DNA of 64,000 nt from Paludibacteraceae bacterium (GTDB lineage Bacteria; Bacteroidota; Bacteroidia; Bacteroidales; Paludibacteraceae), in assembly GCA_024401645.1 (NCBI GenBank), contig JAKSKR010000014.1, positions 1-64,000 of the forward strand. Direction: 5' to 3'. How positions within the stretch are numbered: position 1 is the stretch's first letter; every line of letters starts with the position of its first letter. Both the position numbers and the translations under genes were made by a program. Under the pieces are notes generated by a model. That model searched no databases. It saw only the letters and a list, made by a program, of their open reading frames with translations, and was not told the origin of the DNA. Shown here piece after piece: positions 1 to 64,000 of the stretch.

Positions 1-171
1 GTAGTTTTTTCTATTTGTTATGTATTACCTACAAGAAGTCATGAATTTGCCATTAGTTCACCTTACGTAATAGGCTTATCCAGTATTTTATTATTCATTT
101 TCATCATATTTCTAAGACGGTTTTTCTTGATTTCGGATGATATTCATACTTTTACCAGGCGACGAGATTGA
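1..171 (+). CDS. C-terminal end of an unidentified, possibly membrane, protein (partial)
   Basis: An open frame enters from the left edge and stops with TGA at 169-171. The last ~35 residues contain a hydrophobic stretch (GLSSILLFIFIIFL) followed by basic and polar residues, as in the end of a membrane protein. A second short frame (137-202) reads PGDEIEVTVQDELIG before a stop and looks more like a soluble protein tail, so the gene may be frameshifted here. A strong terminator follows at 229-261. No family is recognised. Confidence 0.3.
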   Translation, partial: VVFSICYVLPTRSHEFAISSPYVIGLSSILLFIFIIFLRRFFLISDDIHTFTRRRD

Positions 172-228
172 GGTGACGGTGCAGGATGAGTTGATAGGGT
201 AGTTTTTAAGTGATATTTCTTATATTAA

Positions 229-261
229 GCCGGGTGCCCATAGCGGGCTCTCGGCTTTTTT
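229..261 (+). terminator. Rho-independent terminator
   Basis: GCCGGGTGCCC (229-239) pairs with GGGCTCTCGGC (245-255) with one mismatch and one G-T pair, and six T follow. It closes the transcript entering from the left edge. Confidence 0.8.
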
Positions 262-407
262 AATCTATTATCATTCAGCATCCGGCCCCACTTATCAACA
301 CCAAAAAAGTTAATATTGTTGATAACTTGTTAGAAATTCGACGTTGGTAGGTTATTCAACCTTGCGCCTTTTTGTGCAATTTTGCCATAACTATTGCTTG
401 ATACATT

Positions 408-1322
408 ATGAACGAAATGTTTTCAATTGTCATAAAACTGTTACAAACCGAGGCTTGCGTCGTTGTTCCGGGCTTTGGCGGATTCGTAGCTAACCGTAAG
501 CCTGCTTCTATAAACGAGCAGACTGGTATGCTGTGCCCTCCAACCACCCAGATTGTCTTCAACCCTAAATTGAGCCATAACGACGGACTTCTATGTCAGG
601 CTTGGGCGTCTGCGCACAATTGCACCTTAAACGAAGCAATGGGGCAGATTGGTAGACAGGTTGCTGAAGTCAGCGAAATGCTGAACGCAAAGGGTAGGGT
701 GGCTATTCCTAACTTTGGCCTGTTTGCAACCAATGGCAATAACCTTTCGTTCGTTTCTTCGGTCCCACAAGATGGTTTTAGCGAGAATTTCGGACTGCAG
801 GAATTTTACTTGCCTACGCTCGAAGAAAGTGGCGCGAAACGAACCGTCAACTATAAGAAGTTGGTGGGTATGAGTGCTGCTGCCGCTGCAGTGGCTGCTG
901 TCTTGTTCTTCCCAATCAATGCTTCGTTCGTGGCAAGCAACATGGCGTCTGTCCTTCCTGTTGGTGCCGAAACCTTCAAGGCTGCAAACACCTTGTCGTT
1001 GGTCGAGATTGCTGCAAAGCAGGCCAACATGGCGTCTACTTTGTTAGTGATGCCTAAAAAGGTGCAGGCGAGTAAACCGAAGGCTGCAGAGGCTAGCCGC
1101 TTCTATGTGGTTTTACAGAAATTTGCCACCAAGCAACTTGCCAATGAGTTTGTAGATAAGTACCAGGCAAAGCTGTCGGACGAGTTGACGGTTGTTAACG
1201 TTGCTCCCGATTTCTATGCCGTGGCTTGTGCCAACACGCAGAATGCCGAGTTGGCTAACAAGATGATGAACAACGTTCGCAAGAACTCTTCATTTAAAGA
1301 AACATTCATCCTTTATAGATAA
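408..1322 (+). CDS. HU-CCDC81-like/SPOR domain membrane protein
   Basis: The 304-residue protein has three parts. Residues 1-130 match the prokaryotic HU-CCDC81 tandem domains (VVVPGFGGFVANRKPA early, then KGRVAIPNFGLF). One membrane segment follows around 150-173 (LVGMSAAAAAVAAVLFF). A C-terminal SPOR-like domain spans about 230-304 (RFYVVLQKFATKQLANEF onward). SPOR domains bind denuded septal peptidoglycan, so a role at the envelope or division site is inferred. The cytosolic HU-like part may bind DNA or protein. The stop codon TAA abuts the ATG of the next gene, so the two are co-translated. The ATG at 408 lies about 25 bases after a promoter-like CAATTTTGC. Confidence 0.8.
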   Translation: MNEMFSIVIKLLQTEACVVVPGFGGFVANRKPASINEQTGMLCPPTTQIVFNPKLSHNDGLLCQAWASAHNCTLNEAMGQIGRQVAEVSEMLNAKGRVAIPNFGLFATNGNNLSFVSSVPQDGFSENFGLQEFYLPTLEESGAKRTVNYKKLVGMSAAAAAVAAVLFFPINASFVASNMASVLPVGAETFKAANTLSLVEIAAKQANMASTLLVMPKKVQASKPKAAEASRFYVVLQKFATKQLANEFVDKYQAKLSDELTVVNVAPDFYAVACANTQNAELANKMMNNVRKNSSFKETFILYR

Positions 1323-1844
1323 ATGGAACAGGAAAATTGTATCGTGTTGACCGATGCCGACTTAAGGGCGGCTGCCGAAAATGGACCGGTTGCTTTCTTG
1401 AACTTGTTCCTCGATGCCATTGAAAAGGTAACCGGTGACGAGTTCGGTGCCGAAGAAATGGCAAAGCTTACAGGTAACCAACATGCGCTAAACTCCTTCC
1501 GCATATTGCGTGATGAGTTCGAGGTTGGTGGATTCATCAACCTTATTCAAGACGGTTTCGGACCTTACATTTTCGACAATCCGTTCGCCAAGGCATTGCG
1601 CTTGTGGGGTGCACACGACCTCAGCCAGTTGGTCTACAAGGCAAAACGCGTGTTCGACGCTAACCGCCAGGAACTGACAACAATTGTAGACAACGACGAG
1701 GACTTTGCTGCGCTTTTCGACAAGTATCAGCCATTGTTCGAGAAAATTGAGTTGGAAATTGAGGCCGAACTCACAAACGCGGCAATTGCCATTGCTGCTT
1801 ATGTCGACGAAAACATCGAACAGTTTGCAACTGTTAAGGCATAA
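1323..1844 (+). CDS. DMP19-like (DUF4375) protein
   Basis: The 173-residue acidic protein has a central stretch (RDEFEVGGFINLIQDGFG, then a Phe/Trp-rich helix ending in LVYKAKRVFDANRQEL) that resembles the DMP19/DUF4375 family. The founding member is a DNA-mimic protein of Neisseria. The C-terminal half is rich in Asp and Glu. The ATG starts immediately after the stop of the HU-like/SPOR gene, so the pair forms one operon and the products may interact. Family membership is read from the pattern, and DNA mimicry here is inference. Confidence 0.6.
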   Translation: MEQENCIVLTDADLRAAAENGPVAFLNLFLDAIEKVTGDEFGAEEMAKLTGNQHALNSFRILRDEFEVGGFINLIQDGFGPYIFDNPFAKALRLWGAHDLSQLVYKAKRVFDANRQELTTIVDNDEDFAALFDKYQPLFEKIELEIEAELTNAAIAIAAYVDENIEQFATVKA

Positions 1845-1872
1845 GGGTAGGGTGGACTAACCACCCACCTTA

Positions 1873-1914
1873 AAGTAGGCACTCGGTAGGCACTTGCCAA
1901 CCGAGTGCCTACTT
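1873..1914. terminator. Long perfect hairpin after the SPOR/DMP19 operon
   Basis: AAGTAGGCACTCGGT (1873-1887) and ACCGAGTGCCTACTT (1900-1914) form a 15-bp perfect stem with a 12-base loop. The loop begins with a second copy of GTAGGCACT. No T run follows on the plus strand, so it may stabilise the 3' end or act as a weak terminator. Confidence 0.6.
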
Positions 1915-1965
1915 GCATATAGAGACCAAAATAAGCGTGGGGCAATTTTGTTCCATGTTATTTTT

Positions 1966-1997
1966 TTTGTTTTTATAGTTAGTTTTTCATACCTTTG
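1966..1997 (+). promoter_or_regulatory. Bacteroidota-type promoter of tig
   Basis: TTTG at 1966-1969 and TACCTTTG at 1990-1997 are separated by 20 bases, which fits the -33/-7 consensus of the primary sigma factor in this phylum. The trigger factor ATG lies about 60 bases downstream. Confidence 0.75.
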
Positions 1998-2059
1998 CCA
2001 CTCAAAACATGCTGTTTGGATAGCAGCGCTTTTTAAGATAATTTTTTTAGTAAATAATA

Positions 2060-3421
2060 ATGAATATCGAAAGAAAAAACATTGATGAGGTAAACTTGGT
2101 CCTCACAATGCAGGTTGAAAAGGCCGACTATATGGAGGCTGTTGACAAGGCTCTTAAGAACTATCGTAAGAACGCTAACATCCCAGGTTTCCGTCAGGGT
2201 TGTGTTCCTATGGGTCTTATCAAGAAACAGTACGGTAAGGCTGTTGAGGCTGAAGAGTTGAACAAGAAGGTTGGTGAAGCCCTTTATGAATATATCAAGA
2301 AGGAAAACCTTCAGGTGTTGGGCGATCCACTTCCAAGCGAAACTGAAAAGAGCGAAGTTGACTTGGATTCTGACAAGCCATGCAAGCTCGTTTTCGACGT
2401 TGCTCTTGCTCCTGCTTTCGAAGTTGAATTGAATGGTCGCAACCAGCTCACTCAATACGAAATCGCCATCGACGATAAGATGATGGCTGATACCATTAAG
2501 CAGTACACTGGCCGTTTCGGTTCTTACGAACAGGCTGAAGTTGCTGAAGAAAACGACCTCGTTAAGGGTATCGTTGAAGAAATGGAAAATGGTGTTGTTA
2601 AGGAAGGTGGCATCAAGAACGATGCAGCTATCCTCAGCCCTAAGTACGTTTCTGACGATGCAAAGAAGGTGTTCATCGGTGCAAAGAAGGGCGCTGTTGT
2701 TACTTTCAATCCAAAGAACGCAATGGAATCAGATACTGAAGTTGCTGCATTCTTGAAGATTGACAAGGCTAACGCTGCTGAAGGTAACAAGGACTACCAG
2801 TTCACCATCAACGAAATCACTCGCTTCAACGAAGCTCCTCTTAACCAAGACCTTTTCGACAAGGCTTTCGGTAAGGACGTTGTTAAGAGCGAAGATGAAT
2901 TCAAGGCAAAGCTTAAGGAAGAGTTGGCTAACTCACTTGTTATCGATAGCGACTACAAGTTGTTGTCAGACGCTCGCGCTGCTATCTTGAAGAAGATGGA
3001 AGACCTTAAGTTCCCTGAAGCTTTCTTGATGCGTTGGTTGAAGGCTACCCACAAGGAAAACTTGTCTGACGAAGCTCTCGAAAAGCAGTTCCCTGGTATG
3101 ATTGAAGGCTTGAAGTGGCAGTTGGCAAAGGAACAGATCGTTAAGAAGAACGACGTTAAGGTTAACGACGACGATATGATCAACTTCGGTAAGAAGGTTG
3201 CTCGTGCCCAGTTCGCTCAATACGGCATGATGTCAGTTCCTGAAGACGTTGCTGAACGTTACGCTAAAGATATGCTTAAGGATAAGGAAGCTGTTAAGAA
3301 CATGTTCGACCGTGTTCTTGAAGACAAGGTTCTCGAAATCGTTAAGAATACCGTTAAGCTTAACAAGAAGGAAATCTCGCTCGACGACTTCAATAAACTT
3401 GTTGAAGAAGAAGCTAAGTAA
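2060..3421 (+). CDS. tig: Trigger factor (ribosome-associated chaperone)
   Basis: The 453-residue protein is the chaperone that binds ribosomes near the nascent-chain exit tunnel. The N-terminal ribosome-binding domain is clear: IPGFRQGCVPMGLIKKQYG at about 40-60 carries the GFR signature, with Gln where E. coli has Lys in its FRK motif. The remaining ~300 residues are charged and helical with FKBP-like and C-terminal arms, as expected for the divergent Bacteroidota branch. Codon use is strongly biased (GGT, GCT, AAG, GAA), which suggests high expression. It has its own promoter (1966-1997) and terminator (3447-3484), and clpP and clpX follow, an order seen in many bacteria. Confidence 0.95.
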   Translation: MNIERKNIDEVNLVLTMQVEKADYMEAVDKALKNYRKNANIPGFRQGCVPMGLIKKQYGKAVEAEELNKKVGEALYEYIKKENLQVLGDPLPSETEKSEVDLDSDKPCKLVFDVALAPAFEVELNGRNQLTQYEIAIDDKMMADTIKQYTGRFGSYEQAEVAEENDLVKGIVEEMENGVVKEGGIKNDAAILSPKYVSDDAKKVFIGAKKGAVVTFNPKNAMESDTEVAAFLKIDKANAAEGNKDYQFTINEITRFNEAPLNQDLFDKAFGKDVVKSEDEFKAKLKEELANSLVIDSDYKLLSDARAAILKKMEDLKFPEAFLMRWLKATHKENLSDEALEKQFPGMIEGLKWQLAKEQIVKKNDVKVNDDDMINFGKKVARAQFAQYGMMSVPEDVAERYAKDMLKDKEAVKNMFDRVLEDKVLEIVKNTVKLNKKEISLDDFNKLVEEEAK

Positions 3422-3446
3422 TCGTAACAATTACATAAACTTTAAG

Positions 3447-3484
3447 AAAAATCTCAGAAATTTCTTTCTGAGATTTTTTTTTTA
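3447..3484 (+). terminator. Rho-independent terminator of tig
   Basis: AAAAATCTCAGAAA and its complement TTTCTGAGATTTTT form a hairpin ending in a long T run, 26 bases after the tig stop. Confidence 0.9.
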
Positions 3485-3597
3485 CCATTTTTTCCGTATA
3501 TCTTTATATAACAAAAGCGCTAAAACAATGCTTCTATTTGCCCGTTAGTTTGATTTTTGCGCGATACGGAGATTAGAAAAATAATAAAATTAGATAT

Positions 3598-4275
3598 ATG
3601 AATAACGATTTTAGAAAGTATGCGGTACATCACCTCGGTATGAATGGCTTGGCTCTCGACCAGTATGCTAAAGCTACCGACAGTTACATTAACCCTAGTA
3701 TTTTGGAGGAACGCCAACTCAACGTTACACAGATGGACGTTTTCTCTCGTTTGATGATGGACCGTATCATCTTCCTTGGTTCTGAAGTTGACGACTATAC
3801 TGCCAATGTCATCCAGGCACAGTTGCTTTATCTCGACTCTGCAGAGTCTGGCAAAGACATTTCAATCTATATTAACTCTCCTGGTGGTTCTGTCTACGAC
3901 GGCCTTGGCATCTACGACACCATGCAGTTCATCAAGTCCGACGTTTCTACCATCTGCACCGGTATGGCTGCTTCAATGGCATCTGTCATCTTGGTAGCTG
4001 GTGCTAAAGGTAAGCGTTTCGCATTGCCTCACTCTCGTGTCCTCATTCACCAGCCAATGGGCGGTATTGCAGGTGGCACACAGGCAACCGATATGGAAAT
4101 CACCACTCGCGAAATCGTTAAGTTGAAAAAGGAACTTTACGACATCATCTCTGAACATTCAGGCACTGCCTACGACAAGGTTTATGCCGATGCAGACCGT
4201 GACTACTGGATGACTGCTCAGGAAGCTAAGGAGTACGGTATGATTGACGAGGTTTTGTCTCGTAACAAGAAATAA
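3598..4275 (+). CDS. clpP: ATP-dependent Clp protease proteolytic subunit
   Basis: The 225-residue serine peptidase forms the double-ring chamber that degrades proteins unfolded by ClpX. The catalytic triad can be placed: Ser126 in GMAASMAS, His151 in LIHQP, and Asp202 in the RDYWMTA segment. The N-terminal extension of about 30 residues before the core is longer than in E. coli and probably includes a removed propeptide. clpX follows after 64 bases, with a GC-rich hairpin between them. Confidence 0.95.
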
Positions 4276-4300
4276 AGAGATTTCTCACTTAATACCATCC

Positions 4301-4322
4301 GTCCGCCTGCTCAAGGGCGGAC
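4301..4322 (+). other. Hairpin between clpP and clpX
   Basis: GTCCGCC (4301-4307) pairs with GGCGGAC (4316-4322) across an 8-base loop. No T run follows, so it is probably not a full terminator. It may be an RNA-processing or attenuation site that uncouples clpX from clpP. Confidence 0.45.
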
Positions 4323-4339
4323 AGATGTTAGAATAACAA

Positions 4340-5572
4340 ATGGCGAAAAAAGAAGAACAGTACTGCAGTTTCTGTGGCCGACCTGCCAGCCAGACCCGCT
4401 TGTTGGTCTCTGGACTTAACGCTCTCATTTGCGACGAGTGTGCGCAGCAGGTGCAGGAATACATGCAGAATACACTAAAGAAGACGACTGGTAAGTTTAA
4501 CTTCGGCAACAAGCCAATACCAAAGCCTTCTGAAATAAAGGAATTCCTCGACCAGTATGTCATTGGTCAGGACCATGCTAAGAAAATACTTTCGGTTGCA
4601 GTCTATAACCACTATAAGCGTCTGACACAGCCCGAAGATGAGAACGATGTCGAAATCGAAAAGTCAAACATCATCATGGTTGGCTCTACCGGTACCGGTA
4701 AGACCCTTTTGGCACGTTCCATTGCAAAGTTGCTTAGCGTTCCTTTCACAATTGTCGATGCTACCGTACTAACCGAAGCCGGTTACGTGGGCGAAGACAT
4801 TGAAAGCATTTTAACCCGCTTGCTACAGGCTGCCGATTACGACGTGCCTGCCGCCGAAGCTGGTATCGTCTTCATTGACGAAATTGACAAGATTGCCCGT
4901 AAGGGCGACAACCCTTCCATTACGCGCGACGTTAGTGGCGAGGGTGTTCAGCAAGGTATGCTAAAATTGTTGGAAGGCTCGGTTGTCCTCGTTCCACCGC
5001 AAGGCGGACGTAAGCACCCCGACCAGAAGATGATTCCTGTCAATACAAAGAATATTCTTTTCATTTGTGGTGGTGCGTTCGAAGGCATCGACCGTCGCAT
5101 TTCAAGCCGATTGAATACGCAGGTGGTCGGTTTCAGCGCTGCCAAGAATAAAGATAAGGTTGACACCGATAACCTGTTGCAGTACGTCACTCCGCAAGAC
5201 CTTAAGTCTTTCGGCTTGATTCCAGAAATCATCGGACGTCTGCCAATGTTGACCTATTTGAACCAGTTAGACCGCGATGCCTTGCGCCGCATTCTCGTCG
5301 AACCAAAGAACTCAATCATTAAGCAGTACGTTAAGCTGTTCAACATGGATGGCATCGACCTTAAGATTGACGATGAGGTGTACGACTTTATCGTAGACAA
5401 GGCTGTTGAGTTTAAACTTGGAGCACGTGGTCTTCGCTCAATTGTTGAAACAATTATGATGGACGAAATGTACGAATTGCCTTCTTCAGGCAAAAAATCG
5501 TTCCATTTGACTCTCGAAGAAGCCCAAAAGAAAATTTCTCGCGAAGAATTGGCGCGTTTCGCTGCCGAGTAA
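4340..5572 (+). CDS. clpX: ATP-dependent Clp protease ATP-binding subunit
   Basis: The 410-residue AAA+ unfoldase feeds substrates into ClpP. The N-terminal C4 zinc finger uses Cys9, Cys12, Cys31 and Cys34. Walker A is GSTGTGKT at 115-122, the pore loop GYVGED is at 148-153, and Walker B has Asp180-Glu181 (IDEID). A VGF sequence within [10 protein letters not shown] stands where ClpX normally carries its IGF loop for docking onto ClpP. Length and domain order are normal. It lies directly downstream of clpP. Confidence 0.95.
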
Positions 5573-5593
5573 CCTAATTTTTTTGCGAAAGGT

Positions 5594-5625
5594 TTTGTTT
5601 ATGCATTCTAAGTGTTATACATTTG
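5594..5625 (+). promoter_or_regulatory. Promoter of recQ
   Basis: TTTG at 5594-5597 and TACATTTG at 5618-5625 are 20 bases apart, an ideal Bacteroidota promoter. A TTG in frame with recQ at 5623 lies inside the -7 box and therefore cannot be the translation start from this promoter. Confidence 0.75.
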
Positions 5626-5688
5626 CACTCCGAATGCACTAGGGTGTTTGTCGAACTTTTTGGCAATTCTTTTTTAGGAGGATTACTT

Positions 5689-7896
5689 ATGGTAAAAGAC
5701 AAAGAGTTGAAAGAACAACTCAAACTGCATTTTGGCTTTGATTACTTCAAGGGAAACCAAGAAGCAATCATCAAGAACGTTCTCGCTGGTAAGGACACCT
5801 TTGTTCTTATGCCTACTGGCGGGGGCAAGTCGCTATGCTATCAGTTGCCTGCATTAATAATGGAGGGAACGGCCATAGTGGTTTCTCCTTTAATAGCCCT
5901 TATGAAAAACCAGGTCGACGCTATGCGTACGTTCAGCGTCGATAATGGTATAGCGCATTTCCTCAACTCTTCGCTGCCCAAGTCGGCTGTCGAAAGCGTA
6001 AAGGAAGACGTAAGGAACGGTAAGACTAAACTACTTTATGTGGCGCCAGAGTCGCTTGCCAAGGAAGACAACCTTGAGTTCCTAAAGTCTATTAAGGTTT
6101 CTTTCTTCGCCATTGACGAGGCTCAATGTATCTCGGAATGGGGACACGATTTCCGACCTGAATACAGGAAGATAAGACCTGTCATTGACGCGCTTGGCGG
6201 CAATATTGGTGTCATAGCCTTGACGGCTACTGCTACCAAGAAGGTCCAACAAGACATTCAAAAGAGCCTCGACATGCACGAGGCCGATGTCTTCAAGTCT
6301 TCTTTCGATAGGGAAAATCTCTATTACGAAATAAGGCCCAAGACCGATGATATTGATAAGGAAATTATTAGACTCATAAAGTACGACCCTTACTACATAA
6401 ACAAGTCTGGCATCATCTACTGCCTTAGCCGTAAGAAGGTAGATGAACTGACCGAAACCCTAAAGGTGAACGGCATTAGTGCGCTGGCTTACCACGCCGG
6501 TATGGAAACGGGCACTCGTTCCGAGAATCAGGACCAGTTCCTGTTCAAGAAGGTCGATGTCATTGTGGCTACCATTGCTTTCGGCATGGGTATCGACAAA
6601 CCAGACGTGAGGTATGTCATTCACTACGACATGTCGAAGAGCTTGGAAGGTTACTACCAGGAAACGGGTAGGGCAGGACGCGATGGCGGCGGTGGACGCT
6701 GCATTGCCTTCTACTCGAAAAAGGACCTTCAGAAACTCGAGAAGTTCGTTCAGAAGAAGTCGGCTACCGAACAAGAAATTGGAAAGCAACTGTTAAGGGA
6801 AACGGCAGAGTATGCCGAGTCTACACTCTGTAGAAGAAGGGTGTTGCTCCATTACTTTGGCGAAGAATATCAAAAAGATAATTGTTGTAATTGTGATAAC
6901 TGTTTAAATCCTAAAAAACAAGTGGACGCAAAGGATTTGTTAATGACGGTCTTAGATACCGTGAACGCGCTTAATGGCAACCAAGCCATCGATTATGTCA
7001 TCGACATCGTTCTTGGTAATTCGACTAATGAAATAGAAGAAAACGGACACGACGAACTCGATACGTTTGGCGAAGCCAAGGAGTCGTCGGAAAGTGTTTT
7101 AAATACGGTCATCAATCAGGCCATTTCCGAAGGATACCTTTCAAAGGATTCTGAAGATGGCGAGCTTATTACCGTAACAGCCGATGGTAACAAGTTCTTG
7201 AAGAAGCCAAAGGCATTCAAGATTGTTTCCGACGACGATGAAGACGGTTCTGAAGAGGCTACCGAGGCTCCTATCAACAGCTCGGGTGCCGACTCGTTCG
7301 CTGTTGACCCTGAATTGTATGGCTTGTTGAAAGATTTGCGTAAGAAGGTCGCACAGAAGAACGATTGCCCTCCTTACGTTGTCTTCCAAGACCCATCGCT
7401 CGAGGCTATGGCTACCGTTTACCCAATCTCTATCGAGGAGTTGCAGAACATTCCTGGTGTGGGTGCTGGTAAGGCAAAGCGCTTTGGCGACGAGTTCATC
7501 AAGCTCATTAAGAAGCACGTCGTTGAAAACGAAATTGAACGACCTGAAGATTTAAGGGTTCGTTCTGTGCCTAATAAGTCTAAACTTAAGGTGGCTATCA
7601 TTCAGGCCATCGACCGTAAGATTCCGCTCGACGACATTGCTGAATCTAAAGGCTTGGATTTCGATGAATTGCTTACCGAAATTGAATCTATTGTCGAGTC
7701 TGGTACAAAAATCAATATCGACTTCTTCTTGGCACAGGTAATGGACGAAGACCGCATTAACGACATCTTCGACTATTTCCGCGAAGAATCTCAATCCGAC
7801 GACATCAACGATGCCGTTGAAGGTCTTGGTGGCGACTATACGGAAGAGGAAATCCGTTTAATCCGCATCAAGTTCCTTTCTGAAATGGGCAACTAA
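5689..7896 (+). CDS. recQ: ATP-dependent DNA helicase RecQ
   Basis: The 3'-5' superfamily 2 helicase acts in recombination and fork repair. With the start at 5689 the protein has 735 residues. Walker A is TGGGKS at 43-48. The motif II region reads AIDEAQC (Asp143), with Gln in place of the His of a DEAH box. A RecQ zinc-binding cluster follows (Cys380 and a CCNCDNC segment at 399-405), and then an HRDC domain near 540-612 (IPGVGAGKAKRFG). A charged C-terminal extension probably forms helix-turn-helix modules. The ATG at 5689 is chosen because TAGGAGG, a full Shine-Dalgarno, sits just upstream. The longer frame from 5623 starts inside the promoter. Confidence 0.93.
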   Translation: MVKDKELKEQLKLHFGFDYFKGNQEAIIKNVLAGKDTFVLMPTGGGKSLCYQLPALIMEGTAIVVSPLIALMKNQVDAMRTFSVDNGIAHFLNSSLPKSAVESVKEDVRNGKTKLLYVAPESLAKEDNLEFLKSIKVSFFAIDEAQCISEWGHDFRPEYRKIRPVIDALGGNIGVIALTATATKKVQQDIQKSLDMHEADVFKSSFDRENLYYEIRPKTDDIDKEIIRLIKYDPYYINKSGIIYCLSRKKVDELTETLKVNGISALAYHAGMETGTRSENQDQFLFKKVDVIVATIAFGMGIDKPDVRYVIHYDMSKSLEGYYQETGRAGRDGGGGRCIAFYSKKDLQKLEKFVQKKSATEQEIGKQLLRETAEYAESTLCRRRVLLHYFGEEYQKDNCCNCDNCLNPKKQVDAKDLLMTVLDTVNALNGNQAIDYVIDIVLGNSTNEIEENGHDELDTFGEAKESSESVLNTVINQAISEGYLSKDSEDGELITVTADGNKFLKKPKAFKIVSDDDEDGSEEATEAPINSSGADSFAVDPELYGLLKDLRKKVAQKNDCPPYVVFQDPSLEAMATVYPISIEELQNIPGVGAGKAKRFGDEFIKLIKKHVVENEIERPEDLRVRSVPNKSKLKVAIIQAIDRKIPLDDIAESKGLDFDELLTEIESIVESGTKINIDFFLAQVMDEDRINDIFDYFREESQSDDINDAVEGLGGDYTEEEIRLIRIKFLSEMGN

Positions 7897-7917
7897 TTTA
7901 CGATAACTTTAATAGAA

Positions 7918-7950
7918 TGGGCGGGAGACTTTCGTCTCCTGCTCCTTTTT
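7918..7950 (+). terminator. Rho-independent terminator of recQ
   Basis: GGGAGAC (7923-7929) pairs with GTCTCCT (7934-7940) around a TTTC loop. Extra G-C pairing below the stem and a short T run (7946-7950) follow. Confidence 0.75.
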
Positions 7951-7970
7951 GCATAAATTAATAGAAAATA

Positions 7971-8882
7971 ATGGGAAAACCTGTTTTACTGGTGTTGGCT
8001 GCTGGCATGGGTAGTCGCTATGGAAAGTTGAAACAACTAGATGGCGTTGGTCCTTCTGGCGAAACTATCATGGATTATTCTATTTTCGATGCCATTCGTG
8101 CAGGGTTCGGCAAGGTGGTCTTTGTCATCCGTCACGATTTCGAGAAAGATTTCCGCGAAAAGATTTTGTCTAAATACGAGGCTGCTATTCCTGTCGATGT
8201 CGTTTTCCAGTCGCTCGATTCTCTTCCCGAAGGTTTCAGCTTGAATCCTGAACGTGTTAAGCCTTGGGGTACTAACCACGCCATCATGATGGCGAAAGAT
8301 GCCATTAAGGAGCCTTTCGCAGTTATCAATGCCGACGACTTCTATGGCAAGGAAAGCTTCCAGACTTTGGCCGATGGCTTGAACCAGATGCAGGGTAAGC
8401 AGAATGCCTATTGCATGGTGGCTTACCGCTTGGGTAACACCTTAAGCGACCACGGCTCGGTTTCTCGTGGCGTCTGCACCAAGAACGAGAAGAATCACCT
8501 GACATCTGTAGTTGAACACTACGAGGTTCAGCGCACCGACAAGGGTGACGTTATTTTCAAGAATCAGCAGAACGGCGAGTTCGAATCTATCGACGAGAAT
8601 TTGCCTGTTTCTATGAACATGTGGGGCTTTACCCCTGACTATTTCGTACATTCCGATGCCGACTTCCGCAAGTTCTTGGCTGCTAATGCCGACAACTTGA
8701 AGGCTGAATATGGTATCCCTACAATGGTCAATAAACTCATCGAAACCAAAGCCGCTACCATCGAGGTGTTGACCACACCTTGCAAGTGGTTCGGTGTAAC
8801 TTATATTGAAGATCGTCCAATCGTCGTTCAGAAGATTGCCGATCTTGTTAACTCGGGTGTCTATCCAACAAAATTGTTTTAA
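7971..8882 (+). CDS. Sugar nucleotidyltransferase-like protein
   Basis: The 303-residue protein begins with the nucleotide-binding signature LAAGMGSRYG (residues 9-18) of the GT-A-fold NTP transferase family, which activates sugar phosphates to NDP-sugars. The segment NADDFYG near residue 120 matches the metal-binding Asp region of these enzymes. The exact sugar cannot be read. The TAA stop abuts the ATG of galE, so the two are co-translated, suggesting a shared role in UDP-glucose/UDP-galactose or related NDP-sugar supply for envelope glycans. Confidence 0.8.
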   Translation: MGKPVLLVLAAGMGSRYGKLKQLDGVGPSGETIMDYSIFDAIRAGFGKVVFVIRHDFEKDFREKILSKYEAAIPVDVVFQSLDSLPEGFSLNPERVKPWGTNHAIMMAKDAIKEPFAVINADDFYGKESFQTLADGLNQMQGKQNAYCMVAYRLGNTLSDHGSVSRGVCTKNEKNHLTSVVEHYEVQRTDKGDVIFKNQQNGEFESIDENLPVSMNMWGFTPDYFVHSDADFRKFLAANADNLKAEYGIPTMVNKLIETKAATIEVLTTPCKWFGVTYIEDRPIVVQKIADLVNSGVYPTKLF

Positions 8883-9920
8883 ATGAAAAAGAGAATCTTA
8901 GTAACTGGCGGTACCGGTTATATCGGTTCGCATACGGTTGTCGAACTCATCAATGCGGGCTACGAAGCCCTCATCATCGATAACTTGTCAAACTCTAACA
9001 TTGGTGTTCTCGACGGCATTAAGAAGATTACTGGTGTAATGCCTATCTACGAAAACATCGATTTGAAAGATTACGCTTCTCTCAACAAGTTCTTCCAGAA
9101 ATATCAGGGCATCGAGGCCATCATCAACTTTGCGGCAAGCAAGGCGGTGGGCGAGTCTGTCAAGTTGCCTCTTCTATACTATCGCAACAACATCACCTCT
9201 GTGCTTAATTTGCTCGAGTTGATGCCAAAGTACGATATCAACAACATTGTGTTCTCTTCTTCTTGCACCGTTTATGGTCAGCCCGACGTGTTGCCTGTAA
9301 CTGAACAGAGCCCAATTAAGCCTGCAACTTCGCCTTACGGTGCTACCAAGCAGATGTGCGAAACCATCATTACCGATGCTGTTCATGCCAACCATGGCAT
9401 GAAGTCAATCCTTTTGCGTTATTTCAACCCAATTGGTGCACATCCGTCTGCCGAAATCGGCGAATTGCCAAACGGCATACCTAACAACCTTTTGCCTTAT
9501 GTTACCCAGACTGCTATGGGCATCCGTGAGAAACTACGCATCTTCGGTGACGACTATAACACACCAGACGGAACTTGCATCCGCGACTACATCAATGTGG
9601 TCGACTTGGCAAAGGCACACGTTATTGCCGTTTCACGCATGCTCGAAAAGAAGAGTCGCAAGCCAATCGAAATCTTCAACCTTGGTACCGGTAACGGTGT
9701 CAGCGTTCTCGAAATCGTTAATGCGTTCAAGAAGGCAACTGGCGTAGATGTTCCTTACGAACTTGCTCCACGTCGTGAAGGCGACATCGAGAAGGTTTGG
9801 GCCGATGCTTCTTTTGCTAACAAGGAACTTGGTTGGAAGGCCGAAGTCTCATTGGAAGACACGCTTGCTTCTTGCTGGAAGTGGGAAATGAAACTGAAGG
9901 AACGTGAACAGAAAGACTAA
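8883..9920 (+). CDS. galE: UDP-glucose 4-epimerase
   Basis: The 345-residue short-chain dehydrogenase-type enzyme interconverts UDP-glucose and UDP-galactose using bound NAD. The Rossmann motif GGTGYIGSHT is at residues 9-18, the SSSCTVYG strand carrying the catalytic Ser at 125-132, and the catalytic YxxxK pair is Tyr152 and Lys156 (PYGATK). FNLGTGNGVSVLE later in the protein is typical of GalE. It starts directly at the stop codon of the nucleotidyltransferase gene. Confidence 0.93.
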   Translation: MKKRILVTGGTGYIGSHTVVELINAGYEALIIDNLSNSNIGVLDGIKKITGVMPIYENIDLKDYASLNKFFQKYQGIEAIINFAASKAVGESVKLPLLYYRNNITSVLNLLELMPKYDINNIVFSSSCTVYGQPDVLPVTEQSPIKPATSPYGATKQMCETIITDAVHANHGMKSILLRYFNPIGAHPSAEIGELPNGIPNNLLPYVTQTAMGIREKLRIFGDDYNTPDGTCIRDYINVVDLAKAHVIAVSRMLEKKSRKPIEIFNLGTGNGVSVLEIVNAFKKATGVDVPYELAPRREGDIEKVWADASFANKELGWKAEVSLEDTLASCWKWEMKLKEREQKD

Positions 9921-9924
9921 TCTT

Positions 9925-9991
9925 AGAAGCTGTTTAAATTTTTTTATTATTCCCAATAAGAATACTTTCGTAAAATTTTTAAACAGCTTCT
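9925..9991. repeat. Inverted repeat after galE; its right arm belongs to a dispersed repeat
   Basis: AGAAGCTGTTTAAA (9925-9938) is perfectly complementary to TTTAAACAGCTTCT (9978-9991), with a 39-base A/T-rich loop. The right half (9957-9992) recurs with about four differences at 51449-51484, read from the minus strand as TAAGAAGCTGTTT followed by an A/T-rich core and ACGAAAG. It may act as a terminator for galE and may be part of a repeated intergenic element. Confidence 0.7.
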
Positions 9992-10006
9992 TACTTACTT
10001 TTGATA

Positions 10007-10042
10007 AAAGCGGCAGAAATAATTGATTATTTCTGCCGCTTT
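10007..10042. terminator. Bidirectional terminator
   Basis: AAAGCGGCAGAAATAA (10007-10022) and TTATTTCTGCCGCTTT (10027-10042) form a 16-bp perfect stem with a four-base loop. A and T runs on the two sides suit termination on either strand. Confidence 0.85.
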
Positions 10043-10136
10043 CTTTATATTTGGTTAAATGAATGTTCCAACTGCCAAAAAATGGATGTTTGCTTTTGGG
10101 CAGATGTAGTTCTTGGCTAAATGTGGAGGATTGGTT

Positions 10137-10952
10137 ATGAGTGAAAATGTCAATGTAAACCAGTATAGGAAAGAAAAGCACGAATGGGCGACTATGATGC
10201 TCTTCCGTTCGTCTTATTCTTCATTCCCGCTTGGTGAGATTGAGAAGTCGGAGTGCCCCGATTTCTTGGTTCACACAAAGAAGGGATTGCTGGGTATTGA
10301 GTTGACCGAACTCAAGTACGACCGTCAGAACGTCTCGTTCAATCCGCGTGGCCACGAAAAGTGGCTGGAATCTATTATGGAGGCTGCCCAGGCCGAGTTT
10401 GAACGTTCGTCAGAACTGAAACTGGTGGTCGACGTCCATTTCCTTAATGAGCTAGGTCCAACCGTGTCGCACCCAAAGGAGGAACCGTCCTTGCTCTTGC
10501 ACGATGGGTTGAAGGAAACCATTTTGAAGATTGTCAACGAGAATACGCCCGAAGCTACCGGTCAGCAATACATCATCGACCGCACCAGCAAGTACGGCTA
10601 CCTCAACTTGCCTTCCATCATAGAAGCTATCTATGTGAAGAACGTGACTGGACGTTATGCCGAGGGACTTTGGTATGCCGGCATTTCAACCATGGTCAAG
10701 CCCCTTTCTGTTGAAAGCGTTGGTCAGCGCATTGCCGATAAGAACTTGAAGATTTCGCACTACAACCAGCAGTGCGAGCGCATGTGGCTCATGATTATTC
10801 AGAACAGCTTCCTCATGTCAAGCCTGTACGATCCGCAGATGGCCTACCGTGCCCTGCACCACCGTTACCTCTCGCTTTTCGACCGTGTCTTTGTCTTCGA
10901 ACGTTCCGAAGGACACGTCACCGAATTGCCGATAATAAGGATACAGAAATAG
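10137..10952 (+). CDS. Uncharacterised protein, possible PD-(D/E)XK-like fold
   Basis: The protein has 271 residues and no family that I recognise. The early segment ECPDFLVHTKKGLLGIELTE has the spacing of a PD-(D/E)XK nuclease core (Pro41-Asp42, then Glu55), but Thr57 stands where the catalytic Lys would be. The C-terminal half is rich in aromatic and basic residues. The start at 10137 is preferred over an upstream TTG at 10113 because GGAGG lies just before the ATG. It is flanked by a strong terminator on the left and a 383-base gap on the right, so it is monocistronic. A nuclease-derived role is only a suggestion. Confidence 0.6.
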   Translation: MSENVNVNQYRKEKHEWATMMLFRSSYSSFPLGEIEKSECPDFLVHTKKGLLGIELTELKYDRQNVSFNPRGHEKWLESIMEAAQAEFERSSELKLVVDVHFLNELGPTVSHPKEEPSLLLHDGLKETILKIVNENTPEATGQQYIIDRTSKYGYLNLPSIIEAIYVKNVTGRYAEGLWYAGISTMVKPLSVESVGQRIADKNLKISHYNQQCERMWLMIIQNSFLMSSLYDPQMAYRALHHRYLSLFDRVFVFERSEGHVTELPIIRIQK

Positions 10953-11335
10953 CACGTTTTTCTGTGCTGAAAAGGTTGTTTTAATCACTTCCTTTTCTTG
11001 CCGATAATGCCAAATTTTTGGCGTCTTTCGTAGGACGGAGGCGACATTTTCAATTGTTATTTCAATGTTTTTTTGCGTAAAACTATAAGTTTAGCCATCA
11101 CTTTTTTTCGAAAAAATTCTATTGTTTGCTAATTTCTTTCTAATTTTATTGGTCAAATTGGGTTAGTTCCTACCTTTTTGCACCTATTCTTGGAGTCTTT
11201 TCGCGAAGATTCTAGGCTGATTGGTGTTGCAAATAGGGTAGTGGCTATATAATATTATTGAATGATTAATTTCTTTCCGTTGGAATCTTACCATTGACGT
11301 TTCAGCGGACAAAGGACTACAAAAAATAAATACTT
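10953..11335. other. Intergenic region upstream of the giant surface-protein gene
   Basis: No open frame of note is present. The region is A/T-rich. A plausible promoter has TTGG at 11149-11152 and TACCTTTT at 11171-11178 with 18 bases between, which would leave a leader of about 150 bases. The leader can fold weakly (CCTATTCTT near 11181 with AAGATTCTAGG). Confidence 0.4.
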
Positions 11336-14300
11336 ATGAAGTATTCTCAATCTAAACTCAAATACTGGATATCCCTATTCCTTATTAGCATTCTCTCGTT
11401 TGCTTCGAATGCTTTTGCGGCTGGTGTGACACATACCATCGAATCTGTTGAAGAATGGAACGATTATGCTACGCAGATGTTGACAAAGTCGGCTATGCGT
11501 TCCGATAACTACGTCCTTATTGCCGACCTCGATTTCACGGGACAACCATTTTTACCATTCGGTGGATTGACAAGGTCTGCCGGACAGTATAGCTTTGCGT
11601 CTAGCGCTGCTTTTTCTGGAACTTTCGATGGACAGAGCCACGTCATTAAGAACATTTCTAATTTCACTCACGGCTCCATGAACAAGCCGCCTCTCGGCAT
11701 CTTTGGTGCATCAAAGGGTACCATCAAGTTCCTTGTGGTCGACAATATGGAGATTCCGCAAGATAAGGCTACTATAATCAATGCCAACTATGTAGGTGGT
11801 ATTTGTGCTTATCAGTCGGGTGGTTCCGTTGAGAACTGTGCTGTCATTAACTCAACCCTCTTTGCGGGTTCGGGTCCGTTGGGTGGTATTACTGGTGGCG
11901 ACAATGGTGGTACTATCAGCAATTGTGCTGTTTATAATACGGTCTTTACCAATCCGGGTACCCTGGGGACAACTGTTGGTGGTATTGTTGGTCAAATTAG
12001 CGCTCCAACAAGTGTACATGACTGTTACGTAAACGCATCATTCAAGAATGTTCAGTCCAATACAGGTGGTATTGTTGGTCAAATCTATTATTCAAATACC
12101 ACTAAAACTATTGTTGAAAGATGTTTTGCCCAAGGCTCTTTCTGCTTCTCTACGGCTGGTGGTTCTAGTAGCGTATCGGCTAATGGTGGTATTGTCGGCT
12201 ATGCGCGTAACTTAAATATGCAGAATTGTGGTTCTACCATCGATATGTCTGTCAATCTTGTATCCTTTACTGGCGATAAGTCATTGCAGAAAACAGCAGG
12301 TGCTATTGGTTTTGCCGACGCTGTTGCTGATATTGAAGGCCTGGAATATTGTTACGCAACAGGAAAGATTGCTTTCTCTGACAAGCGTGGCGATAACAAG
12401 ATGGCGGGTATCAATGCTTTTGTAGGTCAGGTAACAACTGACGACAAGGTTGTTTATAAAGTTCCTGAAAATTGCTATTCAGTAGAAGAAAACTATAAAG
12501 CTCTAGTTAGTGGTGACTATGTGCGTAGCTCTGGCGACAGAATTTATGGTGCGCCTGCAACGCTCAAGCCACAAGCTTTTGTTCAATCGGGCTGTTTGGC
12601 TAAACAGTTGAACGACGACTTTGGTGCTACGAAGGTTGGCGATGTATATTGGGGCTATTCTAAAACTGCGTTCGACGGTTACCCAGTGCCTTTTGCTCAT
12701 GAGGAAAGTGCTGGTGTCCTGGCGCTGTTAAGGGTAAAGGCCGGCTGCATCACTAGCGACGACGTCGATGCCATTACTACCGAATTGCCAGTGTGTGGCG
12801 GTTCTGTTGTTCCTGAACAGACCATTTACCATATTAAGACGGCTGCCGATTTGGCCGACTTCGCCAAATTGATGAATGCTGAAGAACATGATGCCGACTG
12901 GTCGGCTAACAAGACTGTCATCATCGACAACGATATTACAGGTCCTGTTACAACCGTTATTGGTTCTGCCGCCAAACCTTTCAAGGGTACTTTCCAGGGC
13001 GACTCTTACCTCATTAACTTGGCAATTAACAGCACGGCGAACAATGTCGGCTTAATTGGTTTTGCCGATGGCAAGGCTAAAATTACCGATGTCCAGGTAA
13101 AGGGTTCGGTTCGTGGTGCTTCTAATGTGGGCGGTATTGTTGGTAATGCTACTGCAGGTGTCACCATTTCTGGTTGTGCCAACGGTGCGGTTGTTAACGG
13201 TACAACTCATGTTGGTGGTGTGGTTGGTGCTGCAGCATGTCCGGTATCAACTTGCTTGAATGTTGCTAACGTTACTGGTACTTCTAATGTTGGTGGTATT
13301 GCCGGTTCGGGTACTTCGTTGACCGATTGCGCGAACATGGGTTACATAAATGGTGCTGTTACCACAACCGCTGGTGTGGTTGGTTCTGCAACTGGCACAC
13401 TAACGCGATGCCTGAATGCTGGTTACACACAGGGTGCCGGCATTTCTAACGGTGGTACCATTGCCTCTTCTTATTTCGATTTCGCATTGTCACTAAACGG
13501 TCAGCTACAGGCAACTTCGGTTACCATGGCTGCCAATAAGACGCTTACCATTGAAGGTTGGACTGGCGAAAAGGGACAATACCCAGTGCCGTCGGCCTTT
13601 GCTGCTACCCAGCTCGGTAAGTTGGCTGTTGAGCCTATTTACTTTACTAATAACAATAAGGCAAATGCTATTGAAGATAGCATTGCTGCTGGTGCCAACT
13701 GGAAGTCTTCCGACGCAAAGGTTTTGACCTATAATAAGGGTGGATTCCTTCTCTTGAAGACGGGTACTGTTACCTTGTCGGTTGCTAACGACGTAGCTAC
13801 CCGTAATGTGCCGGTTAATGTGCTTAGCGAAAAACGTTTCTCTGGTGGCTATGGTCACTTCTTGGCACCTTACCAGATTTCTAAATTAGCCGACCTTACC
13901 GAATTGAAGACCTTTGTTTCTAATACCCATGGTGCAAAGGGCTACATGTTCGAGTTGACCAACGATATTACCGATGGTACTTGCCAAGCATATATTGGTT
14001 CTTCTGTCGATCATTTTAAGGGACATTTCTTCAGTACCGCAGGCCATGTGTTTAATATCGATATCGATATTGCGGCAAAGACCGATATTCCGGTTGGTTT
14101 GTTCGGCGTTGTCGATGGTATTGTCGAAAACGTTTCGGTTACCGGTAGTGTTGAAATTGCAGGAACTGGTAAGATGGCCTATGCCGGTGGTATTGCCGGT
14201 TATTGCGAAGGTCGCATTGCTGGTTGTGTTAACAATGCCGATGTTACTGGCATTAAGGGCAGCAAGGCTACCCTTGGCGGTATTTGCGGTGGTGTTAGTG

Positions 14301-17300
14301 GTTCTATTGTCAATTGTACGAATATTGGCCGTGTAAGTGGCAATGCCTATGCTGCCGGTATTACCAATGTCGACGATGTTTCTACGGCATACGTTGCGCA
14401 GTGTTTCAATGGTGGGGTAGTCACTTCTGCCAATGCCGCTGGTGTTGCAAACGTGCTTTCTTCTTTGCCTTCGGTTAAACCTACTTTTGTAGATAATATT
14501 AACGTGGCTGCCGTTAACGGTAGTGTTAGTGCCGATGCGCTTGTTTACAGCAACGGTGCTGCGCCTGTTGTTACTGGTGGACTATACGATAATCAGCATG
14601 CTGTTGCCAAGACCATGAATGCTACGGCAAAGGCCGATTCTTCAAAGGCTTTGACTCTTGAAAAGGTAACAGGTTTCACAACTGCGGCTGGTGTTTATCC
14701 TACCAATGGTGCTTCTTCAATCAACACATTGGCTTCTCTCCCTGTTTTCGCTCATGTTAAGGATTCTGCCAACAACATCAAGCACGACTTTAGCGTTGCT
14801 TCTGCTGCTGGTGTGGTTTGGACATCAACCACCGGTAACGTTAAGGTAGATGGCAATAAGGTTGAACGTGTAAAGGCTGGTGCCGATACGTTGGTTGCTA
14901 CCCTTGGTAACTATAACCGTCGTGTTCCGGTTGTTGTTGCTTGTGTTTGGGATACGGTTAACGATCCTGACCTCGAAGTCTGCAACATGTATGCAGGCAA
15001 GACTTATACTAAAGACACAACCCTCGTTGTAAAGGAGATTTCAGATAATACTAATCCGAATGCCGATTGTGGTACCTTGCACATCAAGAAGGTCATCATT
15101 ACTGTTGGCGAAATGGGTCGTCCAATCGATACTGTTGGTTGTGGATCGTTGGTTTACGAAGGCTTTACCCATAAGAAGGATACTGTATTTACAAACAAGA
15201 ATTGCGACATTGTAAATGTCAAGATTTATCCGTTACCTTCAAAGGCCGATTCTGTAGTTACGCTCGACTGCAATACCGAATCTTATACCTACAACGCATC
15301 TAACGGAAAGGCTTATAAGGTTGAGCGCACTGCTAAACCTATTAAGGACTCGTTGATTGTTACTGACATTATTAAGAGCAAGACTTGCGGTTGTGATTCG
15401 CTTATCCGCCGTGTCTATGTCAACATTCCTACAGTCAAGACCGACGTGGTGTTAGATGAGGTTTACTGTAACACTTACGACTACACAACCTTCTCGGGCA
15501 AGGTGGTTACTTTGGGTTGGCCTATTGCTAACCGTGACCCTGAAGAGAACTATTGGCAAGCCAAGGTGCAAGACGTAACCTACATCGATACCAACTTCGT
15601 ATCGGGCAAGGAATTCAGCGAAATTCGCGTCGTTAAGCTTAAGATATTTAAGTCTCTTTACCTCACCGATACTATTCAGCACGTAGGTGTCGATTGTACG
15701 CCTATTACCATTCCTTTGTCCGATGGACGTGAAGTTACCTACTCTGGCATTAAGGATACCGTCTTCTACGATCAGCTTATGTCTGAAGTTTATGAGGGTT
15801 GCCCACAGAGCGTAACCAAGATTAAGCTCCGTTTGAAGGGCTTGTCAGAGGTGAAGGATACGGTTTACATCGGAAACTTTGGTGCCCCTCGTTGCACCGA
15901 TTGCGACGATGTTATTGTCTTGGAAAATGTTCAAGACGGCTCGTTGGCTAACTTCGGTTTCTGCGACAAGGTTAAGTACAAGCAGTATGCTTCCGATTCT
16001 CGTGTAATGACACGTACTGCTAGTGCAAAGAATGCTATTAACGTAGATTTTGGTGATGAGGACATTTGTGGTTACGTAGTTCCTTTCAAATTCCGCATCA
16101 ATTCTTCCGAAATTGAGGAATCTGCAATCAGCGTTTGCGATTCTATGGCATTTGAAACGAGAGATGGTCGTAAGTTCATTGTTAAAAACGACACCATCAT
16201 TTCCGATACGGTTGTGGGCGCTGTTCCTGGTTGCGGTTGCGACAGCATATACAAGACCAAGATTACCGTGTTCATGCCTACACGTGTTTCTTTCGATACC
16301 GTGGCTTGCAATTTTGCCATCTTCAGCTATCTCGACAAGGCTAAAGCTAGCCTCACCATCAAGAACGATACGGTGATTGTCGATACGCTTAAGAAGGTCA
16401 ACATGGCTTGCGACAGCATCATCCGCACTTCTTCTTACACTATCCATAAGGCATACCCTGAAGAGGTGAACCAGTTGAAGGAATTTGCATCATGCAACGA
16501 GTTTGTTTATGAGTCTCCGCTTAATGGTAGAGTCGTTTGCAAGCGCGACACGTTGTTCAACGATAGTTTGAAGACCATATACGGTTGCGACAGTATTGTG
16601 CCTGTTAAGGTCACCATCAACAAGCCAGTGGTCATCGACTCTGTTATGCACATCTGTTCTACCTATGTTTACCATTACAGAAAGGGTGGAACCATAACAT
16701 TGCCGTTGGGCGACAATCCGGCTCTCGTCGACACCTTTACAATTTTCGATTCGTTTAAGAATGTCGATCCAACCAAGTGCGACACAACCTTCCGCATGTT
16801 GGTGTACTCACATACTACACGCGTTCGTCAGTCGCCAGTTACACCAGTTTGTAGCTTTATGGAATATGAGCGTTTCAATGGCGAACGTTTCGAGATTACC
16901 GAGTCTGTTACCGTTTACGATACGTTGAAGAGCCAGATGTGCGATTGTGACTCAATCGTCCGCATCGACAGCTTCTCGGTTGGTCAGCCTTATTACCCAA
17001 CTGCTGACACCAAGCTCGACACCACACTCTTCGGTTGTCGAACCAATACGGTTTTGACTTACGAAAGAAGAACCAATGCATGGAACCCTGCGCGTTCAAT
17101 TTCTTTCGTTCCTGTAAGTTCCGAGTTCCCTAACCAACCAGGATTCTTGAACATTGTTAAGTCTAGCAACCCATCGGTGGTTGCACTCGATACCGTTGTC
17201 GAAAAGATTTATGGTTCAAATGTACGTCGTTTCTACTGGTTGGCACACGACACCATGAAGACCATTGCCGGTTGCGATAGTGTGGTTCCGTTCCGTGTTG

Positions 17301-19276
17301 AATACGATGGTCAGCATACTCTTGGTAGAAAGTATTTCTATGTTAACCACAAGCAAGCGCCATTCGTTTACCAGGGTATAACATACAATATGCCAAGCTT
17401 TGCTAACGGCGTTGCTACTTACGACTCTGTCGAGGTTGTTCTCCCTTCACGTACTGGTGGTTGCGACACCACTTACTACGCAATGGTTAAGATGTATCCT
17501 TGCAAGGTGGTCGACACTACCGTTCACTATTGCGACGAGGCTATGTTCCGTAACTTGCACCGCGAGTGGATGACCTTTACGAACGATACGGTTTATTCCG
17601 ACACCATTCGTTACGTCATTAAGAACGACACCGCAAGTTGCGATAGTATGATTCAGACTTGGCACATTAAGATTGGTCATAAGACCCCTGCAAACCAAAT
17701 CTCTGACGTTTATGTGGGTGGTTGCGACAATGTCGTCTTCCACCGCGAAGGTGCTGCATTCAACATGCAGGCTACCGATACTGTCTTCTACGAATCGGGC
17801 ATCTTCCGTTGCCGTTACATCAACGCTTCGGGTTGCGACAGTGTGGTGCCTGTTCGCATAAGTGTACATAAGGTTGAAGAGAATACAGTGGTTATTCGTC
17901 GTACCGACTACTTCATTTACAAGAGTCCGCTCGACGGATCTCGTACACGTGTAACGCGCGACACCGTTATTGAAGAACGAGTGCCAAATATGGTTACCGT
18001 CAACATGTCTAACGGTACTTCTTATACTTGCGATAGCGTCATCACCACACAGATTACTATTCGTCCTGCCGAGTGGCGCGACACAACCATTACCGGTTGC
18101 GACTCTGTATTGGCTGTTGCTCCGGCCGACTCAATCCGTGGCGATATTGAAACCATGGCTCAACAGTGGTACAAGCGCGACACTACTTTCGACTTGCCTA
18201 ACTCGCAGACGTTCGATCCATACTACCATGTTCACATCAAGTTGAACAAGTCAGTTTATGGTAAGATTGTAGTTGACAGCTGCCGTCAGGTAACCTATAA
18301 GGGTAGCGTTTATACAACCAATACCAGCTTTATTGAACGTTCAACTACCGTTGCTGGCTGCGACAGCGTAGACACCGTCTACATTGTTGTTCACCCAGTC
18401 ATCGAGAAAATGAACACAGCTACGGGTTGCGGATACTTAATCTACGATTCGAAGGTTTACTCGCAAGACACTACGTTGTACGATACCGTTCGCTACACCA
18501 ATGGCTGTAATTGCGACAGCATCGTCACTGCTATCGATGTGGTTATTTACGAGCCAACAGTCGTAGAAAGGGCTGTCGACAGTTGTATGTTCTTCACTTA
18601 TCCGAAGATGGTGGCAAAGGAATACAACTGGTTCATACGCGACTCGGTTTACGAACCAATTGCTCTCGATTCTGTCTACACCAACTCTGTCTCATTCTAC
18701 CGTTATGCCGAAGAAGACAGAAATGGCTGTAACACCATTGAACACCTAACATTGAACGTTAATCCTTGTTACCCTTATCCGGTCATCATTAACAAGTATA
18801 ACTGGATTTTGGCTCTTAATAAGGACCTTTTGACAAAGGATGTGAATGCTAGCCACATTACCGGCTACCAGTGGTACAAGAATGGCGAACTCCTTCTTGG
18901 CGCTAACCAGTCTTACTATACCGAAGACCGTCCGTTGGAAGGTTGTTACCAGGTTCAGGTAAAGTTCGGCAGCATGTCTGTCGAATCTGAAAACGTCTGC
19001 ATCGATCCTTCAATGGATGTGGCTTTGTCTTACGACTTGTATCCTGCCCCTGTTTCAGTTGGTGGCATGGTTTCTATTAAGTGTAACTTCGACATGGAAG
19101 ATACCGATGTTGAAATCTACAACACCTTGGGCGTTAAGGTTTACCATAGCACTTTGACTTCTGTTAAGGATACTCCTGTACAGATTCCATTCCGTTTGGC
19201 TGCTGCTGGTAACTACTTCTTGAAGTTGACTACCGAAGATGGTACCGTTCTTGGTAAGAAGTTTATTGTTAAGTAA
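11336..19276 (+). CDS. Giant T9SS-secreted surface protein with GLUG-type and Cys-Asp-Ser repeats
   Basis: The 2646-residue protein is probably a cell-surface adhesin. A signal peptide occupies residues 1-28 (hydrophobic core SLFLISILSFASNAFA). Residues ~30-1080 contain many GLUG-like units (FSGTFDGQSH, GGIVGQ, GGIAGYC) typical of beta-helical adhesin stalks, in two blocks separated by a linker. From about 1220 to 2480 there are about 14 copies of a module centred on CDS[IV] (for example NGCDSVV, GCDSIVPV), spaced roughly 60-110 residues and often preceded by DT-rich strands. The C-terminal ~85 residues form a T9SS type A sorting domain ending in GNYFLKLTTEDGTVLGKKF. The cysteines suggest disulfides outside the cell. 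Two barrel-protein genes follow in the same direction without a terminator. Confidence 0.85.
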   Translation: MKYSQSKLKYWISLFLISILSFASNAFAAGVTHTIESVEEWNDYATQMLTKSAMRSDNYVLIADLDFTGQPFLPFGGLTRSAGQYSFASSAAFSGTFDGQSHVIKNISNFTHGSMNKPPLGIFGASKGTIKFLVVDNMEIPQDKATIINANYVGGICAYQSGGSVENCAVINSTLFAGSGPLGGITGGDNGGTISNCAVYNTVFTNPGTLGTTVGGIVGQISAPTSVHDCYVNASFKNVQSNTGGIVGQIYYSNTTKTIVERCFAQGSFCFSTAGGSSSVSANGGIVGYARNLNMQNCGSTIDMSVNLVSFTGDKSLQKTAGAIGFADAVADIEGLEYCYATGKIAFSDKRGDNKMAGINAFVGQVTTDDKVVYKVPENCYSVEENYKALVSGDYVRSSGDRIYGAPATLKPQAFVQSGCLAKQLNDDFGATKVGDVYWGYSKTAFDGYPVPFAHEESAGVLALLRVKAGCITSDDVDAITTELPVCGGSVVPEQTIYHIKTAADLADFAKLMNAEEHDADWSANKTVIIDNDITGPVTTVIGSAAKPFKGTFQGDSYLINLAINSTANNVGLIGFADGKAKITDVQVKGSVRGASNVGGIVGNATAGVTISGCANGAVVNGTTHVGGVVGAAACPVSTCLNVANVTGTSNVGGIAGSGTSLTDCANMGYINGAVTTTAGVVGSATGTLTRCLNAGYTQGAGISNGGTIASSYFDFALSLNGQLQATSVTMAANKTLTIEGWTGEKGQYPVPSAFAATQLGKLAVEPIYFTNNNKANAIEDSIAAGANWKSSDAKVLTYNKGGFLLLKTGTVTLSVANDVATRNVPVNVLSEKRFSGGYGHFLAPYQISKLADLTELKTFVSNTHGAKGYMFELTNDITDGTCQAYIGSSVDHFKGHFFSTAGHVFNIDIDIAAKTDIPVGLFGVVDGIVENVSVTGSVEIAGTGKMAYAGGIAGYCEGRIAGCVNNADVTGIKGSKATLGGICGGVSGSIVNCTNIGRVSGNAYAAGITNVDDVSTAYVAQCFNGGVVTSANAAGVANVLSSLPSVKPTFVDNINVAAVNGSVSADALVYSNGAAPVVTGGLYDNQHAVAKTMNATAKADSSKALTLEKVTGFTTAAGVYPTNGASSINTLASLPVFAHVKDSANNIKHDFSVASAAGVVWTSTTGNVKVDGNKVERVKAGADTLVATLGNYNRRVPVVVACVWDTVNDPDLEVCNMYAGKTYTKDTTLVVKEISDNTNPNADCGTLHIKKVIITVGEMGRPIDTVGCGSLVYEGFTHKKDTVFTNKNCDIVNVKIYPLPSKADSVVTLDCNTESYTYNASNGKAYKVERTAKPIKDSLIVTDIIKSKTCGCDSLIRRVYVNIPTVKTDVVLDEVYCNTYDYTTFSGKVVTLGWPIANRDPEENYWQAKVQDVTYIDTNFVSGKEFSEIRVVKLKIFKSLYLTDTIQHVGVDCTPITIPLSDGREVTYSGIKDTVFYDQLMSEVYEGCPQSVTKIKLRLKGLSEVKDTVYIGNFGAPRCTDCDDVIVLENVQDGSLANFGFCDKVKYKQYASDSRVMTRTASAKNAINVDFGDEDICGYVVPFKFRINSSEIEESAISVCDSMAFETRDGRKFIVKNDTIISDTVVGAVPGCGCDSIYKTKITVFMPTRVSFDTVACNFAIFSYLDKAKASLTIKNDTVIVDTLKKVNMACDSIIRTSSYTIHKAYPEEVNQLKEFASCNEFVYESPLNGRVVCKRDTLFNDSLKTIYGCDSIVPVKVTINKPVVIDSVMHICSTYVYHYRKGGTITLPLGDNPALVDTFTIFDSFKNVDPTKCDTTFRMLVYSHTTRVRQSPVTPVCSFMEYERFNGERFEITESVTVYDTLKSQMCDCDSIVRIDSFSVGQPYYPTADTKLDTTLFGCRTNTVLTYERRTNAWNPARSISFVPVSSEFPNQPGFLNIVKSSNPSVVALDTVVEKIYGSNVRRFYWLAHDTMKTIAGCDSVVPFRVEYDGQHTLGRKYFYVNHKQAPFVYQGITYNMPSFANGVATYDSVEVVLPSRTGGCDTTYYAMVKMYPCKVVDTTVHYCDEAMFRNLHREWMTFTNDTVYSDTIRYVIKNDTASCDSMIQTWHIKIGHKTPANQISDVYVGGCDNVVFHREGAAFNMQATDTVFYESGIFRCRYINASGCDSVVPVRISVHKVEENTVVIRRTDYFIYKSPLDGSRTRVTRDTVIEERVPNMVTVNMSNGTSYTCDSVITTQITIRPAEWRDTTITGCDSVLAVAPADSIRGDIETMAQQWYKRDTTFDLPNSQTFDPYYHVHIKLNKSVYGKIVVDSCRQVTYKGSVYTTNTSFIERSTTVAGCDSVDTVYIVVHPVIEKMNTATGCGYLIYDSKVYSQDTTLYDTVRYTNGCNCDSIVTAIDVVIYEPTVVERAVDSCMFFTYPKMVAKEYNWFIRDSVYEPIALDSVYTNSVSFYRYAEEDRNGCNTIEHLTLNVNPCYPYPVIINKYNWILALNKDLLTKDVNASHITGYQWYKNGELLLGANQSYYTEDRPLEGCYQVQVKFGSMSVESENVCIDPSMDVALSYDLYPAPVSVGGMVSIKCNFDMEDTDVEIYNTLGVKVYHSTLTSVKDTPVQIPFRLAAAGNYFLKLTTEDGTVLGKKFIVK

Positions 19277-19302
19277 GTTTTAATTTGTTGTTAGTTCATT
19301 AT

Positions 19303-20379
19303 ATGCTGAAGGGCATCCGACATATTGGTTTGGGTAAATGTTACCGACACGTGCTAGCAGTTCTTGCTTGCATGTTGTTGTCGCACATTTCTATGCCGGT
19401 GTCTTATGCTCAAAGTGCAGCTGCTGCCCTAAAAATGAACCCAAAGGCCTACACGGGTAAGAGTGCTTGGTGGTACAACTACCAGTACTTCCCCGAACTG
19501 ACCATCTTTGGGCAGAGCGATGATACTATCCCCGACGTTAAGCACCGTTACTCGTTCTACATCAATGGTGGCTATGCTGGCTTCGAGTTTAGTCACACCC
19601 CAGCTAGCGCACAGAAAAGTTTAGGTCTGGGTTTCGGTGGACGTTACAATTACTTTGTTTCGCCTAATTGGGGTTTCCGTACGGGTTTAGGCTTAGATTA
19701 TGCGAAAACCACTGCAAAGATGGGTGAATTTGTCGACGACTTCTTGAAGACTGATCAGGAGTCCGATCAGGTTCACTATCATTACAGTTTCTCTTCTGTC
19801 GAAGAAGATTACGACATCTACATGTTGAGTGTACCTTTGCAATTGGTTTACCAGTACAAGAGGTTGATGGGTGGTTTTGGTATTAAACCCGCCTTCCCAA
19901 TTTCGGTAGCTTACTCGCAGACGATTACAGACATCAATACCAAGGCATACTTCCCACAATACGATGTGTGGGTCGACGATTCTTGGGTAATGGCTTGTGG
20001 CGACTATCCTTATGTGCCAACTTCAAACAAGTATATGGCATCGCCAATCGTCATTCTGGCAACTGCCGACTTGGAGTACATGATTCCTGTTAATCGCAAG
20101 TTCTCAATTGGTGTAAGTGCTTTCATCGACTATTCTATCAACTCGTCATTCAGTTTCCGAAAGAGTCAGCTTTCTAGTGTCAATACCGACCAGAATAGCA
20201 TGGTGGGTACAACAAACGAGGTTCCAATCTCACTTGTCAACAATAGCTTGTTGTCAGGAAAGAAGAATTACGAGAGTGAGTCGGTTGTGCAGCACATTCA
20301 CTACATGAATGCTGGGCTTCGTGTGTCGCTGAATGTTAATTCTTATGGCCCTCCAAAACCACGTACTAAACCTTATTAA
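19303..20379 (+). CDS. Outer-membrane beta-barrel protein
   Basis: The protein has 358 residues from the ATG at 19303; an upstream in-frame TTG at 19285 is less likely. It has a signal peptide with a long basic n-region, and VLAVLACMLLSHIS forms its core before cleavage near SYAQS. The rest alternates aromatic and glycine residues in strands (LGLGFGGRYNYFVSPNWGFRTG) as in porin/OmpA-like barrels. The gene starts 26 bases after the giant surface-protein gene and lacks a terminator between, so it is probably co-transcribed and may help export or anchor that protein. No specific family is assigned. Confidence 0.7.
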   Translation: MLKGIRHIGLGKCYRHVLAVLACMLLSHISMPVSYAQSAAAALKMNPKAYTGKSAWWYNYQYFPELTIFGQSDDTIPDVKHRYSFYINGGYAGFEFSHTPASAQKSLGLGFGGRYNYFVSPNWGFRTGLGLDYAKTTAKMGEFVDDFLKTDQESDQVHYHYSFSSVEEDYDIYMLSVPLQLVYQYKRLMGGFGIKPAFPISVAYSQTITDINTKAYFPQYDVWVDDSWVMACGDYPYVPTSNKYMASPIVILATADLEYMIPVNRKFSIGVSAFIDYSINSSFSFRKSQLSSVNTDQNSMVGTTNEVPISLVNNSLLSGKKNYESESVVQHIHYMNAGLRVSLNVNSYGPPKPRTKPY

Positions 20380-20416
20380 GAAGGTGGTGGGTTAAAATTC
20401 GTCTATAGTTAAAATT

Positions 20417-21682
20417 ATGAAGAAATTCCTATTTTCTTTAATACTTCTCTCAACTGTTGTCAGTTCGGTCTATGCCCAGAAAAACATGGTACACCGTGTT
20501 AAGTTCGAGGGCATGTTTGGCACCGAAGCACATTCTACCGATGCCAAGTACATGGTTGGTGGCGAAATGGCTTACGAGATGCCAATGTTCGGTAAGAAGA
20601 ATTGGCATTATACCTACAACTTCCCAACAGTAGGTTTTGCTTTGGGTTATATGAATTTGGCAGGTACCGATTCCATTTCGCATATTGCCTATACTTATCC
20701 CTATTTCTTGTGGCCGTTTGTTCACACGCCAATGGTTGCCATTAACTTGCGTGGGGCGCATGGCGTAGGTGCTTATGTCGACTTTGCCAATACCGACACG
20801 CATAAGCGTTATTTCCCTTATGTAGGTGTCTACTCGCTAGGGCTTACTGGCGACTTCTTCCTTGGTAAGATGTATGGCAATCCATGGTCGCAATGGCAAA
20901 TTACGTTGGGTGGTAACCTTACCTTGTTGCACGACGGATTCATTAGTCGCAACACTATGATTATGCTGTTGCCTTATGCCAACTTGGGTGTGAAGTACAC
21001 GCCAAACGTTTATCCGTTGCCAATTAAGCATCCGGCACGTCCGGTTCGCCACATTTGGGGCATTGAGGGTAGTTTGAACGGTGGCGTTAACCAGTTAAGT
21101 GTTTCCGACGACGACAATTATTATCCAACAGGTTCATTGAACGTTGGTCTTTACTATCCGTTCTCTAATGCTTTCCGCATGGGCTTTGGTATCGATGGAT
21201 TCTTTAATAGCATTTACGATGGTAAGCAGAGGGATGATTTCCACCGCTACAACTTCATAGACGAGGATAAGCTTATCAATAAGATTCGTGGTGGTATCTT
21301 CTGGGCTAACGAAGTTACCGTCGAACGTTTCAGCGCAGGTATTCACATCGGTTTCTACCCTTGGAACCCGATAAAGGTGCCAGATTCTGATGACGATGGT
21401 TGTGAGTTTAAGAGCAACTTGGAAAAGATACTTTACGAGAAGTTTGTAACCAAGTACAAGTTCACCAAGCACTTCTATGCTACTACCCAGCTAAAGACGC
21501 ACTTGACTGCCGTTGAAAATTTTGAGGTAGGTATTGGTTACTATATGGCCGACTTCGGTGCTCGTGTTAAGAGTCCATTCTCGCGCATCTCATTTAAGAA
21601 GGAAGATCCTAACGAACTCAAGGTCGAGGGTGAAACTTACAGTAAGAAGCCATTCCGCCATAACGAGTTGTTCGATGAATAA
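20417..21682 (+). CDS. Outer-membrane barrel protein, acyloxyacyl hydrolase/PagL-like
   Basis: The 421-residue protein has a clear signal peptide (MKKFLFSLILLSTVVSSVYAQ). Amphipathic strands follow, with motifs resembling Bacteroidota acyloxyacyl hydrolase-like lipid A deacylases (YNFPTVGFALGYMN; ITLGGNLTLLHDGF; LKTHLTAVENFEVGIGY). If correct it would trim acyl chains of lipid A in the outer membrane. It is the third gene of the giant-protein operon and is closed by a terminator at 21690-21727. The resemblance is moderate; a generic OmpA-like barrel is the alternative. Confidence 0.55.
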   Translation: MKKFLFSLILLSTVVSSVYAQKNMVHRVKFEGMFGTEAHSTDAKYMVGGEMAYEMPMFGKKNWHYTYNFPTVGFALGYMNLAGTDSISHIAYTYPYFLWPFVHTPMVAINLRGAHGVGAYVDFANTDTHKRYFPYVGVYSLGLTGDFFLGKMYGNPWSQWQITLGGNLTLLHDGFISRNTMIMLLPYANLGVKYTPNVYPLPIKHPARPVRHIWGIEGSLNGGVNQLSVSDDDNYYPTGSLNVGLYYPFSNAFRMGFGIDGFFNSIYDGKQRDDFHRYNFIDEDKLINKIRGGIFWANEVTVERFSAGIHIGFYPWNPIKVPDSDDDGCEFKSNLEKILYEKFVTKYKFTKHFYATTQLKTHLTAVENFEVGIGYYMADFGARVKSPFSRISFKKEDPNELKVEGETYSKKPFRHNELFDE

Positions 21683-21689
21683 AATTAAG

Positions 21690-21727
21690 AAAGGTGAATC
21701 ATAGTTCAATTATGGTTCACCTTTCTT
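21690..21727 (+). terminator. Rho-independent terminator of the surface-protein operon
   Basis: AAAGGTGAATCATA (21690-21703) pairs with TATGGTTCACCTTT (21711-21724), followed by T-rich sequence. It starts 8 bases after the stop of the barrel gene. Confidence 0.85.
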
Positions 21728-21753
21728 ATGTTTGTGGCATATTTGAGAATCCA

Positions 21754-22506
21754 ATGAAACAGATTTTTAATCTCATTTTTTTTCTCTGTGTGTTGTCTTT
21801 CGTTTCGTGTCAAGACGAGCGCTCAAAGACATCTCCTTTAGAGTTGATGGTTAACGACTATGTTGAAAAACAATTCCCTAATTGGTCCGATTCTATCAGG
21901 TCTAAAGAAGATACATTGTGCCTTCATGTTTATTTCTCACATTATGTCGACAATTTTTCTACTCATATAACCGATAGTACTGCGGTTTTAGATGTTGTTG
22001 CATCTGTGGGGGGAACAGTTAACCGAATGGTGTATCCCGAGTACATCTTGGTGCCTCCTCTTCCAGCTCTTTTACCCGGAGAAACAATTTCTGATGCGCA
22101 TATCGAACAGTTTGTGCAAGCAATAAAGAGAGCAGAACTTGAAATATATGGGAAAGAGACTGTTGCGCCTGATTTCAGTGACAATCAAAAGAAATTAAAG
22201 TACTATGACGATAGGTGGGTAGATTTACATCATGTAGTAGATAGCCTCAATTTACTTGATCCTGCTTTAATTGGATACACCTATTTTGGACCCGTACAAG
22301 TTATTATTTTGGCCAAACGTGACGTAGACCAAAATTTGTTATCTCCATTTCTTAAAGGAGTAAATGTGATGGATCTTCGGCCTAGGTACATCTGGCATAA
22401 AAAGAATGAAAAAGAGCAAGATTGTTCGGGTTGGGGCGCATTCAATGTCTATAGTATTGAGTCCGCCGGACATTTCCATCAGATTGGCCATTGTCTAATT
22501 GAATGA
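21754..22506 (+). CDS. Putative lipoprotein of unknown function
   Basis: With the start at 21754 the protein has 250 residues and a lipoprotein signal peptide (hydrophobic core LIFFLCVLSFVSC, then QDERS). The frame runs upstream to 21694, but that part is the terminator hairpin, so the internal ATG is chosen. The mature part is mixed alpha/beta, with residues such as DLHHVVDSLNLLDPALIGY, and shows no known motif. It follows a terminator, so it needs its own promoter. It is less codon-biased and more A/T-rich than the operon before it. Confidence 0.65.
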   Translation: MKQIFNLIFFLCVLSFVSCQDERSKTSPLELMVNDYVEKQFPNWSDSIRSKEDTLCLHVYFSHYVDNFSTHITDSTAVLDVVASVGGTVNRMVYPEYILVPPLPALLPGETISDAHIEQFVQAIKRAELEIYGKETVAPDFSDNQKKLKYYDDRWVDLHHVVDSLNLLDPALIGYTYFGPVQVIILAKRDVDQNLLSPFLKGVNVMDLRPRYIWHKKNEKEQDCSGWGAFNVYSIESAGHFHQIGHCLIE

Positions 22507-22540
22507 AAAACATTCTTCATGTGTTATTCTAGTTTTTAGG

Positions 22541-22605
22541 ACCTGTAATCCCCGTTATGTTAAATCCAAAACGAGTTGTCCCTTTCTGCATAGGCAAAAG
22601 CAAGT
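22541..22605 (-). repeat. Remnant sharing a motif with 36795-36826
   Basis: Read from the minus strand, TGGATTTAACATAACGGGG and ATTACAGG match TGGATTTAAAATAACAGAA and ATTACAGG at 36795-36826 (about 24 of 29 positions). Both sit in intergenic sequence downstream of minus-strand genes. It may be a dispersed intergenic repeat or the decayed 3' end of a gene family. Confidence 0.35.
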
Positions 22606-22636
22606 CTCCCACTCTGCACTCGGTTTGAAATGGTTT

Positions 22637-23317
22637 TTATCTCAAAACCGCACGAACGCTCTGACCGAGGCTGCGGTAGTCGCTGTACCAGTCGACGTCG
22701 CCAGCGATGAAGCCGAGGTAGCCCGCGTTGTCCGGGTAGTCCTCGAGGAGCGAAGACGACCAGTAGTAGCCGCTGAGGCCGACGATGCTGAGGTCCGAAT
22801 CGTTACGGTAGCCGGCGGCGGGCAGGAAGATAGTGGCACCGTTAGACTTAGAGGTGCCCAAGCGGCCGTTCACGCCACTGCCGCTGAAGTCCTCAACCCA
22901 CTCCCAAGAGCAACCGTCAAGCAACTCTTCTATTTCTTCCCTTGTCGGCATCCTCCACGCACTGCCCCAGTTCGCGGTCGCAGCGTCGTCCTCCGCTTCC
23001 AGCACCGTCTTGTTGTCTACGGTGCCATACTTGCTTTTGTTGCAGTATTTGGTCATGCTGTCATCACTGCCCTTGCACCACTTGTAAGTGCTCCAGCTGT
23101 ACACCTCCTTCGGCTTGGTCTCGCCCCAGGCGAAATAGTCGCCGTATTCGCTCGGCTTGGTGGCACCTACGTTGCAGGTCGCCCACTTGGTGCCGCTTGG
23201 CAGGCCAAGGTCAACATAGTCGTGACCTTCCACTTGTCCACTAACGGTCTGTGCGGAACATTCCATTCCTGCAACCATCATCACCAACGCCATCGGTGTG
23301 TAGATAACCTTCTTCAT
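22637..23317 (-). CDS. Fib_succ_major (DUF1566-like) secreted protein, GC-rich
   Basis: The 226-residue protein has a signal peptide (MKKVIYTPMALVMMVAGMECSAQ) and one Fib_succ_major domain. Its hallmarks are DLGLPSGTKWATCNVGA, DYFAWGETKPK, WRMPTREEIEELL, LPAAGYR and a C-terminal GQSVRAVLR. This domain is thought to adopt a C-type-lectin-like fold and is common on gut Bacteroidota and Fibrobacter surfaces. The ATG at 23317 is preferred over an upstream one at 23350. The third codon positions are mostly G or C, unlike every neighbour, which suggests recent acquisition. The last ~35 codons before the tail are almost all NNC. Ligand binding is inferred. Confidence 0.8.
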   Translation of the reverse strand: MKKVIYTPMALVMMVAGMECSAQTVSGQVEGHDYVDLGLPSGTKWATCNVGATKPSEYGDYFAWGETKPKEVYSWSTYKWCKGSDDSMTKYCNKSKYGTVDNKTVLEAEDDAATANWGSAWRMPTREEIEELLDGCSWEWVEDFSGSGVNGRLGTSKSNGATIFLPAAGYRNDSDLSIVGLSGYYWSSSLLEDYPDNAGYLGFIAGDVDWYSDYRSLGQSVRAVLR

Positions 23318-23353
23318 ACACAAGTTATAAATGAGTTCCAGTTGCGACATTAT

Positions 23354-24244
23354 TTATGCTATAATGCAAAAGATGATGTAGATAAGACTTATAATCGCCC
23401 CAATTATGGCCAATGCCATATTCAACACGAGATTCTTTTTATTGTCGAACACCATTTTCTCGTACATTTCCAGCTGTTTCTTATCTAGCGATTTTATTTG
23501 TGGAAGGTTGTAGAAGTTCTTTTCCAATATGCATTTATAGGTCTGGTAAATGGTCAACATGATAACAAGTGGCATGATTGTACTAGGACCTGTCATCATT
23601 CTATTGTCTTGTGATATAAAGTAGAATGTTGCAATAACGCATAATGCAGTGCCTATTGCTAATGTTGGGAAAAACTTGCTATCTTCCTTTTCGCTTAATG
23701 TAAGGAAAAGTTCTAATAATCTACCAGCCTTTTCATTTTCTTCTTTTTCTTCTTCGTATGTTAAGCCCTTACCTATAGCCTGTCTTTTCATCTCCTCGTC
23801 TTTACGAAGATAGGCAATGTGTCCAATGTTTTTGTCAGTGCATTCCTTGACTATTTTCCGCAGTTTTGCCGAATCGATGTTTAATTCATCAACATTGTAT
23901 GATGCTTCTTCTGTGCCCTTAATGGTTAGGTATTCGCTGCTTCTCTTGCCGCTTTTCACCTTTTCAAGATAAGCGTATTGAATGTCTTTCCAAAAATGCA
24001 TCTTGTTATCTGCAGAAATGAAAATTCCCGAATCGTCTATCTTTATGTAATCGCTAGATAGTGCTTCCCATAAAAAGAGTACTCCAAAAAATCCTCCAAT
24101 TAAGATGATGAATGCCATTTTGGGGTATGTATCTGCATTTTTAAATAGAATGAACGAGCCTGCTAATACCACGCTTGCACCTATGAAATATAACAGCCTG
24201 GTTAGAGGCTTCATGCTGATTATGTGTTCGTTGTAAACTCCCAT
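23354..24244 (-). CDS. Membrane protein with PH-like cytosolic segment
   Basis: The 296-residue protein has two N-terminal membrane segments (LLYFIGASVVLAGSFILF; MAFIILIGGFFGVLFLW). A polar region of about 70-140 residues follows, shaped like a bacterial PH domain (YIKIDDSGIFISADNKMHFW and following strands), then two or three C-terminal membrane segments (FPTLAIGTALCVIATFYFI; ALAIIGAIISLIYIIFCIIA). No function is known to me. It lies 36 bases upstream of the Fib_succ_major gene on the same strand but differs sharply in base composition, so a common origin is unlikely. Confidence 0.65.
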   Translation of the reverse strand: MGVYNEHIISMKPLTRLLYFIGASVVLAGSFILFKNADTYPKMAFIILIGGFFGVLFLWEALSSDYIKIDDSGIFISADNKMHFWKDIQYAYLEKVKSGKRSSEYLTIKGTEEASYNVDELNIDSAKLRKIVKECTDKNIGHIAYLRKDEEMKRQAIGKGLTYEEEKEENEKAGRLLELFLTLSEKEDSKFFPTLAIGTALCVIATFYFISQDNRMMTGPSTIMPLVIMLTIYQTYKCILEKNFYNLPQIKSLDKKQLEMYEKMVFDNKKNLVLNMALAIIGAIISLIYIIFCIIA

Positions 24245-24427
24245 ATTTATTGTTTTTCGTTATTACAGTTTATATCTAATCTTGCAAAAATTGTGCCATG
24301 ACACTCTCCCCTTTAGGCATTTAGTGATAAAACTCACTTTGTACAAATCTATCAAAATATGCAATTGCCAAAAAGTCCTATTCAGTTCCTAAAATTTAAT
24401 AGCTTGTATATTATGTAAATAGCTAAC

Positions 24428-24456
24428 TTGTGCCTCGTTTATAATGATTATGTTTG
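24428..24456 (+). promoter_or_regulatory. Promoter of the CotH operon
   Basis: TTG (24428-24430) and TATGTTTG (24449-24456) are 18 bases apart. The ATG at 24468 follows closely. This makes the upstream in-frame ATG at 24444 an unlikely start, because it lies inside the promoter. Confidence 0.6.
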
Positions 24457-24467
24457 AAGAAAATACC

Positions 24468-24971
24468 ATGAAAGAAAAGCGACTAATGGCGTTATGTTTC
24501 GGACTAATGTTTTTCATTCCTGTGGCGTTCTCCGTTACGGGTACAAAGACTTTGTTGCTGAAACTTAACAATGCGGATGCCATATCCGTCAATTTGGCCG
24601 ATGTGCCCCAGTACTGGGTGCAAGGCGATTATCTGTACCTTAAAACTACTACCGAAGTGCAGAAATTCAACGTGGGTTCGGTTCAGGAAATCGTCTTTGC
24701 TGAAACCGCCTATTCTTCGTCTGTAAAGATGGAAAACGAGGCTGTCGTGGTTTTCCCCTCCTTGGCTACCGACCATGTTTATGTGAAAGGTGAAGTGGCT
24801 GTTAACGATGTGACTGTTTATGCTGCCGATGGTAGGCCCATGCCTTTGGTTGCCGAAAGCCAGGCCGATGGCATAATGGTAAATGTTTCTGCGTTTCCCC
24901 AAGGTATTTATCAAATCTTGCTAGGTAGGCAATCTTACAAGTTCATTAAGGGCATAACAGAAAAGAAATGA
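24468..24971 (+). CDS. Small secreted protein with T9SS-type sorting domain
   Basis: The protein has 167 residues from the ATG at 24468, which lies just after the promoter. A signal peptide (LMALCFGLMFFIPVAFSVTG) leads into a short beta-rich region of about 60 residues. A C-terminal ~75-residue module follows, with the pattern of a T9SS type A sorting domain (VFPSLATDHVYV, VYAADGR, FPQGIYQILLG). So little cargo precedes the sorting signal that the protein may be an accessory or marker subunit. Its stop overlaps the ATG of the first CotH-like gene, which places it first in a three-gene operon. Confidence 0.7.
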   Translation: MKEKRLMALCFGLMFFIPVAFSVTGTKTLLLKLNNADAISVNLADVPQYWVQGDYLYLKTTTEVQKFNVGSVQEIVFAETAYSSSVKMENEAVVVFPSLATDHVYVKGEVAVNDVTVYAADGRPMPLVAESQADGIMVNVSAFPQGIYQILLGRQSYKFIKGITEKK

Positions 24972-26545
24972 CTATGAATAAGAGATATTGTAACCTTCTG
25001 TGCGCATTGGGTATGGCTACATGCCTTAATGCCCAAGTAACGGTAGAGCTTGACCATAAAACAGTTACGCTACCCATTGAAGATGTTGACCTTTTGCAGT
25101 CTGACACGTTAGTGCAGTTGCTAAACATCTCGGTTCCTTCTTCACGGATTATATCTACGTCGAAAGCCATTGAGGTCGATAAGCTAGACTTGAAAAATGA
25201 GAAACAGAATGCTTTCAACGTGCTGAACGATATGACCTTAAAGAAGAGTGATAATGACGGTTTGCAAGCCGATGTTTCTATTGCTTTAGACAACCAGTCT
25301 TCGGCAACTCTCGTCTTACCTTTTTTAAGTAGTGTGGCGTCTTTAGTGCCAACGTTTAGCACCACGGGCGCTTACATCTTCGTCAACGACAAATTGTGGC
25401 ACGATGGCGATAAGGTCAATTTTACTGAACCTGTAAAGGTGAAGGTCGTGTCTTTTAACGGCGATGTGCGCACCTACCAAATTAGTGTGACTAAAACAGA
25501 CTTCCCTCTCGTTGAAATCAAATCTGCGGACAGATCCATTGGCAAAGACTGGGCGGAAGGCACCCTAACCATTGATGGGGTGGTTACCGATGGAATGAGT
25601 GTAAAGGGAAAGGGTAGTCATTACTATTTTGGACTTAAAAACAATTATGCCCTAAAGTTTGGCGACAAGAAGAGTCTGCTGAACATGACGAAGAACAAGC
25701 GCTGGCTGTTGTTTGCCAACGAGAGCGATAACACGTTGTTGCGTGCCGACATTGGTTATTGGTTGGCTGGGCAACTTGCCGACGGTAGTTGGACGCCTGC
25801 CGCTAAACCGGTCAACTTGTCGGTCAATGGCTCTTTCCAGGGCTGTTACACGTTAGTTGAGCAACCACGCATTTGCAAAGGCCGTTTCGAAGATGGCGTT
25901 CTTCTTTCTGTTGAGCAAGAAGCCGACTATGGCGATGATGTGTTCCGTTCCAAAATCAGTAACACGCTCTTCGTCTTCGAAGATCCTGAAACAGGGGCAA
26001 AGGGCACCATGCTAGTCAAGACCAAAGACAAGATCGACAAGTTTGAGAAAGCGTTGGCTGCCGAGAATTGGACAGAGGTTGAAAAACTGGCCGATTTGAA
26101 GTCGTTTGCCAACTGGTTGGTGATTAACGAGATTGCTGCAAATGCCGATGCTTTTGTTTCCGACACTTACATTCACGTTAGTGCCGATGGTAAAATAGCC
26201 CTTTTACCGGCTTGGAACTTGAAGAAAGCCTTTGGCTGCGAAAACGATGCCTACAACGTGTTTGTTGCCGAACAAACACCATGGATTGGTCAACTGCTGA
26301 AAAGCAAGAACTTTGTGGCTCTGGTTAAGGAACAATATGGCAAGGTGAACCAAAAGGCCCTCGAAACCTACATTGAACAGCAAGCTAAAGGCTTGAAGCT
26401 TGCGGCTATTGCTAACAATGCCGTTTGGAAAAACCTGGTTGCAGAGTCTTATGGAAAACGTGCTGCCAATGCCTACGATAATGAAACTGAACGATTGAAG
26501 AAATGGGTGAGCAACCGTTTGATGTGGCTCGACTCTCAATGGTAA
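24968..26545 (+). CDS. CotH-like secreted protein with degenerate active site
   Basis: The 525-residue protein (ATG at 24968 overlapping the previous stop; 24974 is possible) has a signal peptide ending in CLNAQ. An Ig-like module (~70-165) carries the VVSFNGDVRTYQISV signature. A CotH-type domain (~170-520) is recognisable by LLNMTKNKRWLLFANESDN and VNGSFQGCYTLVEQPR. CotH proteins are atypical kinases. The two motif regions seen intact in the next gene are altered here: KGKGSHYYF replaces the RGNSTW loop and PAWNLKKAFG replaces WDFDLAFG. It is probably a non-catalytic member that partners the intact domain. It has no clear T9SS tail. Confidence 0.8.
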   Translation: MTMNKRYCNLLCALGMATCLNAQVTVELDHKTVTLPIEDVDLLQSDTLVQLLNISVPSSRIISTSKAIEVDKLDLKNEKQNAFNVLNDMTLKKSDNDGLQADVSIALDNQSSATLVLPFLSSVASLVPTFSTTGAYIFVNDKLWHDGDKVNFTEPVKVKVVSFNGDVRTYQISVTKTDFPLVEIKSADRSIGKDWAEGTLTIDGVVTDGMSVKGKGSHYYFGLKNNYALKFGDKKSLLNMTKNKRWLLFANESDNTLLRADIGYWLAGQLADGSWTPAAKPVNLSVNGSFQGCYTLVEQPRICKGRFEDGVLLSVEQEADYGDDVFRSKISNTLFVFEDPETGAKGTMLVKTKDKIDKFEKALAAENWTEVEKLADLKSFANWLVINEIAANADAFVSDTYIHVSADGKIALLPAWNLKKAFGCENDAYNVFVAEQTPWIGQLLKSKNFVALVKEQYGKVNQKALETYIEQQAKGLKLAAIANNAVWKNLVAESYGKRAANAYDNETERLKKWVSNRLMWLDSQW

Positions 26546-26574
26546 TTCCCTCCTCAAACGACTAATAAAAAACG

Positions 26575-29500
26575 ATGAAAAGAACTTATCTCTATATAGC
26601 AATGTTGCTTTCCTATGTGGCAGGCAATGCGCAAACCGTTGACGTCGATGGCTTGAACATGCCTATCGACCTCAACGCTGTCGACACCCTTTTCAACGAT
26701 GGTGAGAATCAGAACTTGCGTCTTTCTTATCCCATTGGCAGTGTTAAACGCATCACATTCAAGAAACAAGATGCTCCTAATTTCAGCAAGGCCGACAAGG
26801 CGACTAACGGAAACGAACTGAAACGTGTCTTCTTTACTCCACAAGCCAACAAGGGACTTGTTCTCGAAACGGTTGAGGCTGTGAAAGACGGTAATACCTT
26901 CAGTGTTTTCATTCCTTATCTTACCGATTTCAGCCAACTTAAAGCCTCTTTTGTTGCAACCGGTAAGGTGTGGAGTGAGTCTGTCCCCCAGAAAAGTGGT
27001 GTTACGGCAAACTCGTTTGTCAATGAGGTCACCTACAAGGTGGTCTCAACCGAAGGCGACATACAAACCTATAAGGTTAGGGTTTATAACAGCAACTTGC
27101 CTGTGCTGACGCTGAATGCGGTGGGCGAGGTTCCGTTGAAACTGTGGACCAATGCGGTAGATGCTACTCTTGTTACCGCCGACCATAAGGCGGTTGTTAC
27201 GTTCAACACCCAGGCCAAGGCTAAAGGTAGCCGCTATTCGTTGTTGAATAAAAGGTCGCTCAACCTTAAAACCGAGAGTAAGGTCGACTTGCTGGGCATG
27301 GGTAAGAACAAGCGTTGGGTGTTGTTCTCAAACAAGCAAGACGCGACTATGTTGCGTACGCACCTTGCACTAGCCGTGGCTAGGCAACTCGAAGGCATGG
27401 CTTGGACACCGACCGAAGAACCGGTTGAGTTGGTTTTGGGGGGTAGGCACATGGGCACCTATTTCCTTTGCGAACAGGCACGTGTGGGGAAAGACAGGGT
27501 GAATGGTAGTAGCTTGTGGTCACTTGCAACTTCGGCCGAGGTGGGCGAGGTCGCTTTCAAGACCAACCACACGAACCTTACGTGCGTGTTGGAAGATGCG
27601 TCCGACGATTTGACGGCTGAACAGGTCGCTGAAATATCGGGCAAGGTCAATTCGTTCGAAGATGCTTTGTTCTCTAATTCGTTTACCGATGCTAACAGGG
27701 GGTACCGTCAGTTGATAGACGTAAACAGTTTCGTTGACTGGGTAATTGCTAACGAAGTGATGAAGAATGCCGATGCGGCTAGTAATGCCCTCTTCTTTAT
27801 AACTGCCGATGGCAAGATTGCTATGGGACCTGTTACCGATGCCGAAGATTTTGCGGGTAACAATGCCCAGCCTGCCGAAGGTTTTGCCGTGGTAAATGAA
27901 GGATGGATAAACCGCCTGATGCAAGATCCTTATTTCGCCGACTTGGTGGATGAACGGTTTGCCGAGGTGAAGGCCAAACTAAAGAACGAGGTCGACGAAA
28001 CTCTGGCGTCGGGTAGGGCAGACCTGGAATTCAGCAACATTGCCAACGAGGCGCTTTGGGACGTTTTTGGAATGGGGGACGAATCTTTTGCACAACGCCA
28101 GAATGCTTATGGCAAGGCTGTTGATGAGTTGGCTGGTTGGATGGACAAACGCATTAAGTGGTTGGAACAGGCGTTTTCTGCCGAAGCAAGGCTAGCTAAA
28201 CACGACACGCCAACCGCTATGAACGAGATGAAGTCGTTTAAGCTGGCTAAACAGAAAAACGGTGGTGCCTTGCTGGAAGACTGCACGGCAACCATAACGA
28301 ACGATAGTGTAAAGATTTTCGTACCTTACCTTGTTCAGTTCAACCTTGTTCCCGATTTTGAGGTCGCTTCTGGTGCCAAGGTTTATGCCGAGGGTGCAGA
28401 ACAGACGAGTGGCTCTTCTTCGGTCAGCTTCCTTAAACCTGTTACCTATAAGGTGGTGGCACAGAATGGCGACGTAAGGAGCTACAAGGTGTGCATCTAC
28501 AACAGTGGCATTCCGGTCATCTACATCAACACGCCTAATGGTACGGCTATCAATAGCAAGGAAAACTGGGTGACCAATACCGATATTGACATCTACCTTA
28601 AAGACGGCTACCTCGACTACACTTCGGGTGGCTCTAAAGCAAACATAAAAGGCCGTGGCAACTCCACTTGGGACGCAACAACCGAGAAACGCCCCTATGC
28701 CGTTAAACTTAACGAGAAGGCCAAGCTGTTGGGCATGCTCGCACACAAGCGTTGGGTGCTTATGGCTAACTATTACGATGCCACTTTCTTCCGCAACGAG
28801 TTGGCGAACTATCTGGCCAAGAAATGTACCAACCAGCAGTGGAGCCCTAGCGGTTACAATGTGGAATTGGTGCTGAACGGCGTGCACAAGGGTAACTACT
28901 ATTTCTGTGAACAGGTGCGCGTGTCAGACGTCCGTTGCGAGGGCGACTATCTGGTCGAGGCGGACCGTAAGGCTAACGCAGGACAGATTAAGGGCGTTAG
29001 GAGTGGCAACTACTTCAACGTGAAAGACCCTGAAGTCGGCAACAATAGCCAAGACTTGCAGAAGGTGAAATCTATTCTCGACAATTTCGAGAATACGCTC
29101 TATGGGGCTAACTTCCTCGATGCCGACAAGGGCTACAAGAAGTTGGTCGACTTGGAAAGTTTTGTGGATTGGTATTTCATAAAGGAACTTAGCAAGGACT
29201 ACGACGGCAATATGTTCACCAGCTGTTACTGCCACATTATGGCAGACGGCACCATTAAGATGGGACCTATTTGGGACTTCGACCTGGCTTTCGGTGGTAA
29301 TCCGTTTGAAAAACTGATGGGTGGATTTGGTGGCACCAACTATGCGTGGTATAACGAACCCGACGGTTACCACATTGCCGATGCCGACTGGTTTGTGCAA
29401 ATGTGGAAAGACCCTGAATTTGTGGCGCTCTTGCGTAAGAAGGTAGATGCCATGTTGGCCGACATTGACGACATTATGGACTACATTGACGAAAACACGC

Positions 29501-29739
29501 GTCTGCTCACTCTTTCTGCTTCGGCTAACAAGGTCGGCTTCTCAAAGTCATCTGGCGGTATGGGTGGCTTTGGCGGATTCGGCGGTTTTGGTGGCTTCGG
29601 AGGCTTTGGCGGATGGGGTGGCGGCGGTGGAAACACCACGCCAGAAACTACCAAGACCTATGCTGAAGAAATGCAGGTCATTAAAACCTTTTTAAGGGAA
29701 CGCCTGCTTTGGATGCAGCAAGATTTGAAAAACAAGTAA
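26575..29739 (+). CDS. Secreted protein with two CotH domains, the second apparently intact
   Basis: The 1054-residue protein starts with a signal peptide (LYIAMLLSYVAGNAQ). Two repeats of Ig-like module plus CotH domain follow. In the first CotH domain (~175-540) the loops are degenerate (AKGSRYSLL near 215; MGPVTDAEDFAG near 418). In the second (~640-1054) they are intact: KGRGNSTW at 692-699 and WDFDLAFGGN from 900. A glycine/phenylalanine-rich loop (repeats of GGFGGF, about residues 995-1022) interrupts the second domain before the final helix. Eukaryotic-like CotH kinases phosphorylate protein substrates using a metal bound by acidic residues such as those in WDFD. The arrangement suggests one catalytic and two scaffold domains across the operon. 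Confidence 0.82.
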   Translation: MKRTYLYIAMLLSYVAGNAQTVDVDGLNMPIDLNAVDTLFNDGENQNLRLSYPIGSVKRITFKKQDAPNFSKADKATNGNELKRVFFTPQANKGLVLETVEAVKDGNTFSVFIPYLTDFSQLKASFVATGKVWSESVPQKSGVTANSFVNEVTYKVVSTEGDIQTYKVRVYNSNLPVLTLNAVGEVPLKLWTNAVDATLVTADHKAVVTFNTQAKAKGSRYSLLNKRSLNLKTESKVDLLGMGKNKRWVLFSNKQDATMLRTHLALAVARQLEGMAWTPTEEPVELVLGGRHMGTYFLCEQARVGKDRVNGSSLWSLATSAEVGEVAFKTNHTNLTCVLEDASDDLTAEQVAEISGKVNSFEDALFSNSFTDANRGYRQLIDVNSFVDWVIANEVMKNADAASNALFFITADGKIAMGPVTDAEDFAGNNAQPAEGFAVVNEGWINRLMQDPYFADLVDERFAEVKAKLKNEVDETLASGRADLEFSNIANEALWDVFGMGDESFAQRQNAYGKAVDELAGWMDKRIKWLEQAFSAEARLAKHDTPTAMNEMKSFKLAKQKNGGALLEDCTATITNDSVKIFVPYLVQFNLVPDFEVASGAKVYAEGAEQTSGSSSVSFLKPVTYKVVAQNGDVRSYKVCIYNSGIPVIYINTPNGTAINSKENWVTNTDIDIYLKDGYLDYTSGGSKANIKGRGNSTWDATTEKRPYAVKLNEKAKLLGMLAHKRWVLMANYYDATFFRNELANYLAKKCTNQQWSPSGYNVELVLNGVHKGNYYFCEQVRVSDVRCEGDYLVEADRKANAGQIKGVRSGNYFNVKDPEVGNNSQDLQKVKSILDNFENTLYGANFLDADKGYKKLVDLESFVDWYFIKELSKDYDGNMFTSCYCHIMADGTIKMGPIWDFDLAFGGNPFEKLMGGFGGTNYAWYNEPDGYHIADADWFVQMWKDPEFVALLRKKVDAMLADIDDIMDYIDENTRLLTLSASANKVGFSKSSGGMGGFGGFGGFGGFGGFGGWGGGGGNTTPETTKTYAEEMQVIKTFLRERLLWMQQDLKNK
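29560..29637 (+). repeat. Glycine/phenylalanine-rich tandem repeat inside the CotH gene
   Basis: Degenerate 9-base units reading GGN GGN TTN give GGFGGFGGFGGFGGFGGWGGGGG-type sequence between two segments of the second CotH domain. Such repeats can change copy number by slippage. Confidence 0.7.
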
Positions 29740-29760
29740 CGAATTCCTACAATTCAAAGA

Positions 29761-29804
29761 AAATCCCCAAGTTTGAAAGCTCTCTCAAACTTGGGGATTT
29801 TTTA
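29761..29804 (+). terminator. Strong terminator of the CotH operon
   Basis: AAATCCCCAAGTTTGA (29761-29776) and TCAAACTTGGGGATTT (29785-29800) form a 16-bp perfect stem followed by more T. Confidence 0.95.
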
Positions 29805-29902
29805 TTGATAACTTGGTTTGGCTTTAAAGGGGGAAAGGTGTCAATCAACGTAGTCGTCTTCATCTTCATCCAAAGCAACCCTATAGTCTCCGATAAGTTA
29901 AA

Positions 29903-30214
29903 TCATTTGACAGAAATGCCAATCATCACTGTCTCGGTTTCAAGATTGTTCCAAACAGAGTGTGGAATGTTTCCTTCTACAAGAAACGATTCGTTTTTAT
30001 GGATAATCACTTCTTTGTCTCCAAGCAACACCTTTGCTTCTCCTTCCACAACAATAAAGAGGTGGTTGTGTTCGTGGGTGTGTTGTTCGGTTGGCCCTCC
30101 GCCGTTCAGTGTCATGTAGGCTATTGCCCCGTCAATAATTTCACCCATAGCCCCAAACAGAGGCTTTGCTTCAAAGTTGACATGTGCGGGCGGCGTTATA
30201 AAACCTTCTTTCAT
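29903..30214 (-). CDS. Small cupin-domain protein
   Basis: The 103-residue protein is a single cupin barrel. Motif 1 carries the metal ligands in EQHTHEHNHLFIVVEGE, and motif 2 is seen in ESFLVEGNIPHSVWN. Such small cupins bind a metal and often a small ligand or sugar; the substrate cannot be read. It is transcribed alone toward the CotH terminator. Confidence 0.82.
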   Translation of the reverse strand: MKEGFITPPAHVNFEAKPLFGAMGEIIDGAIAYMTLNGGGPTEQHTHEHNHLFIVVEGEAKVLLGDKEVIIHKNESFLVEGNIPHSVWNNLETETVMIGISVK

Positions 30215-30566
30215 GTTGTTAAGTTCTTAAATCGGTTATACTTATAGTTTTTCTATATTTCAAATATACTAAATAATAACCTTTTTGCTTGGTATATGCC
30301 TATAGTTTCCGTTAGGTTATAATTATAAAACCATTAATCAAAAGTCTTTTAAGACTTTCATAGATTCTTAGCTTAAAAACACAAAGTCATTATCTATAGC
30401 AATTGATTCGCTTTTTCAAATTCATTCTTAAGCATAAATTTAGAAAAAAGATTTATTCTCATATCGACAATTTTTCAAGCTACACGAGAAAAAGCTATCG
30501 GCAGTGAGCGTGTCCTCACTTTGCCGATAGCTTGAACTAGTAATTTATATATTAAGAGTTTAACTG
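30215..30566. other. Intergenic region between cupin and GH141-like genes
   Basis: A/T-rich sequence without a convincing frame. It holds the terminator of the GH141-like gene (30488-30533), and the sequence just above 30215 should contain the cupin promoter. Nothing else is seen. Confidence 0.4.
30488..30533 (-). terminator. Terminator of the GH141-like gene
   Basis: AAGCTATCGGCA and TGCCGATAGCTT form a 12-bp outer stem, with GTGAG/CTCAC continuing it. On the minus strand the hairpin is followed by a T run. Confidence 0.88.
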
Positions 30567-33194
30567 TTATCGATACACGGTAAACTTTATGGTTTTACCA
30601 TCGTTCTTCTTCACGAAGTAGATGCCTTTTGGTAAACGCATGCCGTTAAGGGTGCTAAGGACCGTATTGGTAGAGTAGTCACCAATTACCTTAACCTGCC
30701 CTACCACAATGCCATAAATGTTGTAGATAGGTACCTCGCAAGCGGCGTAGTCTGTTGGAATTGAAGCTGCAGAAGTAAATTCGCCATCGGGCAGAATGAA
30801 TTCTATTCTGTCTATATTGGCATATCCTCCGGTAATGTAAAGTTTCATAATGTGTTTGCCCACTTCTATGGTTCCTGTCATACCATCAATGGTGGTATAG
30901 GTGTCCCAATCCTTCCCTTGTGGAATTTCCATAGTGTCGCTAACTACACTTCCGTCAATAAATAGGCGGAAACCAGAGTGCTCTAAACCCGATGAAACTT
31001 TAGCGCGAAACTTGTAAGCCGATGTCTGTTGCACGTCGATGGTATATTCCAACCATTCTCCTGTAGCCGTGTAGCCAAGGGCATAGCCGTCTGGCGCATC
31101 TTCGCCACCTAGTGGCACAATATCAACGCCATCTTCACGGTATGCGCCGCCTTCGTTCACAAAATCTTTATCGTAGAATGAAACGTTTTGTCCGCCAAGG
31201 TCATAGTCTTCCATTTCAACAATGCCGGGCAGACTGTGTTCTTTGAGAGGTTCTTGTGGAACAATCTGCGAGAAGTCTGGCAAAGGTATTTCCTTAATGT
31301 CGAGTAAGAACTTGTAGGGACCTTCAATTCCCGCGTTTTCCATCACAAAGCTCGAATGCCCATCGTTGTCGCTTTGGGTGTAGCTGCCGCACTGGTTACA
31401 GGCAACGCCGTTTGGTGCACGGTTGTAGACGTTGTGGCTGACATCGAAACCGCTTGAACCTTCGTCGAGATAGATAGGAAGAACCCAGTAGTCGGCATAT
31501 TTCGAAGCCGAAATGTCGGAAATGTAGTTGTACTGAATCTCACCTTTCGAACCTTGGTTCGATAGGGTATAAATCGGGCCGCAGTCTGCCAGTAGCTGAG
31601 ACACATGGTGAATGCGGTTCCAGTTTATGCGGTTGTGGTCCATTGCCGTTTGTTGCTTGGTCCAACCAAAGCCGACTGAAATACCAGAATAGTTGGCGTA
31701 TGCCACCTCGTTATGCTCAATGAGCACGTCGCGCGGATAACCGGCTCCAATGCCCACTGCTCCCTGTATTTCGGTGGTGACGTGGTGAATGTAGTTGTTC
31801 TTAATGGTGTCGCGGGTGCATATCTCTGCCTTGTTGGTTGGGTTGTAAGGTATGTGTATCTCGGTTAGCGAGTCTTGCGAATATTTGCCAATCATTACGC
31901 CTGTTCCTCCAAGATCGGTAAACAAGTTACCCTCAATGCGGTCGTCATTGGTTCCCGATACAAAGTCGAGTCCCGTTGCGGCCATTTGTGAAAATACGTT
32001 ACCGGTAAGCTTAATGTGGTGCGCATTCTCTACGCGGACACCTGCTTCGGGGCGCCATAGCAAGAACTTGTTGCTGCCTAGCACACCGTGTTCTTCAATT
32101 ACGTCTATGTTATACATGCCGGCTTGCAGGTTTAGGAAACCCTCGTTGCTCGGACGCATAAAGGTGGTGTGGGCAAAGGTTAGTCCTTCAAAGCTCATGT
32201 AGCCCACCTTGCTGTCGGTGCTTTTGCCCTGAATGCTGAACAAGGTGCTCAAGTTTGGAGCAGCTACAATGGCTGTTTTCATGTTCTCGCCATCGCGAGC
32301 CTTGTAGTAAAGGGTGTTGTTGGTCTCGTCGAGGTACCATTCGCCTGGGGCATCAATGAACTCGTAGGCATTTTCTAGGTAGAAGACTTGTTGTCTAGGC
32401 GGATTACTCATAAACGCAACGCCCAACATAGGGTATTTACGTCTGAACAGACGTGTGCGTTCCGGATCACGCGGTATCAGTTTAGTGGTGTTCCCGTTTA
32501 CTTGTTTCTTCTCAAGGCGAAGCACGTTGTCCGACCAGGCAATCATAAGGTGTATCTCCACCTTGTCGAAGTTTTTCCAGTCGCTTATGTATTGGCTGGG
32601 AACGTCGAAGGCACGCCCAAAGGTATCTACCTTGGTTAGGCGCACAAAGTCGTGGTTGCCGTTCGCATCTACGTTTGGGTAGCAAGCGCGTACGGCTTTC
32701 TTTCCGTTCACGTATAGTTGGCGGAATCGTGTGTCAACGCCCTTCGCACGCCATATGTTTTTTTCTTCGTCATAAAGTTCCCAATTTTCAATGGGCACCG
32801 CTCCTGTAATTAGCGGATGTTCGTTAGGGTAGTTCACGTAACGTACATAATGGCCGTCCTTACCACCGTCTTCTATCCCGAAACTTAAGGTACTAGTTAG
32901 CTGATAGGTACCCGCACGCATGCAGACTACTACATCTCCTTTCATGTTGGCGTTGGCTACCCTTACGGCCTTCTGTGCCTTGGCAAGGGTCTTGAACGGA
33001 GCAGAGAAAGAGCCTTCGTTGTTATCGCTTCCAGAAGGGGATACGTAGAAAGTCTGTTGGTTCTTCGAGTCGTCGTAGAGGTTTATCTCTTGTTGGGCAA
33101 ATGCGTAGGTTGGTATTGCCAACAACATAGCTAATAGGGCATTGCGGAAATGTGACAACACTCCTTCTGTATTTTCTTTGTAGTCCTGTCTCAT
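30567..33194 (-). CDS. Secreted right-handed beta-helix enzyme (GH141-like) with CBM6-like and T9SS-type modules
   Basis: The 875-residue protein has a signal peptide (ALLAMLLAIPTYAFAQQ). A parallel beta-helix region (~40-620) begins with FYVSPSGSDNNEGSFSAPF and contains FRQLYVNGKKAVRACYPN and YLENAYEFIDAPGEWYLDE. That pattern is typical of the GH141-type group, which includes alpha-fucosidase and xylanase activities. A CBM6-like module (~660-800) carries EMEDYDLGG and TGEWLEYTIDV. The C-terminal ~70 residues resemble a T9SS tail (GMRLPKGIYFVKKNDGK). It is probably exported to act on plant or host polysaccharide. The exact activity is not predictable from sequence. It is monocistronic with its own terminator. 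Confidence 0.75.
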   Translation of the reverse strand: MRQDYKENTEGVLSHFRNALLAMLLAIPTYAFAQQEINLYDDSKNQQTFYVSPSGSDNNEGSFSAPFKTLAKAQKAVRVANANMKGDVVVCMRAGTYQLTSTLSFGIEDGGKDGHYVRYVNYPNEHPLITGAVPIENWELYDEEKNIWRAKGVDTRFRQLYVNGKKAVRACYPNVDANGNHDFVRLTKVDTFGRAFDVPSQYISDWKNFDKVEIHLMIAWSDNVLRLEKKQVNGNTTKLIPRDPERTRLFRRKYPMLGVAFMSNPPRQQVFYLENAYEFIDAPGEWYLDETNNTLYYKARDGENMKTAIVAAPNLSTLFSIQGKSTDSKVGYMSFEGLTFAHTTFMRPSNEGFLNLQAGMYNIDVIEEHGVLGSNKFLLWRPEAGVRVENAHHIKLTGNVFSQMAATGLDFVSGTNDDRIEGNLFTDLGGTGVMIGKYSQDSLTEIHIPYNPTNKAEICTRDTIKNNYIHHVTTEIQGAVGIGAGYPRDVLIEHNEVAYANYSGISVGFGWTKQQTAMDHNRINWNRIHHVSQLLADCGPIYTLSNQGSKGEIQYNYISDISASKYADYWVLPIYLDEGSSGFDVSHNVYNRAPNGVACNQCGSYTQSDNDGHSSFVMENAGIEGPYKFLLDIKEIPLPDFSQIVPQEPLKEHSLPGIVEMEDYDLGGQNVSFYDKDFVNEGGAYREDGVDIVPLGGEDAPDGYALGYTATGEWLEYTIDVQQTSAYKFRAKVSSGLEHSGFRLFIDGSVVSDTMEIPQGKDWDTYTTIDGMTGTIEVGKHIMKLYITGGYANIDRIEFILPDGEFTSAASIPTDYAACEVPIYNIYGIVVGQVKVIGDYSTNTVLSTLNGMRLPKGIYFVKKNDGKTIKFTVYR

Positions 33195-33358
33195 GTTATA
33201 CTCGTGTTTTTTTGTACTAGACGTTATTTAACCCCAATGTTTAGTTGGTAAAGAGTCTGTGCAAAAATAGTGTTATAGCTACTGCTTTAGATGTAAAAAG
33301 ACGGCAATGCAAGTGGAAAAAAACATCAAAAACGTCTCAATACACCCAATAAACAAAT

Positions 33359-33391
33359 AAGACAGCGACCAATTGCTTAGCCGCTGTCTTT
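33359..33391 (-). terminator. Terminator after the orphan T9SS tail
   Basis: AAGACAGCG (33359-33367) and CGCTGTCTT (33382-33390) form a 9-bp stem; on the minus strand it lies just after the stop codon of the fragment. Confidence 0.7.
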
Positions 33392-33414
33392 GTTATGTGG
33401 GTTTGGGTTAGGTT

Positions 33415-33660
33415 TTATTTTACAACCACTTTCTTAACCGTGTTGCCAACCTTCACAAGGTAGATGCCCTGTGTTGGCAACTGAATTCTGTTCTCCATTT
33501 CTGGTATGGCCACCATCTGTTTCAACACGCGTCCGGCAATGTCTGTTACAACTACGTTGCTGCGTTCAGCAACGGCAACATAAACGGTGCCGTCGGCTGT
33601 TGGGTTAGGGTAGAGCAATGCGTCTTCGGCATTGTCGGCAATGGTGCTGTTACAGCGATG
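33415..33660 (-). pseudogene. Orphan T9SS C-terminal sorting domain, remnant of a GH5-like gene
   Basis: Minus-strand residues from STIADNAEDALLYPNP to VKKVVVK are a type A T9SS sorting domain with no signal peptide or cargo in front. The DNA from 33417 to 33648 is about 95% identical to the 3' end of the GH5 gene (38490-38723), and identity stops abruptly at 33648. Beyond that point an unrelated plus-strand fragment (33662-33840) begins, bounded by a stop at 33659. The open frame continues to 33681, but those first residues come from the unrelated sequence. This is a recombination scar, not a functional gene. Confidence 0.8.
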
Positions 33661-33661
33661 A

Positions 33662-33840
33662 CAGTCTCCCCCTACGGGCACCTACTATGCGGTGACGGGC
33701 AACGGCGTGATGGCAGAGAGCAGTGATGGTGTTGGTACCCCTAATTTTGTTTACAAGATGATGTTTTTCAATAAGATTGGTGTTGAGTGTTGTGTAAAAC
33801 TCATTGAATTTTGTTATTTTTGCTTAAATTCAAAGTTTTA
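33662..33840 (+). pseudogene. Fragment of a secreted Ig-like domain gene
   Basis: Plus-strand frame reads PPTGTYYAVTGNGVMAESSD and continues open to a stop just before the next gene. It lacks a start, is preceded by a stop at 33659, and resembles the end of an Ig-like repeat from a surface protein. It directly abuts the orphan T9SS tail on the other strand. Confidence 0.45.
33790..33822 (+). promoter_or_regulatory. Promoter of the first Rpn gene
   Basis: TTG near 33790-33792 and TATTTTTG at 33815-33822 lie about 22 bases apart; the ATG at 33845 follows 22 bases later. Confidence 0.55.
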
Positions 33841-33844
33841 ACTT

Positions 33845-34813
33845 ATGTGTGTTACTGGAATAGCATTATCGAAATACATTAACTTCTATACCGACTTCGC
33901 ATTCAAGAAGATATTTGGTACAGAGGCTAATAAGGACTTGCTTATCAGTTTTTTGAATGGTCTTTTCAATTTCGAGGGCGATTCCGTCATTGTGGACGTC
34001 ATCTATCTTAATAGCGAGCAACTAGGAGAGAGCGCACAAGAACGCCGCGCCATCTACGATGTGTACTGCAAAACAGAAAAGGGAGAACGGTTCATCGTTG
34101 AAATGCAGAAGGCGCAGCAAGACAATTTCCGTGACCGCGCCCTCTACTATTCCTCCTTCGCAGTCCGCGAGCAGGGCGTCAAGGGCTCGAAGGGCAGACC
34201 ATGGGATTACAGACTGGCACCTGTTTATGTGGTGGGCGTGCTGAATTTTGAATTGGAAGACGGGAAAGAAGACAAATACATTACACACGTCAAACTGAAA
34301 GACGATGACAACAAGGTGTTTTCCGAAAATTTGAATTTTGTGTTTTTGGAAATGCCAAGGTTCACCAAGAAGGAAACCGAGTTGGAAACGTTCTTCGACA
34401 AGTGGCTTTTTGTCCTGAAAAACCTATATAAATTAGAAAGCATGCCAACAGCACTAACAGAAGGCATTTTCAAAAAACTTTTCGAAGTGGCAGAAATTGC
34501 ATCCTTCACGGCTGACGAGCGCTCCAACTATGAAGAAAGTTTGAAAAACTTTTGGGACCTGAGTAACTGTCTTGACACTGCGGAACGAAAAGGTAGGGAA
34601 GAAGGACTTGCTGAAGGTTTGGAAAAAGGTGAGGCAATTGGTTTGGAAAAAGGTGAGGCTATTGGTTTCGAAAAGGGCGAGGCAATCGGTTTGGAAAAAG
34701 GTGCAATGAAAACAAATCTTGAGAATGCCCGCAAAATGAAAGAACGTGGTGCTGACTCAAAATTTATTAGTGAAGTCACCGGACTTTCTATTGATGAAAT
34801 TGAAAGATTGTAA
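33845..34813 (+). CDS. Rpn family PD-(D/E)XK nuclease/putative transposase
   Basis: The 322-residue protein belongs to the Rpn/PDDEXK_2 family, which promotes recombination and in E. coli also acts in phage defence. The N-terminal FYTDFAFKKIFG, the region around RRAIYDVYCKTEKGERFIVEMQ (nuclease core Asp and ExQ), and FRDRALYYSS are hallmarks. Residues 258-287 are an 8-residue tandem repeat (GLEKGEAI, 3.7 copies). A short conserved helical tail (ARKMKERGADSKFISEVTG) follows. An internal in-frame ATG at 34706, preceded by AAGG, could start a 36-residue C-terminal product. The gene sits right beside a recombination scar. A homologue lies at 59081. Confidence 0.88.
   Translation: MCVTGIALSKYINFYTDFAFKKIFGTEANKDLLISFLNGLFNFEGDSVIVDVIYLNSEQLGESAQERRAIYDVYCKTEKGERFIVEMQKAQQDNFRDRALYYSSFAVREQGVKGSKGRPWDYRLAPVYVVGVLNFELEDGKEDKYITHVKLKDDDNKVFSENLNFVFLEMPRFTKKETELETFFDKWLFVLKNLYKLESMPTALTEGIFKKLFEVAEIASFTADERSNYEESLKNFWDLSNCLDTAERKGREEGLAEGLEKGEAIGLEKGEAIGFEKGEAIGLEKGAMKTNLENARKMKERGADSKFISEVTGLSIDEIERL
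34616..34705 (+). repeat. 24-bp tandem repeat in the first Rpn gene
   Basis: Three full and one partial copies start at 34616, 34640, 34664 and 34688. Each encodes GLEKGEAI or a close variant. Copy number change keeps the frame and would lengthen or shorten the linker. Confidence 0.9.
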
Positions 34814-34824
34814 TCATTATTCAT

Positions 34825-34853
34825 AAAGCGGGAGACCTGTCCTGCTTTTTTTA
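34825..34853 (+). terminator. Terminator of the first Rpn gene
   Basis: AAAGCGGGA (34825-34833) pairs with TCCTGCTTT (34840-34848), followed by a T run. Confidence 0.85.
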
Positions 34854-35105
34854 TTCTATTTTATCTTTTATTTCTGCTTTGTAATAAATAAAAACATTCC
34901 AAGGATTATGGCGACTATGAAAAGCTGACGCCAAACAGAATAAACGAGATTTAGAATCAGCCTTCGGGCTAATTTTATTGTTTTATAGCGTTATTAGGCT
35001 ATATTTGCAGATATAATTAATAAATTAGACGTTTACAAATATGGTTCATTTATATTCCACATATCTATATTTGTACCTAAAAGTCACTCTGTCAAGTATG
35101 AATAT

Positions 35106-35564
35106 ATGAAGAAATTTATATACACACTGGTAACATTGCTGGTGATTTGTGGATCTGGGTGCTCTGCGAAAAGGGAAATGGTATCTAACGGCAATAATAT
35201 GGTAGAAGGCAATACCGATATTGAGTTTTGTTGGTATTATTATGATTTTACACTTTTTTGGGAGGGGAATGAACCAGATGCTCTTATAGTTCAAAAAGAA
35301 GAAATAGTTAAGTTCATCAATTCATACCCAGACGCAGTGTTCGAAATCAGTGGTCATACTGACAGCAGGGGGAATGAAATATATATCAAAAAAATGTCTC
35401 AAAAACGGGCAGACATATTAAGGGATGATTTAATCCGTAGAGGGGTAGACCCACACAGACTAAGATCGGTGGGGTATGGTAAGGAGAGACCAATTGTTGA
35501 AAATGCCCTGACTGAAGAGGAGCATGCGCAAAACAGACGTACAGAAATCAGATTTTTAAAGTGA
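35106..35564 (+). CDS. OmpA-family lipoprotein
   Basis: The 152-residue protein has a lipoprotein signal peptide (LVTLLVICGSGC). A C-terminal OmpA/Pal-like peptidoglycan-binding domain contains ISGHTDSRGNEIYIKKMSQK and YGKERPIVEN. Asp in HTDSRG and Arg in QNRRTEI are the residues that hold diaminopimelate in this family. It would tether the outer membrane to the wall. The region before the domain is only ~45 residues. It is monocistronic in an otherwise gene-poor, A/T-rich stretch, so it may be part of an acquired segment. Confidence 0.88.
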   Translation: MKKFIYTLVTLLVICGSGCSAKREMVSNGNNMVEGNTDIEFCWYYYDFTLFWEGNEPDALIVQKEEIVKFINSYPDAVFEISGHTDSRGNEIYIKKMSQKRADILRDDLIRRGVDPHRLRSVGYGKERPIVENALTEEEHAQNRRTEIRFLK

Positions 35565-35634
35565 GGCATTTTCATGAATAACATTATTTTTGTAGGAAAA
35601 ACTGGTGTCAAATCAACATTCTTATTATAATTAA

Positions 35635-35790
35635 GGAGAAAAGGAGATTGTCGAGAGTGATTGGACTATTAGGATATACACTAATTCAAAACATTTGTAT
35701 TTTCCTATTATCGTTGCCCTATCATATTTTCTACCACGAATACTGGAATGTCAAGTATATCCTCTAAACAAGTGTATAAGACATTTGTAA
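35635..35790 (+). pseudogene. Possible gene remnant without a start codon
   Basis: An open frame of 51 codons reads EIVESDWTIRIYTNSK and continues to a stop at 35788-35790. An upstream stop in frame and the lack of any ATG show that it is not a complete gene. The composition looks protein-like, so it may be the decayed end of a lost gene. Confidence 0.3.
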
Positions 35791-35830
35791 ATTAAGTAAC
35801 TTTACAAAGAAACAACTAAAACAAACCTCA

Positions 35831-36362
35831 ATGTTGCGTTTTACATTTATTCTTCTCTTCCTTGTCTCTCTCTTCTGCAGAAGCGAAAAAGAGTCCAACT
35901 ATTCATGAAAATGTAGATTATTGCGTAAACAAAATAACAGAAGTTCTCGGCCAGAAATATGATTCGTTGTTGATTTATACACATACGGGAACACATTACT
36001 TAATTATAACTAACGAATATGAGCGAATCAACGACACACTAAAAGCTCTAAAAATCTACGACGCCCTAAAAATCAATGAAATCGTTGTCATACAAGAGGT
36101 TAACCCTGATTATTCATTCAAAACAGACTCTATGTATGCATCAATTTACTATAACAAAGACATTTTTTCCCATTTAAGCGAAGTTGGAATCATGAGGCAC
36201 CCCGAGAACCGTCATCCATGGGACATTATTGCATTTGTAGAAAAAGGCAAACTAAAACTAAAGACTTGGATACCTTATCATCAGAGTCATGGAACAGCTT
36301 CCTTATTTGTAAATTTTTGTCAATCAGCCTTAATGCTACTTTATTCGATTGAGGGCCAATAG
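35831..36362 (+). pseudogene. Secreted protein split by a frameshift at a TC repeat (possibly phase-variable)
   Basis: An ATG at 35831 starts a good signal peptide (MLRFTFILLFLVSL) but the frame stops at TGA soon after. The rest of the protein is open in the +1 frame from 35862 (SSAEAKKSPTIHENVDYC and on, 166 codons). The switch falls in a TC tract (35865-35873, four TC units). One extra TC would join the halves as LVSLSSAEAKK, an ideal cleavage region. The body has no family I recognise. Explanations are slipped-strand phase variation, a fixed frameshift, or an assembly error. Confidence 0.65.
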
Positions 36363-36395
36363 CAAACTCACTTGTAACCTATAAAGCCTAGCCCA

Positions 36396-36632
36396 TTATT
36401 CAATTGATTTTGAAGATTGAATAAAATAACAATGGATGCTTACCAATATCAGTATCTCGTCACCATTATATAGTCCTGCTTCTTCCACAAATTCTTTGAC
36501 GGTGAACAGTTGAATTGAGTCTCTGCCATTATAGTATATCTGTAAAGTCAGAGACTTATCCTCCGGTTCTGTCGAATATGAAGGATTTGTGAATAGTGTG
36601 GTAAGCAATATGTAAAGAATCAGCTTTCGCAT
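36396..36632 (-). CDS. Small secreted hypothetical protein
   Basis: The 78-residue frame starts with a signal peptide (MRKLILYILLTTLFTNPSYS) and continues as a small beta-rich domain (SLTLQIYYNGRDSIQLFTV). The last ~12 residues read like noncoding sequence, so the gene may be truncated. No family is recognised. Confidence 0.45.
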   Translation of the reverse strand: MRKLILYILLTTLFTNPSYSTEPEDKSLTLQIYYNGRDSIQLFTVKEFVEEAGLYNGDEILILVSIHCYFIQSSKSIE

Positions 36633-36723
36633 GTTTGTTATTTACGAAAGTAAATATAGCACAATAACTTGTTTATTCATACAAAGTCGAGTCTTTTGTG
36701 GATAACAAGTCAGACAAACATAT

Positions 36724-36826
36724 CTAACTGTATGCTTTTACTGCTTCTTTAAGCCCCTTCTTAGCCGCGTGTTCGTACCAATAGATAAAAGCCCTGTAAT
36801 TTCTGTTATTTTAAATCCATACAACG
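36724..36826 (-). pseudogene. Decayed gene end, possibly Sel1-repeat-like
   Basis: A minus-strand frame ending in TAG at 36724-36726 reads RAFIYWYEHAAKKGLKEAVK, which resembles the end of a Sel1/TPR-like repeat protein (WY..AA..G). It has no start. The upstream part (36795-36826) matches the sequence at 22541-22605. In a different frame the same DNA reads GFKITEITG, similar to GFNITGITG at the other site, so the true reading is uncertain. Confidence 0.3.
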
Positions 36827-36834
36827 GAAAGGCA

Positions 36835-36861
36835 TAAAAAAGGGTGACTAAAAGTCACCCT
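36835..36861 (-). terminator. Minus-strand terminator
   Basis: AGGGTGACT (36841-36849) and AGTCACCCT (36853-36861) form a perfect 9-bp stem with a 3-base loop; on the minus strand a T run follows (A run at 36836-36840). Confidence 0.8.
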
Positions 36862-37043
36862 AAATGAGGCCAGTCGGACTTGAAGTTATCGCGTCGCATT
36901 ATCATTCAATGCAAAAACACATAAAATGTCATAATTTGGCACAATGTTTCAGTTTTTAAATCGTCATCCGACAGCGAACTAATCGTTTTTAGTTGTTATA
37001 CAAGCTATTGCCTTTCTAAACAATAGAGTATGTCTCGATTGGC

Positions 37044-38048
37044 TTATGCGTGCATTTCAATATCGTACCAATCGTCTTCTTCTGAAACAATCCACTGAAG
37101 ACCACGGCGGCGTTCGATGACGAGTGACGGATTGAGGTTGCCGATTTTAGCAGTCTTGTTAACATATTTGTTGTTGATAGCCCAGTTGTATCTGTAATAT
37201 AGATCGAGCAAATCAAGAATTTCTTCTGTGTCGCGAAGTTCACATTTTTCAATAAAGTCATCTAAAGTCTTGCAATCATCGAAGAAGAAGTTGACAGCTG
37301 CGCTGCAATCGCACATCTGACCACCGTTAGAGATGTCGTCAACCAAGCCCAAAGCCCATGCAAGAGACCAGTATGCTTCATAAGCCCAGTCCATGTCGTA
37401 AAGATCTTGTTGGGTGTAGGTTCCATCCATGATTCTTCTTTCTTTCTCGTTGAGCTCGTCAGAAAGGCCTAGTTTTTCAATGAGTGGACCAAAGAATTCA
37501 AGACTTTCCTTATAGTTGTTATTGTTAATGTCGCATGAAACCTGAATAACAAGTAAGCTAGCTAATGCACGACGGCAGATAACTTCTTTGTCTTTCAAGG
37601 TGACTTCGTCGTCGCTCCATTTAGTTCTGATGTTAGTTGGAGCTGTAATGCCACATTCAGTGAGGAAGTTGTTGTTCATGTCTTCGCGAGCTTTCAAAAA
37701 CTCTTCAATGGTGTTATATACTTCACCTTCTTCGTCATCTTCCTCGTCGTTTTCTAGTTCTGGGAAATTTGACTTTACTTGTGCAACAACTCCGTTGTAC
37801 ATATTCTCGTCGAAAGCCAAGTCATGAAGCTGTCCCTTCTGAACACCGAAGAAGAATACTTCATTTGGTGTACTCAATTTGAACATTGCTTCCAACTCAT
37901 TGTCTTCTTTGGCAAACAAGTAGCCGTAAGAAACTTCTGAATTTTCAGCGTCAGCCTTTTCAATTCTTCCATTACCAAGCAGATAGTTTATAGCTGTGCT
38001 TGTTATGTTATTTTTCAAGTCTGTGTTGTTGATAAGATTTGTTTTCAT
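37044..38048 (-). CDS. DUF4272 family protein
   Basis: The 334-residue soluble acidic protein has the DUF4272 core: a CRRALASLLVIQVS helix, then DMDWAYEAYWSLAWALGLV followed by a Cys-containing CDCSAAVNFF segment. The function of this family is unknown to me. Members often occur in toxin-immunity or accessory loci, but nothing toxin-like is adjacent here. A run of Asp/Glu (NDEEDDEEGE, ~100-110) interrupts the N-terminal half. The leader appears to be about 200 bases (candidate -7 element at 38251-38258 on the minus strand). Confidence 0.75.
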   Translation of the reverse strand: MKTNLINNTDLKNNITSTAINYLLGNGRIEKADAENSEVSYGYLFAKEDNELEAMFKLSTPNEVFFFGVQKGQLHDLAFDENMYNGVVAQVKSNFPELENDEEDDEEGEVYNTIEEFLKAREDMNNNFLTECGITAPTNIRTKWSDDEVTLKDKEVICRRALASLLVIQVSCDINNNNYKESLEFFGPLIEKLGLSDELNEKERRIMDGTYTQQDLYDMDWAYEAYWSLAWALGLVDDISNGGQMCDCSAAVNFFFDDCKTLDDFIEKCELRDTEEILDLLDLYYRYNWAINNKYVNKTAKIGNLNPSLVIERRRGLQWIVSEEDDWYDIEMHA

Positions 38049-38489
38049 ATTTATTAAGAAAATTATAGTTAATCTTTTTACAAATGTAATGTAATTTTTT
38101 GTTTAATGAATCTTTTGTCGATAATAATAATGGATGGATTAACGATTTTTATTTTGACGAAGGTAGAAGCTGTCGCTACATTGTAAATCGTTCTTCTTTG
38201 ACATAATTACATCGGCTTTTTTTGATTCTGTTTTATTTTTTTTGATACTGCAAAGTTAAGTGAATTGTGCATGCGAAAAAAAGAGCAAATGTGCGTTAAA
38301 AATAAGCAGATGCGAACAATTTCGTTAACAGAACTGTAAAATCTTGAATAGGGAAGTGGTGTGTTTGCGTTTATTGAACAAGAAACGGAGCCTCAATGTT
38401 GAAAAGCAACACTAAGATTTTATATGTTATAGTAACAAAGCCCCAACTTGGTAAAAGTCAGGGCTTTGTTTGGTTTTGTGGTTGACAGC
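38049..38489. other. Intergenic region between the DUF4272 and GH5 genes
   Basis: A/T-rich. On the minus strand TAACTTTG (38258-38251) is a candidate -7 box for the DUF4272 gene, which would leave a ~200-base leader. The right part holds the GH5 terminator (38434-38470). No gene is seen. Confidence 0.4.
38434..38470 (-). terminator. Terminator of the GH5 gene
   Basis: AACAAAGCCC (38434-38443) and GGGCTTTGTT (38461-38470) form a perfect 10-bp stem with a 17-base loop. Confidence 0.75.
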
Positions 38490-41240
38490 TTACTTCACAA
38501 CCACTTTCTTAACCGTGTTGCCTACTTTCACAAGGTAGATGCCCTGTGTTGGCAACTGAATTCTGTTCTCCATTTCAGGTATGGCCACCATCTGTTTCAG
38601 CACACGTCCGGCAATGTCTGTTACAACCACATTGCTGCGTTCTGCAACGGCAACATAAACGGTGCCGTCGGCTGTTGGGTTAGGGTAGAGCAATACGTCT
38701 TCGGCATTGTCGGCAATGGTGCTTTCAACTGTTGTTAGGTCGCCCTTCATGCCAACGCAGGTAACGTCGTCAATTTCAAGGGTACTGCTGCTGTTAACAG
38801 CGTTCTTAATCTGCCAGCTGAACTTAACAATGTCGCTCTTGTCAAGGTCCATCTTGTTGTCGCCCCAATCCGATGCCTGCTTCAAGCTGCTCCAGCTAAT
38901 GCTGGCAGTCTTCCAGTCGGTGCTTTCGCCAACCTTGGTGCTGTGGTAGTCTTCGTCATCCACGGCCTTCATTTCGGCGCGGAATTCGTGTGCGGTACCA
39001 CGGTACTTATAGGTTATTTTCTGGCAGTCGGTAAGGTCCATGCTGGTTTTGTCTTTGGTAAGGTACATTTCTATACCGCAATATGGAGCTCCCATCCAAC
39101 CGTCGCCTGGCCACTCGTTGCCCATCTTTATGCTTGCCTTAATAACGCCGTTCTGCGCCAATTGGCTAGCTTCGGTGATGCTTGAATGTGGATTTGCGTT
39201 CTTGTTGGCATCGGTAAATACGTCCCAAGAGCCTCCCCAACGGGTAATGATGTTGTTGTCTTCGCAGTCGTCAATCAAGCCCGGATCGGTATAACCTTCA
39301 GGGTAAACGGTAATCTTAACACTCTTGCTCAATTCGTCTTCACCGTCGCTAACGGTAAGTTCAAACACATAGGTGCCAACGTTCAAGTTGCTAACCTTGG
39401 TCTGTGTGGCATTTGCGCTGGCAATTTCTGCACCGGCAGGACCCGATGTCTGTTTCCAGGTGTACTTGTAGTTGCCGCTACCGCCATCGGCTGCCCCCAT
39501 TAGGGTTGTGCTGTTCTCTGGCAAGTAGAAGGTCTTGTCGCTACCCATGGTAAGGGTAAGGTCTTGCATGCCGCTCAAGATGGTTGGCTTGAAGTTAATC
39601 CAGTTCTTGGCAACGCCCAAAAGGTATGCGCCGTTTTCGGTCATGTCGTTGTCGTCCCAGTCTGCAACCTTGAAGACGTCATCTTTGAGGATTGACCACT
39701 TCGAATCGTCGCCGCCCTTGTTACTCATTGACCAGAAGCAGTTGATGAGCTTACGGTCTTTATAGATGTTAATCAGTCCGCCGTCGTTCTTGCTCCAGTT
39801 CAAACCCCATTCGGTTACCACGATTGGCACGCCGTTGTTCCAACTGTTCTTGCCGTTCCAGTCGCCTTGGTGGCCAAATTCTACGTAGCCGTGCCAAGTG
39901 TAGGCAATGTTGCTGAAACCCTGGCCAGCGGCCGTAACGTTATCGGGCTCGCGTGACCATTGGGTTGAACCCACAATGATGATGTTGTCGTCGTCAATCT
40001 TTCTAATGACAGGAATGATGTCTTTAGCATACTCAACAACAGTGCTGTTGCTGGTGGTTGGTTCGTTATAGATTTCGTACATCACGTTCGGATATTCGCC
40101 CCACTTTGTAGCAAAGTAGGTGAAGAAGTCCTTTGCCAAGTCGTTCCAGTGGTGTGCATTGTGCTCGTGGAAGTCGATGATGACGTAGATGTCGTTCTCA
40201 ATGGCCGCCTTAACCATTTCGTCTACCATGCCGCGCACATAGTCTGGGCGGTGCAGGTAGTTGTCTTCGTTCCAAGTGGCATCGTGGTTCTCCCAGGTGT
40301 TGTCGCCCGGTGCAATTGAAACCGGAAGACGGATGATTTGAATGTTGTATTTCGATACGAGGAAGTTCACGTTCTCTTTGGTCCACCACATAGGTGCCGA
40401 ACAACTCCAGAAATAGCTCGGACCCATCAGGCTGATTTTGTTGCCACTTTGGTCGCAAACGGCGCCGCCCTTGGTGTTGAGCTTGCCGTACTTGCTAACC
40501 ACGAACTCTTGTTTCTTGGTTGGCTTGGCAATCTTAACGTTTATGTTCTTCTTAACGTCGCCAACGGTAACGGTCACAATGTCGGTGCCAAAGCTGCTTG
40601 CCTTATACACACCGTCTTTTGCATTACCTGACCATGTGGTGTTGGCCGCTAGCTGTTGGCCATCGGCATTAAAGGCTCTGGCAATTATGCTTTGGCTTTC
40701 GCCAGGCATTATTTCTATCTTGCTTGGTGTTGTTTTTACTTCAGTTACGGTTTTGTTGGTAGCGCTTGTCTTCTTCAGTAAGAAGTAGTCAATGTTCAAG
40801 CCGGTACCCATGTTCACAGCCTTTAAGGTCTGTTTGCCTTCCTTAAAGTAGAAAAGTGCGCTCTGCTCAAAGTCGAACTCTGGCCAGTTGTTCATTGGCA
40901 GTTCCCACCACTTCTCGCTGCCAAGGTTCGCCTCGGTGTTGAAAATGGCATAATCGCCGTCACCATTCTCCATCCTCAACTGACCTGGCTTTCCGGCTAG
41001 GTATTTGAATGAAATTTGGTAAAGGCCTTCACTCGGAATGTTTACCTCGTAGGTTAGAACTTCGCCGGCTTCGTCGAAATAGCCAACGCTTTTCTTTTCA
41101 TTTTCTAGGATTATGTCTGTCTTCAAGCTTTTGGCATTGGCGTAACTTTCCGCCTCAACCTTAATCTGTGCCTGAACGCCGGTAGACAATAGCATACCAA
41201 CTGCCGACAAGAATAACCCTTTCTTCAAAGAGTCTTTCAT
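38490..41240 (-). CDS. Multidomain GH5 glycoside hydrolase with CBMs and T9SS tail
   Basis: The 916-residue enzyme has a signal peptide (LFLSAVGMLLSTGVQAQ), then a CBM6/35-like module (~25-157, VEAESYAN onward) and an Ig-like linker (~165-240). The GH5 catalytic domain covers ~245-560: His358/His360 lie in DFHEH, Glu393 in YNEP is the acid/base, and Glu477 in VTEWG is the nucleophile. A PKD-like module (~565-650) and a CBM11/CIA30-like module (~655-825) follow. A T9SS type A sorting domain ends the protein (LLYPNPTADG to VKKVVVK). It probably degrades cellulose, mannan or related beta-glycans outside the cell. A nearly identical copy of its tail lies orphaned at 33415-33660. Confidence 0.9.
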   Translation of the reverse strand: MKDSLKKGLFLSAVGMLLSTGVQAQIKVEAESYANAKSLKTDIILENEKKSVGYFDEAGEVLTYEVNIPSEGLYQISFKYLAGKPGQLRMENGDGDYAIFNTEANLGSEKWWELPMNNWPEFDFEQSALFYFKEGKQTLKAVNMGTGLNIDYFLLKKTSATNKTVTEVKTTPSKIEIMPGESQSIIARAFNADGQQLAANTTWSGNAKDGVYKASSFGTDIVTVTVGDVKKNINVKIAKPTKKQEFVVSKYGKLNTKGGAVCDQSGNKISLMGPSYFWSCSAPMWWTKENVNFLVSKYNIQIIRLPVSIAPGDNTWENHDATWNEDNYLHRPDYVRGMVDEMVKAAIENDIYVIIDFHEHNAHHWNDLAKDFFTYFATKWGEYPNVMYEIYNEPTTSNSTVVEYAKDIIPVIRKIDDDNIIIVGSTQWSREPDNVTAAGQGFSNIAYTWHGYVEFGHQGDWNGKNSWNNGVPIVVTEWGLNWSKNDGGLINIYKDRKLINCFWSMSNKGGDDSKWSILKDDVFKVADWDDNDMTENGAYLLGVAKNWINFKPTILSGMQDLTLTMGSDKTFYLPENSTTLMGAADGGSGNYKYTWKQTSGPAGAEIASANATQTKVSNLNVGTYVFELTVSDGEDELSKSVKITVYPEGYTDPGLIDDCEDNNIITRWGGSWDVFTDANKNANPHSSITEASQLAQNGVIKASIKMGNEWPGDGWMGAPYCGIEMYLTKDKTSMDLTDCQKITYKYRGTAHEFRAEMKAVDDEDYHSTKVGESTDWKTASISWSSLKQASDWGDNKMDLDKSDIVKFSWQIKNAVNSSSTLEIDDVTCVGMKGDLTTVESTIADNAEDVLLYPNPTADGTVYVAVAERSNVVVTDIAGRVLKQMVAIPEMENRIQLPTQGIYLVKVGNTVKKVVVK

Positions 41241-41301
41241 GGATTTTCTTATATTACCTTTTTATATAGTATTAGAAACAATAGCTACATTTTAGCTTAC
41301 A

Positions 41302-41329
41302 GAAGTTGTTTGACGAGTCAAACAACTTC
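41302..41329. terminator. Hairpin between the thiD and GH5 genes
   Basis: GAAGTTGTTTGA (41302-41313) and TCAAACAACTTC (41318-41329) form a perfect 12-bp stem with a 4-base loop. No T run follows on the minus strand, so termination of thiD here is probable but not proven. Confidence 0.55.
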
Positions 41330-41473
41330 CTGCTTATAGCTCAAACATCACTGTCTTTTTGTAAACCCTCGCAAATATACCTATAAATATGCTTTTCGCA
41401 AAGGTGCATCTGTTAAATTTTTCATGGTCAAGGTCTTGCTAATAAGTAGGGTGGAAGGAATTAAGTCGCACTA

Positions 41474-42286
41474 TTAGTCCTTCACCCTGCAATCTTTCAG
41501 GTGTTTCACGGGTCCGTGTCCCTTGCCTTGCTCAATGTCCTTGCCAGCCTCAATGGCTTGGTGCAGGTAGGCGTGTGCATTGTAGGTGGCAGCGTTAAGG
41601 CTGTCGCCAAGGGCTAGGCGAGTGGCAATGGCGGCAGAAAGTGTGCATCCCGTCCCGTGCGTGTTCTTGGTGTCAATCTGTTGGCTGTGTAGCACAAGCG
41701 GTTGGTCTTCGCCTGCAACGAAAAGCATGTCGACGCTGTCTTTCGTCTCAAGGTGTCCGCCCTTCATCAGCACGGCTTGGCATCCGCTTTTCATTATCTC
41801 TTTGGCAGCTGCGGCCATGTCGGCAGGCGTTTTCACGGTCAGTCCACTCAACACCTCGGCCTCTGGTAGGTTAGGGGTGACGAGGGTTGCCAAGGGGAAT
41901 AGTTTGGTCTTCACCGCCTCAATGGCATCTTCCTCAATCAGCCGGCTGCCACTGGTCGACACCATCACGGGGTCTAACACATAGTACTTGGGGCGGTGTG
42001 CCTTCAGTTTTTCGGCAACCACATCCACCAGTTCCTTACTGTATAGCATGCCACTCTTCACGGCGTCAACCGTCATGTCTTCCATTACGGCATCAATCTG
42101 GTCGCCCAGCACTTGTGGTGTGGCACCTTGCACGCTGCGCACGCCTTGGGTGTTTTGTGCGGTAAGCGCTGTAATGGCACAGCACGCGTATGCGCCTAGG
42201 GCCGAAATGGTCTTGATGTCTGCTTGTATGCCCGCTCCTCCACAACTGTCCGAGCCGGCTATGGTCATTACTGTACAGTATCTCAT
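41474..42286 (-). CDS. thiD: Hydroxymethylpyrimidine/phosphomethylpyrimidine kinase
   Basis: The enzyme phosphorylates HMP and HMP-P in thiamine synthesis. Hallmarks of the ribokinase-like ThiD family are TIAGSDSCGGAGIQADIKTI near the start, DPVMVSTSG in the middle and the anion-hole segment NTHGTGCTLSAAIA. The start at 42286 (MRYCTVMTIAGSDS) gives the usual length of 270 residues; the frame runs on to 42334 but adds an unlikely tail. It stands apart from other thi genes and is divergent from the NifU-like/GGGtGRT pair. No TPP riboswitch is visible in the short upstream region. Confidence 0.92.
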   Translation of the reverse strand: MRYCTVMTIAGSDSCGGAGIQADIKTISALGAYACCAITALTAQNTQGVRSVQGATPQVLGDQIDAVMEDMTVDAVKSGMLYSKELVDVVAEKLKAHRPKYYVLDPVMVSTSGSRLIEEDAIEAVKTKLFPLATLVTPNLPEAEVLSGLTVKTPADMAAAAKEIMKSGCQAVLMKGGHLETKDSVDMLFVAGEDQPLVLHSQQIDTKNTHGTGCTLSAAIATRLALGDSLNAATYNAHAYLHQAIEAGKDIEQGKGHGPVKHLKDCRVKD

Positions 42287-42441
42287 TTCATTTTGTGTAT
42301 TATGGGGTGTAAAAATAGCATTTTTTTCCTTCAAACTGGCAAATAATGGTCATCTTCTGCGGTTTGTCTTTCACTTGTTGGCGCTTCGTGTTCCTTACGT
42401 TAACAATGTGTCAAATTGTTCGTAAATACAAGGTGATTTTA

Positions 42442-42472
42442 TTTGCTAAAAAATGGGAAATGTATATATTTG
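42442..42472 (+). promoter_or_regulatory. Consensus promoter of the NifU-like/GGGtGRT operon
   Basis: TTTG at 42442-42445 and TATATTTG at 42465-42472 have ideal 19-base spacing. The leader is about 105 bases. Confidence 0.8.
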
Positions 42473-42584
42473 CATTGATTTATTGGCAAAATGAACATGT
42501 TGGGCTTGACTGGCCTGTCTGCTCACCAGTAGGTCTATATTGAAAATGTTATAGAATTAACAAAATACAATAATTATTGTTATT

Positions 42585-43277
42585 ATGATTTACACTAATG
42601 ATGTGCAGCAGATGTGCTGCGTTGCTAAAGGCGCTAACCACGCCAATGCTCCTATCCCTGAAGAGGGCAAGTGGGTGCATGCAAAGGAAATTAAGGACAT
42701 TTCTGGCCTTACTCACGGTATTGGTTGGTGTGCTCCTCAGCAGGGTTGCTGCAAGCTTACTCTTAACGTAAAGGAAGGTATCATCGAAGAAGCTCTTGTT
42801 GAGACTCTTGGTTGCTCTGGTATGACTCACTCAGCTGCTATGGCATCTGAAATCCTCCCAGGCAAGACTCTTCTTGAAGCTCTTAATACTGACCTCGTTT
42901 GCGACGCAATCAACACTGCAATGCGCGAACTCTTCCTTCAGATCGTTTACGGCCGTACTCAGTCTGCTTTCTCAGAAGGTGGTCTTCCAATCGGTGGTTC
43001 TCTTGAAGACCTCGGTAAGAACCTTCGTTCACAGGTTGGTACTATGTTCGGTACTAAGGCTAAGGGTAGCCGTTACTTGGAAATGACCGAAGGTTATTGC
43101 ACCAAGATGGCTTTGGACGCTAACAACGAAGTTATCGGTTACGAATTCGTTAACCTTGGTAAGTTGATGGATGCTCTTAAGGCTGGTGCTAATGGTCCTG
43201 AAGCTATCGAAAAGGCTAAGGGTACTTATGGCCGTTTCAAGGATGCAGTTAAATATATTGACCCACGTAAAGAATAA
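42585..43277 (+). CDS. NifU/IscU-like scaffold-domain protein
   Basis: The 230-residue protein resembles an iron-sulfur scaffold: LGCSGMTHSAAMASEILPG aligns with the GCGxAIASSS/GKS stretch of IscU and NifU, and Cys residues occur at WCAPQQGCC and EGYC. It is longer than IscU and the third canonical Cys is not in the usual context, so it may bind another metal or hold a cluster differently. Codon use is extremely biased (GGT, CTT, GCT, AAC), as in highly expressed genes. It starts 8 bases before the GGGtGRT gene, and both end at one strong terminator. The pair is of unknown function. Confidence 0.75.
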   Translation: MIYTNDVQQMCCVAKGANHANAPIPEEGKWVHAKEIKDISGLTHGIGWCAPQQGCCKLTLNVKEGIIEEALVETLGCSGMTHSAAMASEILPGKTLLEALNTDLVCDAINTAMRELFLQIVYGRTQSAFSEGGLPIGGSLEDLGKNLRSQVGTMFGTKAKGSRYLEMTEGYCTKMALDANNEVIGYEFVNLGKLMDALKAGANGPEAIEKAKGTYGRFKDAVKYIDPRKE

Positions 43278-43285
43278 TACACAAC

Positions 43286-44281
43286 ATGGCACTATTCGAA
43301 AGCTACGAGCGTCGTATTGATCAGATCAATGCAGCTCTCAACAAATATGGTATTAAGAGCATTGAAGAAGCAAAGGAAATTTGCGCAGCTAAGGGTCTTG
43401 ACCCATACAAGATGTGCGAAGACACCCAGAAGATCTGCTTCGAAAATGCAAAGTGGGCTTATGTTGTAGGTGCAGCTATCGCTATTAAGAAGGGCGTTAA
43501 GACTGCAGCTGACGCAGCTGAAGCTATCGGCGAAGGCCTTCAGGCTTTCTGTATCCCTGGCTCTGTTGCTGATGACCGTAAGGTAGGTCTTGGCCACGGT
43601 AACTTGGCTGCTCGTTTGCTTCGTGAAGAAACTGAATGCTTCGCATTCTTGGCTGGTCACGAATCTTACGCTGCTGCTGAAGGTGCTATCAAGATCGCTG
43701 AAATGGCTAACAAGGTACGTCAGAAACCTCTTCGCGTTATCCTTAACGGTCTCGGTAAGGATGCAGCTAAGATCATCTCTCGTATCAACGGCTTTACTTA
43801 TGTTCAGACTCAGTTCGACTACTACACTGGTAAGGTAAACATCCTTGCAGAAACTAAGTATTCTGACGGTGTTCGTGGTGGCGTTCGCTGCTACGGTGCT
43901 GACGATGTTCGCGAAGGTGTTGCTATCATGCACATGGAAGGTGTAGACGTTTCTATTACTGGTAACTCAACTAACCCTACTCGTTTCCAGCACCCAGTTG
44001 CTGGTACTTACAAGAAGGAATGTGTTGAACAGGGTAAGAAGTACTTCTCTGTTGCTTCTGGTGGTGGTACTGGTCGTACTCTTCACCCAGATAACATGGC
44101 AGCAGGTCCTGCTAGCTACGGTATGACTGATACTATGGGTCGTATGCACTCTGACGCTCAGTTCGCTGGTTCTTCTTCAGTTCCTGCACACGTAGAAATG
44201 ATGGGCTTCCTCGGCATGGGTAACAACCCAATGGTAGGTGCTTCTGTAGCAGTTGCTGTTGCTGTGGCTCAGGCTATGTAA
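43286..44281 (+). CDS. GGGtGRT protein
   Basis: The 331-residue protein carries the family-defining motif SGGGTGRTLHP (motif at 259-265). Other features are ECFAFLAGHESYAAAEG (~117-133), RINGFTYVQTQF and an alanine/valine-rich C-terminus. Several cysteines (33, 44, 51, 89, 118, 202, 246) could bind a metal or cofactor. The family is widespread in strict anaerobes, and its biochemical role is not known to me. It is co-transcribed with a NifU-like gene and shows the same extreme codon bias, so it is probably an abundant cytosolic protein linked to iron-sulfur or metal handling (inference). Confidence 0.85.
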   Translation: MALFESYERRIDQINAALNKYGIKSIEEAKEICAAKGLDPYKMCEDTQKICFENAKWAYVVGAAIAIKKGVKTAADAAEAIGEGLQAFCIPGSVADDRKVGLGHGNLAARLLREETECFAFLAGHESYAAAEGAIKIAEMANKVRQKPLRVILNGLGKDAAKIISRINGFTYVQTQFDYYTGKVNILAETKYSDGVRGGVRCYGADDVREGVAIMHMEGVDVSITGNSTNPTRFQHPVAGTYKKECVEQGKKYFSVASGGGTGRTLHPDNMAAGPASYGMTDTMGRMHSDAQFAGSSSVPAHVEMMGFLGMGNNPMVGASVAVAVAVAQAM

Positions 44282-44314
44282 TCTTTGGCGGAATTTATAT
44301 ATTACGCTATATGG

Positions 44315-44348
44315 ACGGCTGTACCGGTTTCGGTACGGCCGTTTTTTT
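44315..44348 (+). terminator. Strong terminator of the GGGtGRT operon
   Basis: ACGGCTGTACCG (44315-44326) pairs with CGGTACGGCCGT (44331-44342), with one G-T pair, and a 7-T run follows. Confidence 0.95.
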
Positions 44349-44368
44349 GTTCTATCTTTTCCTATTGC

Positions 44369-44443
44369 TTGGCGCAATCTCAATGTTTTTGCTACATTGC
44401 GCCAACTTATAACTCTATACTTTGGCGCAATCTCGATATTTTT
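44369..44443. repeat. Direct and inverted copies of a TTGGCGCAAT element upstream of a membrane-protein gene
   Basis: TTGGCGCAATCTCAATGTTT at 44369 recurs with two changes at 44422 (22-base unit), and ATTGCGCCAA (44396-44405) is an inverted copy of the first ten bases. The first and inverted copies can form a hairpin. The spacing (53 bases) suits binding of a regulator to two or three sites, or the array may be a small repetitive element. Confidence 0.7.
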
Positions 44444-44502
44444 CTTAACTTTATACTATGGCCGTTATTACTGCCGAACATCTGTTTAAGTAATAAGAAT
44501 CC

Positions 44503-45423
44503 ATGCCTACTGTTCAAATCCTAGTCATATTACTAATGTTAGCTGTCGCCTATATGGGCGTTGGCGGCATCTGTATTGTCCCTGCTTTTGGTGCCATTCT
44601 ATTGGGCTGCTCGGCGCAGTGGGGTGGTGCTTGGCGGTATCGTCCCGCCAGTTTCGTGGCGGGTGTGGGGCTGTCGGCATTGGCGGGTGTGGCAACCGTG
44701 CATTTTGTACCCGAATTGTGGTGTGCCCGTTTCTTTGTCGCTTGGGGCTTGGTAGTTTTATTGTCGTTAGCGTTAAAAGTGAAACTGCCACCGCTTTTTT
44801 CATTAGCTCTGTTGCCGGTTTTTTTGGCTTCCGATCGTTGGACGTACGTTGTCATTTCAGTTGCTTATGCCGTTGGACTAATGATGTGGCATAGGTGGGG
44901 AGTGCTAGGGGGTGATATGGGGAAAAGCCTACATAAAGAAGACGTCGATTTGCGGAAGTCGGCTATTCGCTATGGCTTAATGGCTTTGGCCTTTGTGCCG
45001 CTTTGCGTTGTTGCGAAATGTATGCTGAACGGTTGCTTCTTATTGCCTTGCCTGGCATTTGCTTTCGCTGAATGGACAGATCCTAGGAACGAAGATTGTG
45101 CTGTTGCCGACTATACGCAGATTTCGTTGGCTGCATTGCTGGGAGTGGTGGCCGATGGGGCGGCAATGGCGGTTGTCAAATCCCTTCTCTTGCCAGACTT
45201 TGGCAGCATGACAGCCTTGGTCTATGTAGTGGCCTGTTTTCCAGCCTTGGGGCTGTTACTCTGTCTTTCAAAAGCATTTCAACGCCTGTTCTTGCCATCG
45301 GTAGCCATCGTGTTATTTCCCTTTTTACGCGATGCTGAAATAGGGTATGTGCTTGCCGTTAATTTGTCGTCTATCTATCTGTTAATGTGTGCGAAATGGT
45401 TGCGCAGATGGTGCGCTGACTAA
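44503..45423 (+). CDS. Polytopic membrane protein of unknown function
   Basis: The 306-residue protein has about nine hydrophobic segments separated by short loops, for example LVILLMLAVAYMGVGGICIV, VVLLSLALKVKLPPLFSLAL and YGLMALAFVPLCVVAKCML. One longer charged loop (RWGVLGGDMGKSLHKEDVDL) lies in the middle. No transporter signature is recognised. Codon use is ordinary. The repeat array 60-130 bases upstream may control it. It is followed by the promoter of the starch-synthase-like gene. Confidence 0.65.
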   Translation: MPTVQILVILLMLAVAYMGVGGICIVPAFGAILLGCSAQWGGAWRYRPASFVAGVGLSALAGVATVHFVPELWCARFFVAWGLVVLLSLALKVKLPPLFSLALLPVFLASDRWTYVVISVAYAVGLMMWHRWGVLGGDMGKSLHKEDVDLRKSAIRYGLMALAFVPLCVVAKCMLNGCFLLPCLAFAFAEWTDPRNEDCAVADYTQISLAALLGVVADGAAMAVVKSLLLPDFGSMTALVYVVACFPALGLLLCLSKAFQRLFLPSVAIVLFPFLRDAEIGYVLAVNLSSIYLLMCAKWLRRWCAD

Positions 45424-45454
45424 TGGCTGTGTAACGTACTCTTTCGTCTTAAAT

Positions 45455-45485
45455 TTTGTCGTTTGCGGATTTTTTTGTAATTTTG
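45455..45485 (+). promoter_or_regulatory. Promoter of the starch-synthase-like gene
   Basis: TTTG (45455-45458) and TAATTTTG (45478-45485) are 19 bases apart; the ATG at 45508 follows. Confidence 0.7.
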
Positions 45486-45507
45486 CGCGTCAAATTTTTT
45501 TCTTTTG

Positions 45508-46320
45508 ATGGAAGACGTTAAAATCTTATACATCGCGCAGGAAATCATGCCGTATGTTCCTGAAAGCGAAATCTCAGCAATCTGTCGCAAGTTGCCGCAG
45601 GTTATTCAGGACAAGCAGAAAGACGTTCGTCTCTTTATGCCAAAGTTTGGTAACATTAACGAACGCAGAAATCAGTTACATGAAGTTATTCGCCTTTCTG
45701 GGCAGAATATTGCTATCGACGACACCGACCATCCGCTCATCATTAAGGTGGCATCGGTCCCTGCCGCTCGCATGCAGGTCTATTTCATCGACAATGAAGA
45801 CTTTTTCCAGCGCAAGGGTATCGCCGCAGACGGTGAAGGTAATGAGTTTGAGGATAACGACGAAAGAATGATTTTCTTCGCACGTGGCGTCCTCGAAACT
45901 GTTCGTAAGTTACGTTGGGCTCCAGATATTATTCACTGCCACGGATGGTTCTCTTCACTTATTCCTTTCTATGTGAAAAAGGCTTGTCAGGACGATCCTT
46001 TCTTCAAAGACTCAAAAATTGTCACTTCTTTATATAATGATTCCTTCAATTCTACGTTCTCTAATAGGTTTAGCGAGAAAATTAAGTTTGAAGGTCTCAA
46101 TGATGCTGATGCTGACGTTGTTGCTGGCAAGGAACTTGACTATGCTGAACTAATGAAGTTCGCTCTCGATTTCTCGGACGGTGCCATTGTTGGAGTGCCT
46201 GGTGTTGACCAGAAGCTTGCCGACTATGCAAAGTCTAAGTTGTCGAACTTCATGGTCGTAAACGATGCCGAGAATTTTGTTGACGAATACGACCAGTTCT
46301 ACAACGATATTCTTAAATAA
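45508..46320 (+). CDS. Glycogen/starch synthase N-domain-like protein, likely non-catalytic
   Basis: The 270-residue protein matches only the first (GT5) domain of glycogen/starch synthase: ILYIAQEIMPYVPESEIS at the start, DVRLFMPKFGNINERR, VYFIDNEDFFQRKG and DIIHCHGWFSSLIPFYVKK. The canonical KTGGL glucosyl-nucleotide loop is replaced by VPESEIS, and the second GT-B domain is missing altogether. Family knowledge therefore argues against synthase activity. The HCHGW segment is intact, so it may still bind a sugar nucleotide or act as a regulator. It is followed after 16 bases by a DUF4270 lipoprotein, a pairing typical of Bacteroidota. Confidence 0.85.
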   Translation: MEDVKILYIAQEIMPYVPESEISAICRKLPQVIQDKQKDVRLFMPKFGNINERRNQLHEVIRLSGQNIAIDDTDHPLIIKVASVPAARMQVYFIDNEDFFQRKGIAADGEGNEFEDNDERMIFFARGVLETVRKLRWAPDIIHCHGWFSSLIPFYVKKACQDDPFFKDSKIVTSLYNDSFNSTFSNRFSEKIKFEGLNDADADVVAGKELDYAELMKFALDFSDGAIVGVPGVDQKLADYAKSKLSNFMVVNDAENFVDEYDQFYNDILK

Positions 46321-46336
46321 TTAGGTTTTCTAGCTC

Positions 46337-47839
46337 ATGAAATACAAGTTTTTAGTTTCCCTCTTTCTTACCGTTGCTTCTGCAGGCTTCTATGCTTGTA
46401 CCGATGATGACGATAGTCAGGACGTAGGGGCTTCTGTTCAGCCTGGTGGTGATGTTTTGACGGCTTACTCAAACAAGGTCGATGTTACTACTAGCCCTGT
46501 ACTTGTAGATGCTGAGCTTAGTAAGGCCGATTATCTTTATTTGGGACAGTATACCGATTTGCGTTACGGAACTACCCAATGTGAGTATCTTTCGCAGATT
46601 GATGCTCGTTTGGGCGGGGTTACTTTGCCTAATAGCCATGTGGCTAAAGATTCCACCTACGATGGTGTTTGGTATAAGTTGCTGAACAGTGTCGACGAAC
46701 GCTGGGGCATCATCGACTCTGTTACCAATGCTAGTGGCTTGGTTGTCGATTCGGCTTATTTCTACATCGCTTTCGACGGCAATTTTATAGGCGACTCAAC
46801 TGCCCTTCAGGCTATCGACGTTTATGCGTTGACCGAGGTTCTTCCTGCTTTCGCTAAACACAAAACTTCCATTAATCCGAGCGACTATTGCGATAAGAAA
46901 CAGCTGCTTGGACGTTTGGTTTATCAGGTTGCAGGCAAACAGGAAGGCAAAATTCGCGTGCTTCGCGTTCCACTCGACCTCGACTATGCAAACGAACTTT
47001 GCAAGGTTTATCAGCAAGGTTCTGACATTAAGTACCAGAGCCAGTTTAACCAGAAATTCCCAGGTGTGTATGTGGCTCATTCTTTCAACGAAGGGGCTGT
47101 TATAAAAATTACAACTTCCGGTATTCAGTGCTTTTATCACTTCCAGGGTAACATCCACACTTCTTACGATGGACGTGACACGGTTGTAGATTCTAGAACT
47201 TTGGGCGACATCAATCCGTTGGTTTCTACCATTTCTTTGGCTTGTAACAAGTCTGTTGAAAACGTCAATATTTTCCATCGTCCAAACTCTCCTTTGACCA
47301 CGGTGGCAAACGATGACGAATTCACACACATCATTTCACCAATCGGCTTGTATGCAAATGTTGATTGTAATTTCAAGGCTATACGCGATTCTATTACAAG
47401 CAAGGCTGGCGCCGATTCTTCAAAGATTACCATTAACGGCGCTGTCTTGAAGTTGCATGCCGAAGGCTTGAATTGGTCAACAAAGCTAACCAGAACGCCT
47501 AACAGTTATATGCTGTTGATTAATCGCGACTCTATTGAAAATTTTTTCTATAGCAATAAGACGCCCGATCGTATAACTTCGTTTGTGGCAAAATGCGATA
47601 CTAGTAACACTTATAGCTTCGACATCTCGCGTGCCGTTCAGCAACGCCTCAACAAGGGCGGAGAGACACAGGGTGTGCTTGAAAATATGGTAATCTTGCC
47701 TATTTCTAGAACTGCTTCAAGTAATACCTATTACTACCACCAGCAACTTTGGCCAACTGCTACGCGCATCTACCGAAGCTCTGCTTCTAAAGTGGCTAAA
47801 CGCCCGACTATTGACTTGGTTTACACTAAACGTCAATAA
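46337..47839 (+). CDS. DUF4270 family lipoprotein
   Basis: The 500-residue protein has a lipoprotein signal peptide (FLVSLFLTVASAGFYAC followed by TDDDDS). A long beta-rich domain follows, with the DUF4270 pattern: LGQYTDLRYGTTQCEYLSQI near 70-90, then SAYFYIAFDGNFIGDS. Acidic residues after the lipid-anchored Cys may act as a surface-export signal in Bacteroidota. Function is unknown. It is co-transcribed with the starch-synthase-like gene and ended by a terminator at 47859-47892. Confidence 0.85.
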   Translation: MKYKFLVSLFLTVASAGFYACTDDDDSQDVGASVQPGGDVLTAYSNKVDVTTSPVLVDAELSKADYLYLGQYTDLRYGTTQCEYLSQIDARLGGVTLPNSHVAKDSTYDGVWYKLLNSVDERWGIIDSVTNASGLVVDSAYFYIAFDGNFIGDSTALQAIDVYALTEVLPAFAKHKTSINPSDYCDKKQLLGRLVYQVAGKQEGKIRVLRVPLDLDYANELCKVYQQGSDIKYQSQFNQKFPGVYVAHSFNEGAVIKITTSGIQCFYHFQGNIHTSYDGRDTVVDSRTLGDINPLVSTISLACNKSVENVNIFHRPNSPLTTVANDDEFTHIISPIGLYANVDCNFKAIRDSITSKAGADSSKITINGAVLKLHAEGLNWSTKLTRTPNSYMLLINRDSIENFFYSNKTPDRITSFVAKCDTSNTYSFDISRAVQQRLNKGGETQGVLENMVILPISRTASSNTYYYHQQLWPTATRIYRSSASKVAKRPTIDLVYTKRQ

Positions 47840-47858
47840 GGAAAAACGATATAAAATG

Positions 47859-47892
47859 GCGTCGGATTCAGTTTGGGTCTGACGCTTTTTTG
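47859..47892 (+). terminator. Terminator of the DUF4270 gene
   Basis: GCGTCGGA (47859-47866) pairs with TCTGACGC (47878-47885), followed by a T run. Confidence 0.85.
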
Positions 47893-47956
47893 TTTTAGGC
47901 TGTTTTCATTTTTCAATTTTTCGTATCTTTGTATCCTAATTGGTTTTAATTCAGGT

Positions 47957-48391
47957 ATGGGAAGGATTCTAGCTTTCGATTATGGTAAGAAACGCATTGG
48001 CATTGCCGTTACCGATCCTTTGCAAATGATTGCAAATGGACTCGATACGGTGTCGCCTAACGTCATCTTCAAGTTCATCGAAGACTATCTTGCCAAGGAA
48101 ACTGTCGACACGTTTGTCGTTGGTCTTCCTAAAACCGTGAAGAACGAGGCGTCTGAATCTATGAAGTACATCGAGCCTTTTGTAAAAGGCTTGAAAAACA
48201 AGTACCCGAATATTCCGGTTGAAATGTACGACGAGCGCTTTACTTCGGTCCTTGCACACCAGGCTATGATTGTGGGTGGCGTAAAGAAGAAGGAACGTCG
48301 CGAGAATAAGGAGTTGGTCGACAAGGTTAGTGCTACCATCATTCTGCAATCGTACCTCGAAAGCCGCCGATTTAAAAACGAACTTTTATAA
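47957..48391 (+). CDS. ruvX: RuvX/YqgF family Holliday-junction resolvase-like nuclease
   Basis: The 144-residue RNase H-fold protein is implicated in Holliday-junction or pre-16S rRNA processing. Motifs are LAFDYGKKRIGIAVTD at the start (catalytic Asp in FDYG), VVGLPKTVKNEASE, and YDERFTSVLAHQ (second acidic site). The start at 47957 (MGRILAFDYG) is supported by a -7 box TATCTTTG at 47924-47931; the longer frame begins inside the terminator. The peptide deformylase gene follows after 5 bases. Confidence 0.93.
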   Translation: MGRILAFDYGKKRIGIAVTDPLQMIANGLDTVSPNVIFKFIEDYLAKETVDTFVVGLPKTVKNEASESMKYIEPFVKGLKNKYPNIPVEMYDERFTSVLAHQAMIVGGVKKKERRENKELVDKVSATIILQSYLESRRFKNELL

Positions 48392-48396
48392 GAATT

Positions 48397-48951
48397 ATGA
48401 TATATCCAATTTATGTATACGGTATGCCTGTCCTCCGCAAGGTGGCACAGCCTGTACCTGCCGATTACCCAGAGTTGCCACAGTTGGCCGATGATATGTT
48501 TAAGACCATGTACCATGCCGACGGCGTTGGCTTGGCTGCACCGCAGATTGGTCTTTCTATCCGTATGTTCGTCATTGACCTTAGCGTTATGGCCGACGAA
48601 AAGCACCCTGAATTTAAAGATGCTAAAAGAGTGTTTATTAACCCCGAAATCTTGGAGTTTGGACCTGAAACTAAAACCCAAGACGAGGGTTGCTTAAGCT
48701 TGCCTGGCATCAACGAGTCGGTTAAGCGTTCTACCATGGTTCGCGTAAAGTATTTCGACGAGAACTGGAATGAACATGAAGAGGTTTTCAACGACTTCTT
48801 TGCTAAAGCTGTTCAGCACGAATATGAACACCTCGATGGTAAGATGTTCATCGACAATATTTCCCCAGTTCGCCGTACCATGAATCGCAGTCGCCTGCAT
48901 TCTATGCTTAAGGGTAAGGTTAACTGCCGTTACTCTGTTAAGACTGTCTAA
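48397..48951 (+). CDS. def: Peptide deformylase
   Basis: The 184-residue metalloenzyme removes the formyl group from nascent proteins. The three motifs are GVGLAAPQIG (43-52), EGCLSLPG (Cys99 as metal ligand) and QHEYEHLDG (His141, catalytic Glu142, His145; Tyr-Glu stands inside the HExxH). It starts 5 bases after ruvX, so the two share an operon. Confidence 0.95.
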   Translation: MIYPIYVYGMPVLRKVAQPVPADYPELPQLADDMFKTMYHADGVGLAAPQIGLSIRMFVIDLSVMADEKHPEFKDAKRVFINPEILEFGPETKTQDEGCLSLPGINESVKRSTMVRVKYFDENWNEHEEVFNDFFAKAVQHEYEHLDGKMFIDNISPVRRTMNRSRLHSMLKGKVNCRYSVKTV

Positions 48952-48972
48952 TATCGCTTAATTTCTGTATTT

Positions 48973-49161
48973 ATGGCACATCATTTTACCATTAATACCC
49001 AAACCACGGCTGGTAAGCGTTTGCAGAATGAAATGCGAAAGCGTATGCGCGAAAATATTCAGCGTGACCAGTTCATACGTGAAAACAGCGCATCTGACGA
49101 CGATGAGGATAAGCGTGCGGATGACAGCGAAAAGAACGATAACTCTGAATCGAATAATTAA
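48973..49161 (+). CDS. Small basic/acidic hypothetical protein
   Basis: The 62-residue protein has a basic first half (TAGKRLQNEMRKRMRENIQR) and an acidic tail (SASDDDEDKRADDSEKNDN). It starts 21 bases after def and ends before a terminator, so it appears to be translated in the ruvX-def operon. No family is recognised. Confidence 0.55.
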   Translation: MAHHFTINTQTTAGKRLQNEMRKRMRENIQRDQFIRENSASDDDEDKRADDSEKNDNSESNN

Positions 49162-49172
49162 TCTGAAATATT

Positions 49173-49199
49173 AGCCTATCTTTAATGGTAGGCTTTTTT
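49173..49199 (+). terminator. Terminator of the ruvX-def operon
   Basis: AGCCTATC (49173-49180) pairs with GGTAGGCT (49186-49193), followed by a T run. Confidence 0.88.
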
Positions 49200-49202
49200 G
49201 TT

Positions 49203-50012
49203 ATGTTGAGTTTGTATAATAAGTGTCGTTTGGCAAAACCAGTATTTAAGGTTGTCTTTGTATCAATTCCTGTTGTATTATTCGTATTGTTTGTTGTTTT
49301 AGCTAGCGAACATGGGGTAATAGCAATGACTTGTTTTTTCCTTTCTCCTTTTTCTGTTGCTTTATTTGTAATAGGTGTTTTCCCTTATGGATATAAGGGG
49401 GTGGTCGAGACGTTGTTCGATGAGCTCCGCTGCTTAAAAACTTCTTCCTTTTACGAATTGCTAACCGAAGATATGGCTTTTATCCACAAGAAGACAATTA
49501 CCCCGTTGGTAAAGGAATACATGGATGCAAAAGGAATGAAGTCTTTCTGTGTGGGACGTCTACTTGAAGGTGAGTTTGTAGAACGAAACATGTTTAGGAA
49601 ATATGGTCGTTTCCGTATTTGTAATTTGTTCTTTTCAAAAAATGCTTACGATACCGTAAATCCGCAGGAAGAAACTAAGAGATTTTTTTATGATGTAGAT
49701 TTTCAGCAAGGTAAACGTGTGGCGTGCGTGTTCGCTTCTATTCATATGCCTGAACTGCCAACCGATTTGCAGACCTACGATGTGGATACTTATTTGTCTC
49801 AATCGCAGCGTTTCTTCTTGCATTCGGTCTGCAACGATAATAGTCGTGCATTTATTAAGGATGGTCAGCTTGTTATCCTTATTCCTAAAAAGGAATTTTT
49901 TTGTAATACCAATACCGATAAGGTTTATGAAGATGCTTGTTTCTTGCGTCAGCTTATAAGTTTGGCTGGCAATGTGGAGCATACGTTCTCATTCCAACAA
50001 ATAGATAGCTGA
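49203..50012 (+). CDS. Two-segment membrane protein of unknown function
   Basis: With the ATG at 49203 (an upstream frame start at 49185 lies inside the terminator) the protein has 269 residues. Two membrane segments occur near the start (VVFVSIPVVLFVLFVVLA; CFFLSPFSVALFVIGVF). A soluble domain of ~200 residues follows, with charged helices (FYELLTEDMAFIHKKTITPL) and beta strands (GKRVACVFASIHMPELPT). The layout resembles DUF3137-type Galanin-like membrane proteins, but no motif settles this. Confidence 0.6.
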   Translation: MLSLYNKCRLAKPVFKVVFVSIPVVLFVLFVVLASEHGVIAMTCFFLSPFSVALFVIGVFPYGYKGVVETLFDELRCLKTSSFYELLTEDMAFIHKKTITPLVKEYMDAKGMKSFCVGRLLEGEFVERNMFRKYGRFRICNLFFSKNAYDTVNPQEETKRFFYDVDFQQGKRVACVFASIHMPELPTDLQTYDVDTYLSQSQRFFLHSVCNDNSRAFIKDGQLVILIPKKEFFCNTNTDKVYEDACFLRQLISLAGNVEHTFSFQQIDS

Positions 50013-50053
50013 AACGGTTGTTTAAATGCGTTATTGGCATAACCGTTTATGAA

Positions 50054-51436
50054 TCACTCAATTCTATTTGAAGTGTTGCCATCGAACATATCTTCGTTCT
50101 TTTCAATAAATGTGTTCCACAGTTGTTCTACGGCTATGGCTTCTTTTGTAGTTAGAATCCTACCGGAATGCCCACCGGTCCAATCAAAAGACGGAACGGC
50201 TTCTTGTAATTCTGCTGTGGTCAGCATTGGAGCTTCGTCGGGATTGATAATGACATTCGGTTCCATGTCCATGTAGAAGGTTAGTCTGCCTTTGCCGCTC
50301 CAATCCTCGTCTTCGTATGGCATAGACGTGAACATGCCGCTCATTACTATACCGGTCTTGCCTTCGCCTACCCTTACCATGAAGAAACGGTCGCCAATCT
50401 TCGCCTTCTCGTAGTCCCAAACACTCCAGTTGAAACAACCGGTTAGCATATTCGGAATAGATTGGTTGTGGTCTTCAAGTGTGACGCTCGAAATGGCAGG
50501 GTTCCACATCAGTATGAAGGTGTTTTGGCGCTCGTCGTAGCCTTGCCCGGGCTTGGTTGGCATATAGCAAAGGTCGTCTGGTTGGAAACGTTCTGCCAGT
50601 TTTATCATGTCGCGCGTCATCTCTACGGTTAGCTCCTTATCTCGGGCATATTGCAAATCGTCGAGAGGGTGGAAAATATCTTTTGGAAGAATCTTCCAAA
50701 GTTGTTTCATAGGTATAAGTACATCGTCTTGTTCCTTGTCGAGGTCGAAGATGCCGAAAAGGTCTGCCGAGGATATATAGTCGAACGGCTCAACCTTATT
50801 GTCCTCTATCACTATGGCCGATATGCTTAATCTTCTATTCTCATTGTTCTCGTCGGGTATCACCATTCGCGTGCTGGTGTCTTTCTTGTCAGACAGTAGC
50901 CACTGAACCGAAATCAAGTAGTGTTGTAGGCGTTCAATGTCGTCCATATAGTAATCACCGTCTAGGGCTATACCGAAACCGTTGAGTAGCTTTGGACCTA
51001 TGCAGATGTTGCTGAAAAGTCCGAATAGGGTAATCTCGCAACCTCTCTGTCTGACGATGGCTCTTAATGCCGAAAAGCAACCATACCTGTCGCTGTTTGC
51101 CCATTCTTCGCCATAGTGTTCACTAGGGTGTTCAACTGGTGTTTCGTCATCGTCTTCTTCGTAGACCGAACCGTTGGTCATGTCTTTTAAGAGTTGGACG
51201 GTGGTTGCAAATAGTTTATAGTCGGCCCCAGATGCAAATGTGCAGATGCGGACTTCGTAGCCGTTTTCTTCCTTATTGACTTCTACACCACGTAAGGCTT
51301 CCTGGTAATTTCCGAACAAAAGATTCGGAAACTCGTTCTCTACAACGACTATCCTTTCGCCTTTCTTGGCAAAAGCGTCAAATATTTCTTTAGGCTCTAT
51401 TTCTCTAGAGGTCCTTACTGTGGCACAGATACTCAT
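50054..51436 (-). CDS. Two-domain acidic protein with a PUA/EVE-like C-terminal part
   Basis: The 460-residue protein has no signal peptide. The C-terminal ~130 residues (WDYEKAKIGDRFFMVRVGEG, then TGIVMSGMFTSMPYEDEDW and FDWTGGHSGR) recall a PUA/EVE-like beta-barrel seen in accessory proteins of Bacteroidota. The N-terminal ~300 residues are acidic, with DWANSD-like and LFGLFSN segments. The function is unknown. It converges with the gene at 49203 and carries the dispersed 36-base repeat just upstream (51449-51484). Confidence 0.6.
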   Translation of the reverse strand: MSICATVRTSREIEPKEIFDAFAKKGERIVVVENEFPNLLFGNYQEALRGVEVNKEENGYEVRICTFASGADYKLFATTVQLLKDMTNGSVYEEDDDETPVEHPSEHYGEEWANSDRYGCFSALRAIVRQRGCEITLFGLFSNICIGPKLLNGFGIALDGDYYMDDIERLQHYLISVQWLLSDKKDTSTRMVIPDENNENRRLSISAIVIEDNKVEPFDYISSADLFGIFDLDKEQDDVLIPMKQLWKILPKDIFHPLDDLQYARDKELTVEMTRDMIKLAERFQPDDLCYMPTKPGQGYDERQNTFILMWNPAISSVTLEDHNQSIPNMLTGCFNWSVWDYEKAKIGDRFFMVRVGEGKTGIVMSGMFTSMPYEDEDWSGKGRLTFYMDMEPNVIINPDEAPMLTTAELQEAVPSFDWTGGHSGRILTTKEAIAVEQLWNTFIEKNEDMFDGNTSNRIE

Positions 51437-51448
51437 ATTGTTGATTTA

Positions 51449-51484
51449 AAGAAGTCTTTCGTAAAATTTTCAAACAGCTTCTTA
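51449..51484 (-). repeat. Second copy of the 36-base dispersed repeat
   Basis: On the minus strand this reads TAAGAAGCTGTTTGAAAATT, then TTACGAAAG and TTCTT, differing at about four positions from 9957-9992. The first TAA is the stop codon of the AGCS gene, so the repeat begins exactly at the gene end. Confidence 0.75.
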
Positions 51485-52918
51485 TTGTTTTTCTAGTCTC
51501 GCTTGCCTTCTTCTGGCTTGTTTCAACTTTCTTTCGTGTTCAAGTTTTTCAATCTCAAGGTCGTGTTTGTTCCAAACGCCCAACTTATTCTTCTTCCAAA
51601 GGTATTTGCGTGTCTCCTTCACCAACACGTTCGAGAGTAGGAGCAGCGAAATAAGGTTTGGTATTGCCATTAGTGCGTTCATGCTGTCGGCAATGTTCCA
51701 AACGGCTTTAAGGCTGAGAATGGAACCTACAAACACTCCAATAACGAACAGAATGCGGTAGAGCAAGATGACCTTCTTTCCTCCAAGATACTCAATGGCT
51801 TTTTCGCCGTAGTACGACCAACCCAATAGGGTAGAGAATGCAAATGTGAACAGGCCCACAGCCAATACAATTGATCCTACCACCGGAATGGTACCAAATG
51901 CCGCGCGCATCATGCCTGTGCCTTGGCTGCATTCCATTCCTGGATAGGCTACAAGGCAACTAACCAACACGATACCCGTCATGGCACAGATGATGACCGT
52001 GTCCCAGAAGGTACCAGTCATAGATACCAAGGCTTGCCTTACCGGATTCTTTGCTTTTGCTGCTGCTGCCACAATTGGTGCTGAACCCATACCCGACTCG
52101 TTTGAGAACAGGCCGCGGGCAACACCATAACGTATGGTGGTGATGAGTACGCCACCAACGAAACCACCGCCTGCTGCCTCCGGATTAAATGCCGAACGGA
52201 CAATGAGGCTGATGGCCGCCCAAATGTGGGCATGGTTGCAGCAAATAATGTAGATGCACCCCAATATGTAGAACAACGCCATGAATGGAACCAGTAGGCT
52301 ACATACTTTCGATATGCTTTTCACACCGCCTAGCATTACCAATCCAACAAGTGTGGTAATAATGATGCCGGTAACATAGGTAGGTTGGTTAAAGTCGGTG
52401 TAGAGCAGGTCGGCAACCGCATTGGCTTGTACCATGTTGCCAATGCCGAATGCGGCTATGGCTGTAAACACGCTGAACAAGATGGCCAACCATTTCATGC
52501 CCAAACCACGTTCAAGGGCATACATCGGTCCCCCCAACATTTCACCGTTTTCGGTTTTCACCCTAAACTTAACGGCTAGCAATCCTTCGCTGTACTTGGT
52601 TGCCATGCCCAACACACCCGTCAGCCAACACCAGAAGACGGCGCCAGGGCCACCTAAAGCTATGGCAGTGCCAACACCAACAAGGTTGCCTGTTCCAATG
52701 GTGGCCGCTAGGGCAGTGGCTAGGGCGCCAAAAGCACTAACGTCGCCTTGCGTCCCCTGCTCCTTGGCAAAGGTTAGCTTAATGGCTTTTATAATGTGGC
52801 GTTGTGGTATGCGTAAGCGAATGGTGAGGAATATGTGTGTGCCAACCAATAGGACTATTAAAGGATAGCCCCACAAGGCACCGCTAATCATCTCTGTAAT
52901 TTCTACGAATTGCTCCAT
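51482..52918 (-). CDS. Alanine/glycine:cation symporter (AGCS family)
   Basis: The 478-residue transporter has about eleven membrane segments and the AGCS signatures FGALATALAATIGTGNLVGV, GPGAVFWCWLTGVLGMATKY and GLFSNESGMGSAPIVAAAAK. It would import alanine or glycine with Na+ (or H+). The last ~50 residues are unusually basic and charged (ERKLKQARRRQARLEKQ), forming a cytosolic tail. The gene is transcribed alone; on the minus strand TATTTTTG (52953-52946) is a likely -7 element. Confidence 0.92.
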   Translation of the reverse strand: MEQFVEITEMISGALWGYPLIVLLVGTHIFLTIRLRIPQRHIIKAIKLTFAKEQGTQGDVSAFGALATALAATIGTGNLVGVGTAIALGGPGAVFWCWLTGVLGMATKYSEGLLAVKFRVKTENGEMLGGPMYALERGLGMKWLAILFSVFTAIAAFGIGNMVQANAVADLLYTDFNQPTYVTGIIITTLVGLVMLGGVKSISKVCSLLVPFMALFYILGCIYIICCNHAHIWAAISLIVRSAFNPEAAGGGFVGGVLITTIRYGVARGLFSNESGMGSAPIVAAAAKAKNPVRQALVSMTGTFWDTVIICAMTGIVLVSCLVAYPGMECSQGTGMMRAAFGTIPVVGSIVLAVGLFTFAFSTLLGWSYYGEKAIEYLGGKKVILLYRILFVIGVFVGSILSLKAVWNIADSMNALMAIPNLISLLLLSNVLVKETRKYLWKKNKLGVWNKHDLEIEKLEHERKLKQARRRQARLEKQ

Positions 52919-52964
52919 CGTTTAGTTGAGTGGTGGTTTATTTTGCAAAAATAATCAATACTAT

Positions 52965-53012
52965 GCAAAATGTCGCACAAATTGGCAGATGGATAGCCAT
53001 TTGTGCGACATT
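52965..53012 (-). terminator. Terminator after the CE1 esterase gene
   Basis: AATGTCGCACAAAT (52969-52982) and ATTTGTGCGACATT (52999-53012) form a perfect 14-bp stem, with further T on the minus strand. Confidence 0.88.
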
Positions 53013-53040
53013 ATTTCTTGTTTTTGAATGTTTGAAACGT

Positions 53041-54608
<1,568 letters not shown>

Positions 54609-54614
54609 ATTGGG

Positions 54615-55427
54615 TTAAAGCATGTAAAGGCATTTTTCAATGGGCAGACCTTTGTTTTTGTCGGCATCGTTCTTGCCTACCAAAACCATCTGCCTAATGG
54701 CGTCCATCGCCTTTTGTGTGCTCACTTTTAGGTTGTCTCCCTTTGCAAGGCGACCAATCAGCACTGCCGAGAAGGTATCGCCGGTGCCAGGGAAGTGGGC
54801 GTCAACGTAGTCGAAGGTCAGCACAAAGCGCTCACCATTTTCGTGGTTGTAGCCAATAACGCAGTCTTTACCATTAATGCGCATAGATGTTATGAGGGCC
54901 GATTTTGCACCAATCTTCACCAATCCGTCCAGCATTTCCACTGCTTCTTCTTCGCTGCAACCTTCTTCCTTATAGGTGTGCCCAGTAAGGTAGGCCGCTT
55001 CGGTGTAGTTAGGGAATGTGATGTCGGCAACCGAAATCATTTCACGCATAACGGCAATTCGGCTGTCATCAACACCATTGTAAAGCTTGCCCTCGTCGCC
55101 CATAATAGGGTCAACGTAAATTTTTGTTCCCAGTGCGGCTTGTTCTTTGCAATACTTGGTCACCATGTCGGCTTGACGGTGCGATACGATGAAACCGGTG
55201 GCAATGGCGTCGAACTTGAATCCAAGATCCTTCCATACGGGTAGTACGCCTTCCATATAGTCGGTTGTTTCCATAATGCTGAACTTGCCATAGTCGAGTG
55301 TGTTCGACACCAGCGCGGTTGGTAAGTTGTAGACCGAAAGACCATAATAGGAAAGAATTGGTAGCATGGCAGCTGTGGCTACTTTGCCGTAACCTGCCAT
55401 GTCGTTTATGAGTAGAATCTTGTTCAT
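54615..55427 (-). CDS. pdxK: Pyridoxamine/pyridoxal kinase
   Basis: The 270-residue ribokinase-fold enzyme phosphorylates vitamin B6 vitamers. Motifs are LLINDMAGYGKVATAAMLP at the start, TGFIVSHRQAD, VDPIMGDEGKLY and the C-terminal catalytic HFPGTGDTFSAVLIG (Asp in GTGD). pdxK and pdxY cannot be told apart by eye. It heads a tight three-gene unit with the HhH protein and the esterase. Confidence 0.9.
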   Translation of the reverse strand: MNKILLINDMAGYGKVATAAMLPILSYYGLSVYNLPTALVSNTLDYGKFSIMETTDYMEGVLPVWKDLGFKFDAIATGFIVSHRQADMVTKYCKEQAALGTKIYVDPIMGDEGKLYNGVDDSRIAVMREMISVADITFPNYTEAAYLTGHTYKEEGCSEEEAVEMLDGLVKIGAKSALITSMRINGKDCVIGYNHENGERFVLTFDYVDAHFPGTGDTFSAVLIGRLAKGDNLKVSTQKAMDAIRQMVLVGKNDADKNKGLPIEKCLYML

Positions 55428-55497
55428 CGTCTCTTTTGTTTTCTACTGCAAAAGTACATTTTTGTTTCTTGACCTTTGAAAATTTTTCTGCCTTTTA

Positions 55498-55539
55498 TTT
55501 GCATTTATTGCTTTTATCTGTAACTTTGTATCGCAAAGT
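55498..55539 (+). promoter_or_regulatory. Promoter and palindromic operator of the membrane protein/HTH/CreD operon
   Basis: TTTG (55498-55501) and TAACTTTG (55521-55528) have 19-base spacing. The inverted repeat ACTTTG-N5-CAAAGT (55523-55528 and 55534-55539) overlaps the -7 box. The same palindrome is found at 56491-56507 before creD. It is the likely site for the HTH protein encoded in the operon. Confidence 0.75.
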
Positions 55540-55559
55540 ACTTTTAAATACTTACAATA

Positions 55560-56159
55560 ATGGAAAACAAAGAAGCCTTTGATGCTTTAAGTGAAATAAG
55601 AGACATGATGGCGAAATCGACTAAAGTTTTGTCATTGAGCGGATTGTCGGCTATTGCCATTGGTGTGCTAGCGTTGGTTGCAGCATACGTGGCAGGGTGG
55701 TTGTTGGGTTACGATGGCTTGTCGCAGTACTATAAGCTGAAGCTGCTGACTGCCGGTGCGGTTGTTCTGTTCGTTATGTGTGCTTTGGTTGTTCTTGTGT
55801 TTGCAAAGCGCAAGGCGGCAAAGAACAACATACCTTTCAAGTTCGACCTCACAACCCGTAAGATGCTTTGGTATTTCATCTTGCCGCTTTTGGTTGGCGG
55901 TGCCTTGTGTGGCGCACTCATCTTGCAAGGCCATTATGGACTAACCTCGTCTTTCATGTTGGTGTTCTACGGATTGGCATTGGTTAATTTGTCGGGTTAT
56001 TCGTTCTCCAACATCAAGTATCTGGGTTATGCCGAATTGGCACTCGGTTTAATCGACTGCGTTACCATTCAGCATGCGTTGTTGTTCTGGTCGTTGGGTT
56101 TCGGCGTCTTCCACATTGTTTATGGCATAGTCTTCCACATTCTTTACGAAAGAAAGTAA
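55560..56159 (+). CDS. Polytopic membrane protein preceding an HTH regulator
   Basis: The 199-residue protein has a short soluble N-terminus (KEAFDALSEIRDMMAKSTKV) and six membrane segments (for example IAIGVLALVAAYVAGWLLGY; MLWYFILPLLVGGALCGALI). Its place directly before a small winged-helix protein and creD is seen in other Bacteroidota, so it is likely part of a conserved envelope-stress or signalling unit. No biochemical function is known to me. The HTH gene starts 4 bases after its stop. Confidence 0.7.
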   Translation: MENKEAFDALSEIRDMMAKSTKVLSLSGLSAIAIGVLALVAAYVAGWLLGYDGLSQYYKLKLLTAGAVVLFVMCALVVLVFAKRKAAKNNIPFKFDLTTRKMLWYFILPLLVGGALCGALILQGHYGLTSSFMLVFYGLALVNLSGYSFSNIKYLGYAELALGLIDCVTIQHALLFWSLGFGVFHIVYGIVFHILYERK

Positions 56160-56163
56160 ACTG

Positions 56164-56466
56164 ATGAAACTGGGTTTAGAGAACATAAATAAGGCTTTCG
56201 AGAGCAAGGTGCGCCTTGGCATTATGTCCGTTCTTATGGTCAATGCCGAAGTGGACTTCACAGCGCTCAAGTCGTTGCTCGAACTTACCGATGGAAACTT
56301 GGCTAGCCATACCAAGAACTTGGAAGAACTAGGCTATATTATGTCGAAAAAACAGTTCATAGGTCGCAAGCCAAATACAACTTTCTCTATTACCGAGAAA
56401 GGTAAGGCGGCATTTGCCGAACACTTGAATGCACTAGAGTCTTTCTTGAAAAATTCAATGAAATAA
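56164..56466 (+). CDS. Winged-helix transcriptional regulator
   Basis: The 100-residue protein is a single winged helix-turn-helix domain of the MarR/ArsR-like group (HTH_27): FESKVRLGIMSVLMVNAEVD is helix 1-2, DGNLASHTKNLEELGYI contains the recognition helix, and KKQFIGRKPNTTFSITEKGK forms the wing. It probably represses its own operon through the palindrome ACTTTG-N5-CAAAGT found before the operon and before creD. Confidence 0.88.
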   Translation: MKLGLENINKAFESKVRLGIMSVLMVNAEVDFTALKSLLELTDGNLASHTKNLEELGYIMSKKQFIGRKPNTTFSITEKGKAAFAEHLNALESFLKNSMK

Positions 56467-56488
56467 CAACTTATATTTTTTTACTATT

Positions 56489-56507
56489 ATACTTTGTAAT
56501 TCAAAGT
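56489..56507 (+). promoter_or_regulatory. Operator/promoter before creD
   Basis: ACTTTG (56491-56496) and CAAAGT (56502-56507) repeat the palindrome found at 55523-55539. The -7-like TATACTTTG overlaps it. The creD start codon lies about 22 bases after the palindrome. Confidence 0.65.
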
Positions 56508-56528
56508 GCTTTTCAAAACGTAACGAAT

Positions 56529-57944
56529 ATGATGAACGAAAATGAAAATGTTGAACTAAAAGCTTCAGGTAAGCTGGTTAGTAAACTCGGATTAAAGTGT
56601 GTAATTATTGCGGTTATTGCTTTATCGTTGCTAATACCTACCTGCATGGTGCAAGATCTTATTAGGGAACGAGAACAAACAGCCCAAGATGTGACCAGTG
56701 AGGTGTCGGACCAATGGTGTGCCGCACAAACGGTGATAGCACCGTGCCTTAATGTCAGTAAGACTTTTATCACTAAAACAGCCAACACAACAGTGGAATC
56801 AGCCCCAGAGATTAAGAACGAGGATGGTGTGGAAGTGGAAACGGTTAAAATATCAAGTACGCCAAAGTGTACCTACAACACGGTAGTTTCGCATCTTAAT
56901 GTATTGCCACACAATGTAGATGTTTCCGGAACTGTTGAAACCGAACTCCTGAAGCGTAGCATCTATAAGGTGGTGACCTATAATGCTCCTTTAACCATTA
57001 AGGGCGACTTTGAACTGACCGAAGAAGAAAAGCAGTCTTTTAAACAGTTTGAAGGTGGGGTGGCAGAAATTGACTTTGCCGTGTCGAACCTTAAAGGTAT
57101 TACCGACGAGATTAAACTGCAGTTCGGCAACCAACAAGTGGTGCTTACGCCAAATGGGTTCGGACTAGATGGCGAATGCAAGAAATTGTCGGCTAAAGTA
57201 GATGTCTCAACGTTGTTGGCTGGCGAATCGGTCCCTTTCTCTATGACGTGCAATCTAAAGGGCTCGCAGTCGCTCAACTTCGTGCCGGTTGCCAAGAATA
57301 CCAATGTTAACCTGACGTCATCTTGGGACTCGCCAAGTTTCAACGGAGCTTTCCTTCCTACTACGCGCAATGTAACCGCCGATGGCTTTACCAGCAATTG
57401 GAAGGTATCTTACATCAACAGGTCTTATGCACAGTTGCTCATTCCGAATGCTAAAATCGAGAGAGAGGTTTCAGCATCTGCCTTTGGCGTCGATTTCATT
57501 CTACCTGTTCATCACTACCAGAAGTGTATGCGTTGTGCCAAGTATGCCTTGCTGTTCATTTTCCTCACCTTTGCCACTTTCTTCTTTATTGAGGTGTTGA
57601 ACAAGAAGAGTATTCATCCGGTTCAGTATCTGTTTGTTGGATTGGCATTGTCGTTGTTTTATTGTTTGTTGTTGTCGTTCTCCGAACACGTGGGTTTCAT
57701 TCTCGCCTATGTCATCTCAACACTCATGACTATTGGTTTGCTCACCGTGTATTCCATTGGTATACTGAAAATGAAGAAAACGTCGTGCTACATTGGCGCA
57801 GCTTTAGGCGGTCTTTACGTTTACATTTTCGTCCTTATTCAAATGGAAACTTATGCATTGTTGGCTGGTAGCATTGGCTTGTTCGCCATCTTGGGTATTA
57901 TGATGTATTTCTCTCAACGCATCAATTGGAGCAATGCCGATTAA
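56529..57944 (+). CDS. creD: CreD-family inner-membrane protein
   Basis: The 471-residue protein (ATG 56529 or 56532) has one N-terminal membrane segment, then a large exported domain of ~300 residues (REREQTAQDVTSEVSDQW, APLTIKGDFELTEEEKQSF), and about five or six C-terminal segments from ~340 (YALLFIFLTFATFFFIEVLN). This is CreD architecture. In E. coli CreD is linked to the CreBC envelope response. Here it is paired with a local HTH repressor rather than a CreBC two-component system. Confidence 0.9.
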   Translation: MMNENENVELKASGKLVSKLGLKCVIIAVIALSLLIPTCMVQDLIREREQTAQDVTSEVSDQWCAAQTVIAPCLNVSKTFITKTANTTVESAPEIKNEDGVEVETVKISSTPKCTYNTVVSHLNVLPHNVDVSGTVETELLKRSIYKVVTYNAPLTIKGDFELTEEEKQSFKQFEGGVAEIDFAVSNLKGITDEIKLQFGNQQVVLTPNGFGLDGECKKLSAKVDVSTLLAGESVPFSMTCNLKGSQSLNFVPVAKNTNVNLTSSWDSPSFNGAFLPTTRNVTADGFTSNWKVSYINRSYAQLLIPNAKIEREVSASAFGVDFILPVHHYQKCMRCAKYALLFIFLTFATFFFIEVLNKKSIHPVQYLFVGLALSLFYCLLLSFSEHVGFILAYVISTLMTIGLLTVYSIGILKMKKTSCYIGAALGGLYVYIFVLIQMETYALLAGSIGLFAILGIMMYFSQRINWSNAD

Positions 57945-58371
57945 TGAACCTTTAAATGTGCCGCAAATAGTGTCTTACATCAACATACTGTTCTGTGTGG
58001 CGCTGTTTGTGGCACCTATAATAGCCTATTTCTCGTTGCGTAGGTTTAGGCATTTCGGGTGGTTTTATACGTTGGTTACACTCATCCTGTCGGCTATAAT
58101 AACACTTGGCTTTTCGTGGTTCGACGATTATTCCGTCCAACTCCAATTGGCCTATTATGGTTACGAAGAAAGCTTGGTCAACGAGTTCGCAAATGTGGCT
58201 CCCGAAAATATGGAGAAGGTTAGTTTGTTGCTCGATTGTGGGCATGTCGATATAAAGCCTGGTATTATTAATGCATTTGTTTTTGGTGCCAGCATTGCAT
58301 ATGACTTCATCTTGTTCATGCTGTTCAATATCTTGTTGCCCATGTTTCATGACGAGGATATAACGGAATAA
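57934..58371 (+). CDS. Small membrane protein overlapping creD
   Basis: The 145-residue protein has three hydrophobic segments (ILFCVALFVAPIIAYFSL; FYTLVTLILSAIITLGFSWF; FVFGASIAYDFILFMLFNIL). Its ATG at 57934 lies inside the end of creD with an 11-base overlap, which indicates translational coupling. No family is recognised. Confidence 0.7.
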   Translation: MPINEPLNVPQIVSYINILFCVALFVAPIIAYFSLRRFRHFGWFYTLVTLILSAIITLGFSWFDDYSVQLQLAYYGYEESLVNEFANVAPENMEKVSLLLDCGHVDIKPGIINAFVFGASIAYDFILFMLFNILLPMFHDEDITE

Positions 58372-58421
58372 CACTTTTGTTTCTCTATCTTTGTTCTCGC
58401 CTCATTTTTAAAGGAAAAACA

Positions 58422-59036
58422 ATGGTTATCTTAATACTGATTTTAGTGCTGCCTTGTCTTGCAGCCTTTGCAACATTCCTTGTAACGTTCATTGCAAAGA
58501 TAAAGTCGAAGAAACATTATGCGTTCATTGCATTCTTGTTCGTCCTTAATTTAGAGCTTCTCTATTTCAAGGTCGAAGACTCCCTGAATGAAAAGTATAA
58601 TATCTATGATGACGGTTGGGAGGTTGTTACGTTAGAAACGCAGTATGGTTCCAGTTTGTCTGCATACGATCATGAGTATGAAATTCAAAGGGGTAATTGC
58701 TGTGCTTACAATGTTCTTGAGGTTGCAGAGAACGAAAACTTAGTAGTTGGACTCTATCGGAAGTCAGATGGGAAACGTGAATATTTCTTGATCGATTCCA
58801 AGCAAGATTCCACTATGTATGTTACTGCATTTGACGATTTAAACCAGAATGTGTTTACGCATAATGATTTGAAATCTGCAAAGACATACCTTGAACAACA
58901 ACGTGAAAAGATTGAGGGTGAGAATAACTTCAAGCTCAAACTCTTCTGGGGTACATTGTTGATTTCCTTGCTGGTTACATCATTGGAATATGGTATTGTG
59001 TATCTTTTTAGAAAGTATTTGAGAGATTGGCGATAA
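58422..59036 (+). CDS. Membrane protein of unknown function
   Basis: With the ATG at 58422 (after AAAGGAAAAAC; the frame to 58377 runs into a -7 box TATCTTTG at 58386-58393) the protein has 204 residues. It has two N-terminal segments (ILILVLPCLAAFATFLVTFI; FIAFLFVLNLELLYF), a soluble domain with GWEVVTLETQYGSS and RGNCCAYNVLEVAENENLVV, and a C-terminal segment (WGTLLISLLVTSLEYGIVYL). No motif is recognised. Confidence 0.6.
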   Translation: MVILILILVLPCLAAFATFLVTFIAKIKSKKHYAFIAFLFVLNLELLYFKVEDSLNEKYNIYDDGWEVVTLETQYGSSLSAYDHEYEIQRGNCCAYNVLEVAENENLVVGLYRKSDGKREYFLIDSKQDSTMYVTAFDDLNQNVFTHNDLKSAKTYLEQQREKIEGENNFKLKLFWGTLLISLLVTSLEYGIVYLFRKYLRDWR

Positions 59037-59055
59037 TTATCTCGCTAAAAATGAT

Positions 59056-59063
59056 TATGTTTG
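59056..59063 (+). promoter_or_regulatory. -7 element before the second Rpn gene
   Basis: TATGTTTG lies 17 bases before the ATG at 59081, ruling out the upstream in-frame start at 59027. The context ATGATTATGTTTG is shared with the CotH operon promoter. Confidence 0.5.
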
Positions 59064-59080
59064 CAAAAAATGAAAGTGTT

Positions 59081-59959
59081 ATGGCAAAGTTTATTAATCC
59101 CTTAACCGATGTCGGTTTCAAACGTATTTTTGGAGACAAGCAGATAATGTTAAGTTTCCTAAATTCTTTGTTCGAGAATGAATTCGTCATCAAAGATTTG
59201 GAATATCTCGACAAGGAACAAGAAGCTCTGCCGGGCGATGAACGCAACATTATCTACGATTTGTACTGCAAAACAGACGCCGGTGTGGAGTTCATAGTCG
59301 AGATGCAGTGCCGCAGCCAGTTGTATTTCCGCGACAGAATATTGTACTATATGTCAAGAGCCATTGCGGGTCAAGGCATGAAAGGTGACGAGTGGAACTA
59401 CAAGCTGATGCCGGTTTATGGTGTCTATTTCATGAATTTCAGCATCACAAATGATGGACATATAATCGAAGACATATCTTTGTATTCGAAGAATCAGTTG
59501 AAGGAAGGGGTTAATGCAAAACCTTTTACCGACAAGGTCAGGGCTATCACCATTGACATGCACGCTTTCAACAAACTACAGTCTAATTGCGAAACAACTT
59601 TAGACCAGTGGATTTACAACATTAAAAACATGGAAGATATGACAGCAATGCCATTTAAAGATAAGAACAACATATTCGCACACCTGGAAACCCTTTCAGA
59701 CTACTATGCTATGAATCCCGAAGACCGTAAGCTCTACGATTCGGCCCTACGCCGTAGTAGGGACTACTATGCCACGCTAGAAAGTGCTAAAGTTGAAGGC
59801 TTGGCAGAAGGTCGTGCAGAAGGACGTGCAGTTGGTATTGCAGAAGGACGTGCAGAAGCTAATGCCGAAAATGCTCGCGAAATGAAAAAGTTGGGCGTCG
59901 ACTTCTCTATAATCTCTCAGGTTACAGGTTTGTCTATCAACGAAATTGAAAAACTATAG
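59081..59959 (+). CDS. Rpn family PD-(D/E)XK nuclease/putative transposase, second copy
   Basis: The 292-residue homologue of the gene at 33845 shows the same core: INPLTDVGFKRIFGDKQ, ERNIIYDLYCKTDAGVEFIV with EMQ, and FRDRILYYMSRAI. A linker of short repeats (AEGRAEGRAVGIAEGRAEA) precedes the conserved tail AREMKKLGVDFSIISQVTGL. The start at 59081 (MAKFINPLTDVG) follows a -7 box. Only one short internal Met (59882) could start a C-terminal product. It is followed by an RHS-like gene with a damaged start. Confidence 0.88.
   Translation: MAKFINPLTDVGFKRIFGDKQIMLSFLNSLFENEFVIKDLEYLDKEQEALPGDERNIIYDLYCKTDAGVEFIVEMQCRSQLYFRDRILYYMSRAIAGQGMKGDEWNYKLMPVYGVYFMNFSITNDGHIIEDISLYSKNQLKEGVNAKPFTDKVRAITIDMHAFNKLQSNCETTLDQWIYNIKNMEDMTAMPFKDKNNIFAHLETLSDYYAMNPEDRKLYDSALRRSRDYYATLESAKVEGLAEGRAEGRAVGIAEGRAEANAENAREMKKLGVDFSIISQVTGLSINEIEKL
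59804..59860 (+). repeat. 12-bp tandem repeat in the second Rpn gene
   Basis: Units GCAGAAGGTCGT, GCAGAAGGACGT, GCAGTTGGTATT and GCAGAAGGACGT follow each other from 59804, with a partial fifth copy. They encode AEGR-type repeats in the linker before the conserved tail. Confidence 0.8.
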
Positions 59960-59970
59960 ATTATTCGCTA

Positions 59971-60951
59971 ATACATAAAATTCTTCTGTTGTTCGCAACC
60001 TTTTGTTGTGGGCATCAAGGTCTATCGCAGTCTCTTGATGTGTATGGACCAATAAGGACTGTTTTTGAATTTGAGTATAATTTGGTGCCTAAACTCCAAT
60101 TAGACAGTTCGGATGCGGTAGTTGCCACTTTTATCCGTCAAGCAGTAAGTAATGACGGCTCTTTCCCATTACAAATCCAAAATCAGTTGTCGGAAGGAAC
60201 TTTAGAACAGTTCAAACTAAAGCGTATTTTCAGTTACGATGGTTTTGGTCGTATGGCAAGCTTAATTTCAAAAGATGCCGGCGGCAACGTCATCTCACAA
60301 ACCTTTGCATACGATAGTCTACCCCCACAAACAAGTAAACCCAGAAAAACGCGGAACGACGAGGTTAGAAATGGCTTGGAGGCACTTTTGCCTTCTGCTT
60401 CTGTTCCCGATTCTTCGAAGTGTTTCTTCGATAGGAAGGGCCGGATTGTGAAAGCGTATGAAGGTGAAACCGATTACCGTGCTTATAGGTACGGCTGGCG
60501 CGGACGCATTAAAAGCATTGAGGAATATGGCAATGGCGAACTTGTTTATTATGCAAAGTATGCCTACCATTTGAATGGAATGCTGAAAAGCGAGAAGGAG
60601 TGTGGATTGACGCATGGTTCTACCGAAGGACATGACATCTATTACAATAAACTTGGATTGAAAACAAAGGATTGTAGGCGTGTAAAAATCAAACGGCTAG
60701 TGAGTGAGGAAACTCTTTTTTACGAATACAATACCAATGGCCAATTCACCCGGCAATATTATTTGGAGAATGGTGTCGAGATTGATGTGTTCCGTGTTGA
60801 ATACGATACCTTCGGACGTGAAATCTTGTTCAAGTATCGTGATGATAGTCGACGCCTGAAGTCGTACGATTGCGACGGAAACTTAACTGAAATCCTTTAT
60901 TTTAAAGGAAATAATTTAACGAATGGAACTGCCTATCACTATGTTAGGTGA
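59971..60951 (+). CDS. RHS/YD-repeat-like secreted protein with a lost start codon
   Basis: The frame from 59971 reads ATA-CAT-AAA and on, giving a signal peptide (KILLLFATFCCGHQGLSQ) that only lacks an ATG; the first codon appears to be ATA. A TTG at 59989 is the first standard alternative but would cut the signal peptide. The mature part has YD-like segments (IFSYDGFGRMASLISKDAGG; YYAKYAYHLNGMLKSEKECG; DTFGREILFKYRDDSRRLKS) typical of RHS-type wound polypeptides. It is small (about 320 residues) and has no toxin domain. It may be a damaged or weakly translated gene. Confidence 0.6.
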   Translation: MHKILLLFATFCCGHQGLSQSLDVYGPIRTVFEFEYNLVPKLQLDSSDAVVATFIRQAVSNDGSFPLQIQNQLSEGTLEQFKLKRIFSYDGFGRMASLISKDAGGNVISQTFAYDSLPPQTSKPRKTRNDEVRNGLEALLPSASVPDSSKCFFDRKGRIVKAYEGETDYRAYRYGWRGRIKSIEEYGNGELVYYAKYAYHLNGMLKSEKECGLTHGSTEGHDIYYNKLGLKTKDCRRVKIKRLVSEETLFYEYNTNGQFTRQYYLENGVEIDVFRVEYDTFGREILFKYRDDSRRLKSYDCDGNLTEILYFKGNNLTNGTAYHYVR

Positions 60952-60968
60952 CATTCAGGTATATAATA

Positions 60969-61007
60969 AAAAGGAGTACACGATTCGTTTCTCGTGCACT
61001 CCTTTTT
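60969..61007. terminator. Bidirectional terminator
   Basis: AAAAGGAGTACACGA (60969-60983) pairs with TCGTGCACTCCTTTT (60992-61006), with one mismatch and A/T runs on both sides. It serves the converging RHS-like and DUF362 genes. Confidence 0.85.
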
Positions 61008-61026
61008 CTGTTTAACCCAATTTGGA

Positions 61027-62031
61027 TTATTTCTTTATGTCTATGTTCACCAATTTATATTTCTTGGTGCCCAAGCCAATTTTTTCTGCATGGTCAATGG
61101 TGTGTGTGCCATGTCGGCTAGAAATGCGTTCCTTCAGTGGTGCATTGTCGTTACCTTCGCTAGCAGTCATGTTGAAGACAATGTCGACACAAGCTTGGTC
61201 AAGGGCAACAGGGTCGAGCGAGGCAAGAATGCCGTAGTCTTTCATTCTCACGCTATCGGGGTGTGCCACGCAATCGCAGTCTACACTCATGTTGTTCATC
61301 ACCGAAATGTAGATGATGTTTTCGCCAAACACATCGGCAACGCCTTGCGCAGCAGCTGCCATAGATTCTAGGAATCCGTCTTGGTTATCAACGTGTTCCC
61401 AAAGTCCGGGCACCGAGTCTTGGTAGCCGGCTGTGTGAATGTAGGCTTTACCATTAGAAGATGCTACGCCAATAGATTGGTTCTTAAGCACGCCGCCAAG
61501 TCCGCCCATTGGGTGTCCCTTAAAGTGTGCAAGGTTAATCATAAAGTCGTAGTTCTTTAGGTGTGTACCCACAATGTCGTGCTTAATCCAAGTAGTGTCG
61601 CGCACAGGTATGTTGTATTCGCCTTCCTCGTCCATAAGGTCAACCACGCCAATGGTGTCGTAACCGTGTTCGTGAATGGTCTGGCGGTGTTCGGCAATTG
61701 TTTGGCGCTTGCCTTCGTAGGCTGTGTTGCATTCAACCAAGGTGCCGTTAACCAGTTTCACAAAATCTTTAATGAGTGCCGGACTCAACGAGTTCGGATT
61801 TCCCGATTCGCCTGTCGAAATCTTTACGGCAACACGTCCGTTTGCTTCTTTTCCCAACTGCTTGTAGATGCGGATGAGGGCTTCTGGCGTAATCTCACGC
61901 GTTTCGTACACAGTGGCACTGTCGGTAGCTGTGGTTGCTTCCGCTTTCTGCTCTGTTTCCTTGGGACCGCATGCAGTTGTAAGGCTTGCAATGGCAAGCA
62001 ATGCGCCTGCCATCAATCTCATGTTTTTCAT
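61027..62031 (-). CDS. DUF362-domain lipoprotein
   Basis: The 334-residue protein has a lipoprotein signal peptide (MAGALLAIASLTTAC). A domain follows with the DUF362 pattern: GRVAVKISTGESGNPNSLSP, NYDFMINLAHFKGHPMGGLG and a C-terminal DPVALDQACVDIVF. DUF362 proteins are often fused to ferredoxin domains, but none is present here. A redox or metal role outside the inner membrane is possible. It lies 12 bases from the DUF4831 gene, in the same direction. Confidence 0.82.
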   Translation of the reverse strand: MKNMRLMAGALLAIASLTTACGPKETEQKAEATTATDSATVYETREITPEALIRIYKQLGKEANGRVAVKISTGESGNPNSLSPALIKDFVKLVNGTLVECNTAYEGKRQTIAEHRQTIHEHGYDTIGVVDLMDEEGEYNIPVRDTTWIKHDIVGTHLKNYDFMINLAHFKGHPMGGLGGVLKNQSIGVASSNGKAYIHTAGYQDSVPGLWEHVDNQDGFLESMAAAAQGVADVFGENIIYISVMNNMSVDCDCVAHPDSVRMKDYGILASLDPVALDQACVDIVFNMTASEGNDNAPLKERISSRHGTHTIDHAEKIGLGTKKYKLVNIDIKK

Positions 62032-62043
62032 TACTTGTTTTGT

Positions 62044-63099
62044 TTATTTCGAAATTTGTAGTAGGGCACCGGTTTCGTTATCGAAAAGTGCCTTCAAGTC
62101 GTTTTTATCAAAGAATCCTGCAGGAAGGCTTTCGGTAGAACCCAATTGTGGAATTTCCAAGGTGCCTTTCCAAAGCGTGTTTTTTCCTTGCTTAATTTCA
62201 ACATCGGCAATGGCTGGCACGCGGTAAACATAGCCGCTCTTTCCGGTCGAGTTGCTCACTTTGCTGGTGCTGTTCTTCTTCTTGATGGAAATGCTGATGT
62301 TCTCGCTGGTTTCAGCAAAACCGTTGCGGGCAGAGAACTTGCAGACTTCTAGGTTGCCTTCCTTGTCTGGAGAAACCGAGAAAGTCATGTTGCTGATTTC
62401 GTTGCAGGTTTTACCATAGAATAGGGCCGTCATTTCCTTTTCTTCTTTCTCTACGCTTTCAAGAAAGGCATTTACGTCTTTAACGTCGTCGCCGTTTTGT
62501 TGCAGAAGGTCAGACTTTGCCATACGCAAGCTGTTAACAAGGTCGTAAGCAAATTCGGCATTGCCTTTGTCGGGAACCGAGTCGTTTTCCTTGTATTTGA
62601 AGTTGGTCTTAAACTCTCTGCTTTCCTCGCACATCTTCTTGCCGTGTCTTTTTTCTCGGCAGTTGTTAGCGGTTGGTTTCTCGCATTTGTTCGAAGCTGT
62701 GTTGAAACCCATAGGTAGGTTCACGCCGCGAAGAATTTCCATTTCGGTAAGCGAAATGAGCGAGCCGGTTGAACCGTATGCCGCATATACCTTATAGTGT
62801 TGTGCTGGGTCGGGTTCGGCACGTTGCTTAATGCGCACGTTCTTTACCTCCCATGCGTCCTTGTCTTGCATGTCTGCCGCGGTGCCGAAGAGGCGTTTGG
62901 CGTCGCTTGCGTAAGGTCCTGCCTTGAAGTGCTTGTTTACGGCTTCAATTTCAATGTCGAATACTGTCTTCGGAAGGTAATATGATGCAACCACTTCATC
63001 TTTCGAATTGGTTTCCTTGTCTTTTACCGATACTACTGCGTTTTGTGCAGTGGCGGCTGTTGCATAAAGGGCAAGTGCCGAGATTAGTAATTTTTTCAT
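62044..63099 (-). CDS. DUF4831 family secreted protein
   Basis: The 351-residue protein has a signal peptide (LLISALALYATAATAQN). The DUF4831 pattern follows: ASYYLPKTVFDIEIEAVNKH, GPYASDAKRLFG and PDPAQHYKVYAAY. A cysteine-rich loop (NKCEKPTANNCREKRHGKK) interrupts the middle, and the C-terminus is beta-rich. Function is unknown. It is the upstream gene of a pair with the DUF362 lipoprotein. Confidence 0.75.
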   Translation of the reverse strand: MKKLLISALALYATAATAQNAVVSVKDKETNSKDEVVASYYLPKTVFDIEIEAVNKHFKAGPYASDAKRLFGTAADMQDKDAWEVKNVRIKQRAEPDPAQHYKVYAAYGSTGSLISLTEMEILRGVNLPMGFNTASNKCEKPTANNCREKRHGKKMCEESREFKTNFKYKENDSVPDKGNAEFAYDLVNSLRMAKSDLLQQNGDDVKDVNAFLESVEKEEKEMTALFYGKTCNEISNMTFSVSPDKEGNLEVCKFSARNGFAETSENISISIKKKNSTSKVSNSTGKSGYVYRVPAIADVEIKQGKNTLWKGTLEIPQLGSTESLPAGFFDKNDLKALFDNETGALLQISK

Positions 63100-63291
63100 G
63101 GGTATTAATTTTTATTGTATTTAGGTGTTATCAAAGATATTGATTAATCTTCTTTTTACAAAACGCAGAAATGCTATTTATGGTATTTATTTTGATGGTT
63201 TTTAGTTGACGTGTGGGTGTTTTCTCTACAATATTTAGTGGCATCTACGTAATAGTTGGTTGTTTGTTTTTTCGTTTATGATTGCTTTTTA

Positions 63292-63323
63292 TTGCCGATT
63301 TTGTGAGATACTTATTATCTTTG
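63292..63323 (+). promoter_or_regulatory. Promoter of the GH16 gene
   Basis: TTG (63292-63294) and TATCTTTG (63316-63323) are 21 bases apart; the ATG at 63358 follows. Confidence 0.55.
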
Positions 63324-63357
63324 CAATGTGTTAATAAAGAAGTTAGTATCACATATC

Positions 63358-64000
63358 ATGAAAAAACAATCGTCTGCAAGTTCTAGTTTCATACTGAAAG
63401 GTATGGCAACCCTTGCTTTGTCGTTCACAAGTTACGCTTTCACAGTTGCCGCCCCACCTTCTAGCTTGAATGGATGGAATATGGTTTTCAATGACGAGTT
63501 TGATGGCAATCAGCTCGACAAATCCAAATGGAATCCGACCTACAACTGGGGGCATACACATAACCACCGTGCCTATTGCGTGGAAGAGAATGTGTCTGTT
63601 TCCAACGGTAAACTCATCATTAAGGGCGAAGCCAAGCGTCACCCGCAAGCCCCTGCCACTTGCAAGAGTGGCGATAAGACCTATTCGCTAGACTACACAT
63701 CTGGCGCTATCGATACCCGAGGCAAGTTCGAAGTGAAGTATGGGTATATTGAGGGCCGTTTCAAAATGCCAAAGCAGCTAGGCACTTGGCCGGCGTTTTG
63801 GACGCTACAAGATGGTTGGCCACCTGAAATAGATATTTTCGAAGTGCCGCATAGCCGCACCGACCACCATTACTATTTGCACTACACCAAAACCGAATGG
63901 TATGCTTCTCATGGTTCGGCTTGGGACCACGAGGCTTCGTTCGGTGGTGTACATAAAGGACCTGATAAGTCGGCCGATTTCCACAACTACGGTATGGAGT
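63358..64000 (+). CDS. GH16 family glycoside hydrolase (partial, runs off the right edge)
   Basis: The first 214 residues are visible. A signal peptide is followed by a GH16 domain starting with NGWNMVFNDEFDGNQLDKSK. The catalytic motif EIDIFE gives the nucleophile Glu157, Asp159 and acid/base Glu162. WPAFWTLQDGWPPE shows the aromatic-rich cleft. GH16 enzymes cut beta-1,3/1,4-glucans and related polymers such as laminarin or porphyran; the substrate cannot be told from this part. A T9SS tail may lie beyond the window. Confidence 0.9.
   Translation, partial: MKKQSSASSSFILKGMATLALSFTSYAFTVAAPPSSLNGWNMVFNDEFDGNQLDKSKWNPTYNWGHTHNHRAYCVEENVSVSNGKLIIKGEAKRHPQAPATCKSGDKTYSLDYTSGAIDTRGKFEVKYGYIEGRFKMPKQLGTWPAFWTLQDGWPPEIDIFEVPHSRTDHHYYLHYTKTEWYASHGSAWDHEASFGGVHKGPDKSADFHNYGME

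Follow-up and report, generated by a model that had tools for sequence, protein, structure and literature searches.

To understand how a very large type IX secretion system (T9SS) cargo might be held at the cell surface, and whether the outer-membrane barrel genes behind it take part, we analyzed a gene cluster in a Paludibacteraceae bacterium. The window is the 64,000-nucleotide stretch of contig JAKSKR010000014.1 (assembly GCA_024401645.1; 2.7 Mb, 71% complete). An ORF listing places three genes where the initial annotation had put them, all on the plus strand: a giant T9SS cargo gene (11336-19276; 2,646 aa), the gene for barrel 1 (19303-20379), and the gene for barrel 2, a 421-aa signal-peptide protein with a barrel-like pattern (20417-21682). 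The barrel 1 ORF is open from a TTG at 19285, with the ATG at 19303 as the conserved start; measured to this ATG, the gap behind the giant is about 26 bp, and that between the two barrel genes is about 37 bp.

A pattern scan detected no terminator-like site in either gap, and an intrinsic terminator with a 20-bp stem closes the cluster on the plus strand (21686-21728), both as previously annotated. A second terminator, with a 16-bp stem, lies upstream of the cluster (10007-10042). These two stems stand out in a scan that was at chance level overall (15 sites found versus 14.7 expected), its remaining matches having at most 9 pairs. A search of the two gaps and of the region immediately before the giant found no Bacteroidota-type promoter consensus, so the putative operon transcription is read from gap size and the terminators. 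No RNA family was detected within 9000-24000. The 279-aa protein encoded at 10113-10952 has no Pfam or NCBIfam family; it is kept directly upstream of the giant in the genus loci and lies near the giant in a locus of another genus (L072).

The giant carries a signal peptide, GLUG-type repeats (approximately aa 215 to 981), Cys-Asp-Ser/Thr modules (approximately aa 1305 to 2420), a penultimate Ig-like domain with the motif YQWYKNG (18779-19015, plus strand; boundaries approximate), and a type A T9SS C-terminal sorting domain (CTD) (19037-19273, plus strand), which we assign below to a putative barrel-paired subclass. The tail matches TIGR04183/PF18962 at aa 2568-2646 with an E value of 1.3e-7, above both curated cut-offs (31.5 bits versus 23 and 30.5 bits versus 27), upholding the T9SS tail noted initially. 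The type B CTD model TIGR04131 was not among the families listed for cargo tails. CD[S/T] motifs occur 15 times, whereas shuffling the residues gives 0.8 on average, in agreement with the roughly 14 Cys-Asp-Ser modules annotated before. The GLUG-type repeats hold up in part: eight GG[IV][AV]G motifs fall between aa 215 and 981, but the Pfam Glug model (PF07581) reaches 13.7 bits, under its gathering score of 20.5. “GLUG-type” is thus a fair label that stops short of formal GLUG membership. The same architecture is present in genus relatives and in a second giant of 2,627 aa in the same genome (contig C8, locus L013). Other giants differ in their surroundings. Two built of GLUG-type repeats have no barrel behind them (L015:6122-15493 and L014:2-4996), and a 3,047-aa giant of the same genome (C56; L016:273-9416) consists mostly of Cys-Asp-Ser modules and ends in a paired-type sorting domain with no adjoining barrel, while its relative in genome G005 (L027) has a barrel directly behind.

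The giant and barrel 1 remain together well beyond this locus. The C8 giant is followed after 26 bp by a barrel 1 paralogue, with no barrel 2. Barrel 1 occurs in 6/6 genus genomes, in each case in the order giant, barrel 1, barrel 2 (the G005 contig begins inside the giant), and barrel 1 relatives occur in 191 of 300 Paludibacteraceae genomes. Down to about 22% identity, these relatives lie −73 to about +230 bp from the preceding gene. The directly upstream gene was read for about 80 of them. Among close relatives (profile score of ≥250, upstream gene visible), all 40 upstream proteins were read as ending in a CTD-like tail. The curated model assigns a TIGR04183 tail to 61 of 82 upstream genes and to 0 of 42 downstream genes, counts that are not independent trials because the loci are phylogenetically related; the base rate is 63 TIGR04183 matches in the 2.7-Mb genome, a few per cent of its genes. 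Conversely, none of the 48 unpaired type A cargos examined was seen with a barrel 1 behind it (one set was assessed by reading and the other by profile).

The same cargo-barrel order was found in 9/9 loci of a genus belonging to another family of the class, and it is not present in the one locus from a further family. Exceptions fall mainly among the most distant homologues (score below about 92), several of which follow an unrelated gene that is not a CTD cargo; of those checked, at least one looks like an ordinary barrel-OmpA protein. L125 is a closer exception. Named relatives recovered via barrel 1 belong to the Bacteroidales of horse feces and other gut sources, and they include “Candidatus Physcocola equi” (Paludibacteraceae; GTDB genus UBA4345) as well as “Candidatus Scybalocola fimicaballi” (PMC8957277). 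The open-access papers that we searched do not describe this pairing. The initial annotation had proposed that both barrels are dedicated outer-membrane partners of the giant. For barrel 1 this is well supported, given its adjacency in 6/6 genus genomes, in the C8 pair, across the family, and in another family.

Barrel 2 behaves differently, and here the proposal is not supported. It is encoded in 153 of 200 family genomes, usually in one copy; such wide occurrence without the giant gene is what the initial annotation had said would count against its proposal. Outside the genus it is located apart from barrel 1, with unrelated and often opposite-strand neighbors, and none of the 14 loci read has such a T9SS cargo beside it. 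The three-gene order is conserved within the genus (6/6) and not beyond it. The suggestion that barrel 2 is a PagL-like lipid A deacylase is likewise unsupported: PF09411 matched none of five barrel 2 proteins at E values up to 1, and the locus is absent from the genome-wide matches. There was no Pfam or NCBIfam match for barrel 2, and a structure model built from six close sequences reached a mean pLDDT of only 34, too low for placing the His-Ser-Glu residues of a PagL-like active site. Judged by its genomic distribution, barrel 2 appears to be a genus-level hitchhiker that stands outside the cargo-barrel pair and is probably cotranscribed with it in this genus only.

What kind of protein is barrel 1? 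Its sequence matches the OmpA/OprF N-terminal barrel families PF13505 and PF13568 weakly, and, one chance match aside, neither barrel has sequence relatives in the PDB. In an AlphaFold model (mean pLDDT of 76.7, about 90 in the barrel part), eight strands span the membrane, with three long hairpins on the extracellular side and short turns on the periplasmic side. VIA-align superposes this model on the OprF barrel with a Z score of 17.2 (1.9 Å over 128 residues) and on OmpA with a Z score of 16.5 (2.5 Å over 130 residues). Barrel 1 is therefore predicted to be an eight-stranded outer-membrane barrel of the OmpA/OprF type. It differs from OmpA and OprF in its long, partly conserved loops L2 and L3 (conservation of 0.37 and 0.38, versus 0.44 for the strands; L4 does not come near this level) and in its near-constant linkage to T9SS cargos. 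A separate pattern scan of aligned barrel sequences used ten closer ones, as an alignment of all 22 was too divergent.

Membership of the PorP/SprF family was rejected for barrel 1: TIGR03519 has no match at C6:19303-20379 and nine matches elsewhere in the same genome. A 14-stranded FadL-type shuttle such as PorV or PorP/SprF is likewise at odds with the eight strands of the predicted model, and Foldseek returned FadL-type structures only at TM scores near 0.2. A profile search found no C-terminal OmpA peptidoglycan-binding domain in the barrel 1 of the window. Among 10 longer or distant relatives, 6 have this domain (PF00691) fused to the barrel, and 5 of these 6 lie behind CTD cargos. Three relatives of 511 to 540 aa (L123, L124, and L147) carry an extra region N-terminal to the barrel that has no Pfam match and opens in two of them with a GGDGS-ENPY motif.

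The proteins encoded next to barrel 1 relatives suggest which part of the cargo the pairing follows. As complete ORFs, barrel-adjacent cargos range from 583 to 2,843 aa and have differing N-terminal repeats and a common C-terminal part. Of the 82 upstream proteins next to a barrel, 57 contain the Ig-like YQWYKNG motif; among unpaired type A cargos it was found in 3 of 48. A tree that combined 71 paired with 49 unpaired sorting domains shows 4 label changes, versus 38 in shuffles, although the alignment has few columns and many forks are unresolved. An earlier tree held only high-scoring unpaired domains; the separation persisted when 19 lower-scoring ones from the same genome were added. One unpaired domain, that of the C56 giant, groups with the paired ones, and its G005 relative has a barrel. 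Paired domains have insertions at two places and have lost the leucine of motif D. The barrel-paired domains split off almost completely from the other type A domains, and pairing appears to track the cargo tail rather than the variable N-terminal repeats. Groups A, B, and C, named by barrel similarity, are recovered both in the barrel tree and in the cargo-tail tree, which is the independent one; these matching splits indicate that the pair was duplicated and inherited as a unit, with no visible exchange of partners.

Proteins with TIGR04183 tails are in general exported by the T9SS translocon. Within the genus, PorV is present and PorU was found in four of six genomes; the MAG containing the window (71% complete) encodes a PorV-family paralogue, with no PorU found. 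In three genomes (G002, C1:37269-45454; G003, C43; and G070, C13), a tandem pair of PorU-type sortase genes is followed by PorV. In described systems, type A tails route cargo through the T9SS with PorV, followed by cleavage by PorU, while type B cargos have adjacent PorP/SprF barrels, which also hold the cargo (PMC10202324, PMC12618676, PMC9143113) and are needed for its secretion (PMC12618676). Both PorV and PorP/SprF carriers are 14-stranded FadL-type barrels (PMC9143113).

We favor, as somewhat the better bet, the interpretation that barrel 1 is a dedicated anchor that retains the exported giant on the surface through its C-terminal module. In this view, the type A sorting domain would take the giant out through the T9SS translocon. 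Cleavage by PorU and joining to LPS, or release, would then not be its sole fate: a C-terminal module made up of the Ig-like domain and the distinct sorting-domain subclass may instead dock on the eight-stranded barrel, at its long and partly conserved loops outside the cell, and the barrel would thereby keep the cargo at the cell surface. In some lineages, an OmpA domain on the barrel could tie the complex to peptidoglycan. We computed the conserved pairing, the sorting-domain subclass, the matched trees, the predicted eight-strand barrel, and the OmpA fusions in relatives; we infer physical contact, anchoring as opposed to a different shared role, and what becomes of the sorting domain.

Precedents for cargo-barrel complexes include SprB-SprF and PG1035-PorP-PorE (PMC9143113, PMC12618676) as well as PorZ-PorQ (PMC10202324). 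In Flavobacterium johnsoniae SprB-SprF and other pairs of a type B CTD with PorP/SprF, a giant T9SS adhesin gene is likewise followed by its own barrel gene, cargo specificity lies in the sorting domain, and the barrel has been proposed as cargo holder (PMC9143113, PMC12618676). Like SprF and PorP partners, barrel 1 is encoded directly behind its cargo gene in a conserved position; unlike them, the cargo in the window is type A (TIGR04183) rather than type B, and the barrel is predicted to be eight-stranded and OmpA-type rather than PorP/SprF (TIGR03519). In Porphyromonas gingivalis PorZ-PorQ, a type A sorting domain escapes cleavage and stays attached to a barrel of its own (PMC10202324), although PorQ is a PorV-like barrel in the attachment machinery, whereas the partner here is a small OmpA-type barrel associated with large repeat proteins. 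The PorE-PorP-PG1035 complex brings a cargo and a barrel together with an OmpA-type element that binds peptidoglycan (PMC9143113); in barrel 1 relatives the OmpA domain is instead fused to the barrel itself, and the barrel in the window has none.

Several points speak against an anchor: most type A cargos do without such a partner, several distant homologues are not behind a CTD cargo, the loci counted are phylogenetically related, and an eight-stranded barrel, as modeled, would be narrower than PorV or PorP and unable to work as the known carriers do. Alternatively, barrel 1 may be a carrier or assembly factor for exit of the cargo from the T9SS translocon, as in the secretion role of SprF, with surface holding secondary. 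That adjacent PorP/SprF proteins are required for type B secretion (PMC12618676) and that the paired sorting domains constitute a subclass of their own would fit such a role, but the known carriers are 14-stranded FadL-type barrels (PMC9143113), barrel 1 is predicted to have eight strands, and the genus has PorV, the carrier for type A domains; we consider this role unlikely, if the strongest of the alternatives. In principle, gene adjacency alone would fit anchoring or another joint function equally well. Barrel and cargo might act jointly at the surface without binding directly, for instance if the barrel is itself an adhesin or stabilizes a membrane that bears a bulky coat, with shared regulation alone keeping the two together. 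Eight-stranded barrels of the OmpA, Ail, and NspA kind, some of them adhesins, are indeed among the fold matches, but the link to a sorting-domain subclass, and not to the variable N-terminal repeats, suggests that the tail is what the pairs have in common and makes this reading slightly less probable still.

It is much less probable that the three genes form one unit, with both barrels serving the giant and the last one modifying lipid A. Despite the shared order in 6/6 genus genomes, the short gaps, and the common terminator, barrel 2 is usually single copy, is found in 153/200 family genomes, and is located elsewhere outside the genus; it has no PagL match, and the paralogous giant pair on C8 lacks it, so that for barrel 2 the idea is already largely refuted. 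Finally, operon order may persist by drift among close relatives, and the neighborhood of the giant and barrel 1 could reflect chance or hitchhiking with no functional link. We regard this as very improbable: the pairing persists across genera and two families at 22 to 35% identity, has been duplicated as a pair, and is contradicted as chance by the upstream versus downstream tail counts (61/82 versus 0/42) and by 4 versus 38 label changes in the tree.

In current reviews, type A cargos use one universal carrier, PorV, and are then cleaved, and dedicated adjacent barrels belong to type B only. It is about an even call whether Bacteroidota possess, in addition, a T9SS route for large repeat proteins of a distinct type A subclass, each with its own eight-stranded OmpA-type anchor encoded directly downstream that keeps it at the surface and connects it to peptidoglycan in some lineages. 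If so, such a subclass, with a partner of a different barrel fold and a spread over several genera of a gut family and another family, would bring in a cargo-specific means of retention, and surface-anchored T9SS proteins would be predictable from the tail plus the neighboring gene. The sequence signature and the pairing yield direct predictions testable in cultivable relatives.

Two further features of the window were recorded. At 24444-26545, a small protein with a weak sorting-domain match is followed by a CotH-kinase protein. At 34616-34703, a 24-bp tandem repeat encodes GLEKGEAI, and another part of the genome has the same in a transposase-like ORF.
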